Positions 1-43,858 of a stretch of 43,858 bases of DNA are shown here, in pieces. Origin of the DNA: Omnitrophica WOR_2 bacterium GWF2_43_52 (lineage in GTDB: Bacteria > Omnitrophota > Gorgyraeia > Gygaellales > UBA12090); assembly GCA_001805445.1 (NCBI GenBank), contig MHGF01000002.1, positions 32,473-76,330 on the forward strand. The letters are read 5' to 3'. Every line of letters begins with the position of its first letter. The stretch's first letter is position 1. A program made the position numbers and the translations under genes. Below the pieces are notes generated by a model. That model made no database searches, had not been told where the DNA came from, and saw only the letters and a program-made list of their open reading frames with translations.

Positions 1-46
1 AATTCTTACCATTATCTCAACGCAGCCGGTGGGATAAATTCGCACT

Positions 47-86
47 GCGGCTTATCTTCGCTCATTGCATTCGCTCCATAAGCCGC
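47..86. repeat. Imperfect palindrome upstream of the FtsH-like gene
   Basis: GCGGCTTAT at 47-55 is an exact inverted match to ATAAGCCGC at 78-86. The loop carries the direct repeat TTCGCTC twice. A related GC-rich arm lies just upstream (21-49). It looks like a REP-type intergenic palindrome. It ends about 20 bases before the promoter of the FtsH-like gene and could also stop transcription arriving from outside the window. No function is shown. Confidence 0.5.
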
Positions 87-106
87 GTGCTCATTTAAGA
101 AAAGGT

Positions 107-135
107 TTGACTACGATTGTTAAATGTGTTATCTT
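107..135 (+). promoter_or_regulatory. Sigma-70-type promoter of the FtsH-like gene
   Basis: TTGACT (107-112) and TATCTT (130-135) are separated by exactly 17 bases. Transcription would start near 142, giving a leader of about 50 bases before the ATG at 191. The ribosome site GGAG at 179-182 sits 8 bases before that ATG. This supports the start at 191 over the longer open frame beginning at 65, which would start upstream of the promoter. Confidence 0.6.
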
Positions 136-190
136 TCATAAGATAAACACGTTAAGCGGATTTTTATCACTTATAAACGGAGAAATAATA

Positions 191-1909
191 ATGAATTGGA
201 GAAAAGTAAAGTTTTATCTAAACCTGCATTGGATCAAACTTATCCTTTTGATTATTATAGTGGCGACAATCATTACCACTATACTCATAATCTCTAGTGG
301 GCTCAGGGCCTGGAAAGAATCAGAATCCTATCTCAGGCAGACACAATTAGCCTCAATGCCTCTGCAGATGTTCATGTGGATGGTTATGGGGCTCATCCAG
401 GGAGTTATTACCACCTGGCTTTTTTACTGGCTTATCTATAAGAAAGGCGCGAGCAGCTTCAGCCATACCAATAAGAAATCCATTGCCGGAGAGAAAATCG
501 GAATCACCTGGAATGACGTCATCGGCATGGATGAAGCCAAGCAAGAGGCCTTTGAAGTAGTAAATCTCATTAAGGACAGGGCCGCTTTGCATCAAATTGG
601 GGGAAAGATTTTAAAAGGGCTGCTTATGCTCGGGCCGCCAGGATGCGGAAAAACATACCTTGCTAAGGCAATCGCAACGGAGGCCAAACTCCCCTTTATC
701 GCGATGTCCGGTTCTGAATTTGTAGAGATGTTTGTAGGCGTAGGCGCGGGCAGAATCCGCAGCCTTTTTAAGCGAGCCCACCACTTAGCAGAGTTAGAAG
801 GAGGCTGCCTCATTTTTATAGACGAACTCGATGCCTTAGGCGCTGCCCGAGGGCAGGAAAGAGGCGGAGGCGGACAAACTGAACACAACCAGACACTCAA
901 TCAGCTTCTGGTTGAAATGGATGGCTTGAAAGAAAAAGACCTCAATATAGTCATTATCGGCGCGACCAATGCCCCCGAAAATTTTCTTGATCCAGCGCTT
1001 TTACGCCCCGGAAGGTTTGACCGTAAAATTTATGTGGATAAACCTAATCTAGAGGACCGGCAAAGGCTGTTTGAATATTATTTAAGAAACGTAAAGTATG
1101 ACGCCTCCATCGTAAAAATAGACCGGCTTGCCCGTATCTGCGTAGGACATAGCCCCGCGGATATCGCCAACATTGTCAGAGAGGCAGCGCTCATCGCGGT
1201 ACGAAATAAAAAACAGGTAATAACCAATAAGGAAATTGATGACGCCAGGGAAAGAATTGCCTTAGGCATAAAGAGAAGATTCAAGTATGGCGCGGAAGAA
1301 AAACTGCAAACCGCCTATCATGAAGCAGGCCATGCCCTCATCACGTACCTTCTTGTTCCCAAAAAAGATGTCTTTAAGGTCACCATAACTCCCCGAGGCC
1401 ACACAGGGGGAGCTACCTGGGTGCCTGAACGCGAAGAAATCCTTATAGAAAACAAAAACCAGCTTCTTGATGAAATAAAAATATCGCTTGGTTCTTATGC
1501 CGCGGAGAAATTAAAATTAGGATTTACCACTGCCGGGGTAGGCATGGACTTTAATAGCGCCTTTTCTACGGCACATAAAATGGTCTGGCGCTTAGGGATG
1601 GGAAAGTCAGAATTTATCGGTGATTTTCGCGCGGTAGACAATAAATATATTTCTGAAGAAACAAAAGCCCGCCTTGACAACGATGTTCAAGAGATATTGC
1701 AGACCTGCCTTAAAGAAATTGAGGATGTCTTAAGAAAGCATGACGCGCTCTTAGAACGGGTAGCCAGAGCATTAGTTGAAAAGGAAGAATTAAATTATGA
1801 TGAAATTGAAGCTATCTTTAAAGAATTCGGGAAAAGCCGCACCCAGCACGAAGTCAAGATTGCTCCTCCTGAGACTCTTATTATTAACAACCCTCCTTCT
1901 TCCAGTTAG
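191..1909 (+). CDS. ftsH: FtsH-type membrane AAA+ zinc metalloprotease
   Basis: This is a membrane-anchored ATP-dependent protease of family M41, which unfolds and degrades membrane and short-lived cytosolic proteins. From the ATG at 191 it has 572 residues. Two membrane helices (about 17-35 and 75-97) flank a periplasmic loop of only about 40 residues, clearly shorter than in typical FtsH. The AAA+ module shows Walker A GPPGCGKT (148-155), Walker B with D211-E212, the pore motif [10 protein letters not shown], and arginine residues in the RPGRFDRKI segment. The protease domain has the zinc motif HEAGH (377-381) and a likely third ligand D453. All catalytic residues are present, so it should be active. 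The short N-terminus and body suggest a second, diverged FtsH paralog rather than the housekeeping copy. Its 3' end overlaps the next gene by 113 bases. Confidence 0.9.
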
Positions 1910-2717
1910 CTGTGATACTATTTCCAGCCCTACCTATACCCTTGCCACTATCACGACCGGCTTAGCCGATATCTGTCAAAAAGAGTACGCCATCCCTATC
2001 GTTTCTACCTTAAAGGGCAGGACCTTATGGATATACCTGCCTCTTGAGGAGGAACTCTTTATTGACACAGACACGCCTCAAGAATCGCTCAAAGCTTTTG
2101 AACTCCAAACACTTGAAGGCTCTCTTGCTGAAAATACAATCAAATTCGATTATAGTATCGCGGAAATTCCTGAAATCAAGGAATCCCAAAACAAAAAGAT
2201 TAATCCTCTTATAGCCGAGAAAATGCGAAAGGTCTTTAACGCCATACGCAGGGTGATTCTAAGCCTTCAACACAACACAGAAGAACCGATATTCTTTGCC
2301 ACAGTAACCAGCGATATTAAAAACGGCATTGAGATAATCGAGATAACCTATATCGATGATCTCAAGAAAGCCCTTTACGGGCTGATTTCAATCACCGAGT
2401 ACCAGCATCGTTCTCTGCAGGATATACGCTTATCGTTTGAGGCAATAGGGGATAAAGACGGAAAACATCTACGCTATACAGACCTTGCTTTTAAGGATTT
2501 TCTTATTGAACAGATGAAACAGCGGATACATTCTAAATTCAGCCGTCCGGAGGTAAAAAAAGGAACTGACATCGATAAAGAAGTCATAAAGTCTATCCAG
2601 CATGTTTTAGAGATATATAAATTTAGCGATTTCTCCATGCTGGAGCTTAAAAATATTGCTACTGAAAATAAAATCTCGTTAAGCCGGGCTGCTATCCTAG
2701 AAAAAAGCAAAGAATAA
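1797..2717 (+). CDS. Predicted lipoprotein overlapping the FtsH-like gene
   Basis: I recognise no family. The 306-residue protein starts inside the upstream protease gene in another frame. AGGAAG at 1782-1787 lies 9 bases before the double ATG at 1797/1800, which makes this deep overlap believable. Residues 20-39 form a leucine-rich signal peptide ending in the lipobox LPVSC, with the lipidated cysteine at 39. The mature part is soluble, mixed charge and rich in Ile, Lys and Glu, with no repeats. It has no visible catalytic motif. Co-transcription and overlap suggest its level is coupled to the protease, for example as an envelope-side adaptor or substrate. That role is inference. Confidence 0.7.
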   Translation: MMKLKLSLKNSGKAAPSTKSRLLLLRLLLLTTLLLPVSCDTISSPTYTLATITTGLADICQKEYAIPIVSTLKGRTLWIYLPLEEELFIDTDTPQESLKAFELQTLEGSLAENTIKFDYSIAEIPEIKESQNKKINPLIAEKMRKVFNAIRRVILSLQHNTEEPIFFATVTSDIKNGIEIIEITYIDDLKKALYGLISITEYQHRSLQDIRLSFEAIGDKDGKHLRYTDLAFKDFLIEQMKQRIHSKFSRPEVKKGTDIDKEVIKSIQHVLEIYKFSDFSMLELKNIATENKISLSRAAILEKSKE

Positions 2718-2771
2718 TTTTCTTATCTGGCCTGACACTACTGGTACAATAAGTAAAAACATACCGTTTTC

Positions 2772-3380
2772 TCAACCTCTCCTAAGAATAACCTTCGCCT
2801 TTCTTATTCTCAGCCTGTTATCTAAAAAGAGCTTGATAGCTTTAGGATACACTGCATGCTCTACGGCATGAATCCGTGCCTCAAGGCTCTCCTTCGTATC
2901 AGTTTCCTTGATTTTTACTATTTCCTGCAAAATTATAGGCCCATGGTCCATCATTTCATCTACAAAATGCACGGTTACCCCTGTTACCTTGGCCCCAGAG
3001 ATAAAGGCATCACCTATCGCGTGAGCCCCTTTAAACGCGGGAAGTAACGACGGATGGATATTGAGTATTTTATTTCTGTACTGCTTTACGAAGTGAGCGC
3101 TTACTATACGCATAAATCCTGCCAACACAATCAAATCAATCTTTTCTGATTTCAACTTTTTTATAATCTGTTCTTCAAAGTCTTTTTTGCTCAGAAAATC
3201 CCTTCTGTCAACAATAAAAGCTTTTATCTTAGCCTTTACCGCCCTCTTTAGAACATACGCGTCAGGGTTATCACAGACTAACAACTTCAAACGCGCCTTA
3301 AACGTGCCTCTTGTACGCGCATCGACAATAGCCTGAAAGTTTGAACCGTTACCAGAAGCAAACACAGCAATATTTTTCAT
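2772..3380 (-). CDS. purN: Phosphoribosylglycinamide formyltransferase PurN
   Basis: This enzyme of purine synthesis transfers a formyl group from 10-formyltetrahydrofolate to GAR in the cytosol. The 202-residue length is normal for the family. The N-terminal ASGNGSNFQAI loop binds the phosphoribosyl group. The catalytic triad is visible as N107 and H109 in NIHPSLLPAF and D145 in the HFVDEMMDHGPI segment, at almost the same numbering as the Escherichia coli enzyme. It starts at ATG 3380 with a weak AGGAC-like ribosome site. It converges with the lipoprotein gene; no clear terminator is visible in the 54 bases between them. No other purine gene is in the window. Confidence 0.95.
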   Translation of the reverse strand: MKNIAVFASGNGSNFQAIVDARTRGTFKARLKLLVCDNPDAYVLKRAVKAKIKAFIVDRRDFLSKKDFEEQIIKKLKSEKIDLIVLAGFMRIVSAHFVKQYRNKILNIHPSLLPAFKGAHAIGDAFISGAKVTGVTVHFVDEMMDHGPIILQEIVKIKETDTKESLEARIHAVEHAVYPKAIKLFLDNRLRIRKAKVILRRG

Positions 3381-3388
3381 TTTTGTCC

Positions 3389-3435
3389 TTTGGTGTCAGG
3401 CACGAAATTACCATTTGGTGCCTGACACCAAATGG
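3389..3435. repeat. Palindrome built from the motif GGTGTCAGGCAC
   Basis: TTTGGTGTCAGGCAC (3389-3403) is followed by its inverse (3418-3432). Within the right half, CCATTTGGTG and CACCAAATGG form a perfect 10-bp stem with a 5-base loop (3411-3435). A third partial copy, AGTGCCAGACA, follows at 3442. It sits in the purN-rnfB gap. Structured motifs of this kind are typical of REP sequences mobilised by tyrosine transposases. The transposase at 16245-16910 is flanked by a different hairpin, so a direct link is not shown. Confidence 0.6.
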
Positions 3436-3466
3436 TTAAAAAGTGCCAGACATTAAGTTTGCATTA

Positions 3467-4279
3467 TTAAGATTCCCACGCCTTATCTTCCTTTTTCTTA
3501 GCTATTGATTTAGTCGGGCACACTTTAAAACACTCGCCGCGGTTGTCGCAGATGGTGTAGTCAATCACTGCCAGATTGTTAATCACTTTGATGGCTCCTG
3601 TCGGGCAGGCCTTTTCACACTTGCGGCAGGCAATACAGCCTACTGAACACACATCCAAAACCTTTTTGCCAAAATCCAAGGATTTACAACGCACAGCGTA
3701 GGTTTTACTCACTGAAACTAAGCTGAAAAGTTTTTTAGGGCAGATTGCTACGCAGGCGCCGCAGGCAGTGCACTTATTTTCATTAACAACAGGCAAATCT
3801 TCTTCGTTCATCGTAATCGCGCCAAATGGGCAGGCCCTGGCACAATCACCATAACCGACACAGCCGTAGAAACACTCCTTCGGCCCCCCCTCTACGAGAT
3901 GAGCCAAAATACAATCACGAGCTCCTGTGTATATATATTTATCCTTTACCCTTTGATTGCCGCCGTGACAGTGTAATACCGCAACGAGCTTTACCTTTAT
4001 CTTTGCCTCAACTCCTAGGATACCGGCAACTTCCGCTCTTTCTTCATCCTGCATTACCGCGCAACGCTCAACCGTGCACGTTCCCTGGATGAGTGCTTCA
4101 GCAAATCCCATGCACCCGGGCATTCCGCAGGCTCCGCAATTCGCGCCGGGAAGCTTGGCATATATTTCTTCCAATCGCGGATCGCTTACCACACAAAGTT
4201 TCTTTGCCGCGATGGCTAAACCTACGCCAAAAGCTACGCCCAAACCGCTTAGAGTTAAAACTGGAACTATGATATTCAT
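3467..4279 (-). CDS. rnfB: Rnf complex subunit B, iron-sulfur electron carrier
   Basis: RnfB takes electrons from ferredoxin and passes them into the membrane Rnf complex. From the ATG at 4279 there are 270 residues. An N-terminal membrane helix (2-22) is followed by the Fe-S domain with the GANCGACGMPGC segment near 45. Three or four ferredoxin-type cysteine clusters follow, including KCTACGACVAICP and CIACRKCEKACP. A TTG at 4309 would add ten residues, but neither start has a strong ribosome site; the ATG places the membrane anchor at the very N-terminus as usual. It is the last gene of the rnf operon. A 211-base gap with an inverted repeat separates it from rnfA. Confidence 0.93.
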   Translation of the reverse strand: MNIIVPVLTLSGLGVAFGVGLAIAAKKLCVVSDPRLEEIYAKLPGANCGACGMPGCMGFAEALIQGTCTVERCAVMQDEERAEVAGILGVEAKIKVKLVAVLHCHGGNQRVKDKYIYTGARDCILAHLVEGGPKECFYGCVGYGDCARACPFGAITMNEEDLPVVNENKCTACGACVAICPKKLFSLVSVSKTYAVRCKSLDFGKKVLDVCSVGCIACRKCEKACPTGAIKVINNLAVIDYTICDNRGECFKVCPTKSIAKKKEDKAWES

Positions 4280-4302
4280 AAGAATATTGTTGTTGTATAG
4301 GC

Positions 4303-4427
4303 AACACAAATTTTCACGAATTCACTACGCACGGTATAGCGTGTAGTTCACACGAATTTCCACGAATAAACTCTCCTTAATAAAATTCGTGTTTATTCGT
4401 GTGCAATTCGTGCCTAATTCGTGTTTC
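4303..4427. repeat. Inverted array of 10-11-nt CACGAAT units
   Basis: The left arm holds CACGAATTTC and CACGAATAAA (4351-4370), preceded by weaker copies CACAAATTTT and CACGAATTCA. The right arm holds the inverse units AAATTCGTG, TTTATTCGTG, GCAATTCGTG and CCTAATTCGTG (from 4384). A shorter palindrome with a TATAGCGTGT core lies in between. It fills the rnfA-rnfB gap. A related array is at 25883-26027. Confidence 0.65.
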
Positions 4428-4490
4428 AAAACTTTCCCGCACCTCTTTTATCTTTTGGGCCGGCGGGATCCCGCCAAATATTAAAATAGT

Positions 4491-5099
4491 TTAGCGGGAA
4501 AACCCGCTAAAACCCATAAACGCTAAACTCATCAAAGCCGCAACGATAAAGGCCAGCGGCACTCCCTCTAGGCTTTTGGGCACATTAATTAATTCTAAGC
4601 GCTCTCTAATACCCGACATTAAAAGCATTGCCAAAAGATACCCTATGCCGGCAAAAAATCCTTGCGCTACGCTCATCAAAAAACTTCCCTTTACCGCATA
4701 GCCATTTAAAAAGAACGCTTCAGAATTTAAGACCGCCACCCCAAGCACCGCGCAGTTTACCGTAATTAAAGGAAGATAAATCCCAAATGCCTTATATAAA
4801 CCGGGAGACGTCTTACGGATGGCCATCTCCACAAACTGCACAAAACTGGCGATGACCAGGATAAACGAAATAGTGCGCATATAGGTAATATCAAAAGGCA
4901 CCAAGAGATAGCGATAAATAAGCCAGGTAATAATGCTTGCTATCGTCATAACAAAAGTAACCGCCAGTCCCATAGAAATTGCCGGTTTGCTCTCCCTAGA
5001 AACACCGATAAAAGGACATAGCCCAAGAAACTTAGACAGGATAAAGTTATTGATGAACACCATAGAAATCATTATGGACATGAGCTTAGCCGCATCCAT
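4491..5099 (-). CDS. rnfA: Rnf complex membrane subunit A
   Basis: RnfA is an integral membrane subunit that, with RnfE, holds the core iron-sulfur centre and part of the ion path. The 202 residues give six hydrophobic helices. The motifs NNFILSKFLGLCPFIGVS (near 16) and LPLITVNCAVLG (near 110) contain the conserved cysteines of the RnfA/NqrE family. It starts at ATG 5099 behind a purine-rich GGAGGGCAGG and overlaps the end of rnfE by 14 bases, so translation is probably coupled. Confidence 0.95.
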   Translation of the reverse strand: MDAAKLMSIMISMVFINNFILSKFLGLCPFIGVSRESKPAISMGLAVTFVMTIASIITWLIYRYLLVPFDITYMRTISFILVIASFVQFVEMAIRKTSPGLYKAFGIYLPLITVNCAVLGVAVLNSEAFFLNGYAVKGSFLMSVAQGFFAGIGYLLAMLLMSGIRERLELINVPKSLEGVPLAFIVAALMSLAFMGFSGFSR

Positions 5100-5721
5100 G
5101 GCAACCTGCCCTCCTTATTTCTTTCCCGCTTTTGCGTTTTATCTGCCAATAGTTGACAAGCCCAATCAAGAGCCCCATAGTAAGCAAAGCCCCGGGAGCT
5201 AATACCATCATAATCGCCGGCTCAAAGCCTTTCATTATGCTCATACCTAAAAATTTCCCGCTCCCTAAAACCTCTCGGATAGAAGCAATAAGACACAGGG
5301 CAAGCGTAAAACCTACGCCCATACCTAAGCCATCACAGAAAGAATGCAGGACATTATTCTTTGAGGCAAATGCCTCCGCGCGCCCCAAGACGATACAGTT
5401 AACCACAATTAAAGGCACAAAAATACCTAATGCCCTGTCAAGGCTGGGCATATACGCCTTCATCAACAACTCTACGATAGTCACAAAGGTAGCGATAATA
5501 ACAATATAACAAGGGATACGAATTTGATCCGGGATTACTTTTCGCACGGCTGAAATAATGATGTTTGAGCCCACAAGCACAAATGTCGCCGCAGCCCCCA
5601 TGCCAAGAGCGTTATACACTGAGGTAGAAACTGCCAGCGCAGGGCATAATCCTAAGACCAATCCGAAGGTAGGATTTTCAATCGTGATACCTTTAGTAAA
5701 TTCCTTAAGCAGTCGTTTCAT
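5086..5721 (-). CDS. rnfE: Rnf complex membrane subunit E
   Basis: This membrane subunit is homologous to RnfA and inserted in the opposite orientation, forming the pseudo-symmetric core of the complex. It has 211 residues from the ATG at 5721. The signature segments NPTFGLVLGLCPALAVS and FVPLIVVNCIVLGRAEAF carry the conserved cysteines. About six membrane helices are visible. The C-terminus ends in RRAGCHGCG, a small cysteine-rich tail. A TTG at 5730 would add three residues but seems less likely. Confidence 0.94.
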   Translation of the reverse strand: MKRLLKEFTKGITIENPTFGLVLGLCPALAVSTSVYNALGMGAAATFVLVGSNIIISAVRKVIPDQIRIPCYIVIIATFVTIVELLMKAYMPSLDRALGIFVPLIVVNCIVLGRAEAFASKNNVLHSFCDGLGMGVGFTLALCLIASIREVLGSGKFLGMSIMKGFEPAIMMVLAPGALLTMGLLIGLVNYWQIKRKSGKEIRRAGCHGCG

Positions 5722-5740
5722 ATTTCGCAATAAAACAGTT

Positions 5741-5801
5741 AACGGGTTAACCGGTGAGCCAGTTTGCCAGTTAAACCCGCTTACCCGTTAACCCGCTCAC
5801 C
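5741..5801. repeat. Palindrome between rnfE and rnfD
   Basis: GGGTTAAC (5744-5751) and GTTAACCC (5787-5794) form an exact inverted pair, and the nearby GGTGAGC and GCTCACC extend it. The right arm overlaps the last codons of rnfD. It may add a hairpin between two co-transcribed genes. Repeated GGGTTAA words suggest the same class of short-unit repeats seen elsewhere in the window. Confidence 0.45.
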
Positions 5802-6751
5802 TTTGCACCATATCTTCTCGGCTTCACCCAGCGGTCAATTAAAGGCGTTGCCGCGTTCATCATCAAAATAGAATAAGATACCCCTTCTGGATATCCTCCA
5901 AATCGACGGATAACAAACGTAAGTACACCACAGCCAATGCCAAAGATAAGCTGGCCCTTTTTAGTCATTGGCGTCGTCACATAATCCGTTGCCATAAAGA
6001 ACGCGCCCAAAATCAGGCCGCCGGTTAAAATACTAAAGAAGAAATCTCCCTTAAGAAATCCTTGCTGGCTAAAAAGCATACTTAAAACACTCGCGGTAAG
6101 AATAAATCCAACTGGCGCATGATACCAAATATAGCCTCGCCATAAAAGATACACCGCTCCAAGCACAAGCGCCAAAACACATACCTCGCCTAAGCAGCCC
6201 CCGCGGTTACCCAAAAATAAATCTGTATATGACAACCCCATAGCCTCTACACTTTGTAGTTTCGCCTCTTTTAACACCGCAAGCGGAGTCGCGGAACTCA
6301 AGCCGTCAAGGTTAAACGGCCTGACGAAATCCGTCATATGCTTTGGCCATGAAGCCAAAAGGAATGCCCGGGCAGCAAGCGCCGGATTAAAAATATTTGC
6401 CCCAAGCCCTCCGAAAGTGTGTTTACAAACAGCAATCGCAAAAATCCCGCCGATAAGGGGAATCCAAAAAGGGACATGCGAAGAAAGGTTGTAGGCAAGC
6501 AGTAATCCCGTAAGCGCCGCTGAGCCATCGCTGACAGTTATTTTCTTATGGTTTAATTTTTGAATCAAAGCCTCAGTAACGACACACGTCACAACAGAAA
6601 CTAAAATAACCTTTACTGCTGAAATTCCAAAAATAAATACTCCGGCAATTCCGGAAGGAACTAAGGAAAAGAATACCGCCCACATAACCTTTGAAGCCGC
6701 TTCACCGCTATGAATATGCGGGGCACTCCCCACACGCAGTTTATCGCGCAT
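5771..6751 (-). CDS. rnfD: Rnf complex flavin-binding membrane subunit D
   Basis: RnfD is a membrane subunit that carries a covalent FMN and takes part in ion translocation. It has 326 residues from the ATG at 6751, chosen because GAGGTG lies about 5 bases upstream; a TTG at 6763 is the alternative. The flavin attachment motif is seen as DGLSSATPLAVL, the threonine being the expected flavin site. FNPALAARAF and the KKGQLIFGIGCG region also match the family. About nine membrane helices are visible. The start overlaps the end of rnfG by 11 bases. Confidence 0.94.
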   Translation of the reverse strand: MRDKLRVGSAPHIHSGEAASKVMWAVFFSLVPSGIAGVFIFGISAVKVILVSVVTCVVTEALIQKLNHKKITVSDGSAALTGLLLAYNLSSHVPFWIPLIGGIFAIAVCKHTFGGLGANIFNPALAARAFLLASWPKHMTDFVRPFNLDGLSSATPLAVLKEAKLQSVEAMGLSYTDLFLGNRGGCLGEVCVLALVLGAVYLLWRGYIWYHAPVGFILTASVLSMLFSQQGFLKGDFFFSILTGGLILGAFFMATDYVTTPMTKKGQLIFGIGCGVLTFVIRRFGGYPEGVSYSILMMNAATPLIDRWVKPRRYGAKVSGLTGKRV

Positions 6752-7277
6752 TTTGCACCTCAAGCAGAAGCTTATCTTTTACCGCTGAGATTTTTTCCCG
6801 CACTGAACGCAGTAACGCCGAAGATGATACCGTTGCCCCGGCAATCGCATGAATTTCAGGTACTCCATCCACGGTTTTCCCTTTAAACTGGCCAAGGAAA
6901 GGTTTTTCAGTAATTCTGCTGCCTAACCCCGGAGTTTCATTTTGAGATATAATCTTTATATCAGCAATTTCTAAATTCAAGGTTAAGCCAACCACTGCCT
7001 CGATAGCCCCGGAATAACCCTTTGCATACGTTTTAATAACAAACCCGTTTAAACGCTTATTGGGGTCATACGCGGCATAATAGAGTATCGCATTATTTTC
7101 ATAATAAGCTTGAAAGCCCCCGCTTTGCGGCAATACCTCGCTTAAGGCTGCTTCATGCTCCTTCTGTTTTTGCGCCAGTATCTTTGGCTCAGCAATACCA
7201 TACACTACCGCCAATACGGAACTAGCCAGAAAACAAATAAATCCTAAGATGAAGCCGTATTTAACAGTGTCCTTCAT
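6741..7277 (-). CDS. rnfG: Rnf complex subunit G, periplasmic flavoprotein
   Basis: RnfG has one N-terminal membrane helix (8-28) and an extracytoplasmic FMN-binding domain. The 178 residues include the NETPGLGSRI segment and the flavin attachment motif AGATVSSSAL near 145-154, whose second threonine or serine carries covalent FMN in the family. Its stop overlaps rnfD and its start overlaps the last base of rnfC, so the genes are tightly packed. Here rnfG precedes rnfD, whereas the usual order is C-D-G-E-A-B. Confidence 0.94.
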   Translation of the reverse strand: MKDTVKYGFILGFICFLASSVLAVVYGIAEPKILAQKQKEHEAALSEVLPQSGGFQAYYENNAILYYAAYDPNKRLNGFVIKTYAKGYSGAIEAVVGLTLNLEIADIKIISQNETPGLGSRITEKPFLGQFKGKTVDGVPEIHAIAGATVSSSALLRSVREKISAVKDKLLLEVQNAR

Positions 7278-8557
7278 TATTGAGGGATCCTCTGTTTAGC
7301 GTACTTTATTTCCTGGACAATATTTCTTCGCTGCGGGCAGACATAACTGCAGGAGCCGCACTCCATACATTCAAGCGCGCCGTAACTCTTGGCCAAGTCC
7401 CATTTTTTCTTTTCAACCGCTAATCCTATTAAACAAGGGGCAAGCCCCAGAGGGCAACTTTCCACACAACGGCCACAGCGCAGGCAAAAAGCCTCATCTG
7501 GCGGATGAATTTCTTTTTCAGATAAAAAGATAACCCCGCCGGTATTCTTAATCACCGGCGTATGCAGGCTATATTGCGTTAAGCCCATCATCGGCCCGCC
7601 AAAAACAATTCGCTCGGGCTCTTTCTGTAACGGGCCGCACTCAGCTATCAAATCATTGATGGTTGTACCTATGCGCACCAGAAGATTTTGAGGATTGCTT
7701 AGGCAATCCCCAGTTACCGTTACGACCCGTTCATAAAGAGATTTACCCAGATATACTGCTTCATACAGAGCATACGCGGTTGCCACATTATTGACCACTG
7801 CTCCCACATCAAAAGGAAGTTTTCCGGCAGGGACCTCCCTTTTGAGCACCGAAGAAATAATCTGTTTCTCCCCTCCCTGGGGATACCCTGATTTCAAAAG
7901 CTGTACCCTGTACCCTGTACCCTGTACCCGTTTTTCAAACGCCTTGATTGCCTCTGGCTTATTATCTTCAATTGCTATAAAAACATTTTTTACGCCTGTA
8001 CACTTTACCATCAGATCAACCGCCATGAGTATCTGATCTGTTTTCTCAAGCATCAGCCGCTCATCAGAGGTCAAAAACGGCTCACACTCCGCCGCGTTAA
8101 GGATAAAACTATCCAATTGTTTCGGAGGGCTCAATTTTATATGGGTAGGAAACGCGGCGCCTCCCATCCCTACAATGCCGCAATCAAAAATTATTTTACG
8201 GATATCATGAGGAGTAAGCTGTTCTATCTGACTCGATGATAAACTTTGTTCTTTGATTTTCTCATCTAAACCATCGGAAACAATAACAACTGCCTTTGCG
8301 CGGCCTAAAAGCGGATGCGGCATATCATCAATGGCAATAACTTTTCCCGAAACTGAACTATGCACAGGCGAAAAGACTACCTTCTCATCCAAAGTAGCAA
8401 TAAGCTCTCCGGTTTTGACAGAATCTCCCACTTTTACCAGCGGCTGGCATATCTTTCCGATATGCTGTGATAGCGGTATCGTAACCTTTTCGGGAAGTGC
8501 CGCTTTTCGTATCGCTTTATCTCTGGTTAGTTCTTTATGCTCTCGTAACTTTAACAT
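7277..8557 (-). CDS. rnfC: Rnf complex NADH-binding subunit C
   Basis: RnfC is the peripheral subunit that exchanges electrons with NAD(H). The 426 residues begin with a barrel-sandwich domain (VKVGDSVKTGELIA, near 41-54). An NADH/FMN domain follows (GIVGMGGAAFPTHIK near 130, YPQGGEKQ near 227), then an FGGPMMG segment. Two ferredoxin clusters are visible, CLRCGRCVESCP and CMECGSCSYVCP. It is the first gene of the operon. The codons for RVQGTGYRV consist of four copies of a 7-nt unit (7901-7928). Gain or loss of one copy would shift the frame and silence this gene. A MITE-like element lies directly upstream, so the operon promoter is probably in or near it. Confidence 0.95.
   Translation of the reverse strand: MLKLREHKELTRDKAIRKAALPEKVTIPLSQHIGKICQPLVKVGDSVKTGELIATLDEKVVFSPVHSSVSGKVIAIDDMPHPLLGRAKAVVIVSDGLDEKIKEQSLSSSQIEQLTPHDIRKIIFDCGIVGMGGAAFPTHIKLSPPKQLDSFILNAAECEPFLTSDERLMLEKTDQILMAVDLMVKCTGVKNVFIAIEDNKPEAIKAFEKRVQGTGYRVQLLKSGYPQGGEKQIISSVLKREVPAGKLPFDVGAVVNNVATAYALYEAVYLGKSLYERVVTVTGDCLSNPQNLLVRIGTTINDLIAECGPLQKEPERIVFGGPMMGLTQYSLHTPVIKNTGGVIFLSEKEIHPPDEAFCLRCGRCVESCPLGLAPCLIGLAVEKKKWDLAKSYGALECMECGSCSYVCPQRRNIVQEIKYAKQRIPQ
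7901..7928. repeat. Heptanucleotide tandem repeat inside rnfC
   Basis: CTGTACC occurs four times in perfect tandem (GGTACAG on the coding strand). Seven is not a multiple of three, so the copies are read in successive frames and a change by one copy breaks the gene. The encoded residues still fit the family alignment just before the YPQGGEKQ motif, so the present number of copies gives an intact protein. Confidence 0.9.
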
Positions 8558-8561
8558 AGAC

Positions 8562-8765
8562 GACTAGTGCTCCGTTAACTTAATTCTTGGGAGTATAGCG
8601 AAAGTTAACTCCGCACTTCCGCTATGGGGACAAGCCCCCCTTCGGCGCTCCGCCGACTTATCGTCGGCTACGCTGAGCACCCCCCAATCGTGGGGAAAAT
8701 TTTTCCCCACACCCCTTTTATTACACCGCCACACTAATAAAAACTAATTTAACGGTGTACTAGTC
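8562..8765. mobile_element. MITE-like element with 21-bp inverted ends
   Basis: The ends 8562-8582 and 8745-8765 match in inverse at 18 of 21 positions (GACTAGTG start, CTAGTC end). Inside are a perfect palindrome at 8690-8710 (GTGGGGAAAA inverted) and smaller stems such as ATAGCG/CGCTAT at 8595-8625. There is no coding capacity in 204 bases. It lies between the divergently ending MFS gene and rnfC. The right end supplies the last Asp codon and the TAG stop of the MFS gene, and the left end touches the rnfC start. No clear target duplication could be defined by eye. Confidence 0.6.
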
Positions 8766-10067
8766 CCGCCTTCCTTCTGTCTCAGGAGGAAGATGCTGGG
8801 GAAAAAGGGTAAATGAGGGGTTTAACTTTATACGCACGAAACCGATAAGGCCGATAAGGGCAAGCAAAATTCCTACTCCGACAAGCAAGCCTTGGCGGCC
8901 TATAGACTTATATTCCGCAAGCATTGAGCCTAAAAACATAAACAGCAAAAAGGCAAAGTGCATGACAATCTCCAAAGAACTAAAGACCTTGCCCAGCATT
9001 TCCTTGACCGTTACTTCTTGGGTGAGTGTGTTGACCGCGGTCATTATCGGAGCAACCGATAAACCAAAAATAAAAGATAAAACTGCCGCTGTTGAAAAAT
9101 AGGGCGACCGGGCCAAAACAAAAGCAAATACTGTTAAGTTAATACCACTGAGCAAAAGATAAAAAAATATACTCCGCAAACAATTCGTAGTCTTTCCAAG
9201 CCGCCCGTAGAGAAGCGACCCCGCGAAAAGCCCTACACCTAAAAACATTACCAATAATCCCAAATCTAAGGTAAACGATTGCAACGTTTCCTGCACAAAG
9301 ACTATGAGTACTACATAAACGGCTCCTAATGCCGCCCAAATCAAAAAAAGTATGTTAATGACAGCGCGCATCTGTTTCTGGTTAAGCAAGTGTTTAATCC
9401 CATCTTTCATATCGCTAATAATAGATTTTTTTATTACCTCAACAATTTCCTTTCCTACTTTAATAATACCTCGTTTATGTTTACTGCTTAAGCGAATTAA
9501 AAAAATAAAAAAGCTGGAAGCGAAAAAACTCACGGAATCTAAATAAAACCCTCCTTTAACTCCCAATAAAGCAACAACAATGCCGCCGATACCAAAACCC
9601 ACGCTTGCGGCAATCATCCCGGTTGTATTAATCAATGAGTTTGCCAGGAGCAGCTGTTCTTGAGGGACTATTTCTGGCACAATGGCAAGCTTTGCAGGAA
9701 CAAAAAACCTTCCTATACTAAACATTAAGAATACCACACAATATAAGGGAAACAGCGGCATCTTCTCATTAAGAAGATACAGCGGGATGCTCAAAACTAA
9801 AATCCCTCTGAAGAAATCACACAGGTACATCGTTTTACGCCTGTCCCAGCGGTCAACGTATGCTCCGGCAATAGGGCCGATAATAAATACGGGCAGGATA
9901 GTAAAGGAAAGGAGAGTGGCAAGCTGCAGGGTCTTTCCCGGTGAACGCTGGGCAATAAAGCCGATGAGCGCCATCTGGTCAAGCCTATCACCAAGCTGAG
10001 AGATAATCTGGCCTAACCATAAAAAGAAGAAATTCTTATTTTTTAAAACTTCACGGAATCGTGCCAT
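8760..10067 (-). CDS. MFS family exporter
   Basis: This 435-residue inner-membrane transporter has about twelve helices in two halves. The motif between helices 2 and 3 reads GAYVDRWDRRKTM, the MFS motif A, and the overall look is that of the MFS_3 (EntS-like) proton-driven efflux group. The substrate cannot be told. The long loop between helices 6 and 7 (about 195-220) is basic. The stop codon lies inside the right end of the MITE-like element, so the natural C-terminus may have been replaced. The gene appears to stand alone. Confidence 0.85.
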   Translation of the reverse strand: MARFREVLKNKNFFFLWLGQIISQLGDRLDQMALIGFIAQRSPGKTLQLATLLSFTILPVFIIGPIAGAYVDRWDRRKTMYLCDFFRGILVLSIPLYLLNEKMPLFPLYCVVFLMFSIGRFFVPAKLAIVPEIVPQEQLLLANSLINTTGMIAASVGFGIGGIVVALLGVKGGFYLDSVSFFASSFFIFLIRLSSKHKRGIIKVGKEIVEVIKKSIISDMKDGIKHLLNQKQMRAVINILFLIWAALGAVYVVLIVFVQETLQSFTLDLGLLVMFLGVGLFAGSLLYGRLGKTTNCLRSIFFYLLLSGINLTVFAFVLARSPYFSTAAVLSFIFGLSVAPIMTAVNTLTQEVTVKEMLGKVFSSLEIVMHFAFLLFMFLGSMLAEYKSIGRQGLLVGVGILLALIGLIGFVRIKLNPSFTLFPQHLPPETEGRRD

Positions 10068-10078
10068 TGCATAAAGAA

Positions 10079-10152
10079 GTCACCATGTCACAAGGTCACA
10101 GGACACAAGTAAAAAAATACGTGGTGACTTTGTGACATGGTGACCTTGTGAC
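10079..10152. repeat. Inverted array of 8-nt GTCAC units
   Basis: The left arm has octamers GTCACCAT, GTCACAAG, GTCACAGG and ACACAAGT (10079-10110). After a short A-rich spacer, the right arm has GTGGTGAC, TTTGTGAC, ATGGTGAC and CTTGTGAC (10121-10152). The arms pair as one long hairpin; 10081-10099 matches the inverse of 10124-10142 at 18 of 19 positions. It lies between the tRNA and the MFS gene, downstream of the tRNA. Confidence 0.7.
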
Positions 10153-10160
10153 CTATTAAA

Positions 10161-10233
10161 AGCCGACGGAGGGAATCGAACCCACGGCCCGCGGTTTACG
10201 AAACCGCTGCTCTACCAACTGAGCTACGTCGGC
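10161..10233 (-). tRNA. tRNA-Thr (CGT anticodon)
   Basis: The 73-base minus-strand sequence folds as a cloverleaf. The 7-bp acceptor stem is GCCGACG with CGTCGGC, the D arm GCTC/GAGC, the anticodon stem GCGGT/ACCGC with loop TTCGTAA, and the T loop TTCGATT closed by GGG/CCC. The anticodon CGT reads ACG (threonine). The second T-stem pair from the outside is a T-T mismatch. No CCA is encoded. It belongs to the ordinary elongator type. Confidence 0.95.
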
Positions 10234-10264
10234 GTCACGTTACGATTTTACTTTTGTTTAAAAA

Positions 10265-10413
10265 TCAATGGCTGTTGCAGTATGCAACTATTTCCCAAAA
10301 GACACCGGCGAGAACATCAGAAAGATACTTATACCCCAACGATAACCCGCGAAAGCGCCTTCCTGCCTTATTGTTTAAGAGTTTATTCTACAGGATAATC
10401 CTGCCATTTTCAA
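10265..10413 (-). pseudogene. Remnant of a PAP2-family phosphatase gene
   Basis: Read on the minus strand this stretch gives KALSRVIVGV, then after a frameshift YLSDVLAGV and a tail ending at TGA (10265-10267). These match SRVIVGVHYPSDVFAGAV of the intact PAP2 gene at 13485-13985. The left flank (10381-10413) matches the intact gene's upstream region (14047-14080) at about 30 of 33 positions. The copy therefore joins upstream DNA to the last third of the gene, having lost the first two thirds and the active-site KxxxxxxRP and PSxH motifs. It cannot make an active enzyme. The rest of the gap (10414-10693) holds only a small palindrome, GTCAAG/CTTGAC at 10518-10537. Confidence 0.75.
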
Positions 10414-10693
10414 TCTACTTTTGCAGAATTCAGCAGGCCCCCACAATGTCTAATATCCAGCTCTGCCCCGCCATTGTTTTGGGCATACGGCCTTCTCAGA
10501 TCTGAAACATAACTGTCAAGATTCAAGACTTGACCCCTTTACCATAACCTTGACAGGACCTCCGCCCTATATTCAAACATGATAGCGCAATGCCAAAATC
10601 TAATGTCACAGCGCAGTAGTGTGAGTAAATAAAGGCAGGCCTCAAATCTTGATTCTCCCTCATCGTATAAAGCTAGAAAATGTTACGGCATAT

Positions 10694-12319
10694 TTAGTGA
10701 GTGGTTGCGTATAATTCATGGCGCTGTTGTTTTATCTGCTCATTGGATAGATATTCATCAAAGGTGGTGTCAACACGGTCAATATATCCTTGAGGCGTGA
10801 TCTCGATAATACGGTTGGCTATAGTCTGGACTAACTGATGATCATGGGAAGAAAACAAAATTGTCCCGCGGAACTTCTCTAGGCCTCGGTTTAATGAGGT
10901 GATCGCTTCCAGATCCAAGTGATTAGTCGGTTCATCCAAAATAAGCACGTTTGGCTGTGAAACCATCATTCGGGCTAACATGCACCTTGCCTTTTCCCCT
11001 CCTGAAAGAACATTCACCGGTTTAAGAGACTCTTCCCCGGAAAAAAGCATTCGGCCTAAAAAAGCGCGGATAAATTCCTGCTCAGTATTGGCTGAATACT
11101 GCCTGAGCCAGTCAACAACAGTCAGTTTTTGGCTGAAAAAAGCGGAATTATCTCTTGGATAATACGCCCGCGTGGTAGAAACTCCCCACTTGAAAGTGCC
11201 ACTATCCGCAGGGCTCTCATTCATCAAAATCTGAAAAAGTATGGTCTTGGCAAGGTCATTCGGGCCCACAAAAGCGATTTTATCACCTTTATGAATAGTA
11301 ATATTCAATCGTTCAAACATACCCTGTCCATCAACCGCTTTAAACAGATTATCTATACTCAGGAGGTCATTGCCAGACTCGCGTTCCTGTTCAAAATTGA
11401 TATAGGGATATTTACGCGAAGAAGGTTCAATATCCTCTATGGTAAGTTTTTCCAGGATCTTTTTGCGGCTGGTGGCCTGGCGCGATTTGGACGCGTTACC
11501 GGCAAAACGCATAATAAACTCTTTTAATTCTGTGCGCCGCTCTTCTATCTTTTTATTGGATTCACTGCGCTGGCGCGCCGCAAGCTGGCTCGCCTCTGAC
11601 CAGAACGTATAATTGCCGGGGTAGACATGTATCTTTCCGGAATCAATATCCGCGATATGAGTACAAACCTTATCCAGGAAATGCCGGTCATGAGAAACAA
11701 CAATAGCGGTATTCTCAAAATCGCAAAGGAATTCTTCCAGCCACATACTTGATTCAACATCCAGATAATTGGTGGGCTCATCTAACAAAAGGATATCGGG
11801 ATTAGCGAATAACGCCTGAGCTAACAATATTCTCACTTTTTGACCTGCCTCCAGCTGTTTCATGTGCGCCGTATGCAGCGTTTCCTCAATACCCAGCTCG
11901 CTTAAAAGTTTAGCCGCGTCAGATTCCGCGCTCCAACCCTGAAGTTCAGTAAACTCCCCTTCAAGCTCCGCGGCGCGCATTCCATCTTCATCAGTAAAAG
12001 GCGTTTTCGCGTATATCGCGTCTTTTGCCAGCATAATTTCGTAGAGCTTTTTATGTCCCATAATCACGGTAGTTAACGCCGTATATTCGTCAAAAGCAAA
12101 CTGGTCCTGCCTCAGGGTCGAGACCCGTTTACCCGGAGCAATAACAACCTCTCCTGCCGTCGAATCACTCTCGCCGGAGAGAATCCTTAAAAATGTGGAT
12201 TTACCCGAACCATTAGCACCAATCAGGCCATAACAATTTCCCGGAGAAAAAACAATATTCACTCCAGAGAAAAGTTTACGTTGTCCCAATTGTAATGATA
12301 CGTTATTAACCGAAATCAT
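10694..12319 (-). CDS. ABC-F family ATPase
   Basis: This soluble 541-residue protein has two ATP-binding cassettes and no membrane segments. ABC-F proteins act on the ribosome, mostly at the tRNA exit site. NBD1 has Walker A GANGSGKS (34-41) and Walker B ILLLDEPTNYLD. The linker is charged and helical (about 240-300). NBD2 has Walker B LILDEPTNHLD and an intact LSGGEKAR signature. Two features depart from the textbook: the first signature reads LEAGQ, and the second Walker A reads GPNDLAKT, keeping the lysine but lacking the last glycine. Such changes occur in a YbiT-like subgroup as I recall. Its tip lacks the long linker of antibiotic-resistance members, so a housekeeping role is more likely. 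Confidence 0.88.
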   Translation of the reverse strand: MISVNNVSLQLGQRKLFSGVNIVFSPGNCYGLIGANGSGKSTFLRILSGESDSTAGEVVIAPGKRVSTLRQDQFAFDEYTALTTVIMGHKKLYEIMLAKDAIYAKTPFTDEDGMRAAELEGEFTELQGWSAESDAAKLLSELGIEETLHTAHMKQLEAGQKVRILLAQALFANPDILLLDEPTNYLDVESSMWLEEFLCDFENTAIVVSHDRHFLDKVCTHIADIDSGKIHVYPGNYTFWSEASQLAARQRSESNKKIEERRTELKEFIMRFAGNASKSRQATSRKKILEKLTIEDIEPSSRKYPYINFEQERESGNDLLSIDNLFKAVDGQGMFERLNITIHKGDKIAFVGPNDLAKTILFQILMNESPADSGTFKWGVSTTRAYYPRDNSAFFSQKLTVVDWLRQYSANTEQEFIRAFLGRMLFSGEESLKPVNVLSGGEKARCMLARMMVSQPNVLILDEPTNHLDLEAITSLNRGLEKFRGTILFSSHDHQLVQTIANRIIEITPQGYIDRVDTTFDEYLSNEQIKQQRHELYATTH

Positions 12320-12531
12320 ATTCTACACATTTAACCTTTCATTCTCTACTATTTCTCATTTTTTAGAGTAGACAAATTAATACTGCTCCCCCTTAACTAA
12401 CTGCTGCATTTTTGGGACTGGCTCCATAGTTTCCTTAAACACGAAAGAAGCAAAATTTATAGCAGTAAAAAAGAGGCATCTTTTTTGGTAAGCTCAAATC
12501 AACCGATTGATAAACCGGGCGGGAAACAGAA

Positions 12532-12846
12532 TTATTCTAGCGCCAGAGCAAATTTAATTGCTTTATCTATCTGCTCCATCTTTTGCGAGCTAAGAGAACA
12601 AATTCTTTTGGTGAGAATTGCTTTTCTGATTGTAGTAAGCGTATCTAAATTTGCCACGCATTTCTGAGGTAAACCGTCTTTATCATCTAAAGGTACTTCT
12701 ACGGGAATATTACGAATAGTTGTAGTTATCTGCGCTATGGTAACGGCATTACGCACCTCATAAGCTTCATCGCGCGAAAGTAAAAGCACTGGCCGACTGC
12801 CAATAGGTTCAGGCTGTTCTGCCCACCAGGCTTCACCTCGTTTCAT
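12532..12846 (-). CDS. MazF/PemK-type toxin
   Basis: The 104-residue protein has the layout of MazF-family endoribonucleases. KRGEAWWAEQPEPIGSRPVLLLSRDE forms the first strands and the conserved Arg-Pro turn. NLDTLTTIRKAIL matches the C-terminal strand and helix. These toxins cut mRNA and stop growth when the labile antitoxin is lost. Its ATG overlaps the antitoxin stop as ATGA (12843-12846), the usual coupling of such pairs, with the antitoxin first. The 213 bases between this gene and the ABC-F start hold no feature I can name. Confidence 0.85.
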   Translation of the reverse strand: MKRGEAWWAEQPEPIGSRPVLLLSRDEAYEVRNAVTIAQITTTIRNIPVEVPLDDKDGLPQKCVANLDTLTTIRKAILTKRICSLSSQKMEQIDKAIKFALALE

Positions 12847-13100
12847 TGTAAATCTTCCTCACCAAATGCCTCAGCCGATGCTTTTTCTATCGCTTGTATC
12901 TCCTTAATGGACTCAGGTTTTCTCTTGTAGCCTGCCTGATAACGCTTAATCGATTCTTCTTTCTCTCTGCATCCCAACCAAAAGCGTATGGCTTTGTCTA
13001 TAATGGTACTGCGGCCAAAGCCTAATTTTTTGCGGATTTGCTCTAATTTATAAAAATCCTCCTTGGGAAGGCTTACTGCAATTTTTAAAGTGTTACGCAT
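12843..13100 (-). CDS. Ribbon-helix-helix antitoxin
   Basis: This 85-residue protein begins with a strand and two helices (LKIAVSLPKEDFYKLEQIRK, then GFGRSTIIDKAIRFWLG), the CopG/Arc-type DNA-binding fold. An acidic, disordered tail follows that would wrap the MazF-type partner. AAGGAGGT lies 3 to 4 bases before the ATG at 13100, a near-perfect ribosome site, so the antitoxin should be made in excess. It probably represses its own promoter at 13122-13149. Confidence 0.85.
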   Translation of the reverse strand: MRNTLKIAVSLPKEDFYKLEQIRKKLGFGRSTIIDKAIRFWLGCREKEESIKRYQAGYKRKPESIKEIQAIEKASAEAFGEEDLQ

Positions 13101-13121
13101 GCTACCTCCTTTTCCTACTAA

Positions 13122-13149
13122 AGTATAACATATTTCATACCCATGTCAA
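13122..13149 (-). promoter_or_regulatory. Promoter of the MazEF-type pair
   Basis: On the minus strand TTGACA (13144-13149) and TATACT (13122-13127) are 16 bases apart. The start point near 13115 leaves a leader of only about 15 bases before the antitoxin ATG. GTAT and ATAC words flank the spacer end and could be part of an autoregulatory operator. That last point is a guess. Confidence 0.7.
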
Positions 13150-13177
13150 GTGATTTTCTGGATAGTTTCTTAAGGTT

Positions 13178-13460
13178 GTTACGGCTTTTGAGTTAAAGAT
13201 AAAACATAGTTTTTAATGAACCTGCGTTTTTAGATATACTGATTCGGACGGATGGTTACGGATGTCGCGGATAAAAGAATCTGCCTGCATCCGCCACAAT
13301 CCGTTTGCATTCGTATTAGCTAATCAATGCGTAAAAATCTATCAGAACTCATTGGTAAACAAAGCATTACAAAGAATGCATGCAACAAAGCCGGGAAAGC
13401 TTTATTTTCTGAGTTCTTTACCGAATTTGTAGCAACTTTTGAGGTAAAGATAAAATATAG
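13178..13460. repeat. Diverged direct repeats and a short-unit inverted array upstream of the antitoxin
   Basis: The gap between the antitoxin gene and PAP2 holds no gene. The sequences at 13178-13210 and 13429-13460 share the pattern CTTTTGAG(T/G)TAAAGATAAAA(C/T)ATAG, a diverged direct repeat of about 32 bases. Between them, 13242-13314 is an inverted array. CGGATGGTTA and CGGATGTCG stand on the left, and ATCCGCCACA and ATCCGTTTGC on the right, with units of 9-10 nt. A possible open frame (13327-13572, +) runs into the PAP2 gene and has no coding support. Confidence 0.5.
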
Positions 13461-13484
13461 TCCTGTTAAAAAAGCATTACTTCG

Positions 13485-13985
13485 CTATTTTATTTTTCGC
13501 GAAAAAAACTTGTTACTGCTATACGCTGCTATCATTCCTATCACTGCGCCGGCAAACACGTCAGAAGGATAATGCACTCCGACGATAACCCGCGATAACG
13601 CAACGGAAAAAGCCAAAACTAATAGCCAAGCCCCGAGTTTTTTCTTCTCTAAAAATATCCCAAAGGCAATAGCAAAGGCAACCGCCGCATGTTTGGAAGG
13701 AAAGGTTGAGTCCAGACGGTGTTCTATAAGCAGAGCGGCATTTTCACTTTCAAATGGCCGCGGAAAATACCACATCTTCTTAATTATAAAGAGAGCCATA
13801 ACAGTAATAGCCGTGGCTATAAAAACCTTGAGGAAGGCCTTTTTATCTCGACGCACAAAAAAAATGAGCGCTATACCAAAGAAAAATATCGCATACTTGG
13901 CAAGAAATATCCACGCCATATCTGCCAGAATATTTTTTTTAGCTAGGCTATTGAGGAGATTAAAGACAAGTTTATTGACATACAT
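13485..13985 (-). CDS. PAP2-family membrane phosphatase
   Basis: This 166-residue integral membrane enzyme carries the three phosphatase motifs: K70xxxxxxRP as KKMWYFPRP, PSKH (96-99, the usual PSGH with Gly replaced by Lys), and SRVIVGVHYPSD with H138 and D142. Five to six helices are visible. Family members remove phosphate from undecaprenyl pyrophosphate (BcrC-like) or from phosphatidic acid and lipid A; the small size favours the BcrC-like role. The Gly-to-Lys change beside the catalytic histidine is unusual. A broken copy of the same gene lies at 10265-10413. Confidence 0.82.
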   Translation of the reverse strand: MYVNKLVFNLLNSLAKKNILADMAWIFLAKYAIFFFGIALIFFVRRDKKAFLKVFIATAITVMALFIIKKMWYFPRPFESENAALLIEHRLDSTFPSKHAAVAFAIAFGIFLEKKKLGAWLLVLAFSVALSRVIVGVHYPSDVFAGAVIGMIAAYSSNKFFSRKIK

Positions 13986-14120
13986 AATCTATGGAAAACC
14001 TTACTTTCAAGAATTTAATTTACCCGCAAGACTCTTGTTTTAAGCAATTTATTCTACAGGATAACCTTACCATTTTCAATGAAAAAGAGGTACCATGGAT
14101 AATGCGTCAGTGAATGGGGG

Positions 14121-14160
14121 AAATGGGTGGCCCCGCCGCAGGCGGGGACAGGACCCATTT
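14121..14160. terminator. Strong stem-loop between mnmG and PAP2
   Basis: AAATGGGT (14121-14128) pairs with ACCCATTT (14153-14160), and inside it CCCCGCC (14131-14137) pairs with GGCGGGG (14141-14147) over a 3-base loop. It is a very stable hairpin in the 277-base gap downstream of mnmG. On the plus strand it runs into a T-rich tail; on the minus strand the tail is C-rich, so a factor-independent terminator for mnmG is not certain. Otherwise the gap shows nothing coding. Confidence 0.5.
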
Positions 14161-14262
14161 TGTTTAACCCCTGATAACTGACCAGTTACTACCATGGCAG
14201 GCCTTTCCTTGATAACCTTCCCGGCCAGCCCACGCAGGGTATCCGATAAAAAAAGTAACTAC

Positions 14263-16131
14263 TTACAATAAAGTGGGACGCGTTTTCTTAAGCCATATCA
14301 TAAGCGCTGAGATAGCAACCGGCGTTACTCCGGAAATACGCGATGCCTGGCCTAAAGTAAGAGGTTTTCCTTTTATAAGCTTTTCCTTAATTTCACGGGA
14401 TAAACTGGGGATTACGCTATAATCAAAATCTTCCGGAAGCCTTATTTTTTCCAGATTCTTAAATTTTTCTACCTCTTTAAGCTGACGCTGGATAAAACCT
14501 CCGTACTTTACCTCGATTTCTATCTGCTTTGCCGCGCTATCACTAACCTTAAGGTGGCCAAAATTATTCAGGATGCCAACATCTACCTGGGGACGTTTCA
14601 ATAAATTCTCCAGCGTTATTTTATTCTGTATGGGTGGGGTATTCCCTGCCTGCAGGTAGTTATTAAGCTTGGCAGTTGGCACAATACTTGTTTTTCTTAC
14701 GTAGGCGATTCCCCTTTCCACTTCTTTTTTCTTATTCTGTAGCTTATTAAACTTACTTTCTTTGATAAGGCCGATCTCATAGCCGATTTTTCCCAAACGC
14801 AGGTCCGCATTGTCTTCGCGGATAAGCAGGCGATACTCTACACGCGAGGTAAACATCCGGTATGGTTCATGAGTGCCTTTTGTGGTCAGGTCATCAATCA
14901 AAACACCACAGTAACTGGTTGAGCGGTCTAACACAAGAGGAGGCTTATTCTTTACCCGTAAGCTCGCGTTTATTCCGGCAATCAAACCTTGGGCAGCTGC
15001 TTCTTCGTAACCGGTAGTACCGTTAATTTGCCCGGCTAAATAGAGATTACGCACGCGCTTGGTTTCTAAGGTAGAATATAGTTCCAAAGGGTCAACCACG
15101 TCGTGCTCGATACCATAACCAGGCTTTGTAATTTCAACATTTTCTAAGCCTTCTATGGAATGGAGCATTTTTATTTGGATATCCAGAGGCAGGCTGGTAG
15201 ATACGCCATTAGGATAATATTCAATGGTATCCAATCCTTCCGGCTCTAAAAACACCTGATGGCGCTCTTTATCGGCAAATTTGACTATTTTGTCTTCGAT
15301 TGAGGGACAATAACGCACTCCCGTTGCCTTAATTTTCCCGGTATAAAGAGGCGAGCGGTCAAGCCCTAAGCGGATAATCTCGTGGGTTTTTTTATTAGTA
15401 TACGTAATGTAACAGGGAACTTGCGCAAGCTTTAATTTCTTTGTAGAGAAAGAAAAAGGCCGGGGAGCCTTATCGCCTTCTTGAATCTGAAGTTTCCTGA
15501 AATTGATGGTGCGGCAGTCTATGCGGGGGCAGGTTCCGGTCTTAAAACGCAGGATGTGAAAGCCTAAATCTTTTAGAGAATTTGCCAAGCCGACTGATGG
15601 CGCTTCCCCAAGCCTTCCGCCAGGAGTATGTTCTAAGCCAACGTGCATTAAACCATTAAGAAATGTGCCGGGAGTAACTACAACGGCTTTAGCAAAGATA
15701 ACCTCTCCGTTATGCAATTTAACTCCAGAGATACCCCCATTCTTTACTAACAGTTCAATAACCTCACCTTCTTTTATTTTCAACCCCTTTTGCGCTTTAA
15801 CCACGGCTTGCATATAAGCTTTATAGCGGTGGCGGTCTTCTTGGGCGCGGCTTGATTGCACTGCAGGCCCTTTAGAGCTATTTAAAATCCTAAACTGTAT
15901 ACCGCAGCTATCCGCGGCCTTTGCCATTTCACCGCCAAGGGCGTCAATTTCCTTAACCAACTGCCCCTTACCGATACCTCCAATTGCAGGATTACAGCTC
16001 ATATGGCCAATAGTATCCAAACGCATCGTAACCAGCAGCGTCTTACAGCCAAGCCGAGCCGCTGCAAGGGCCGCCTCTAATCCAGCATGTCCTGCGCCAA
16101 TAACAATGATATCTATAGGGATGGTTCTCAT
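14263..16131 (-). CDS. mnmG: tRNA uridine-34 modification enzyme MnmG (GidA)
   Basis: MnmG, with MnmE, adds the carboxymethylaminomethyl group to U34 of certain tRNAs. From the ATG at 16131 the protein has 622 residues, the usual size. The FAD-binding motif [20 protein letters not shown] is at the N-terminus. The signatures [23 protein letters not shown] and [17 protein letters not shown] follow. [15 protein letters not shown] stands near 450, and a helical C-terminal tRNA/MnmE-binding domain ends the protein. A GTG at 16161 would add ten residues unlike the family. MnmE is not in the window. The transposase unit sits immediately upstream and may have displaced its promoter. Confidence 0.95.
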
Positions 16132-16170
16132 TTTAAAGCAGGAAGTGCCTTTTTTTTGCACGAAACCATC

Positions 16171-16949
16171 AATTCCTAACCCGCATTGGAATAAACCAAA
16201 CCAACCTTAATTCCAATGCGGGTTTGGAATTAAGGTTAACCGGCTTATTCTATAATCAAATGTTTGATTTGCTCTAATTCTTTCTGATAGTCAATACGAT
16301 CCTCAACAAATTTCTTATAAGAAGACTGATCCATGTCCAGATAATCATAAAAAGCGCATATCCTATTCTTATCTTCAACCCTGCCAATATATTCCTCATA
16401 GGAAGAACTTTTCCAATCCTCAGGATTGTCCGCCAATGAAATACTTACCGGATTTAAATGGATATAACGAGTCAGATGAAGAAACTGTTCATCCGTTTCC
16501 ACCAAAACACTTCTAAATCTCCCTTCCCATAAAGGGCATTTTCTTTTGTATCTTACATTAAAGTATTTACTGTAACTTTTAAGAATTACATTAACAAATT
16601 TAGAGATTCCGCCAGGCTTTAACTGTTTGAGGACTAAATGGATATGAGTTGGCATCAGACAATACGCAAGTATTTCTACTATTTTCACTGAATCGACAGA
16701 CAAAGCTTGAGATTTAACTTCTTCCAGGTTACTTCTGTTTTCTATAAATAAAGAGAATTTAGAGGGAGGATTTTCTACCGCATAGAAACACACCGCCGCC
16801 AACATTCTTTCAAAATCATAGTCGGAATTAAAAATTCTGAATCCAGCAATACTTTTGGTAAAGATATGATATATCTGGGATTCCACTAATGGAGTTTTGC
16901 GATAAGGCATTATTTTACCTCCAATTCCAATGCGGGTTTGGAATTAAGG
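16171..16949. mobile_element. REP/RAYT unit: tyrosine transposase flanked by hairpin repeats
   Basis: The hairpin CCTTAATTCC-(11)-GGAATTAAGG stands at 16205-16235. A nearly identical copy in the same direction (AATTCC AATGCGGGTTT GGAATTAAGG) is at 16923-16949. An inverted copy of its core lies further out at 16171-16192, with one mismatch. The copies enclose the single transposase gene. This is the arrangement of REP-associated tyrosine transposases, which cut and join single-stranded DNA at such hairpins. The unit lies between mnmG and apgM. Confidence 0.85.
16245..16910 (-). CDS. rayT: REP-associated tyrosine transposase (Y1/HUH family)
   Basis: The 221-residue protein belongs to the IS200-like Y1 transposases. 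The metal-binding HUH motif is P-T-H89-I-H91-L-V-L and the likely nucleophile is Y113 in KSYSKYFNVRY. RYIHLNPV and EDWKSSSY(E)EYIG are typical of the chromosomal RAYT subgroup. An N-terminal basic PYRKTPL stretch precedes the fold. It ends within a few bases of one hairpin repeat and starts within 13 bases of the other. It appears intact, so repeats of this type could still be moving in the genome. Confidence 0.9.
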   Translation of the reverse strand: MPYRKTPLVESQIYHIFTKSIAGFRIFNSDYDFERMLAAVCFYAVENPPSKFSLFIENRSNLEEVKSQALSVDSVKIVEILAYCLMPTHIHLVLKQLKPGGISKFVNVILKSYSKYFNVRYKRKCPLWEGRFRSVLVETDEQFLHLTRYIHLNPVSISLADNPEDWKSSSYEEYIGRVEDKNRICAFYDYLDMDQSSYKKFVEDRIDYQKELEQIKHLIIE

Positions 16950-16958
16950 TATATTATA

Positions 16959-18242
16959 CTACTGGCTGGCGTGTTTTACAATGAAAGGTAAAATATCTTG
17001 GCCGGTAAGCTCGCCTATGGAGCCAAGCTTGGCCGCTTTTTCGGAAAAGCTTAAGGAACCATCCGGCTTGATAGTGCCTCCTACAACCAATAACGGAACA
17101 GGATCTGCCGAGTGGCTTTTAAGCTTACAAGGGGTGGAATGGTCCGCGGTTACCGCGATAATGTAGTCTTGGAGGTTAATTTTTGGGATAAGGCTGCCGA
17201 AGAAAAACTTGTCTATTGCTTCAATAGACTCTTTCTTCTTATTGAAATTCCCATCATGCGCCGGTTCATCAGGGCCTTTAATATGGATATAAAGGCCATC
17301 AAAATCCTTGATTTTTTTTACCGCGGTCTCAGACCAAAGGGGATAATCTGTTTCAGGCTTTCCCGTAGACAGGGGAAGCTCTACCACATCAATACCGGTT
17401 AAAAGCGCGATACCTTTCTCAACCGGCATCTGCACAAACGAACCAAAACGTAAACCTTGCGAATCCTTAAAAGAAGGAAACTTGGGTAAACAATCTCCGG
17501 CATCACGAGAAACAATGGCGTTACCCACCATCTTTCCTTCAGAAGCCCTCTTTTTATTGGTGTGCGCTTTCTCTAAAACTTGATGCGCTTTTTGGGTAAA
17601 TTCATTAAGAAGTTTTGCCGCCTCAATTGCCTTAGGGTCATTTTCATGGCCTTCAACCGGCCTTGATTCCTGAATAGTATTGGGAAACTTTTCTAGAGCA
17701 ATTCCAAAAACTCCTTCCCTGCCATAGGCAGGGTCGGTATTGGTAATCCATCCGGATAAACGGCCGCGCTGGCCTCGAATAACCAAAACCCCCCGATGGC
17801 CTATAGTATTTCTAAACTCAAACGTCCCGCCGCTTAAAATTACCTTGGAATTAATTTCTTTAGCAAGCTCTGTTGCTTCCTCTGTAGTTAAATTTCTTCC
17901 TACCCTGCGGTCAAGAATAGTCTTACCGTCTTTATCAACAGTGCCGAAATTAACCCTTAGTGCTAAGTCGCCATCATGTATCTCTAAACCCTCGGCATAC
18001 GACTCAAGCGGGCCGCGTCCGGTATAATACTTATGGGCATCGTATCCTAAAAGGCAGATAACCGCCACATCAGACTCAGGGGCAATACCCTTAGCCACAG
18101 GATAGACTATACCAGTCTTTCCTTTTTGCGCCAGTTTATCCATATTCGGGGTAAACGCCGCCTCAAGCGGAGTTTTATCTCCTAATTCCTTTATAGGCAA
18201 ATCGCCAAGGCCATCTAGCACAACATACAGTATTTTTCTCAT
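16959..18242 (-). CDS. apgM: Cofactor-independent phosphoglycerate mutase, archaeal type
   Basis: This cytosolic enzyme of glycolysis and gluconeogenesis interconverts 3- and 2-phosphoglycerate. It has 427 residues. It belongs to the alkaline-phosphatase superfamily: VVLDGLGDLP at the N-terminus binds metal, SDVAVICLLGYD holds the nucleophilic serine, and IHIKGPDEPAHDGN and VTADHSTPC give the remaining metal ligands. The archaeal ApgM form, rather than GpmI, is scattered among deep-branching bacteria. It starts at ATG 18242 and ends next to the REP/RAYT unit. Confidence 0.93.
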   Translation of the reverse strand: MRKILYVVLDGLGDLPIKELGDKTPLEAAFTPNMDKLAQKGKTGIVYPVAKGIAPESDVAVICLLGYDAHKYYTGRGPLESYAEGLEIHDGDLALRVNFGTVDKDGKTILDRRVGRNLTTEEATELAKEINSKVILSGGTFEFRNTIGHRGVLVIRGQRGRLSGWITNTDPAYGREGVFGIALEKFPNTIQESRPVEGHENDPKAIEAAKLLNEFTQKAHQVLEKAHTNKKRASEGKMVGNAIVSRDAGDCLPKFPSFKDSQGLRFGSFVQMPVEKGIALLTGIDVVELPLSTGKPETDYPLWSETAVKKIKDFDGLYIHIKGPDEPAHDGNFNKKKESIEAIDKFFFGSLIPKINLQDYIIAVTADHSTPCKLKSHSADPVPLLVVGGTIKPDGSLSFSEKAAKLGSIGELTGQDILPFIVKHASQ

Positions 18243-18250
18243 AATGTTTC

Positions 18251-18367
18251 GGTTACAAACAGTTACTAATGGTTACTATCAGTTACTATCGGTTACTGTC
18301 AATTTTCCACTATTCTGTAACTATTAGTAACAGCTTGTAACCGATAGTAACAATTAGTAACTATTGC
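18251..18367. repeat. Inverted array of 10-nt GTTAC units
   Basis: Five exact-length decamers of the pattern RGTTACTATC fill 18251-18300. After a 17-base spacer, five decamers in inverse orientation (TAACTATTAG, TAACAGCTTG, TAACCGATAG, TAACAATTAG, TAACTATTGC) fill 18318-18367. The array takes up almost the whole gap between nrdJ and apgM, leaving only a few bases on each side. As RNA it would form one long hairpin between the two genes. Confidence 0.85.
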
Positions 18368-18371
18368 TCAT

Positions 18372-20672
18372 TTAACACTTACTATACCCGCAGGCCTGGC
18401 ACTTCACGCAGCCTTCTTCGTGGCGAAGCGCACCCCCACAGTCGGGGCAGACCCCAATAATATCAGAAGTAATATCTTTTTCAAGTAAATATTCCTCGGC
18501 TCTGGTCAATTTTGAGTGGATATCAAGGGTCTTATGGCTTGTTGCTACGTTCAAAAGCCTCTTTTCAACCACTCTTGCGATGGCATCCGCGCAGGAAAAA
18601 ATCCGCACTCCTTTTTCCCAGCTTGGTGAAGGACAACGGATATTACGCAACTGCTCAATAATCGACTTTACTTCAACTCCTGAACGAAGCGCAAGCGATA
18701 CCAGGCGGCCTATTGCCTCAAGCTGGCTTGCGGCACAACCTCCGGCCTTACCCATCTGGGTAAAGACCTCAAACGGCAATTCGTCTGTATCAGAATTAAT
18801 GGTTACATAAAGATTACCGCAGCCTGTCGAAACTTTTGTCGTTGTCCCTACCACTACTTCAGGACGAGGACGAGGAGCAATCATATCAGCCAGCGGCTCT
18901 TTTCTCTTGCTTTCTTGAGTAATAGATCTTTTTTCTGCTTTTTGCTCTTTGCGTTCGATATTTAACACCTGCTCCTCGCGGCTTCGGTCACGATAAATAG
19001 TAACCCCTTTACAGCCTAAACGGTAAGCTAAAAGATAAGCCTGAGAGACATCCTCCATAGTAGCTTCGTGCGGCATATTAATGGTTTTCGAAGTCGCGTT
19101 ATCGGTATATTTCTGAAAGGCCGCCTGCATCTTAATATGCCACTGCGGCAAAATATCATGCGCGACCACAAAAACCTTTTTTACGTCCTCAGAGATTTCC
19201 GGGATATCCTGGATGCATCCTTTTTCCGCGATCTTTGCCATCAACTCGCGAGAATAAAAGCCCTTTTCTTTTGCTATCTCTTCAAAAACAGGATCAACCT
19301 CAACCAATTTATCCTGATCCATCACCATGCGATAATAAGAAATAGCAAAAAGCGGCTCTATGCCCGAGGAGCAAGGCCCGGCAATAATACTGATCGTACC
19401 GGTAGGCGCTATCGTCGTTAAGGTTGCGTTGCGTAAACGCAGCCCCCCCGGCTTATCATAGATACTGCTGCGGAAAGCGGGGAAAACCCCTTTTGCCTTC
19501 GCCAACTCTTCAGATTTATTTTTTGCTTCCTCTAAAATAAACGACATTGTTTTTTCCGCTAAGGCAATCGCCTCGTCAGAATTATAGGGAATGCCCAACC
19601 GGCATAAAAGGCTCGCCCATCCCATTACCCCCAAGCCTATTTTACGGTTTAAACGAGTCATCTTCTCAATTTCAGGAAGCGGAAACTTATTGGCGTCAAT
19701 GACGTTGTCTAAGAATTGCACCGCGCAATGCACCGTATCCTTTAACTTCTGCCAGTCAATTTCGTAATGATCCTCTTTTTTTACATACATCTTCCACAGA
19801 TTAACCGAGCCCAAATTGCAAGACTCATAAGGTAAAAGCACCTGTTCTCCGCACGGATTGGTAGACTCATAGCTACCCAGCTTTGGCGTGGGATTAAATT
19901 GGTTCATCTTATCAATAAAAATAATTCCCGGCTCGCCGTTTTTATGCGCCTGCTTTACAATCAGATTAAATACTTCCTTTGCCTTCAGTTGCTTTACAGG
20001 TTTTTTCGTATGTGGGTCAATGAGATCGTATTCGCCGTCCTGCTCCAATTTTTGCATGAAATCGTCGGTAAGAGAAACCGAGATATTAAAGTTAGCAATC
20101 TCCTTATCCATGTCTTTACACTGAATAAACTCTAGAATATCGGGGTGGTCAACCCGTAAAATCCCCATATTCGCGCCGCGGCGCGTGCCCCCTTGCTTTA
20201 CCGCCTGGGTTGCCGCGTCATACACCTTCATAAAAGAAACCGGGCCTGAGGCGATACCGCCGGTTGAAAGCACCTGGCTATTTTTAGCCCGAAGGCGAGA
20301 AAATGAAAAACCCGTGCCGCCTCCTGACTTATGAATCATTGCAGTTGCCTTAAGGCTTTCAAAGATAGACTCCATTGAGTCTTCTATGGGAAGCACAAAA
20401 CAGGCGGAGAGCTGAGAGAGTTCTCTTCCCGCATTCATAAGGGTAGGAGAATTAGGCATAAACTCTAAGCGCGCCATCATCTCAAAAAACTTATGCTCAA
20501 GATCCCGTATTTGCGCTTCGTTCTTTCCGTAAGCCTTCTCTACAGAAGCTATCGTGCGCGCTACCCTGCGAAAAAGATCCTCCGGCGACTCAATAACTTT
20601 ACCGGCCTTATCTTTCTTTAAATACCGCTTTTCTAAAACTTTAAGCGCATTTTCTGAAAGTTTTATTGACAT
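18372..20672 (-). CDS. nrdJ: Adenosylcobalamin-dependent ribonucleotide reductase (class II)
   Basis: NrdJ reduces ribonucleotides to deoxyribonucleotides with a B12 radical and needs no oxygen. The 766 residues carry SACFVLPIEDSMESIF, KSGGGTGFSFSRLR, the catalytic N-P-C-G-E segment (STNPCGEQVLLPYESCNLGSVNL) and APTGTISIIAG. The C-terminus ends in a zinc-ribbon with CPDCGG and CQACGYSKC, the re-reduction tail. No class I or III enzyme is in the window. AGAGGAG is 6 to 8 bases before the ATG at 20672, and a strong promoter is visible. The short leader has no B12 riboswitch. Confidence 0.95.
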   Translation of the reverse strand: MSIKLSENALKVLEKRYLKKDKAGKVIESPEDLFRRVARTIASVEKAYGKNEAQIRDLEHKFFEMMARLEFMPNSPTLMNAGRELSQLSACFVLPIEDSMESIFESLKATAMIHKSGGGTGFSFSRLRAKNSQVLSTGGIASGPVSFMKVYDAATQAVKQGGTRRGANMGILRVDHPDILEFIQCKDMDKEIANFNISVSLTDDFMQKLEQDGEYDLIDPHTKKPVKQLKAKEVFNLIVKQAHKNGEPGIIFIDKMNQFNPTPKLGSYESTNPCGEQVLLPYESCNLGSVNLWKMYVKKEDHYEIDWQKLKDTVHCAVQFLDNVIDANKFPLPEIEKMTRLNRKIGLGVMGWASLLCRLGIPYNSDEAIALAEKTMSFILEEAKNKSEELAKAKGVFPAFRSSIYDKPGGLRLRNATLTTIAPTGTISIIAGPCSSGIEPLFAISYYRMVMDQDKLVEVDPVFEEIAKEKGFYSRELMAKIAEKGCIQDIPEISEDVKKVFVVAHDILPQWHIKMQAAFQKYTDNATSKTINMPHEATMEDVSQAYLLAYRLGCKGVTIYRDRSREEQVLNIERKEQKAEKRSITQESKRKEPLADMIAPRPRPEVVVGTTTKVSTGCGNLYVTINSDTDELPFEVFTQMGKAGGCAASQLEAIGRLVSLALRSGVEVKSIIEQLRNIRCPSPSWEKGVRIFSCADAIARVVEKRLLNVATSHKTLDIHSKLTRAEEYLLEKDITSDIIGVCPDCGGALRHEEGCVKCQACGYSKC

Positions 20673-20725
20673 ATGCGGCTCTCCTCTTATAAAAAAAGTT
20701 TAATAATAGTAACTGACCGTTGTAA

Positions 20726-20754
20726 ACTATAGCATAGGCAAAATTTCTTGTCAA
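20726..20754 (-). promoter_or_regulatory. Sigma-70-type promoter of nrdJ
   Basis: TTGACA (20749-20754) and TATAGT (20726-20731) are exactly 17 bases apart on the minus strand. Transcription would start near 20719, about 47 bases before the ATG. This separates nrdJ from the upstream MetE-like and LacI-type genes. Confidence 0.75.
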
Positions 20755-20812
20755 GCAAAAAATACCATATATTGTAGTTCTCTAGGCGGTTAAACACAAT
20801 AAATAGTAGTTG

Positions 20813-21853
20813 TTATTCTTTCGACGATAATTGCTTTGTAAGGGCAACAAGAAGCGCGAAAGTTTCTTCGGCACGCTGCACAGACACCCCGCTTAAGCCG
20901 CACGCGGGAGTTATTAAGGCAGGCTTTTCTTGTATCCCCATTTTTTCAAGAAGGCTTGCCTGCGCGGGTAAAGGCTCTTCGGAAGCTGTCGGGACAATGC
21001 CCCAGGCTAAAATACCGCCTCTGGCTGAAAAATCCTTTAGTTCGTTACGGTAAAGAAGAAGATTATCCAAATAATTATAGGCATCAAAATTCAGTATATC
21101 GATACCGGCTCGCAGGACAATTGACCAATCGGTATTCCCGCAACAATGTATTCCTGCCAACGCCCCTTCCTGATGAATTGCCAGCGCTACATCATTAAGC
21201 ATTCCGACGACTGACTCGGTTTTAATATTAAAAAAACTCGATCCGATAGAAACCAAATACGGCTCGTCAATGAAGATAATTACGCGCCGGTGGCCATCCC
21301 TCGTCCCTCGTCCCTCATCCATCATCCCTCGTAATTTCCGCACCTGCCAACGGGCCTTCATCGCTAAGGCCTTCACCAGAACATCGCAAAATTCCTCATT
21401 GTAGATGATAGCCTTCTTATGCTCATCGGTAACCGATAACCCAAAACTTATCGGCCCTATGGTATGGCCTTTGACATACCGCGGGTTTACGGCCCTAGGG
21501 CCACTCTCCAGAAACGCGTAAAGGCCCGAGGCATACTCTTGGCTTATCGCAAAATAATCAACATCCTCGGCAAGATAATGTTCATAGGCGGCTGCTACCT
21601 CCTCATCATAGCCTGCTCTTTGGGTATTAACGTAGATATGCTTTGCTTTTTCATCAATAACAATGCCGGGCAGTCCTTGACTGTACTGCGCGTACATATT
21701 TTCTTTGAAATCACGTTTGGGAAGTTGAGGCCAAAAGGGAATATCATTAGCGAGATAGCGAAAAATAAAATCGCAGGCGTCCTGAGGCTCTAGGTGCGGG
21801 AGGCTGCCAATTCCTGTGGTAAGAAAGGTAGTGAGAGAAAAACGGGTTTCCAA
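20813..21853 (-). CDS. Core MetE-like methyltransferase
   Basis: The 346-residue protein has the C-terminal barrel fold of cobalamin-independent methionine synthase and related methyltransferases, without the N-terminal half. It opens with TTGIGSLPH. The zinc site is visible as H236-C-C238 in GIHCCGNTDW and C318 in TPACGLSG; a FIDEPYL strand precedes them. Such short 'core' enzymes usually take the methyl group from a corrinoid protein or use other donors, so the exact reaction is open. The only start before an in-frame stop is TTG at 21853, with no good ribosome site. Residues of the RGMMDEGRGTRDGH insertion come from a heptamer repeat at 21296-21330. Confidence 0.8.
   Translation of the reverse strand: METRFSLTTFLTTGIGSLPHLEPQDACDFIFRYLANDIPFWPQLPKRDFKENMYAQYSQGLPGIVIDEKAKHIYVNTQRAGYDEEVAAAYEHYLAEDVDYFAISQEYASGLYAFLESGPRAVNPRYVKGHTIGPISFGLSVTDEHKKAIIYNEEFCDVLVKALAMKARWQVRKLRGMMDEGRGTRDGHRRVIIFIDEPYLVSIGSSFFNIKTESVVGMLNDVALAIHQEGALAGIHCCGNTDWSIVLRAGIDILNFDAYNYLDNLLLYRNELKDFSARGGILAWGIVPTASEEPLPAQASLLEKMGIQEKPALITPACGLSGVSVQRAEETFALLVALTKQLSSKE
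21296..21330. repeat. Heptanucleotide tandem repeat inside the MetE-like gene
   Basis: Five units of the pattern RTCCMTC lie in tandem: ATCCCTC, GTCCCTC, GTCCCTC, ATCCATC, ATCCCTC. They encode a polar, glycine-arginine-rich insertion just before the conserved FIDEPYL strand. The total of 35 bases is not a multiple of three, so the surrounding frame must have been compensated. Confidence 0.85.
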
Positions 21854-21891
21854 AATAGAAGCGGGGTTTTACGCGATAAAAATTTTTTAGG

Positions 21892-22881
21892 CTACTTACA
21901 AGAATCCCTTATAATAAGTTCTGTCGGCAGTAGAGTTTTTCTGATTTCTTTTTTGCCCTTAGTCAGGCTATAGAGCTCCTTCAACCCCTCTTCTGCCATT
22001 TTAATTAAAGGCTGCCTGACCGTAGTAATGGCAACCGGCCCATACAGGCTTGAAGGATTATCATCAAAACCGATGATTGAAATATCCTGCGGCACTTTTC
22101 TGCCCTTTTCCATGATCACCGCCATGGCTTCAAGTGCCATGGAGTCAGAGGCAACAAAGATAGCTGTAGGAGGGTCCTTAAGCCCCAGGAGTTTTTCGGT
22201 TGCCTGGCGAGCTTGTCCTCGGGAATAATCAGTTTTCACGATATACTCTTGATTTTCGCTGATACCATGTTCTGCGAGCGCCTTTTCATATCCTTCAAGG
22301 CGTAATACCGCCGCCTGGCTGATGGTATCACCGGCAATATGCGCGATTTTGGTATGCCCTAAACTTATAAGGTATTTGACCGCCTCTTTCGCGCCACCCA
22401 TATTATCAATTGCTATACAGCTTACCTCCAAATCATCAACAAAGCTATTAATCACCACCGTGGGTATCCCCTCTCTCAAAGCCCATTCTAGTTGAGATCG
22501 GTTGCCAATGATATCGGCAAATATAATTCCCCCCGCTGATTTACAATTAAAGATATCTCTACCCGCAGTCAGATGCAAGAGCAAATCTAATTTCAGCACG
22601 TCACAGAGAGTACCGATTCCCCTGATAAGTTCAAGGGCATAGTAAGAATAAAATAACCCCTCATAGCGGGGAATAATGAGCGCGACAGTATTGTTCTTCC
22701 CGCTGGCTAAAGCCTGGGCGTACGGAGAAGGGACAAATTTAAGCTTCCGGATAGCCTCTTCAACTTTTCTGCGATTAGCTTCGCTTACCGATGTAGCTTT
22801 ATTAATTACCCGTGAAACAGTCGTTATGGAAACACCTGCTAATTCAGCTACTTCTGTAATGTTTGTCTTTTTTGTTTCCAT
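21892..22881 (-). CDS. LacI-family transcriptional regulator
   Basis: The 329-residue protein has a LacI helix-turn-helix (NITEVAELAGVSITTVSRVINKATSVSE, residues 7-34) and hinge. A two-lobed periplasmic-binding-protein-like effector domain follows (VALIIPRYEGLFYS, IGFDDNPSSLYGP, TTVRQPL). It would bind a sugar or sugar phosphate and control a carbohydrate operon, most likely the one at 26118-36034. The leader carries the palindrome AATTTC-TTTAAC-GAAATT (about 22893-22910), a possible self-operator. It is 38 bases upstream of the MetE-like gene and may be co-transcribed with it. Confidence 0.92.
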   Translation of the reverse strand: METKKTNITEVAELAGVSITTVSRVINKATSVSEANRRKVEEAIRKLKFVPSPYAQALASGKNNTVALIIPRYEGLFYSYYALELIRGIGTLCDVLKLDLLLHLTAGRDIFNCKSAGGIIFADIIGNRSQLEWALREGIPTVVINSFVDDLEVSCIAIDNMGGAKEAVKYLISLGHTKIAHIAGDTISQAAVLRLEGYEKALAEHGISENQEYIVKTDYSRGQARQATEKLLGLKDPPTAIFVASDSMALEAMAVIMEKGRKVPQDISIIGFDDNPSSLYGPVAITTVRQPLIKMAEEGLKELYSLTKGKKEIRKTLLPTELIIRDSCK

Positions 22882-23003
22882 TTCGTTTAGAATTTCGTTA
22901 AAGAAATTTTTGGCGGGTGTATCTACGTTTTAAACAGCTCATTCCGCATCCCTGCATTTATGGCAAGACATATGAAAGGACTAACACCGAGAATTCACTT
23001 GAT

Positions 23004-23101
23004 AAATGGAGCCCACCAGGGCTAAAGCCCGGGGTTCCTTTTCTTCTTGCCCCTTCGGGGCGGAAGCCCGACCGACTCCATCCGCGGCCTGAAGGCCGCG
23101 G
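23004..23101. repeat. Cluster of nested hairpin repeats
   Basis: TGGAG (23007-23011) and CTCCA (23076-23080) bracket GGGCTAAAGCCC and a perfect GCCCCTTCGGGGC hairpin (23049-23061). A perfect 8-bp stem CCGCGGCC/GGCCGCGG follows at 23082-23101. The cluster occupies the gap between the LacI-type and coiled-coil genes. It looks like a composite REP-type sequence; the tail GGTTTT on the plus strand is weakly terminator-like. Confidence 0.6.
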
Positions 23102-23146
23102 TTTTGAAGCGTCGGGATAAATTTCCATATACTAAGGACACAGTGT

Positions 23147-24358
23147 TTATTTCGCTATGTCTCCTGCCTTAATATCGGCCGTTTTCTCTTTTATATCAGC
23201 CGCGCATACATTAGGCCTTACCTGAATAACTTCCAAGGTAGCTATAGGAGTTTCTCCCCTATACACTGTTAACCTTTGTCCTTTATATATTCCTTGATTT
23301 TCTCCTGTATTCAAGATTACAAAATTGTTTTCTTCATTAATGCTTACTACCTTAGCGCCAGGCTGCAGAGAAGTAGCAACTCCGGCACTTTCCGATTGCG
23401 GCTCTTTCATACCAACAGCCTGTTGTTGGGCAAGAGGTGAACGCACCACAATAGGAGAAAGCTCAACTGCCGAAGCCGAAGCAGGGCTTGAGCCCTTTCT
23501 AATGTCCTGTAAATCCTGTTTTACGTCTATGACATCTGAAAGCCTATCCTGGAGCAGTGAATCTATTTTACTTAAACGGCCGTATAATTCCGTACGCTTA
23601 TCATCGGTGTCCTTTAACCTCTTCTCCAGGCCCACCTTATTGGTCATTACCTCCTTGAGGCGGCTGCGAAGGGCATAATTCTCTTCTTTCAGCAGCGACG
23701 CGTGCTTTTCAATCTTTCGCTTATCATCTTTTTCTCTCACCAGCTGGAGGGTAAGGCTATCAACCATTTTTGTGTTATATTCAAGCTGACGCTCAATATC
23801 AGTTTTCTCTTTAGTGAGCTTCTCCATTTCCATGTCAAAATTTGCTTTATCCCTGGTAAGCTCATCTATTCTAATCTGGTTATCTTTAAGCGTATTTTTT
23901 ATATTCGATAATTGAAGATCCAAATCGGCCTTTTGCTTTAAAACACCGGCCCAATATTCATCTGTCCCCGATTCGGCTATCGGCACGGCGGCAACAGCCA
24001 CAGGCTCTTGCGCCGATTGCTTGCTCATGGCCTCTTGAAGTTTTTCTACCAACTCATTTCGCTCTTGTGAAAGTTTCGTGTAACTCTTCTTTAAATCATC
24101 GCGGTCTGCAAGCGTTCGGTTAAGCTCTTTTTCTGCTTCCTCTTTGTCCTTTCTTAAACGGCCAAAGGCTTCTTCTGCCTTTTTCATCTTCTTTTCAAGG
24201 TCATCAACCTGCACCTCTAACGCCTTCTTTTTATCGTTTAACGCTCCAAATTCCCGGGTCAATGAGGTAAACTTATCGTAAAAAGAGTACGCGAATCCCG
24301 AAGCAACGAGGCACAAAACTACTAACACCACAGCAATGAGTTTTATCTTTTGCTCCAT
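23147..24358 (-). CDS. Membrane-anchored coiled-coil protein
   Basis: The 403-residue protein has one N-terminal membrane helix (6-26) and then a long heptad-rich region (about 28-280), broken by an Ala/Pro-rich stretch near 115-135. It ends in a small beta domain (about 335-403; VVSINEENNFVILNTGENQGIYKGQRLTVYR). That domain resembles the C-terminal domains found in envelope and flagellar-accessory proteins. AGGAGGAG precedes the ATG at 24358. The layout suggests a structural protein spanning the periplasm; no enzyme motif is seen. It is flanked by the two regulator genes but nothing ties it to sugar use. Confidence 0.75.
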   Translation of the reverse strand: MEQKIKLIAVVLVVLCLVASGFAYSFYDKFTSLTREFGALNDKKKALEVQVDDLEKKMKKAEEAFGRLRKDKEEAEKELNRTLADRDDLKKSYTKLSQERNELVEKLQEAMSKQSAQEPVAVAAVPIAESGTDEYWAGVLKQKADLDLQLSNIKNTLKDNQIRIDELTRDKANFDMEMEKLTKEKTDIERQLEYNTKMVDSLTLQLVREKDDKRKIEKHASLLKEENYALRSRLKEVMTNKVGLEKRLKDTDDKRTELYGRLSKIDSLLQDRLSDVIDVKQDLQDIRKGSSPASASAVELSPIVVRSPLAQQQAVGMKEPQSESAGVATSLQPGAKVVSINEENNFVILNTGENQGIYKGQRLTVYRGETPIATLEVIQVRPNVCAADIKEKTADIKAGDIAK

Positions 24359-24419
24359 CCACTCCTCCTTTTGCCCTAATAAGGGATGATGTTATTTTCT
24401 GACCCTGCGTGTTATCCTG

Positions 24420-25664
24420 TTAAACCTGGCTAAACACCTGGCGCATGACTAAACTTGCCGCGCCAAGGCTCACCGCGTTTTCTCCCAGAGAAGAATAGAG
24501 TAACTTTACCGTAGAAGCCATTTCTTGAAATGCCCATTCATTGACTACCGTTCTCACCGTTTTTAAGAATGCCTCCCCGGCTTCTTCTAAGCCGCCCCCA
24601 ATCACTACGGTCTCCGGATTAAGCAGGTTTACTAAAAAAGCGATCTTTATCCCCAACTGCTTTGCCGCCTTATCCAAGAGCTCAACAGCCAATCCGTCAT
24701 TTTCTTTTGCCGCCTGGAATATATGTTTTAAGTTAATGGCATCTATCGTATTGCCCGCGAGTTCCAGAATCCTCTTTCCCTCAAAGGACGCAGTATCCCG
24801 GGATTGAGCAATCCTCATACGCGCAGCTTCCTGCATACCGAAATCTATTTCCCAGCGTTTCAAGAAACAGGGATTACCTTGACTACAGGTAAACGGCGTT
24901 TCTTCTTTAGTATTATATATAGAAACCTCCCCGGCAGAACCGGTCGCGCCTGTATAGATCTCGCCGTTAATCATAATCCCGCATCCAACACCAGAAAACA
25001 TATAGATGAGATTTTTAACACTTGGCTCTAAATCCAGCCATTGCTCCCCAAAGCAGGCGGCAGTAGCATCATTTTCTATGATTACGGGTAATCCAAATTC
25101 TTTTTCTATGATATTTTTTAAGGGTACGTAAATAGAAGCGTAATCATACCCATTCCCAACTTTCTCTGGCCAGCGGATTGAGCCGTCTTTTTTGTTTACG
25201 ATACCAGCTATGCCTACACCTATTCCCTTTATTTTAGAGCGGACATCACTTGCCTTACCGAGTGTCTGGCTGATGATCTCAACAATGCAGGCAATTACCT
25301 CTTTAATGCCTACCTCTTTTCGCTCCAACGCGCGGCGCGCGATAATCCGGCCTTTGAGGTCAACCACTGCTCCTACAATATTAAGAAGATTGACGCCTAC
25401 CCCAATAACCACACCGCTGTCAGCGTTAATATCTAAAAGTATAGGGCGCCTTCCGCCCTCAGAGATATCAAACTCTTTTTCAAAGACCAGGTTCTTATTG
25501 ATAAACTCTTCTACGTAATTAGAAACAGTAACAATATTTAATCCCAGGACACGGGAAATTTCTGGCCGGGTTATAGGGCCAAAACGCCTTACAATATCAA
25601 GGATAGCTAAATTGCGTTTTTCCCTCTCTGTAAATTCCTGCCCTCGCACATTGATAATGGCCAT
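24420..25664 (-). CDS. ROK-family transcriptional repressor
   Basis: This 414-residue protein of the NagC/XylR type has a winged helix-turn-helix (RFGPITRPEISRVLGLNIVTVSNYVEEFINKN, about 27-58) fused to a sugar-kinase-like ROK domain (IGVGVNLLNIVGAVVDLKG from about 91). The ROK signature is present (GIGVGIAGIVNKKDG, IENDATAACFGE), and a reduced zinc-type motif TCSQGNPC remains. It would sense a sugar and repress carbohydrate genes. With the LacI-type gene it gives the locus two regulators. It has its own promoter at 25768-25795. Confidence 0.92.
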   Translation of the reverse strand: MAIINVRGQEFTEREKRNLAILDIVRRFGPITRPEISRVLGLNIVTVSNYVEEFINKNLVFEKEFDISEGGRRPILLDINADSGVVIGVGVNLLNIVGAVVDLKGRIIARRALERKEVGIKEVIACIVEIISQTLGKASDVRSKIKGIGVGIAGIVNKKDGSIRWPEKVGNGYDYASIYVPLKNIIEKEFGLPVIIENDATAACFGEQWLDLEPSVKNLIYMFSGVGCGIMINGEIYTGATGSAGEVSIYNTKEETPFTCSQGNPCFLKRWEIDFGMQEAARMRIAQSRDTASFEGKRILELAGNTIDAINLKHIFQAAKENDGLAVELLDKAAKQLGIKIAFLVNLLNPETVVIGGGLEEAGEAFLKTVRTVVNEWAFQEMASTVKLLYSSLGENAVSLGAASLVMRQVFSQV

Positions 25665-25767
25665 TTCGCCTTACCATTACCTTTCTCCGTGGCTTCTTAT
25701 AACACGACACAATAAACGAGATGAGTTTACACTCTCTTACAACAGAATCTCTACTCACCTTGTTTCT

Positions 25768-25795
25768 ATTATAAGATAAATTCTTCTTAAGTCAA
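25768..25795 (-). promoter_or_regulatory. Promoter of the ROK regulator gene
   Basis: On the minus strand TTGACT (25790-25795) and TATAAT (25768-25773) are 16 bases apart. The leader to the ATG at 25664 is about 97 bases and contains GAGTTTACACTC-like and TTATTGTG-type short palindromes that could serve as operators. Confidence 0.7.
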
Positions 25796-25882
25796 ATATT
25801 ATTTATAAGTTACGCCAACAAAAGTACCGGTAGCCATCGTTCTTTCCACCACATCGCCTACGCTCCAAAAAAGTGATATTTT

Positions 25883-26027
25883 AGTTACCGCTGAAAAACC
25901 TTTATTTTGCACGAATAGGCACAAATTACACACAAATACACACGAATTGCTTCGTCGCTGTATTCGTGATGATTAGTGTGTAATTCGTGGGAATTCGTGT
26001 TTAAAAGACGCTTTTTCAGTGATAACT
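25883..26027. repeat. Nested inverted repeat with 10-11-nt CACGAAT units
   Basis: The outer arms AGTTACCGCTGAAAAA (25883-25898) and TTTTTCAGTGATAACT (26012-26027) match in inverse at 14 of 16 positions. The inner arms, CACGAATAGG-CACAAATTAC on the left and GTAATTCGTGG-GAATTCGTG on the right (25910-25933, 25976-25999), pair at about 20 of 24 positions. The unit is the same as in the rnfA-rnfB gap. It lies in the 454-base gap between the ROK gene and the TPR gene. A further GC stem, GCCCCGC/GCGGGGC, follows at about 26091-26111, right behind the TPR gene stop. Confidence 0.7.
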
Positions 26028-26117
26028 ATTTTACTTGGGCAGCGTAAAAAATCAGGCTATGCTTTCGATACCTAATGGCTCATCGCGTGCCCCGCCTGAT
26101 GAGCGGGGCTCAATCGA

Positions 26118-27803
26118 TTATTTACTTACCAGCTTTTCCTGTTGATCATATACGTCAACCATCTCCAAAGTACTCCCCACAACTCCGGAAGGAGAAACTA
26201 CCACGAGGTTGACCACCTTTGTGCCTGCGCTCTGGTACTGCGCGGTAAACTCAGCCGTTGTGGGAGCTAGATAATTACCGCCCAAATCACCCGACCAGAG
26301 ATACGTAAGCTCGGGGGCAAAACATCCCGTTTCCATTTGCAGCTGCATAAGGCTGAAGGTGACTTGCTCGTGCTGAAAGCTCAAGGCTTTATATGGAGCG
26401 ACAAAAAGTTCAGGGGCAGCCTGATGGAGCGCGAGTTTCTTAAAAACCGAATCTAAAAACATCTTAAGGTTATATTCAATAGGCCCAAGTTCCTGAATTT
26501 CCTTCTGCCTTTCGTTAACGCGCTCTAAAAGGTTTTCAAAATCGGCATTCCCTGTAATCAGCTCTAAAAGCTTGGTATAATCCACCTTTGCGGGCTCAAG
26601 GTTTTCCTCGTAGTGATAGAGCAGGCCTCTCTGATAGAGGCTTTCTGCCACATAGCCTAAAGACACATTACGGCTGATAATATTCTGCCAATGGGTAAGC
26701 GCGTTTTCTTTTTTATCTAAAATATAGGCAGAGAGAATTCCCAGTTTAAATTCTGCCTCGTCAACATACCTGCTTTTGGGAAAGTCGGCTAGTAAAACGG
26801 CATACTCTTCCGCAGCTCTTTGATACTCCTTCTGCCTTTGCAAATTATACGCCCTGATATATTGCAGCTCTTGGGTAAAATACTCCTTACCGCAGGCTTC
26901 CTTCAAGATGGCGAAAACTTTTTCCGCGTAAACAGGATCACTGCCTTTACTCCAGCCATCGGTAGCAAAACTTTTGATAATAAGCGTTAACTCACCGGCA
27001 AGATTATCTTTCGCGAGTGAACCCTTAACAATCTCTATATAGCGGTCATAGATAATTTCCGCTAATTCACTGTTAGACTCTTTCAATGCCCCCTCCGCGG
27101 CAGCCTGCAGTTTAAGAGGCGACTGCTCAACATTAAGCAAACAACTGACATAACTGCCATAGACCGATTTAGCAAATCCTTTTTCCCCATGCCGGGCTAA
27201 GGTATCGGCAACATCCTTAAGTACCTGGATATCAACCGCTGACTTTGCGTACACGTTCACCATATCCAAAAGCTTCTTAAGGGCATCCTCTGCCTGCTCA
27301 TCATTGTGCGTTTTATGGCCTATCCAGGATAATACCTGGGCGCGTATCCCTACAGCCGAAACAGGGCAGGATTGCGCTATTTTCTCGGTTTCCGCAAACA
27401 GCTCCTGGCGATAGGTACTGCCTAAATCAAAATATTCTTTCCAATTTTGAGTTTCCTCCCAATGCAGAAGCTGATGAAAACGGCATAAAGCAATATAATA
27501 ACCCACAGGGAGTTCGCAGGCTAAAGGCTTTTTCTTATCAAGCTTCTTTAAGAACGCGACAAAAGAATCATACTGCTGCTGGCCAAAATACATTTCAGAC
27601 AGCATCTCTAAGCTTTTTACCGCCTTCTTGTCTTTTACATCGGATAAAATCTGTGCTTCAAGTTGTTTTATTTTCTTAAGTTCATCCTGAGCAGGGCTGA
27701 CAGCTTCCGCCACAGGCGGACCCGCCTTCGGCGGGAAAAACTGAAAGCTGAAAACTGAAAGCACACTACATAACACCCATACTCGCAATCCACGGTTTTT
27801 CAT
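26118..27803 (-). CDS. Secreted TPR-repeat protein with PKD-like end
   Basis: The 561-residue protein has a signal peptide (about 1-33, with basic KNRGLR then LSVFSFQFF). A long helical region follows with TPR-like pairs, clearest at 330-400 (YQRAAEEYAVLLADFPKSRYVDEAEFKLG). The C-terminal beta domain has PKD-like features (LTYLWSGDLGG, then TKVVNLVVVSPSG). Its ATG overlaps the stop of the upstream hydrolase gene by 4 bases (ATGA), so the two are coupled. It is the last gene of the carbohydrate cluster and may be an extracytoplasmic scaffold. Three 7-nt units (27741-27761) and a CCCGCC/GGCGGG stem lie within its signal-peptide codons. Confidence 0.75.
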   Translation of the reverse strand: MKNRGLRVWVLCSVLSVFSFQFFPPKAGPPVAEAVSPAQDELKKIKQLEAQILSDVKDKKAVKSLEMLSEMYFGQQQYDSFVAFLKKLDKKKPLACELPVGYYIALCRFHQLLHWEETQNWKEYFDLGSTYRQELFAETEKIAQSCPVSAVGIRAQVLSWIGHKTHNDEQAEDALKKLLDMVNVYAKSAVDIQVLKDVADTLARHGEKGFAKSVYGSYVSCLLNVEQSPLKLQAAAEGALKESNSELAEIIYDRYIEIVKGSLAKDNLAGELTLIIKSFATDGWSKGSDPVYAEKVFAILKEACGKEYFTQELQYIRAYNLQRQKEYQRAAEEYAVLLADFPKSRYVDEAEFKLGILSAYILDKKENALTHWQNIISRNVSLGYVAESLYQRGLLYHYEENLEPAKVDYTKLLELITGNADFENLLERVNERQKEIQELGPIEYNLKMFLDSVFKKLALHQAAPELFVAPYKALSFQHEQVTFSLMQLQMETGCFAPELTYLWSGDLGGNYLAPTTAEFTAQYQSAGTKVVNLVVVSPSGVVGSTLEMVDVYDQQEKLVSK

Positions 27804-29140
27804 TTTGACTTCACCTTCTTTTTATTCTTACCATTAATAATTGGCTTCCTCCAGAAATCCCGTAATGTATAATAAGCCTTGCGGGGAATCCTTGTGTTTA
27901 CACCGTTATCTAGCTCCTCGGATAAGGCAACAATGCCAAACCATTCCTCATTCATATTCATATTACGCTCTGCCTTAATATCAAAATAGTAGCTGCCGTT
28001 TGACCAATGGCTTTCGGTATCATGAATCTTCCAGGTATCCGAAGCCGCTTCATTATGTTTCCACCACTCGTCAGTCCATTCAAACATTGTGCCGCCTAAA
28101 CAATTTTGCGCGCCTTCCTTATAAGGATAGCTGTTTTTAAAAAGCTCTCTCCACTGCGACTCCAAAAAGAGCGCCTGCATATTCTGGTCTTCCTTTTTAA
28201 GATCAGCATCATAGCTGTCAGCGCCAAACTCACTCATTATCACCGGCTTATCAAAGGTTGCCCGCAGCGATTTAAAAAGGTTCCCAAAAGTCTTTCCTCG
28301 GTAGACAATAAGCGCTACCACATCAATATCGGGACAAACTTGATTCGCAAAATCAAGCGAAATCAACTCTCCATTACCCAAAGCCACCGGATGGTTCGGG
28401 TCTATCTTATGTATCTCCTGAGCTAATTCATTGACAAAACTATAATAAATGCCCGCGCGGATGTCGCAGCGCTTTTTTAAGTCGGCAATGGCATCGATCT
28501 CCTGAGAACCCCAGGGATTCACTCTTTCTGAAAACGAATAGTTATTTTCATTCCCCAATATCCACAATAAGATTCCCGGTTCATCCTTATATGTTTTGAC
28601 CATACGCAGGACATCTTCTTTTATTTTCTGCCTGAAATCATCGTCAGCATAGCGCGGGCAGGGGTATTCCCAAAACCCCAGCCAATGGCCCATAATAGAA
28701 CGGATTCCATAGAGTTGATACAGGCCGTTGATTACCTTTTTAGCGTCTTCCATATTCTCCGGAGACTGATAAAAACGCACCGTATTAATGCCCATGTCTT
28801 TCATCAATTTCCCGTCAATCTTCCAAGGCTGCGCGGGATCACTCCAGAAATTTGCTTCGCTATTTCCCTGGCCAATAGCGACAGGCGAATAACAAACGCC
28901 CTTAATAAAATAAGGTTTATTTTTGACTAATAATTGGTAGGCGTTATTTTTGAGCTTGCGGATTCTTACTTCCGGTTGGCGCTCTGCGGCTATTACGTGC
29001 GAAGACAACAGACAACAGACGAAAACAATAACGAGAAACGACGGACGAGAGACGACAGACGAGAGACGAAAAAATAAAATCGTCCTTCGTCCTTCACCCC
29101 TCGTCCTTCGTTCTTCTTTATTATTCGTACTTAATCTCAT
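27800..29140 (-). CDS. Secreted clan GH-A glycoside hydrolase-like protein
   Basis: The 446-residue protein has an N-terminal signal region (FLVIVFVCCLLSSHVIA, about 30-50), then a beta/alpha barrel like the catalytic part of GH2 and GH5 enzymes. The acid/base glutamate is E198 in LGNENN and the nucleophile E304 in MSEFGAD. Aromatic sugar-binding residues follow (EWTDEWWKH). Substrate cannot be assigned; beta-mannan, beta-glucan and glucuronide groups are all in this clan. It overlaps the beta-sandwich gene by 20 bases and the TPR gene by 4. Residues 9-47 are encoded by a heptamer array (29001-29115). Confidence 0.82.
   Translation of the reverse strand: MRLSTNNKEERRTRGEGRRTILFFRLSSVVSRPSFLVIVFVCCLLSSHVIAAERQPEVRIRKLKNNAYQLLVKNKPYFIKGVCYSPVAIGQGNSEANFWSDPAQPWKIDGKLMKDMGINTVRFYQSPENMEDAKKVINGLYQLYGIRSIMGHWLGFWEYPCPRYADDDFRQKIKEDVLRMVKTYKDEPGILLWILGNENNYSFSERVNPWGSQEIDAIADLKKRCDIRAGIYYSFVNELAQEIHKIDPNHPVALGNGELISLDFANQVCPDIDVVALIVYRGKTFGNLFKSLRATFDKPVIMSEFGADSYDADLKKEDQNMQALFLESQWRELFKNSYPYKEGAQNCLGGTMFEWTDEWWKHNEAASDTWKIHDTESHWSNGSYYFDIKAERNMNMNEEWFGIVALSEELDNGVNTRIPRKAYYTLRDFWRKPIINGKNKKKVKSK
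29001..29115. repeat. Inverted 7-nt array inside a signal-peptide region
   Basis: Ten heptamers run from 29001 to 29070 (such as ACAGACA, GGACGAG, AGACGAC, AGACGAG). After the core AAAATAAAAT come five inverse heptamers CGTCCTT-type (29081-29115). The 27 bases 29065-29091 are identical to 32737-32763 in the second hydrolase gene. The array lies wholly inside the coding region and encodes RRTILFFR followed by Ser/Val-rich hydrophobic residues. Confidence 0.88.
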
Positions 29141-30269
29141 CCAAATAGAAGGTACAACCTTCCGGATTTACATCAACGTTTGTGGCCCAGCAAAAACCTC
29201 CACTGATATAGGAGAGGTCTTTCCCCTTGAGATCAATGGTATACTGCTGCCAATCCTTGGTCAGGATCACCGGCCCAATGGAGGCGATGTCAGAATCAGA
29301 GTATTCACCCATGATTCCGCCAAGCTTGAATTCCTCAATACGCTCTCCCCCGTTTTCTCCTCGCGCCCAAAAGGTGGCTTTCGTGGCTGTACTCAAGTCA
29401 AAACCGCCATCAGTGGTGCCCCAGTTATTCGCGGGATTCTGCCAATACATACCAGCCCAACGCGCGCCTTGAGCGCCTTTACCATTGTAAATAATTTTTA
29501 CGCAGGTATCTCCCATATAAGGATTTTCCTTCCATCCCGTATCCAACTTTATATCACCGTAATCACCCATCCAACCCGAAGGAATATAGTGGTTACCGAT
29601 GGAACGCCTATCGGCAAAAACGTAAAAAGGTATCTTCTGCGCTTCTTTCTTTGCCGCTTTTATCGTTGGGTCTGCTTCATATTTCATATCGTCAAAATAA
29701 AAAGTAGCGCCCTCCGGATTTTGGTCAACCGTTGCTACCCAGGCAAAGCCGCCGCTAATATACGAGAGGTCCTTGTCAACTAAATTCACGCTAAATTGCT
29801 GCCAGGTGTCGGTCAATTCAATCGGCCCAAACTCCACTTCAGCGGTGTCCGGATACGTACCCTTAATCCCGCCAACTTTGACCTTCTGCACTATCTCGCC
29901 GCCTTTTGCGCCCCGCGCCCAAAAACTCAATTTTGTCATACCGGTCAAGTCAAACCCACCTTTTTTTGTGCCCCAGTTATTCGCGGGATTCTGCCAATAA
30001 ACACCCGCCCATCCCTGGTTCTGGGCCTTTTTGGCGGTATACGTAAACTGTATGCAGGTCTTTCCGTCATGAGGTGTATCCGTAGACTGATCGTTGATTT
30101 TGATATCTCCAAAATCCCCCATCCAACCTGAAGGAATATAATGATTGTCTGAGGTCTGCCTATCGGTATAAATACTAAAAAACTTCCCCTTTCCCTGCTC
30201 TTCAGCTGCCCCTGCAGCAGAAACTGCCAATAAACAGGAAAGTACCAATACTAAAAGCTTTTTTCCCAT
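29121..30269 (-). CDS. Secreted protein with two tandem beta-sandwich (CBM-like) domains
   Basis: After a signal peptide (1-21, LVLSCLLAVSAAGAA), the 382 residues hold two copies of one domain of about 165 residues (about 30-200 and 208-382). Shared landmarks are HYIPSGWMGD(F/Y)GDIK, G(V/M)YWQNPANNWGT, GGFDL, FWARG and KDLSYISGGF. The aromatic-rich faces and the FYxDDMKYE ending resemble jelly-roll carbohydrate-binding modules, but I cannot name the family. GGAGAA precedes the ATG at 30269. The 174-base gap to the upstream hydrolase has no strong promoter. It probably binds a polysaccharide outside the cytoplasm for the neighbouring hydrolases. Confidence 0.8.
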   Translation of the reverse strand: MGKKLLVLVLSCLLAVSAAGAAEEQGKGKFFSIYTDRQTSDNHYIPSGWMGDFGDIKINDQSTDTPHDGKTCIQFTYTAKKAQNQGWAGVYWQNPANNWGTKKGGFDLTGMTKLSFWARGAKGGEIVQKVKVGGIKGTYPDTAEVEFGPIELTDTWQQFSVNLVDKDLSYISGGFAWVATVDQNPEGATFYFDDMKYEADPTIKAAKKEAQKIPFYVFADRRSIGNHYIPSGWMGDYGDIKLDTGWKENPYMGDTCVKIIYNGKGAQGARWAGMYWQNPANNWGTTDGGFDLSTATKATFWARGENGGERIEEFKLGGIMGEYSDSDIASIGPVILTKDWQQYTIDLKGKDLSYISGGFCWATNVDVNPEGCTFYLDEIKYE

Positions 30270-30442
30270 CGCTATTCTCCTTCCTTAGCCAACCTATATT
30301 TTTACCGCTATTTTTTAGAGTCTCGCTCTACTCTTTTTCCATACACAGAATACCGCACGCTAAGCGCCTCGTGAGTAAAACTATTTTTTAATTTTATTCT
30401 TTTAGGTGCCAATGCTATGGCTTTGGGTGCTGCCTCCTTTCT

Positions 30443-32815
30443 CTACTCATTCCACATTTTTTGATACAGATAATAGCTCTTACGCAGATGCCTCTTAAAA
30501 GGGCTATCCTTACCATCGGACTGGCTAGCCACGCCTAACCACTCTTCATGCATATAGCCGTCAGGAAACGGCCCGGTAAAGAAACCCTTGGTATCGTGTT
30601 TTCTCGGTTCATAGGCTTTCCACCATTCATCAACATACTGAAAAACAATACCCCCGATACTGTTACCCACACCTTCATTACCTGCCATATTCAACACGAT
30701 GTCTTCCCATGCCCCTTGATGGTAATTTGCTTGCGCCTCTTCGGTTTCTTCCTGCGTTAAGCCTTCCGCGTACGCGGGACAGCCAAATTCTGTAGGCAGC
30801 ACCGGTTTATCCGCTTCTTCTTTGACTGCCTGCCAAAGATTGCCGAAACCATAATCACCCCGGTATACATTAGCTCCGAAGATATCAATGTCAGGGCAGT
30901 ATTTTCCAAAACGGTCTAAGTAAAGCGTATCGCCGCTTGCTATTGCTACAGGATGATAGGGGTCTAATGATTTTATTAAAAGAGCCGCCTCATTGGCAAA
31001 CTGAAAAAAACTGTCCGGGTCCTTATCCGCGTTGCAGGCTACCCCATAGACATTTTCATTCCCTAAGAGCCAAAACAATAGATACGGCTCGTCTTTTGAT
31101 TCTTCCACCATCTTCTTTACCGACTCTAGCATATTCTTTTTATGTTCGGGGTTACGGTAATCAGTCCCCGGATTCCACGGTGCTTTAGAGCCCAGGGCAT
31201 ACTTACCGAAAAAATCTCCCATAATAACCCTGATGCCATAGGTGGAATACAGGTCTCTCAGCAATTCCTTATTGATTGGCTTAGGATGGTGGTAAAGCCG
31301 TATGGCATTGACACCCATATCTTTCATTAATTGAAAGTCACCGATTGGCTTTTGCGGGTTCTCTTCAAGATAGCTGTCATACGGGCCGTCAATTTTTCCA
31401 TTTTTATTAAAGTCTTCCTTCATCCAATTCCCCAAGCTTCCTTCATCTGGAGATTGGCCGATTTTCGTAGGTTGATAGGTAATTGCCTTAACAGTAAAAG
31501 GCTTTTCATCAACCAAAAGCTGCCACGAACCATCCTGGTATTGTAGAAGTTTAACCTGCCCCTGGCCAATAAGCCCTTTAAGATCCTTCTTTTTCTTAAG
31601 TTTACTGACTACACTCTTTAATCTGCTAAAAATGTTCATTTTCTTAACTGGCGCCTTTTCAAACTTTCCAGGGCTGGTTATAACGATATCATTACTTATG
31701 TTATTATCATAGCCGTTAACGATATGTATCCTTGTATCAACAAGCTTTAAGCCTAACTCAGGATGCTTACGCAAGAGAAAACGTATCTTATACATCGCAG
31801 CCTGGCCTACATACCATGGGGTATGCCAATAGGTCCAGCCCACTGCCCCCGGATAATGCGCGATGATAGCATAATAGCATTTAAGCGCGTGCTTTATCAA
31901 GCCGCTCTTTTCCAGGATTAATCCGGTATAATATAACTTTACACCTCCCGGCTCATTACACGTTGCCCACTTTAAAAACGCCGCTTCTAAATCCGGCGAG
32001 TGCACATAATCCCAATGAGAGCCTTCAAGCTTCTTTTCTTTCCTTAATTTCTGAAAATTAGGATCCCAGCGCACTGAAGTAGTATTGGGATAAATTCCCT
32101 CTCCCACCGCGCGTGAGAGCCCTTCCTGGTCAGCAATGACATATTTATATTCCTTACTGCTTACGTTGGTAAACTCGCCGTATTTTTCATAATCTACGAC
32201 ATCTTCCTTTCCTGAATCATAAAGGATTACCGCGGTCTTATCCGCTTTAGGCTTCTCCGGACTTTTCAAGTCTTTTGTTTTTCCGGAAAGCTCTTCATTA
32301 ATTTTATCAATACTTTCCTGGGAAACTTTCGCGACTTTCCAGTATACCCCCCGGGAAGGGTCCCAGGCTACCGCGTAACGGTAGTGGTCAATGACATACT
32401 GAAATTTTTCCTTTGCCTCAAGTAACCTTTCCTGGCGCATCAGGGCTTCAGCCTGAATAAAACAGGCCACTGCCACATCGCTGAGCGGGGTTTGGTCTTT
32501 TGTAGGATAATCCTTTAAAACAGCATGCTGGCTATCCGCTTCTTTTTGGTATATATCAATACATTTTTGGGTATACTCTAATACCTCATCGAATTTCCGC
32601 TCGCCCTGCGCAGCCCAGGCCTTAGTGATCAGCTCGCCCGAAGCAGGTTTTTCTTGGGCAAAGCATGTAATAGAAGATAGTAGATAGAAGATAGAGAATA
32701 CATGCCATAACGAAAGACGAGAGATGAGGGACGTGGGACGAAAAAATAAAATCGTCCTTCGTCTTAGCGAAGCGTTCGTCCGTCCTCCATCGTTAAACTT
32801 GTGATTAAGAATCAT
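30443..32815 (-). CDS. Secreted TPR plus clan GH-A hydrolase-like fusion
   Basis: The 790-residue protein has an N-terminal signal region (about 30-52), helical TPR-like segments (about 55-150 and 270-355), a basic linker near 395-410, and a C-terminal GH-A-type barrel (about 425-790). The likely acid/base is E587 (LGNENVYG) and the nucleophile E676 (TEFGC). DFNKNGKIDG at 468 looks like a calcium loop. The barrel parallels the hydrolase at 27800-29140, so they probably arose by duplication. Its ATG overlaps the permease stop (ATGA), and AGGAG is about 9 bases upstream, so this start is firm. Residues 9-48 come from the heptamer array at 32671-32790. Confidence 0.82.
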   Translation of the reverse strand: MILNHKFNDGGRTNASLRRRTILFFRPTSLISRLSLWHVFSIFYLLSSITCFAQEKPASGELITKAWAAQGERKFDEVLEYTQKCIDIYQKEADSQHAVLKDYPTKDQTPLSDVAVACFIQAEALMRQERLLEAKEKFQYVIDHYRYAVAWDPSRGVYWKVAKVSQESIDKINEELSGKTKDLKSPEKPKADKTAVILYDSGKEDVVDYEKYGEFTNVSSKEYKYVIADQEGLSRAVGEGIYPNTTSVRWDPNFQKLRKEKKLEGSHWDYVHSPDLEAAFLKWATCNEPGGVKLYYTGLILEKSGLIKHALKCYYAIIAHYPGAVGWTYWHTPWYVGQAAMYKIRFLLRKHPELGLKLVDTRIHIVNGYDNNISNDIVITSPGKFEKAPVKKMNIFSRLKSVVSKLKKKKDLKGLIGQGQVKLLQYQDGSWQLLVDEKPFTVKAITYQPTKIGQSPDEGSLGNWMKEDFNKNGKIDGPYDSYLEENPQKPIGDFQLMKDMGVNAIRLYHHPKPINKELLRDLYSTYGIRVIMGDFFGKYALGSKAPWNPGTDYRNPEHKKNMLESVKKMVEESKDEPYLLFWLLGNENVYGVACNADKDPDSFFQFANEAALLIKSLDPYHPVAIASGDTLYLDRFGKYCPDIDIFGANVYRGDYGFGNLWQAVKEEADKPVLPTEFGCPAYAEGLTQEETEEAQANYHQGAWEDIVLNMAGNEGVGNSIGGIVFQYVDEWWKAYEPRKHDTKGFFTGPFPDGYMHEEWLGVASQSDGKDSPFKRHLRKSYYLYQKMWNE
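32671..32790. repeat. Second inverted 7-nt array inside a signal-peptide region
   Basis: Four heptamers TAGAAGA, TAGTAGA, TAGAAGA, TAGAGAA (32671-32698) are followed by AACGAAA, GACGAGA, GATGAGG, GACGTGG, GACGAAA (32709-32743), an A/T core, and inverse units ATCGTCC, TTCGTCT and degenerate copies. The 27-base core is identical to that at 29065-29091. It encodes RRTILFFR and then the hydrophobic core up to LLSS of the signal peptide. Confidence 0.88.
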
Positions 32816-33660
32816 CCTACAATCGCTCCTTGAGTTACTCCTTTAACAATATATTTCTGCATCAGCACATAGACGAAAATTATCGGAAGCGCCGCGATAG
32901 TTAAACCCGCCATCAAAAGATGGTACTTTGTAATATATTCCCCTTGAAATGTCATGAGGGCTACCTGCAGAGGATAGAGCTTTCTGTTATCTAAAATCAA
33001 ATACGCTAGCAGATACTCATTCCAGACATTTAAGGCATTAAATACTACTACTACCGCAAGCACCGGCTTTGCCAAAGGCAATGCCACATTCCACCAAATA
33101 CCAAACTTAGAACAGCCGTCAATTCGCGCCGCGTCTTCCAGTTCGCGCGGCATTTTATCAAAAAAGGTCTTCAGCAGAAATATGCTGGTTGACAACCCCA
33201 CATTAATCATACAAAGAATATAGCCTATTCGCGTATCCCTAAGCCCCAATTTATTCATAAGCAGGTACAAAGGAACAAAACTACCCGGAATAGGTATCAT
33301 CATCGCGGCCATAAAGGTATAAAACATAATATTTCTTCCGGGGAAACTAAAACGGGAAAAGGCGTAGGCGGCCAGGGAAGCTACCACAATGATACCGATA
33401 ACGACGGCAGTGGTATAAAAAATACTGTTGATGAAATACCTGCCAAAACCTCCCTCCTTCCACGCAAGGGCGTAATTTTCCCAATGCATCTGTTGAGGAA
33501 TCAACGAGGTATCGGAAAAAATGGTGGATTGGGTCTTCAGGCTTGAGCTAATCATCCACACTAAAGGAAATAAACAGCTCACGGCTATGGTAAGAAGAAA
33601 GATATGGATAAGCGTATTTAAGGTAATGCTTTTTATCTTATAGTATAAAGGATTCTTCAT
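32812..33660 (-). CDS. ABC sugar transporter permease, MalG-like
   Basis: This 282-residue inner-membrane permease of the carbohydrate uptake type 1 family has six helices. The cytoplasmic EAA loop that contacts the ATPase reads ELEDAARIDGCSKFGIWWNVALPLAKP. The C-terminal VKGVTQGAIVG ending is typical of MalG. It pairs with the MalF-like gene just upstream. No MalK-type ATPase gene is in the cluster, so a shared ATPase encoded elsewhere is likely. The stop overlaps the next hydrolase start by 4 bases. Confidence 0.94.
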   Translation of the reverse strand: MKNPLYYKIKSITLNTLIHIFLLTIAVSCLFPLVWMISSSLKTQSTIFSDTSLIPQQMHWENYALAWKEGGFGRYFINSIFYTTAVVIGIIVVASLAAYAFSRFSFPGRNIMFYTFMAAMMIPIPGSFVPLYLLMNKLGLRDTRIGYILCMINVGLSTSIFLLKTFFDKMPRELEDAARIDGCSKFGIWWNVALPLAKPVLAVVVVFNALNVWNEYLLAYLILDNRKLYPLQVALMTFQGEYITKYHLLMAGLTIAALPIIFVYVLMQKYIVKGVTQGAIVG

Positions 33661-33667
33661 CTCTCCG

Positions 33668-33727
33668 TAGGGGCGCGGTCTCCGCGCCTTTCATCATCAT
33701 TAGGGCGGGGGGAAACCCCGCCCCTAC
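33668..33727. repeat. Palindrome between the two permease genes
   Basis: GTAGGGGCG (33668-33676) and CGCCCCTAC (33719-33727) are exact inverted ends. Inside are two smaller stems, GGCGCGG-type and GGGCGGGG/CCCCGCCC. The sequence fills the 69-base space between the MalF-like and MalG-like genes and its end provides part of the ribosome-site region (CGGAGAG) of the MalG-like gene. Such an mRNA hairpin can adjust the relative output of two genes. Confidence 0.7.
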
Positions 33728-33729
33728 TT

Positions 33730-34611
33730 TTAGGCTCCTTTAGCCTGGCTTCTTTTAGAAAAACGGTACTGAATAAAAGAAATAGTAACCAATATAACCC
33801 CAAAGAGTATCCCTTGGGCGCAGGCATACCCATACCGTGAGCCATCCATAGAGCCGAGGATCCTTAATATGGGAACTTGGGTATGGTATGCGGGCCCGCC
33901 GCCGGTCATTGCCATGATTAATACAAACGCCTGCATGGTGCCTAAGATAGTAAGTATTGCCACAAGTATCGCCACAGGAACCATAAGCGGAATAGTAATC
34001 TTGGTAAAGGTGTACCATGAGTTCGCTCCGTCAACCTTCGCCGCTTCGTAAAGTTCACGGGGAATAGTCTGCAACCCTGCCAGAAATATAAGGAACCCCC
34101 AGCCAAACCCCTTCCATGAATGAACAATCGCCACGCAGTTAAGGGCGGTCTTGGGATCGGTTAACCACGTCCTGGTCAAATCGGATAAGCCTACCTGAGT
34201 CAGCCAACTATTCAATAACCCGTAATTACCTTCCAATATCCACTGCCACACAAGCCCAACGACCACCTCTGAAAGAATAGGGGGAATAAAAAATACCAAT
34301 CGGTACCAATTCTTAAACCGTATCTCTCTATCACATGCCCATGCCAGAAGAAATGCCAAAATATTCTGAAACGTAAGGGCAACCAGCGTCATCCATCCTG
34401 CCTGCAGCATCGATTTCCACCATATAGGGTCAGAAAAAATTATTTCTTTAAAATTGGTAAGCCCCATAAATTGTTTGGCGGCAGATACGCCGTCCCACTC
34501 ATAGAGGCCTAAATAAAAAACTTGCGAAAAAGGATAGATATAAAAGATGGAAAAGATAACAACTGCGGGCAGGACAAAAAGGTAATTTTCTAGGGTTGAT
34601 TTTAATTTCAT
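33730..34611 (-). CDS. ABC sugar transporter permease, MalF-like
   Basis: The 293-residue permease has six helices and the EAA loop ELYEAAKVDGANSWYTFTKITIPLMVP. Its short N-terminus, without the long MalF periplasmic loop, is usual for this family outside enterics. It forms the channel with the MalG-like partner and receives substrate from the solute-binding lipoprotein encoded upstream. The ribosome site before the ATG at 34611 is weak. Confidence 0.94.
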   Translation of the reverse strand: MKLKSTLENYLFVLPAVVIFSIFYIYPFSQVFYLGLYEWDGVSAAKQFMGLTNFKEIIFSDPIWWKSMLQAGWMTLVALTFQNILAFLLAWACDREIRFKNWYRLVFFIPPILSEVVVGLVWQWILEGNYGLLNSWLTQVGLSDLTRTWLTDPKTALNCVAIVHSWKGFGWGFLIFLAGLQTIPRELYEAAKVDGANSWYTFTKITIPLMVPVAILVAILTILGTMQAFVLIMAMTGGGPAYHTQVPILRILGSMDGSRYGYACAQGILFGVILVTISFIQYRFSKRSQAKGA

Positions 34612-34662
34612 TTCGTTATGGCCTGCTCTCTCTCCGGGCAGACGTTATCGCGTCCTTGCGTA

Positions 34663-34687
34663 ATAGCGTCACAATCCTTGACGCTAT
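34663..34687. promoter_or_regulatory. Intercistronic stem-loop after the binding-protein gene
   Basis: ATAGCGTCA (34663-34671) and TGACGCTAT (34679-34687) form a perfect 9-bp stem with a 7-base loop. It lies 22 bases after the binding-protein stop and before the permease start, with no T-run. This fits an mRNA-stabilising or attenuating hairpin that keeps binding protein more abundant than permeases, as in other sugar ABC operons. Confidence 0.55.
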
Positions 34688-34708
34688 AGCCTTAACACCT
34701 AACGAAAA

Positions 34709-36034
34709 TTACTTATTCTTCTTTTTAGCTAATTCTCTTTCTTTTATTTTTTGCACTTCCTGAGCAACCTGCTCCGGGGTTTTCTCTCCGATAATAATAG
34801 ATTGGATTCCTTTATCAAATGCCTCTATCACTTGAGAAAACTCCGACACACCCCATACCCGAGGATGGGTAGAATACTCGATTGCTTTTGAAAACTCCGC
34901 CAAGGCCGGCGAAATCCTGCCTGCCGCCCCTTTATTTGCCGGCAGGTTCCTTGTTTCTTCTGCCAAAAACATTTGCTGCTCTTTATCGCTAAGCCATTGT
35001 AGAAATTTGATGGCCCCTTCTTTATTCTTGGACTTATCGTACACCATGAAGGAAGAGCCTGCCCCACCCCAAACACTTACCGGGAATTTATCTGAAATTC
35101 TGGGCAGAAACATTACCCCGTATTTTAAATCCGGATTCATGCCCTGATACACATTCACGCACCAGGAACCGTTAAAGGCAAACACAGCCTTGCCATTGGC
35201 AAAAAGCTGCTCGGCAGTTTTGTTTACCATACTCACTAAACCGTTATAAAGAAGCCCCGCGTCCTGCATCTGTTTAAATAAGGTAAATACCCGAATCCAA
35301 TCAGGATCAGTATACGGCACCTCGCCCCGTATGGTTAATAATACTTTATCCTTTCCCATAAGGTTAAAGGCAAAGTTATTGGCGATACAATCTATCATCC
35401 ATATTTCCCCCCAGCCGCTTACTAACCCTTGCTTCTTGGCTTCTTTTATCTTTTGGCCTATGGCAAGAAAGTCCTCCCATTTTACAGGGGGGCGCTCAGG
35501 GTCTAAGCCTAATTCCTTAAATAAGTCCTTATTATAGAGCATCATTATTGACGTCATATCAATAGGAACCCCATAAATTCCCGGGGCAACCCCGTAAGAA
35601 TTGCCCTCTATAAATTCGCTGGTTGCCAAGGCCTTAGAGAAGAATCCTTTTTCCCATTCCTGATTATTCGCCTCCATAAAAGGAGCCAAATTACTAATAT
35701 GCCCCACCTTCACATACGCGGCAAAATCCCGTTTTTCACCTAACACACTAAATATATCGGGAAGATTATTTCCCTGTGCCGCTGCCCTTACCTTTTGGGC
35801 ATAAGCGTCTGAAGGGGCGTATAACTCGAAATTTACCTTAATTCCTGTCTTTTCCTCATACTTTTTGGATAACTCCTGCAAAGCGCTCTCTCTGTCAGTC
35901 ATCCAGTGCCAGACAGTAAGGGAAATCTTTTTAGCCTCGGACGGATTGGAGGCTCCTTCATTTTTTTGGCCACAGCCTGAAAGTATAATGCCTGTAAAGA
36001 ATACTATAAGAATAGCAAACCTTCCAAATTTCAT
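34709..36034 (-). CDS. Sugar-binding lipoprotein of an ABC transporter
   Basis: This 441-residue extracellular solute-binding protein of family 1 (MalE-like) has a signal peptide and lipobox LSGC with the lipidated cysteine at 21. The mature fold shows SLTVWHWMTDRE, VKVGHISNLAPF, YNKDLFKELGLDPERPPVKWEDF and FAFNGSWCVNV, all usual landmarks. It captures an oligosaccharide at the outer face of the inner membrane. It is the first gene of the operon behind the promoter at 36141-36169. GGAG precedes the ATG by about 10 bases. The ligand is unknown; the neighbouring hydrolases suggest a plant- or algal-type glycan. Confidence 0.94.
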   Translation of the reverse strand: MKFGRFAILIVFFTGIILSGCGQKNEGASNPSEAKKISLTVWHWMTDRESALQELSKKYEEKTGIKVNFELYAPSDAYAQKVRAAAQGNNLPDIFSVLGEKRDFAAYVKVGHISNLAPFMEANNQEWEKGFFSKALATSEFIEGNSYGVAPGIYGVPIDMTSIMMLYNKDLFKELGLDPERPPVKWEDFLAIGQKIKEAKKQGLVSGWGEIWMIDCIANNFAFNLMGKDKVLLTIRGEVPYTDPDWIRVFTLFKQMQDAGLLYNGLVSMVNKTAEQLFANGKAVFAFNGSWCVNVYQGMNPDLKYGVMFLPRISDKFPVSVWGGAGSSFMVYDKSKNKEGAIKFLQWLSDKEQQMFLAEETRNLPANKGAAGRISPALAEFSKAIEYSTHPRVWGVSEFSQVIEAFDKGIQSIIIGEKTPEQVAQEVQKIKERELAKKKNK

Positions 36035-36134
36035 TCTCTTCTACTCCTCTCTATTAATTTTTAGGGGATGTAAACAGTGCCTGCAGAAAGACACGAAAGG
36101 ATTAAACCCTCTTTCGAAATTCCGCTAAAGAGAT

Positions 36135-36169
36135 TGATAAAGTTTATCACAATTTCTGCCTTGAGTCAA
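36135..36169 (-). promoter_or_regulatory. Promoter and candidate operator of the carbohydrate operon
   Basis: On the minus strand TTGACT (36164-36169) and TAAACT (36141-36146) are 17 bases apart. The palindrome TGATAAA-C-TTTATCA (36135-36149) lies over the -10 box, where a repressor would block polymerase. Further down the leader, at about 36109-36128, CTCTTTCGAAATTCCGCT shares the word CGAAATTC with the leader of the LacI-type gene. The leader before the ATG at 36034 is about 100 bases. Confidence 0.7.
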
Positions 36170-36173
36170 GTTC

Positions 36174-36566
36174 CTATTTTATATCATTCCACCATTTATT
36201 CCATAACGCTTTATCGTTAACATTTCTGACGTAGTAGAATATTTTCTCCCTATCCGGATCCTGAAGCTGGGTAAAAAGCAATCCGCAAATAAAATGCGGG
36301 GATCCCCCCTCTTCGGCAGATTTCTGCCAAACAATCTTGCCCTGGCAATTAATCAGGTTGTCTTCATTGGGCATCTCAATAAACATTTCCAATTTATCGT
36401 TAAGCCGTAGACTTTCGGAAACAGAAAATTGCGCGCCAGCAAAACTGATATCGCGAAGTAACGCCATTCTTTCCTGCGCTTCTGCCTCCCTAGAGCCTAT
36501 GACCTTTAATCGCATCGGGCTTTTTACATCCCATCTGACAAATTTTCTGTTTTCCTGCATTCTCAT
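36174..36566 (-). CDS. PilZ-domain protein (cyclic-di-GMP receptor)
   Basis: The 130-residue protein is a single PilZ domain. Both nucleotide-binding motifs are complete: RKFVR (RxxxR, residues 7-11) and DISFAGAQF (DxSxxG near 40). A beta-barrel pattern follows and a Trp-rich end (NKWWNDIK). The start at ATG 36566 is chosen because AGGAGG lies about 8 bases upstream; a GTG at 36575 would overlap that site. It follows the second PilZ gene by 20 bases and is probably co-transcribed with it. No partner enzyme making or breaking cyclic-di-GMP is in the window. Confidence 0.88.
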   Translation of the reverse strand: MRMQENRKFVRWDVKSPMRLKVIGSREAEAQERMALLRDISFAGAQFSVSESLRLNDKLEMFIEMPNEDNLINCQGKIVWQKSAEEGGSPHFICGLLFTQLQDPDREKIFYYVRNVNDKALWNKWWNDIK

Positions 36567-36586
36567 GGTAACCACCTCCTCTCCTT

Positions 36587-36928
36587 TTAATCTTCTTGAT
36601 ACTGCTCAGGGTGGACTAACGGCCACAGATGCGCAAGGCCAGGATGATAAAACCTCAAACCTGCCTGCCACCATCCAGGGCTCAGCTCCCTTTGCCAAAT
36701 TACCTGCGCGCTTTCCTTGATAGGTTCACTTACCTTTACAGAAACCAAACTTACATCAAGCGCCCTCCCTTCCAAAATCCTCCGGCGCGCATTGATGCGT
36801 ATCCCAGAGCCACTGAAATCTAAGCCTGCAAACTCTCCTAAGATTTTCTCATTGTCTTTTAGAGTATACCAGCCGGTAAAGTCATCGTGCATACGTTCAA
36901 ATATCCGCCTGTCAATTGATGATTCCAT
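36587..36928 (-). CDS. PilZ-domain protein (second copy)
   Basis: This 113-residue PilZ protein has RRIFER (RxxxR, residues 8-12) and LDFSGSGIRI (DxSxxG near 36), so it should also bind cyclic-di-GMP. It is diverged from its downstream neighbour and has a Pro/His-rich C-terminal tail (HPGLAHLWPLVHPEQY). GGAGGG lies 5 to 7 bases before the ATG at 36928. It follows the giant gene by about 130 bases on the same strand; whether the three genes share a transcript is open. Confidence 0.85.
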   Translation of the reverse strand: MESSIDRRIFERMHDDFTGWYTLKDNEKILGEFAGLDFSGSGIRINARRRILEGRALDVSLVSVKVSEPIKESAQVIWQRELSPGWWQAGLRFYHPGLAHLWPLVHPEQYQED

Positions 36929-37059
36929 CTTTTCCCTCCTTTTTTTTCGCGTAGCACTTTATACCGCATAAGTAATATTTTAACATGTTTTTTAATTTTA
37001 TCCAGCAAAATCGTAACTTTTTATAAACAAAGAGGTTAGTCGAGCAGGGCGCCATCATT

Positions 37060-40000
37060 TCAAGGAGGCCCCCGGCACAATGCGCGCATAACATTAAATA
37101 CCTTAACTTTTTGCTGTTCAAGAACTCCGAAACCGTAATAACCACTCCCTATAGATTTCTCTCTATACCATATGCCCAATCCGCCAATGTTTTGAAATGC
37201 GGCATACTTTCCTTGTTGCGATGCTGTCATCCCTGTCCTCACGCAGCAGCCATAAACAATAAGCGGGCTGCCCGCCTCATCGGCCCTCGGCTTCGCCGCG
37301 AGGCGAGCAGGCAGGCTGCCATTTTCCCCCGCTTTCAAGCTGTTATCGGGCTTATTCTCTACCGCTCTGTTCGCAGATAATAAAAAAACAACGCTATTAT
37401 TCTTCAAATTCCATTCAGAAAATACACCTTCTCCTTTTTGATAATCAAGTTTTACACTGCCCCAACGATATGATATCCTGCTGTCGGCCAACAACTTTAT
37501 CTTCTTATACTCAACATGGTTGGCTCTTTCAAGAGACTCAAATTGAGCAATAAAAAACTTCTCCGTCTGGGTGGTGCTACTTCCGATAATACGCAGGCAA
37601 TAGCGATGGTTGCTAAGATTAAGCATACATTGGTAGTGAAGAAAACAGAAATAACCAGCCTCTGTGGTACGGCACTCTAATCCTTCAGAAGGAACAGCAG
37701 TGACCTCCCCTTGCCCTAAGGAAATAATGAATTGACTATATTCATCTAAAAGCCTCTTTCTGCTTTCTTTTATATTATTCAGCTTTAGTTTTTTCCCTTT
37801 TTTTTCTGCTTGTTGCTGCTTCAAGGCTTTTCTTGCCTGCGTCAAGCTCAACTGCATTTTTTTGCTTAAGATAGCGGGCATTATTTGGCTTCGGAAATAC
37901 CGGCTTACTGATTCTCTTGTAATTTTAAGTTCTCGGGCTATTTCTGACTGATTGTATCCTTCCCGGAATTTAAGATAAGTAAAGAAAAAGCAGAAAAATG
38001 GTTGCAAAAAAACATTGGACGCTTTATAGTATCTTTGCATTTCTGGATACTCTTCTTTTAGTTTCTGCCAATTAATCATATTTCTCTGTTTTGCGGGGCA
38101 ACGAAACGCCTCTATTTTTATATACGCTTCTCTAACTATTTTTATTATATCTGCTTCTTCGTACATAGAATGCTTCTGCCCCAAGAGCGCTTCCACTCCT
38201 AAACGGGCACTAGCCCACCATTGCTCAAAAAGAACACGTATGCTGTCGCTTATATCTTGGCATTCGCCGTCACTACGTTTATCCCGATTATAACTCTGAA
38301 AATCTGCTATATCTAAAATTGAAAGCTCTTCTTCATCTGCTTTCGGCGCAGCCACAAAGCGCTGCCTTTCAGCCATATTTTTCTTCCTCAAAGTTATTAA
38401 CGCGCGCTCTAAAGCTCTACGGTAATATGAAAGAAAATCCGCGTCTTTTCTGCCGCTATTAAACTTTTCTACGCATCTTTGTAAAATAGGATAGCCAAGT
38501 TGATACGAATCTAGAGATATTCTACAGCTATAGGCAATATTACTGCTAAATTTCAAGTTAAGGTTCCAAAGTAAAAGCATATAGTGCTTATATTTATCAG
38601 CGACATTCCTCAGGCTTTGAATGTGTCCTACCAATGCATTATTAAATACAGTTCTCTCGCTTGAATTCTTTAAAAGAATCTCAAGCTTGCCAACTCTTGA
38701 CGGGTATTTAATTAACCCCTCACACAATCTTTCAAAGCCATAATGAGATATATTTGATGTTCGAGGCCTGCCGCTTGTTATATTCGGTTTTTTATCTTGA
38801 AAATCAGCTGGGCACGTATCTCTATTGTTTCGTAATTTTAAAAGAGCTACCACTATTGTAAACAATTCATCATCAACATTGAAATCCTTTCCTGACAAAC
38901 GCTCTCTATTTATTTCCAAGAATTTAGTTACTATGCTATTGAGCTTAAGGCGCGGGTTAAGAGACAGTATCCGATCCGCGATATCTTTTACTTCCTCCCA
39001 CCACTTTTGGCACAGAGAAGCGTGTTTTATGATTATCCTATTGGCATTCCGCTTTGACACCCCTTGCGCCACTAATTGATCCCTGAATCCTCCAGCTACA
39101 TTCCACCATTCTTTAAGATTAGCAAAGCTATTAACAATCTCAAGAAGATCCCCCGGGCTTACCGCGCTCACGATTTTACATGCGTCATTAAATTTCTTGT
39201 CCCGTGCCGGAAGCGATGCCCAGCCAATCACCCTAACATTCGCATTCTTCATGGAAACTTCGCCAGCAACCAGTTTATCACGAAGAGGCTTTACCGCTTT
39301 CAACCACTCGAGAGGATCGCGATGGTGCGGGACAATCATGCTTATATCACGCCTGCTGAAGCCGGCATCCAGAAAAATTTTTGCCCTTCTAAAAGTAAAT
39401 AACTTACTGAAAAGGGCTCTCTTTATCTGCCCATTCGAAAAATTATTTCCCTGATATACACGCTCTTCTTCCCTAATTTTAACCGCGAAACCATCGATTA
39501 TAAATTCCTTCAGGTTAATAACGCGCGATTTTTGGCCTTCTGTTAATATCCCGTCCATGACGAGATAGTTAAGAGTTCCCTCTTGCATTCTTACCAGCGC
39601 ATTAGCAAGCAATTCCGACTCTTCATGAGAGAAATTTCCTGCCGGTTTTAAGCCTTGTACGGCCCACTCTTTATATCTTATTTCTTCAGGATATAGCCTG
39701 CCTCTTCTTTGGCCAAATTTATCAAAATCCTCTACTATCCTGCGCCTGGCTGCTATTTTCCCTTCTAAAACCAAGCCGCCATCCTCATCAAAAGTCAAAT
39801 CTGATTCCTTAGACAGATAGTACACTCTTTCTTTTATTGATAAACTTGGATGAGCCGCCATATTTTTAATATATTCATAAGAATACCCTTTTGAAAGCAC
39901 ACGCACCGCCCTGGAGTGTTCCGCGCCAGAGGCTTCTAATAACTCTATGTTCCGCTGTACACGTTCTAAAAACCCGAGTAAATTAAACTTACCTGCCTCG

Positions 40001-43000
40001 CCTGCTTTCATTGCGAAAACATCTTCTTTCTCAATAAGTTTATTTTCTATAAATAATTCCCACCTTTTTAGGATATCGTTGTTATCTTTTATCTTAAACG
40101 CCGATACCCCCCGAATTAAAATAACACTATCTGCCTTATCAAGGGGATACTTCCCGGTTTCCGCAATGCCCAAAATATTCCCGCGAAATTTCGTGCGCAA
40201 TTCCTCCTGATATCTTTGGCTAAGGCCGTCCTGTCGGCTTTGGAATTTTTCCTCCAGGGGGCTGCCTGCCTCCCCGGCCCCCGGCTTCTTTGTAAAGCGA
40301 GCAGGCGGATTACGCGGGGCTGCGGCATCCCCCTCCTCTTGAGACAAGGCCGAAAGCGTAAAAGAGTATTTTTTCCATTCAACCCAGAATCTCGCGAAAC
40401 GCCATATTCCTTTCTTATGATTAAGAAATGGTTTGAGCTCTGTAATCTCCTCAAAGGCGTCTTTTGAGATTACTCCCAACACCTCAAACAAAGTATTTGA
40501 TATTTTTAGATATTCCAGAATAAGGTTATGCTCACCTTTCTCCATATAATTTAAAATGACAGCTAATACCCCTTTGAGATAACCATTCCCCCTTACCACA
40601 GCCGGATTCTTGGTGGATAACACGCCTTCAACGGCGTAGTATCTCACTAAAAGCGCAGAGACCACACTCTCCCAATGCTCTTTGGCCAACTCAAGCGTTA
40701 GTTGAGCGCCATGAGTTTCAATAAGGCCAGAGAATTCAATGTATAAATCCCGCAAAATCAACTGGTCTTTAGTGGGTTTTTTAAATGGATGGTAAAGATC
40801 CCACTCTATGGAGAGCTGTTGCCGCCGGATTCCAGATAAGACATTTCGAGAACCAGATTCTATTTTCCTTAATGTATTTTCTGTTATCACCACATTGCCT
40901 TCAAAAATTATCCAATCTTGCCCCTGCGTGGCCCCGCCGGCTATAAATACCCGTACCAAGTTTTCTGGAATAACATAGGCTTGATATTTTTCATTGAAGA
41001 GACCATTGGCTTCAATGGAATGTTCGCTGTCAAGCCATATAGCTAGTAGCCCCTCATTAGCCTTTTGAAGCGCATGAGCATAGACTTGTTTAAAAAATAA
41101 CCTCGTAAAGGGAGCCTTCATGTTCTTAATTCTTCTTTTACCTGCTTTTCCTCTTAAAAAATAAGTTAACTTGTTATCTTTCCAATTAAGCCCATTGTCG
41201 CGCCCATTGACCCAACTGATCCGTTTTGCTTCAAGTTTCTCGCAAATATATGGAAAGAAGGTAAAACTATTGATCACTTCGTCCCAATCTGAAGAAGAAA
41301 TAGAGCCGTATGGCCCGCCCAGAGTCCCCATTTTTGCCATTGTTGATAAAAAAGACTTCGAATTTAAGCTCATCCCAAAAGATTTTTCTAATCCGGCCTT
41401 CTGTTTAGGGGGCAATTGATCAATCGTTTTATGAAAATATTCGTGAGCCAGCCACATCCGCAGTTCATCGCGGCCGGCCTGCGTGCGGAGGCCTTCGTGG
41501 CTTATGAAATCTTTATTAATAACAATTGCCCCTGGTTGAGTAATCAGGAAGATATGTTTTATCAGCCCCTCTTTATTCTCCTGAAGCCAGGCAAGGATAT
41601 CCTGCACCTTTGTATTCTTTTCCTTATACAATTTGAGCAAAAGAACGATACGGCCAATTTCTTCAGATAACTCAATCTCCCGTAACCTCAAGCCTGCTTC
41701 CTCATCCAATGAAATCTTCCATGCAAAACTATTCTCTGGGACATAGTAGGCTGCGGTGTAGCCCTGAGCTCCAGTAATCGCTTCATACCATTCGTCCGTT
41801 CTATTCTCATCTGATTCGCCCGGCTGAGAATCGAGCAATTCATGTGTAAGCTCAATAGCTCGCAAAAGCCAAAATAAATTCTTTGAGCCAAGAAACAGGC
41901 CGCCTGCAATATGCCTTCCCGCAACCGCAGAACTCACATTGACTGTACTACCTGTCATCATTATTTTTACTTCTCCTAAATGACCCGCCAGATTCGAAAA
42001 TGGAATAATAGGGTCAATAATAAAGACAGCAACCATTTTTTCAAGCTTATCTTCCCCCAGCGGGCTGGCGGCTTCGCCGCGAAGATAGCCAGTCTGAATC
42101 GAATAACTGAAACTTCCGGAAAAATAAATATCGGCAACTGCTTGACTTTGACAGAAATATATGTTATTTTTAAAATTAAAGGTGCGATTATGAAGAATCT
42201 GCTTAAACATATTTCTATAAATCCCAATATATGCCATGGGAAACCCTGCATACGGGGCCATCGAATAATGGTGTGGCAGATATTGGATCTGCTTTCCTCT
42301 GGAATTAAGCCTGAGGAAATTATTAGCGATAACTATTTCCCCCAAATAACGCTCAAAGATGTATACGCCTGCATCGCTTACGCCAACCAATTGGTGCAAA
42401 ATGAGGAAATTCACTTCTTTGAAGAGTTGAAGTCCGCTCATTGAGATGAGATTCCTTATTGATGAATGCGTATTAGGCAAAACGGTAAAATTACTCAGAA
42501 ATTCCGGTTTCTCAGTCATAACCATCCAAGAGCTGGGCAAGGCCTCCGCGACTAACGGGACAGTTATAAACATTGCCAATAAGGAAAAATCCGTAATTAT
42601 CACCACTGACCTTGATTTTGGCAATCTCATCTTGTATCCGTTAGGTTCCCATCCCGGCATAATCGTATTAAGGCCGCGTTTAGACACGCCTGAGGCTATA
42701 GACGATGTCCATAGAATACTCCTATCTTTGCTCAAAGAACTCAAATCATCGGAAATAAAAGAATCGCTCATCATTGTGGACCGCAATAAATACCGCATAA
42801 AAAAATAATCCTCCAGCGGGCTGCAGGCCTCGCCTTTGCTGCCAAATAATTGACCGCTGTCCCTATTTTTATTTTCATATATTCTACTCGCCACCGGCGA
42901 GCCGGCTTCTCGTCCATCGGATATTAAGGCTTCCTTAAATACGCGCCACTTTCTTAAAAAATCAGCAAAATATGCACTTTCAGACCCAGGATTGAATAGG

Positions 43001-43858
43001 TTTTCCGATAAAGACATAAAATCTTCTTCGAGCTTTTTCATAAAAGCAATAACATTAAGATTTGTTCCAATCTTATAATGTTTTGTGATTTTATACGGAG
43101 TATTGTCTGTTGCCTCCGCAAACGACACATACCTTCCAGAAGTCCAAGGTGTCTGTTGACCCGCAGCCCAGTCCTTTTGTGTCGATTCACCAATAAGCTC
43201 AAATCCTTCGATTCCTATTTCTTTATCCACATAAATAAATGATGGCCAGAGCTTGGCTTTCCAGCCCCGGGGATATGCCCACCAATTTTTAGCCACCCAT
43301 TCACTGAGCCGGTCAACTAATACCCTTACCTTCACTGGCGAGCTAGAGACTAAAGAGTTTATGACACTAACAATAACCCCCTTTCCTAAAAATTCCTTCA
43401 ACGGCTCTCTATCATCAAAAGGAACTGCCTCCTGCTCTAACTGGGTAATGATGTCCTTCGGCGAGATATACGGTTGGGCAAGTAATAGTTTTATTAATCG
43501 GCCTGTTACGACATTACAGGAAAAAGAAGTTCCTTCTGCTAAGCTGTTGAGAGCTACTCCCGGCGCTGAGAAATCTACATTTGGGCCATAACTTGTGTAT
43601 TCCGATGCCTGATAATATCCGCCCCTATCTTCTGCGGCAGCAACGACTAACACATTATCAAATTTATCAAAGTAAAATCTTGCCGCCCCATCATTTCCTG
43701 CAGATGTTACAAAAATAACGTTTTCTTTTCCTAAAGAAGAAACCATCTTAGCGGTAACCCCTATTAGATCCAAGTCTTTCACTCCAAAGGAATTATAGGT
43801 ATAAATAACATCATTCCTGCCCCCCAAAGAAAGATTAACAATGATAACCCTGTCAGGG
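37060..43858 (-). CDS. Giant multidomain protein with subtilisin-type domain (start outside window)
   Basis: The open frame runs from the stop TGA at 37060 through the window edge; more than 2265 codons are seen. Numbering here starts at the TTG at 43827. Upstream codons read VIIVNLSLGG, the strand of peptidase family S8. Asn45 (TSAGND) is the oxyanion residue and Ser101 (GTSFS) the nucleophile; the catalytic Asp and His must lie beyond the edge. Further on are a zinc-protease-like HEYFH (795-799), helical repeats of about 60 residues (about 1470-1630), and a sigma-region-4-like helix-turn-helix (YNQSEIARELKITRESVSRYFRS, near 1955-1977). Five GEAGSPLE-type segments lie near 305, 330, 585, 1185 and 2180. 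Residues about 341-560 are the antisense of a toxin-antitoxin operon. A chance fusion of separate genes or a decaying gene cannot be excluded. Confidence 0.75.
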   Translation of the reverse strand, partial: PDRVIIVNLSLGGRNDVIYTYNSFGVKDLDLIGVTAKMVSSLGKENVIFVTSAGNDGAARFYFDKFDNVLVVAAAEDRGGYYQASEYTSYGPNVDFSAPGVALNSLAEGTSFSCNVVTGRLIKLLLAQPYISPKDIITQLEQEAVPFDDREPLKEFLGKGVIVSVINSLVSSSPVKVRVLVDRLSEWVAKNWWAYPRGWKAKLWPSFIYVDKEIGIEGFELIGESTQKDWAAGQQTPWTSGRYVSFAEATDNTPYKITKHYKIGTNLNVIAFMKKLEEDFMSLSENLFNPGSESAYFADFLRKWRVFKEALISDGREAGSPVASRIYENKNRDSGQLFGSKGEACSPLEDYFFMRYLLRSTMMSDSFISDDLSSLSKDRSILWTSSIASGVSKRGLNTIMPGWEPNGYKMRLPKSRSVVIITDFSLLAMFITVPLVAEALPSSWMVMTEKPEFLSNFTVLPNTHSSIRNLISMSGLQLFKEVNFLILHQLVGVSDAGVYIFERYLGEIVIANNFLRLNSRGKQIQYLPHHYSMAPYAGFPMAYIGIYRNMFKQILHNRTFNFKNNIYFCQSQAVADIYFSGSFSYSIQTGYLRGEAASPLGEDKLEKMVAVFIIDPIIPFSNLAGHLGEVKIMMTGSTVNVSSAVAGRHIAGGLFLGSKNLFWLLRAIELTHELLDSQPGESDENRTDEWYEAITGAQGYTAAYYVPENSFAWKISLDEEAGLRLREIELSEEIGRIVLLLKLYKEKNTKVQDILAWLQENKEGLIKHIFLITQPGAIVINKDFISHEGLRTQAGRDELRMWLAHEYFHKTIDQLPPKQKAGLEKSFGMSLNSKSFLSTMAKMGTLGGPYGSISSSDWDEVINSFTFFPYICEKLEAKRISWVNGRDNGLNWKDNKLTYFLRGKAGKRRIKNMKAPFTRLFFKQVYAHALQKANEGLLAIWLDSEHSIEANGLFNEKYQAYVIPENLVRVFIAGGATQGQDWIIFEGNVVITENTLRKIESGSRNVLSGIRRQQLSIEWDLYHPFKKPTKDQLILRDLYIEFSGLIETHGAQLTLELAKEHWESVVSALLVRYYAVEGVLSTKNPAVVRGNGYLKGVLAVILNYMEKGEHNLILEYLKISNTLFEVLGVISKDAFEEITELKPFLNHKKGIWRFARFWVEWKKYSFTLSALSQEEGDAAAPRNPPARFTKKPGAGEAGSPLEEKFQSRQDGLSQRYQEELRTKFRGNILGIAETGKYPLDKADSVILIRGVSAFKIKDNNDILKRWELFIENKLIEKEDVFAMKAGEAGKFNLLGFLERVQRNIELLEASGAEHSRAVRVLSKGYSYEYIKNMAAHPSLSIKERVYYLSKESDLTFDEDGGLVLEGKIAARRRIVEDFDKFGQRRGRLYPEEIRYKEWAVQGLKPAGNFSHEESELLANALVRMQEGTLNYLVMDGILTEGQKSRVINLKEFIIDGFAVKIREEERVYQGNNFSNGQIKRALFSKLFTFRRAKIFLDAGFSRRDISMIVPHHRDPLEWLKAVKPLRDKLVAGEVSMKNANVRVIGWASLPARDKKFNDACKIVSAVSPGDLLEIVNSFANLKEWWNVAGGFRDQLVAQGVSKRNANRIIIKHASLCQKWWEEVKDIADRILSLNPRLKLNSIVTKFLEINRERLSGKDFNVDDELFTIVVALLKLRNNRDTCPADFQDKKPNITSGRPRTSNISHYGFERLCEGLIKYPSRVGKLEILLKNSSERTVFNNALVGHIQSLRNVADKYKHYMLLLWNLNLKFSSNIAYSCRISLDSYQLGYPILQRCVEKFNSGRKDADFLSYYRRALERALITLRKKNMAERQRFVAAPKADEEELSILDIADFQSYNRDKRSDGECQDISDSIRVLFEQWWASARLGVEALLGQKHSMYEEADIIKIVREAYIKIEAFRCPAKQRNMINWQKLKEEYPEMQRYYKASNVFLQPFFCFFFTYLKFREGYNQSEIARELKITRESVSRYFRSQIMPAILSKKMQLSLTQARKALKQQQAEKKGKKLKLNNIKESRKRLLDEYSQFIISLGQGEVTAVPSEGLECRTTEAGYFCFLHYQCMLNLSNHRYCLRIIGSSTTQTEKFFIAQFESLERANHVEYKKIKLLADSRISYRWGSVKLDYQKGEGVFSEWNLKNNSVVFLLSANRAVENKPDNSLKAGENGSLPARLAAKPRADEAGSPLIVYGCCVRTGMTASQQGKYAAFQNIGGLGIWYREKSIGSGYYGFGVLEQQKVKVFNVMRALCRGPP
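37264..37320. repeat. In-frame palindromic element, copy E (full length)
   Basis: On the minus strand it encodes PARLAAKPRADEAGSPL in the giant gene. The ends GGCTGCCCGCCTC (37266-37278) and GAGGCGAGCAGGC (37300-37312) pair in inverse at 11 of 13 positions. An internal CCTC/GAGG and GGC/GCC stem gives a second hairpin. It aligns with copy D over about 57 bases, and both are read in the same frame. Confidence 0.8.
40254..40310. repeat. In-frame palindromic element, copy D (full length)
   Basis: It encodes PPARFTKKPGAGEAGSPLE on the minus strand. GGCTGCCTGCCTC (40260-40272) and GCGAGCAGGCGG (40297-40308) are its inverted ends. By eye about three quarters of its bases match copy E, including GAAGCCG, GGGCCG and GGCAGCCC. 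It separates two apparent domains of the giant protein. Confidence 0.8.
42054..42092. repeat. In-frame element, copy C (short form)
   Basis: It encodes YLRGEAASPLGED. The minus strand reads CGCGGCGAAGCC then GCCAGCCCGCTGG, with GGC-GAA-GCC as a small hairpin. It borders the toxin-antitoxin operon on its promoter side. Confidence 0.7.
42148..42176 (+). promoter_or_regulatory. Promoter of the DUF433/DUF5615 pair
   Basis: TTGACA (42148-42153) and TAAAAT (42171-42176) are exactly 17 bases apart, near-consensus. AAAGGTG at 42178-42184 serves as ribosome site for the ATG at 42190. The predicted start near 42183 leaves almost no leader; a second, overlapping pair TTGACT (42142-42147) with TATTTT (42165-42170), also 17 bases apart, would give a slightly longer one. 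The promoter lies inside, and antisense to, the giant gene. Confidence 0.7.
42190..42444 (+). CDS. DUF433 antitoxin
   Basis: The 84-residue protein matches the DUF433 (VapB45-like) family: [30 protein letters not shown], then [25 protein letters not shown]. The fold is a helix-turn-helix that binds its operator and neutralises the partner toxin. ATG 42190 is chosen by the ribosome site AAAGGTG and the family's N-terminus; a longer open frame from 41980 would run through element C and is rejected. It ends 1 base before the toxin start. Both genes lie opposite the giant gene. Confidence 0.88.
   Translation: [84 protein letters not shown]
42446..42808 (+). CDS. DUF5615 PIN-like toxin
   Basis: The 120-residue protein matches DUF5615, a PIN-like nuclease family paired with DUF433. 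Acidic residues expected at the active site are visible in FLIDECV (near 3-9) and ITTDLDFGN (near 53-61), followed by HPGIIVLRP. Such toxins are thought to cut RNA. It follows the antitoxin directly, and its last codons run up to element B. The gene looks intact, with start, stop and family motifs. Confidence 0.88.
   Translation: MRFLIDECVLGKTVKLLRNSGFSVITIQELGKASATNGTVINIANKEKSVIITTDLDFGNLILYPLGSHPGIIVLRPRLDTPEAIDDVHRILLSLLKELKSSEIKESLIIVDRNKYRIKK
42810..42845. repeat. In-frame element, copy B (short form)
   Basis: It encodes SKGEACSPLEDY on the minus strand (GGCGAGGCC then CAGCCCGCTGGAGGA). It begins 2 bases after the toxin stop codon and so borders the toxin-antitoxin operon on the other side from copy C. 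Confidence 0.7.
42890..42915. repeat. In-frame element, copy A (diverged)
   Basis: It encodes GREAGSPVA on the minus strand, between the end of the subtilisin-type region and copy B. It keeps the EAGSP core but not the Leu-Glu that follows in the others. The GC-rich stem CCGGCGAGCCGG is palindromic. Confidence 0.55.

Follow-up and report, generated by a model that had tools for sequence, protein, structure and literature searches.

Palindromic heptanucleotide arrays recur as coding sequence of signal peptides in a hydrolase cluster of Omnitrophota

How do two secreted hydrolases of one gene cluster come to have signal peptides written in the same palindromic repeat? The question is raised by a stretch of 43,858 nucleotides (the window) from Omnitrophica WOR_2 bacterium GWF2_43_52 that harbors an ABC-transporter/hydrolase cluster on its minus strand. 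GH-A (30443–32815) is a secreted protein of 790 residues with a C-terminal GH2-like TIM barrel, and GH-B (27800–29140) is a secreted GH2 TIM-barrel-like hydrolase. Both score above the curated cut-off of 21 for the Glyco_hydro_2_C TIM-barrel domain (Pfam PF02836; 50.4 bits in GH-A and 26.7 bits in GH-B). Two ABC sugar-transporter permeases (BPD_transp_1, 32812–34611) lie upstream of GH-A; the GH-A start and the permease stop share bases (ATGA). The cluster further includes a solute-binding protein (SBP, 34709–36034), a TPR-type exported protein with a CTGAAAR array in its signal peptide (26118–27803), and a CBM-like secreted protein with an ordinary, array-free signal peptide, which serves as an internal negative control (29121–30269).

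The original prediction described two arrays, at 29001–29115 and 32671–32790, that share an identical 27-base core and are read in the same frame at residues 9–48 or so. Both statements hold. The core GACGAAAAAATAAAATCGTCCTTCGTC is found exactly at 29065–29091 in GH-B and at 32737–32763 in GH-A (annotated without strand), the arrays take up codons ~9–48, and both proteins read RRTILFFR and carry LLSS ahead of a cleavage-like site. Hairpin arms and lag-7 self-similarity delimit the GH-B array to 29024–29125 (minus strand), with one arm at 29024–29069, the loop AAAAATAAAA at 29070–29079, and the other arm at 29080–29125; it codes the n-region and most of the h-region. The palindromic array of GH-A (32706–32795, minus strand), with AAAAATAAAA in its middle at 32742–32751, codes the n-region and the start of the h-region, and a second array of ATAGAAG units (sense TCTATCT; 32670–32695, minus strand) codes the h-region FSIFYLLSSI. 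The third secreted protein, for which CTGAAAR units had been noted at 27741–27761, does contain AAAACTG-type units at 27737–27760 (minus strand) that code VFSFQF in the TPR gene; the GC-rich hairpin CCCGCCTTCGGCGGG follows in the gene and codes the c-region PPKAGPPVAEA. Throughout the window, self-similarity at lag 7 stands above that at nearly all other lags, with lags 10 and 14 also passing the threshold in places.

Across the 2.47 Mb genome, the 20-base centre of the core is matched at these two sites only, allowing up to two mismatches. The common core points to recent copying of array DNA, either from gene to gene or from one source. The loop AAAAAATAAAA was considered as the mark of a single conserved element; it occurs with hairpin arms in both window arrays and, with other arms and in opposite gene orientation, in GH-B of a close relative (L091), and almost no further such loops were found.

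Signal peptides were judged by hydropathy, charge, and the −3/−1 motif in genes from a home-made gene caller. A positive n-region, a hydrophobic h-region, and small residues at −3/−1, as expected of Sec signal peptides, are all present, and the mean h-region hydropathy is 3.63 in GH-B (LVIVFVCCLL), 1.85 in GH-A (FSIFYLLSSI), and 2.44 in the TPR protein (VWVLCSVLSV). An xFA|Q/E-like cleavage motif is common among the orthologues. These properties support the view that the window arrays act as signal peptides. The arrays would be artefacts if start codons were misplaced or repeats misassembled, and nearly all genomes compared, with few exceptions, are metagenome assemblies. However, ATG1 is the only start codon of GH-A within its first 80 codons, the sole alternative there in GH-B is a TTG at codon 45, no sense-frame stops occur across any of the arrays, and the pattern is repeated in dozens of independent assemblies as well as in Ca. 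Velamenicoccus archaeovorus (L154), whose genome is closed. An artefact is scarcely credible. Relatives do not start these genes downstream of an array either, which removes an objection that had been attached to the original prediction.

A second objection held that the similarity may simply be inherited, the common array being ancestral to a GH-A/GH-B duplication. Both genes are GH2-like, are near each other in the operon, and have the 27-base core in common. This explanation is contradicted by the 39% identity of the two proteins and by the presence of the syntenic pair throughout the order; moreover, L091 has different arrays in its two genes (AAATTCA in GH-A, AGAGTAC in GH-B). Inheritance from a recent duplication is thus very improbable, and by sequence comparison GH-A and GH-B are old syntenic paralogues.

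In the relatives (Candidatus Omnitrophota), the GH-A and GH-B orthologues can be aligned only from residue ~39 on. Lag-7 arrays were detected at the signal peptide in 36 of 91 GH-A orthologues, compared with 0–3 of 91 at control lags and none in two control stretches; as multiples of 7, lags 14 and 21 show elevated counts too. The units differ from species to species and include CATTTGT, ACCCTTA, TTACAGC, TACGACT, TATTGTG, CTATCCG, and ATCTGCC. The cleavage-like site lies a median of 21.5 nt downstream of the array. Hairpin arms are found in 26 of 91 signal-peptide stretches and in none of 91 control stretches, while half of the arrays (18/36) have no clear hairpin partner within the signal-peptide stretch. 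In the 26 hairpins the arm order is purine-first in 16, mixed in 10, and never pyrimidine-first. Purine-first order was rejected as a signature of selection, since it likewise prevails between genes (11 versus 3).

Array presence is scattered on the tree, with 28 changes compared with a shuffled mean of 28.5, and the well-supported branches alone require at least 18 changes. Close pairs without arrays have conserved signal peptides. In the sister pair L094/L095 (~0.055 substitutions per site), by contrast, the flanks are near-identical and the arrays are unrelated, with no unit in common. The comparison supports many independent origins of array signal peptides with differing units. The pattern could also arise by turnover in place, in which one early array in GH-A had its units rewritten by slippage and hairpin-templated repair. 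Distant lineages do have arrays at the same site, and the close groups L100/L103 and L151/L154/L155 retain one unit family with variation. Nevertheless, 55 of 91 orthologues lack a detected array, some of them with short, well-conserved signal peptides, array presence is unclustered on the tree, and the L094/L095 arrays have no common unit at 0.055 divergence; a single early origin is therefore rather unlikely.

Why such DNA can serve as coding sequence is suggested by its reading frames. Since 7 is coprime to 3, the three frames of an array would all give the same seven-residue peptide, and an array would usually stay open. Neither of the two other frames contains a stop in 62.5% of the GH-A signal-peptide arrays, compared with 20% of control coding DNA, and the sense frame is without stops across all arrays. 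Hydropathy is alike in the three frames, at about +0.8 to +1.0 for pyrimidine-rich strands and about −0.8 to −1.1 for purine-rich strands. The earlier argument that a period of 7 yields similar pyrimidine-encoded peptides in every frame is borne out by these values.

Alternatively, the arrays could be retained for an RNA hairpin that controls translation or an mRNA segment at the coupled permease–hydrolase start, with the signal peptide being incidental. The overlap of the GH-A start with the permease stop would suit such a role, as would a mean folding z-score of −1.41 in stretches with arrays versus about 0 in control stretches. But array-less orthologues show no significant extra structure relative to the control (mean z −0.51, p = 0.18), the partner arm is missing at the site in half of the arrays, and another array site, in Lnt, sits inside a gene. 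Retention as an RNA element is accordingly improbable.

The distribution of arrays across genes and genomes bears on how general their use is. In a readable sample of ~0.68 Mb of the genome, the number of self-similar segments was 42 for lag 7, 29 for lag 14, and 13 for lag 8, against 1–7 for the other lags, a few runs of N being counted too. In the own genome outside the window, density is 0.141/kb between genes (24 arrays) versus 0.036/kb in other coding DNA; in relatives, the corresponding values are 0.077/kb and 0.015/kb. The own genome's signal peptides reach roughly the intergenic density (0.11/kb, 2 arrays). A general enrichment in signal peptides was not found, and the arrays are concentrated in certain families. 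Orthologues with arrays at the signal peptide number 17 of 58 for TPR, 9 of 59 for SBP, and 10 of 70 for GH-B. A further hot site is internal to the gene for Lnt and involves no signal peptide; here, a loop/helix stretch contains arrays in 9 of 20 orthologues, in contrast to 0 of 20 in the catalytic domain. The CBM-like protein has an array in 1 of 83 orthologues and OmpH in 0 of 18, and unbiased samples of exported genes from relatives gave 0/98, 0/57, and 0/51. Export classes were set with a broad classifier, as a cruder version had misplaced three array-bearing lipoprotein/secreted proteins. The idea that arrays are a source of signal peptides thus stands insofar as they repeatedly became so in orthologues, but not as a ready source across the genome. 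Arrays recur at particular tolerant sites. Given that random exported genes (0/98), OmpH, and the CBM-like protein are without arrays or nearly so, tolerance of the signal peptide alone cannot explain which genes are hot.

The favored and likely explanation is that the fast-changing, mostly intergenic palindromic heptanucleotide arrays of Omnitrophota have repeatedly taken over a few sequence-tolerant coding stretches. These would be the Sec signal peptides of the transporter/hydrolase cluster (GH-A, TPR, SBP, GH-B) and the loop-plus-helix segment of Lnt. On the sequence evidence, the arrays recur with species-specific units, were replaced wholesale in one close pair whose flanks stayed unchanged, and are confined between start codon and cleavage site, with all frames open and a hydropathy independent of frame. 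The recurrent capture is probably due to readability in all frames together with the hydrophobic peptides of the pyrimidine-rich strand. An array inserted into a tolerant stretch, or put in its place, would usually remain open. Its pyrimidine strand would provide the hydrophobic h-region, and the purine arm of a purine arm–loop–pyrimidine arm palindrome the positive n-region, while the c-region, which is conserved (xFA|Q/E), would come from the host gene. After loss of the ancestral signal, an array may only be exchanged for another working one, so that the sites would become absorbing hot spots. Candidate routes for the making and exchange of arrays are transposition, template switching at hairpins, and slippage with turnover of units at the site. 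More tentatively, Omnitrophota may actively write purine-to-pyrimidine palindromic heptamer arrays into their DNA, and the export signals or membrane helices of certain genes may depend on this process, so that within a few percent protein divergence unrelated repeats would furnish one orthologous enzyme with a new signal peptide. If true, signal peptides are born repeatedly out of non-coding repeats.

The arrays thereby offer a natural, many-times-repeated experiment in making a functional targeting signal from repeat DNA, in which the signal peptide of the same protein is replaced by differing arrays in dozens of species. The proposed physical reason is simple and directly testable, namely a period of 7 against a codon of 3 and pyrimidine-rich strands that have few stops and encode hydrophobic peptides whichever frame is read. 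The arrays also touch on an old problem, the origin of signal peptides and membrane helices in random or repetitive sequence. Annotation of Omnitrophota genomes should treat heptamer arrays at the beginning of a gene as coding.

A literature search, largely without subscription papers, turned up no signal peptides described as built from palindromic or heptamer arrays. Rickettsia palindromic elements (RPE; Ogata et al. 2000, 2002) and protein-coding palindromes of Wolbachia are in-frame palindromic DNA at insertion-tolerant ORF positions, as summarised in PMC2996958. As in RPE, inverted-repeat DNA is read in frame within an ORF here (arms in 26/91 GH-A stretches). RPE are families of homologous copies at assorted sites within a genome, whereas the Omnitrophota arrays are heptamer tandem repeats with units that differ between genes and genomes, repeatedly at the same orthologous signal-peptide site. 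Borg tandem repeats are likewise fast-evolving, create new protein segments, and are enriched in extracellular and membrane proteins (PMC9879509). Their in-gene units are divisible by three and mostly form disordered regions, in contrast to the unit of 7 and the signal peptide or membrane helix found here.

Heptamers are the most abundant repeat class in many genomes, according to an earlier survey as cited in PMC4679880. Examples are TAACTGA in Beggiatoaceae and GGGAATC in Xanthomonas, with related repeats in Nostoc (PMC4692102). The Omnitrophota arrays resemble such repeats in a head-to-tail 7-nt unit far above other lengths and a mostly intergenic location. Cyanobacterial STRR are another heptanucleotide repeat class. 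The known heptanucleotide repeats are direct repeats of one or few unit types that avoid coding DNA (TAACTGA contains stops), whereas those of Omnitrophota are purine/pyrimidine palindromes of many unit types captured as coding sequence. REP elements are palindromes of 20–40 nt with a GTAG or CGTC tag at one end and are associated with RAYT transposases (PMC3733652). The arrays share with them the palindromic form and, in some cases, an intragenic position, and the two commonest unit families of this genome contain GTAG and CGTC. In these arrays, however, the tag returns every 7 nt, and it was dropped as a general array feature because it is confined to this genome and absent from the arrays of relatives. 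The genome also encodes 12 Y1_Tnp domains.

GH-A and GH-B, the window's two secreted GH2-like hydrolases, are encoded on the minus strand at 30443-32815 and 27800-29140, respectively, each with a GH2 TIM-barrel match. Their shared cluster also encodes two sugar-ABC permeases, a solute-binding protein (SBP), a CBM-like secreted protein, and a TPR-type exported protein. The original prediction of a palindromic heptamer array across the signal-peptide codons of each, with an identical 27-base core in both, was confirmed (29065-29091 and 32737-32763). No third copy of the core's 20-base centre occurs in the 2.47 Mb own genome with up to two mismatches allowed. The start of GH-A overlaps the stop of a permease by 4 bases. 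Since the first 80 codons of GH-A hold no alternative start codon and those of GH-B only a TTG at codon 45, the arrays are translated, provided that both enzymes are made from these starts.

A recent duplication, through which the shared core would simply have been inherited, is ruled out. GH-A and GH-B are only 39% identical over their barrels and form a neighbouring pair across the order. For GH-A orthologues at 74-77% identity, the alignment does not begin until about residue 39, close to where the array ends. The shared core therefore reflects array DNA copied within this lineage and not gene age. The loop AAAAAATAAAA (29070-29079 and 32742-32751) appears again near position 12954 of locus L091, in GH-B of another genus, where it lies between unrelated arms in the orientation opposite to the gene.

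A search of the named genome collection with the GH-A protein found 80 loci, which come from uncultured Omnitrophota (among them the closed genome of Candidatus Velamenicoccus archaeovorus) and from a few records titled only "bacterium". Direct reading of the DNA reveals that many relatives carry their own arrays, with different units, at the GH-A start. Genes were called with a home-made caller, arrays were scored as ungapped self-matches at fixed lags (score ≥10-12), and signal peptides were predicted from hydropathy, charge, and motif. The signal-peptide stretch contains a lag-7 array in 36 of 91 distinct GH-A orthologues, compared to 0-3 of 91 at the control lags 4, 5, 6, 8, 9, 10, 11, and 13; lags 14 and 21 are raised too, as expected of multiples of 7. 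No lag-7 array occurs in either of two control stretches taken from these genes. Orthologue counts do not equal independent events, and the lower bound comes from the mature-protein tree, whose well-supported branches alone force 18 changes in array presence. The whole tree takes 28 changes versus 28.5 with shuffled labels. The clearest pair is L094/L095, two loci separated by ~0.055 changes per site: their DNA hardly differs across the flanking permease end and the mature enzyme, while the signal-peptide stretch of one contains AAATTCA/CATTTGT units and that of the other AAAAGGC/TTACTTT units. In the array-less pairs L110/L131 and L101/L123, the signal peptides are almost unchanged.

Parts of this picture are known. 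Coding palindromes occur in Rickettsia, Wolbachia, and others (summarised in PMC2996958), and heptamer repeats form an abundant class of intergenic repeat for which polymerase slippage has been proposed (PMC4679880). Tandem repeats with units divisible by three create protein segments in Borgs (PMC9879509). In a partial coverage of the literature, no report was found of repeat arrays repeatedly replacing the signal peptides of one orthologous gene, which is the apparently new part.

The heptamer period probably helps such DNA to be read as peptide: with a 7-nt unit, the three frames all use one common set of seven codons, and a unit without stop codons therefore blocks none of them. In 62.5% of GH-A arrays, neither of the other two frames is interrupted, versus 20% of control stretches. 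Among intergenic arrays, 15/27 are open in all three frames on the pyrimidine-rich strand versus 1/27 on the purine-rich strand. The expectation that pyrimidine-rich heptamers are hydrophobic whatever the frame also held: in each frame, the pyrimidine-richer strand has a mean hydropathy of ~+0.8 to +1.0 and its complement one of ~-0.8 to -1.1. Palindromic partners lie inside the signal-peptide stretch in 26/91 GH-A orthologues versus 0/91 control stretches; the purine arm comes first in 16, the order is mixed in 10, and the pyrimidine arm comes first in none. Whichever way it is read, such a palindrome encodes hydrophilic, often positive residues followed by hydrophobic ones. The c-region seems to derive from host sequence, as a cleavage-like motif, often xFA|Q/E, follows at a median of 21.5 nt past the array.

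The GH-A site seems to gather palindromic repeats of several kinds. L103 contains a CCTGCCTGTCCGGCAGGCAGG hairpin within its array, and the array-less L104, L085, L133, and L139, with n/h-regions of the type CHCEEF...RLLRSLAMT and strong folding, apparently draw on unrelated palindromic elements in that position.

Other cluster orthologues carry arrays at the gene start in 17/58 (TPR), 9/59 (SBP), 10/70 (GH-B), 1/83 (CBM-like), and 2/67 and 3/74 (permeases) cases, and at the L091 locus GH-A, GH-B, and one further exported gene each carry a different array. OmpH has none (0/18). An Lnt-like gene adjoining an M23 peptidase, whose sequence points to a putative apolipoprotein N-acyltransferase, harbors internal arrays that differ among genomes in 9/20 genomes (L254, L258, L259, L262, L265, L270, L275, and L278 are the listed loci). 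This hot site codes for a loop and membrane helix just before the catalytic domain, which is itself free of arrays in the 20 genomes. Exported genes carried no arrays in unbiased samples of relatives (0/98) or in two closed genomes (0/57 and 0/51), so the proposal that repeat arrays are a ready general source of signal peptides is not supported. Outside the window, the own genome, sampled to about a quarter and with masked stretches, has array densities of 0.11/kb in signal peptides (2 arrays), 0.14/kb in intergenic DNA, and 0.036/kb in other coding DNA. Based on these figures, arrays are mainly intergenic, and hot spots in coding DNA are limited to certain sites.

Alternatively, the arrays could be kept for an RNA hairpin at the operon junction. 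Compared with shuffled sequence, the GH-A stretch folds more strongly in array-bearing orthologues (mean z -1.41); the excess in array-less orthologues over control is not significant (-0.51, p = 0.18). Because of this, and because the Lnt site is internal, such a role is not the common factor, and it is possible in single cases.

Within the window, CTGTACC x4 (7901-7929, in the RnfC-like CDS 7277-8557) and TCCCTCG x5 (21297-21330, in CDS 20813-21853) are internal captures in open frames, outside signal peptides. The heptamer array of the TPR gene adjoins a CCCGCCTTCGGCGGG hairpin. Further palindromic arrays, mostly intergenic and partly of other periods (a 10-mer, the 8-mer GTGACCTT, and ATTCGTG), are located at 18249-18365, 25894-26015, 10079-10154, 4349-4425, 5738-5800, and 3380-3452. 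Long 8-mer arrays, GGACACCA and GTGACCTG, lie within predicted CDS at C8 22551-22711 (L072) and L021 8870-9015. The two commonest array units in the own-genome sample (L071, C10, C3, and C8 loci) contain GTAG and CGTC at period 7; these tetranucleotides also tag REP elements. The pattern does not extend to relatives. An IS200-like, RAYT-type Y1_Tnp gene (16245-16910) has a 25-nt palindrome (AATTCCTAACCCGCATTGGAATAAA...) just past its 3′ end (16171-16231), and the own genome contains 12 Y1_Tnp domains. The relatives G033:C2, G014:C2, G032:C9, and G029:C8 show open frames of 35,000-70,000 residues.
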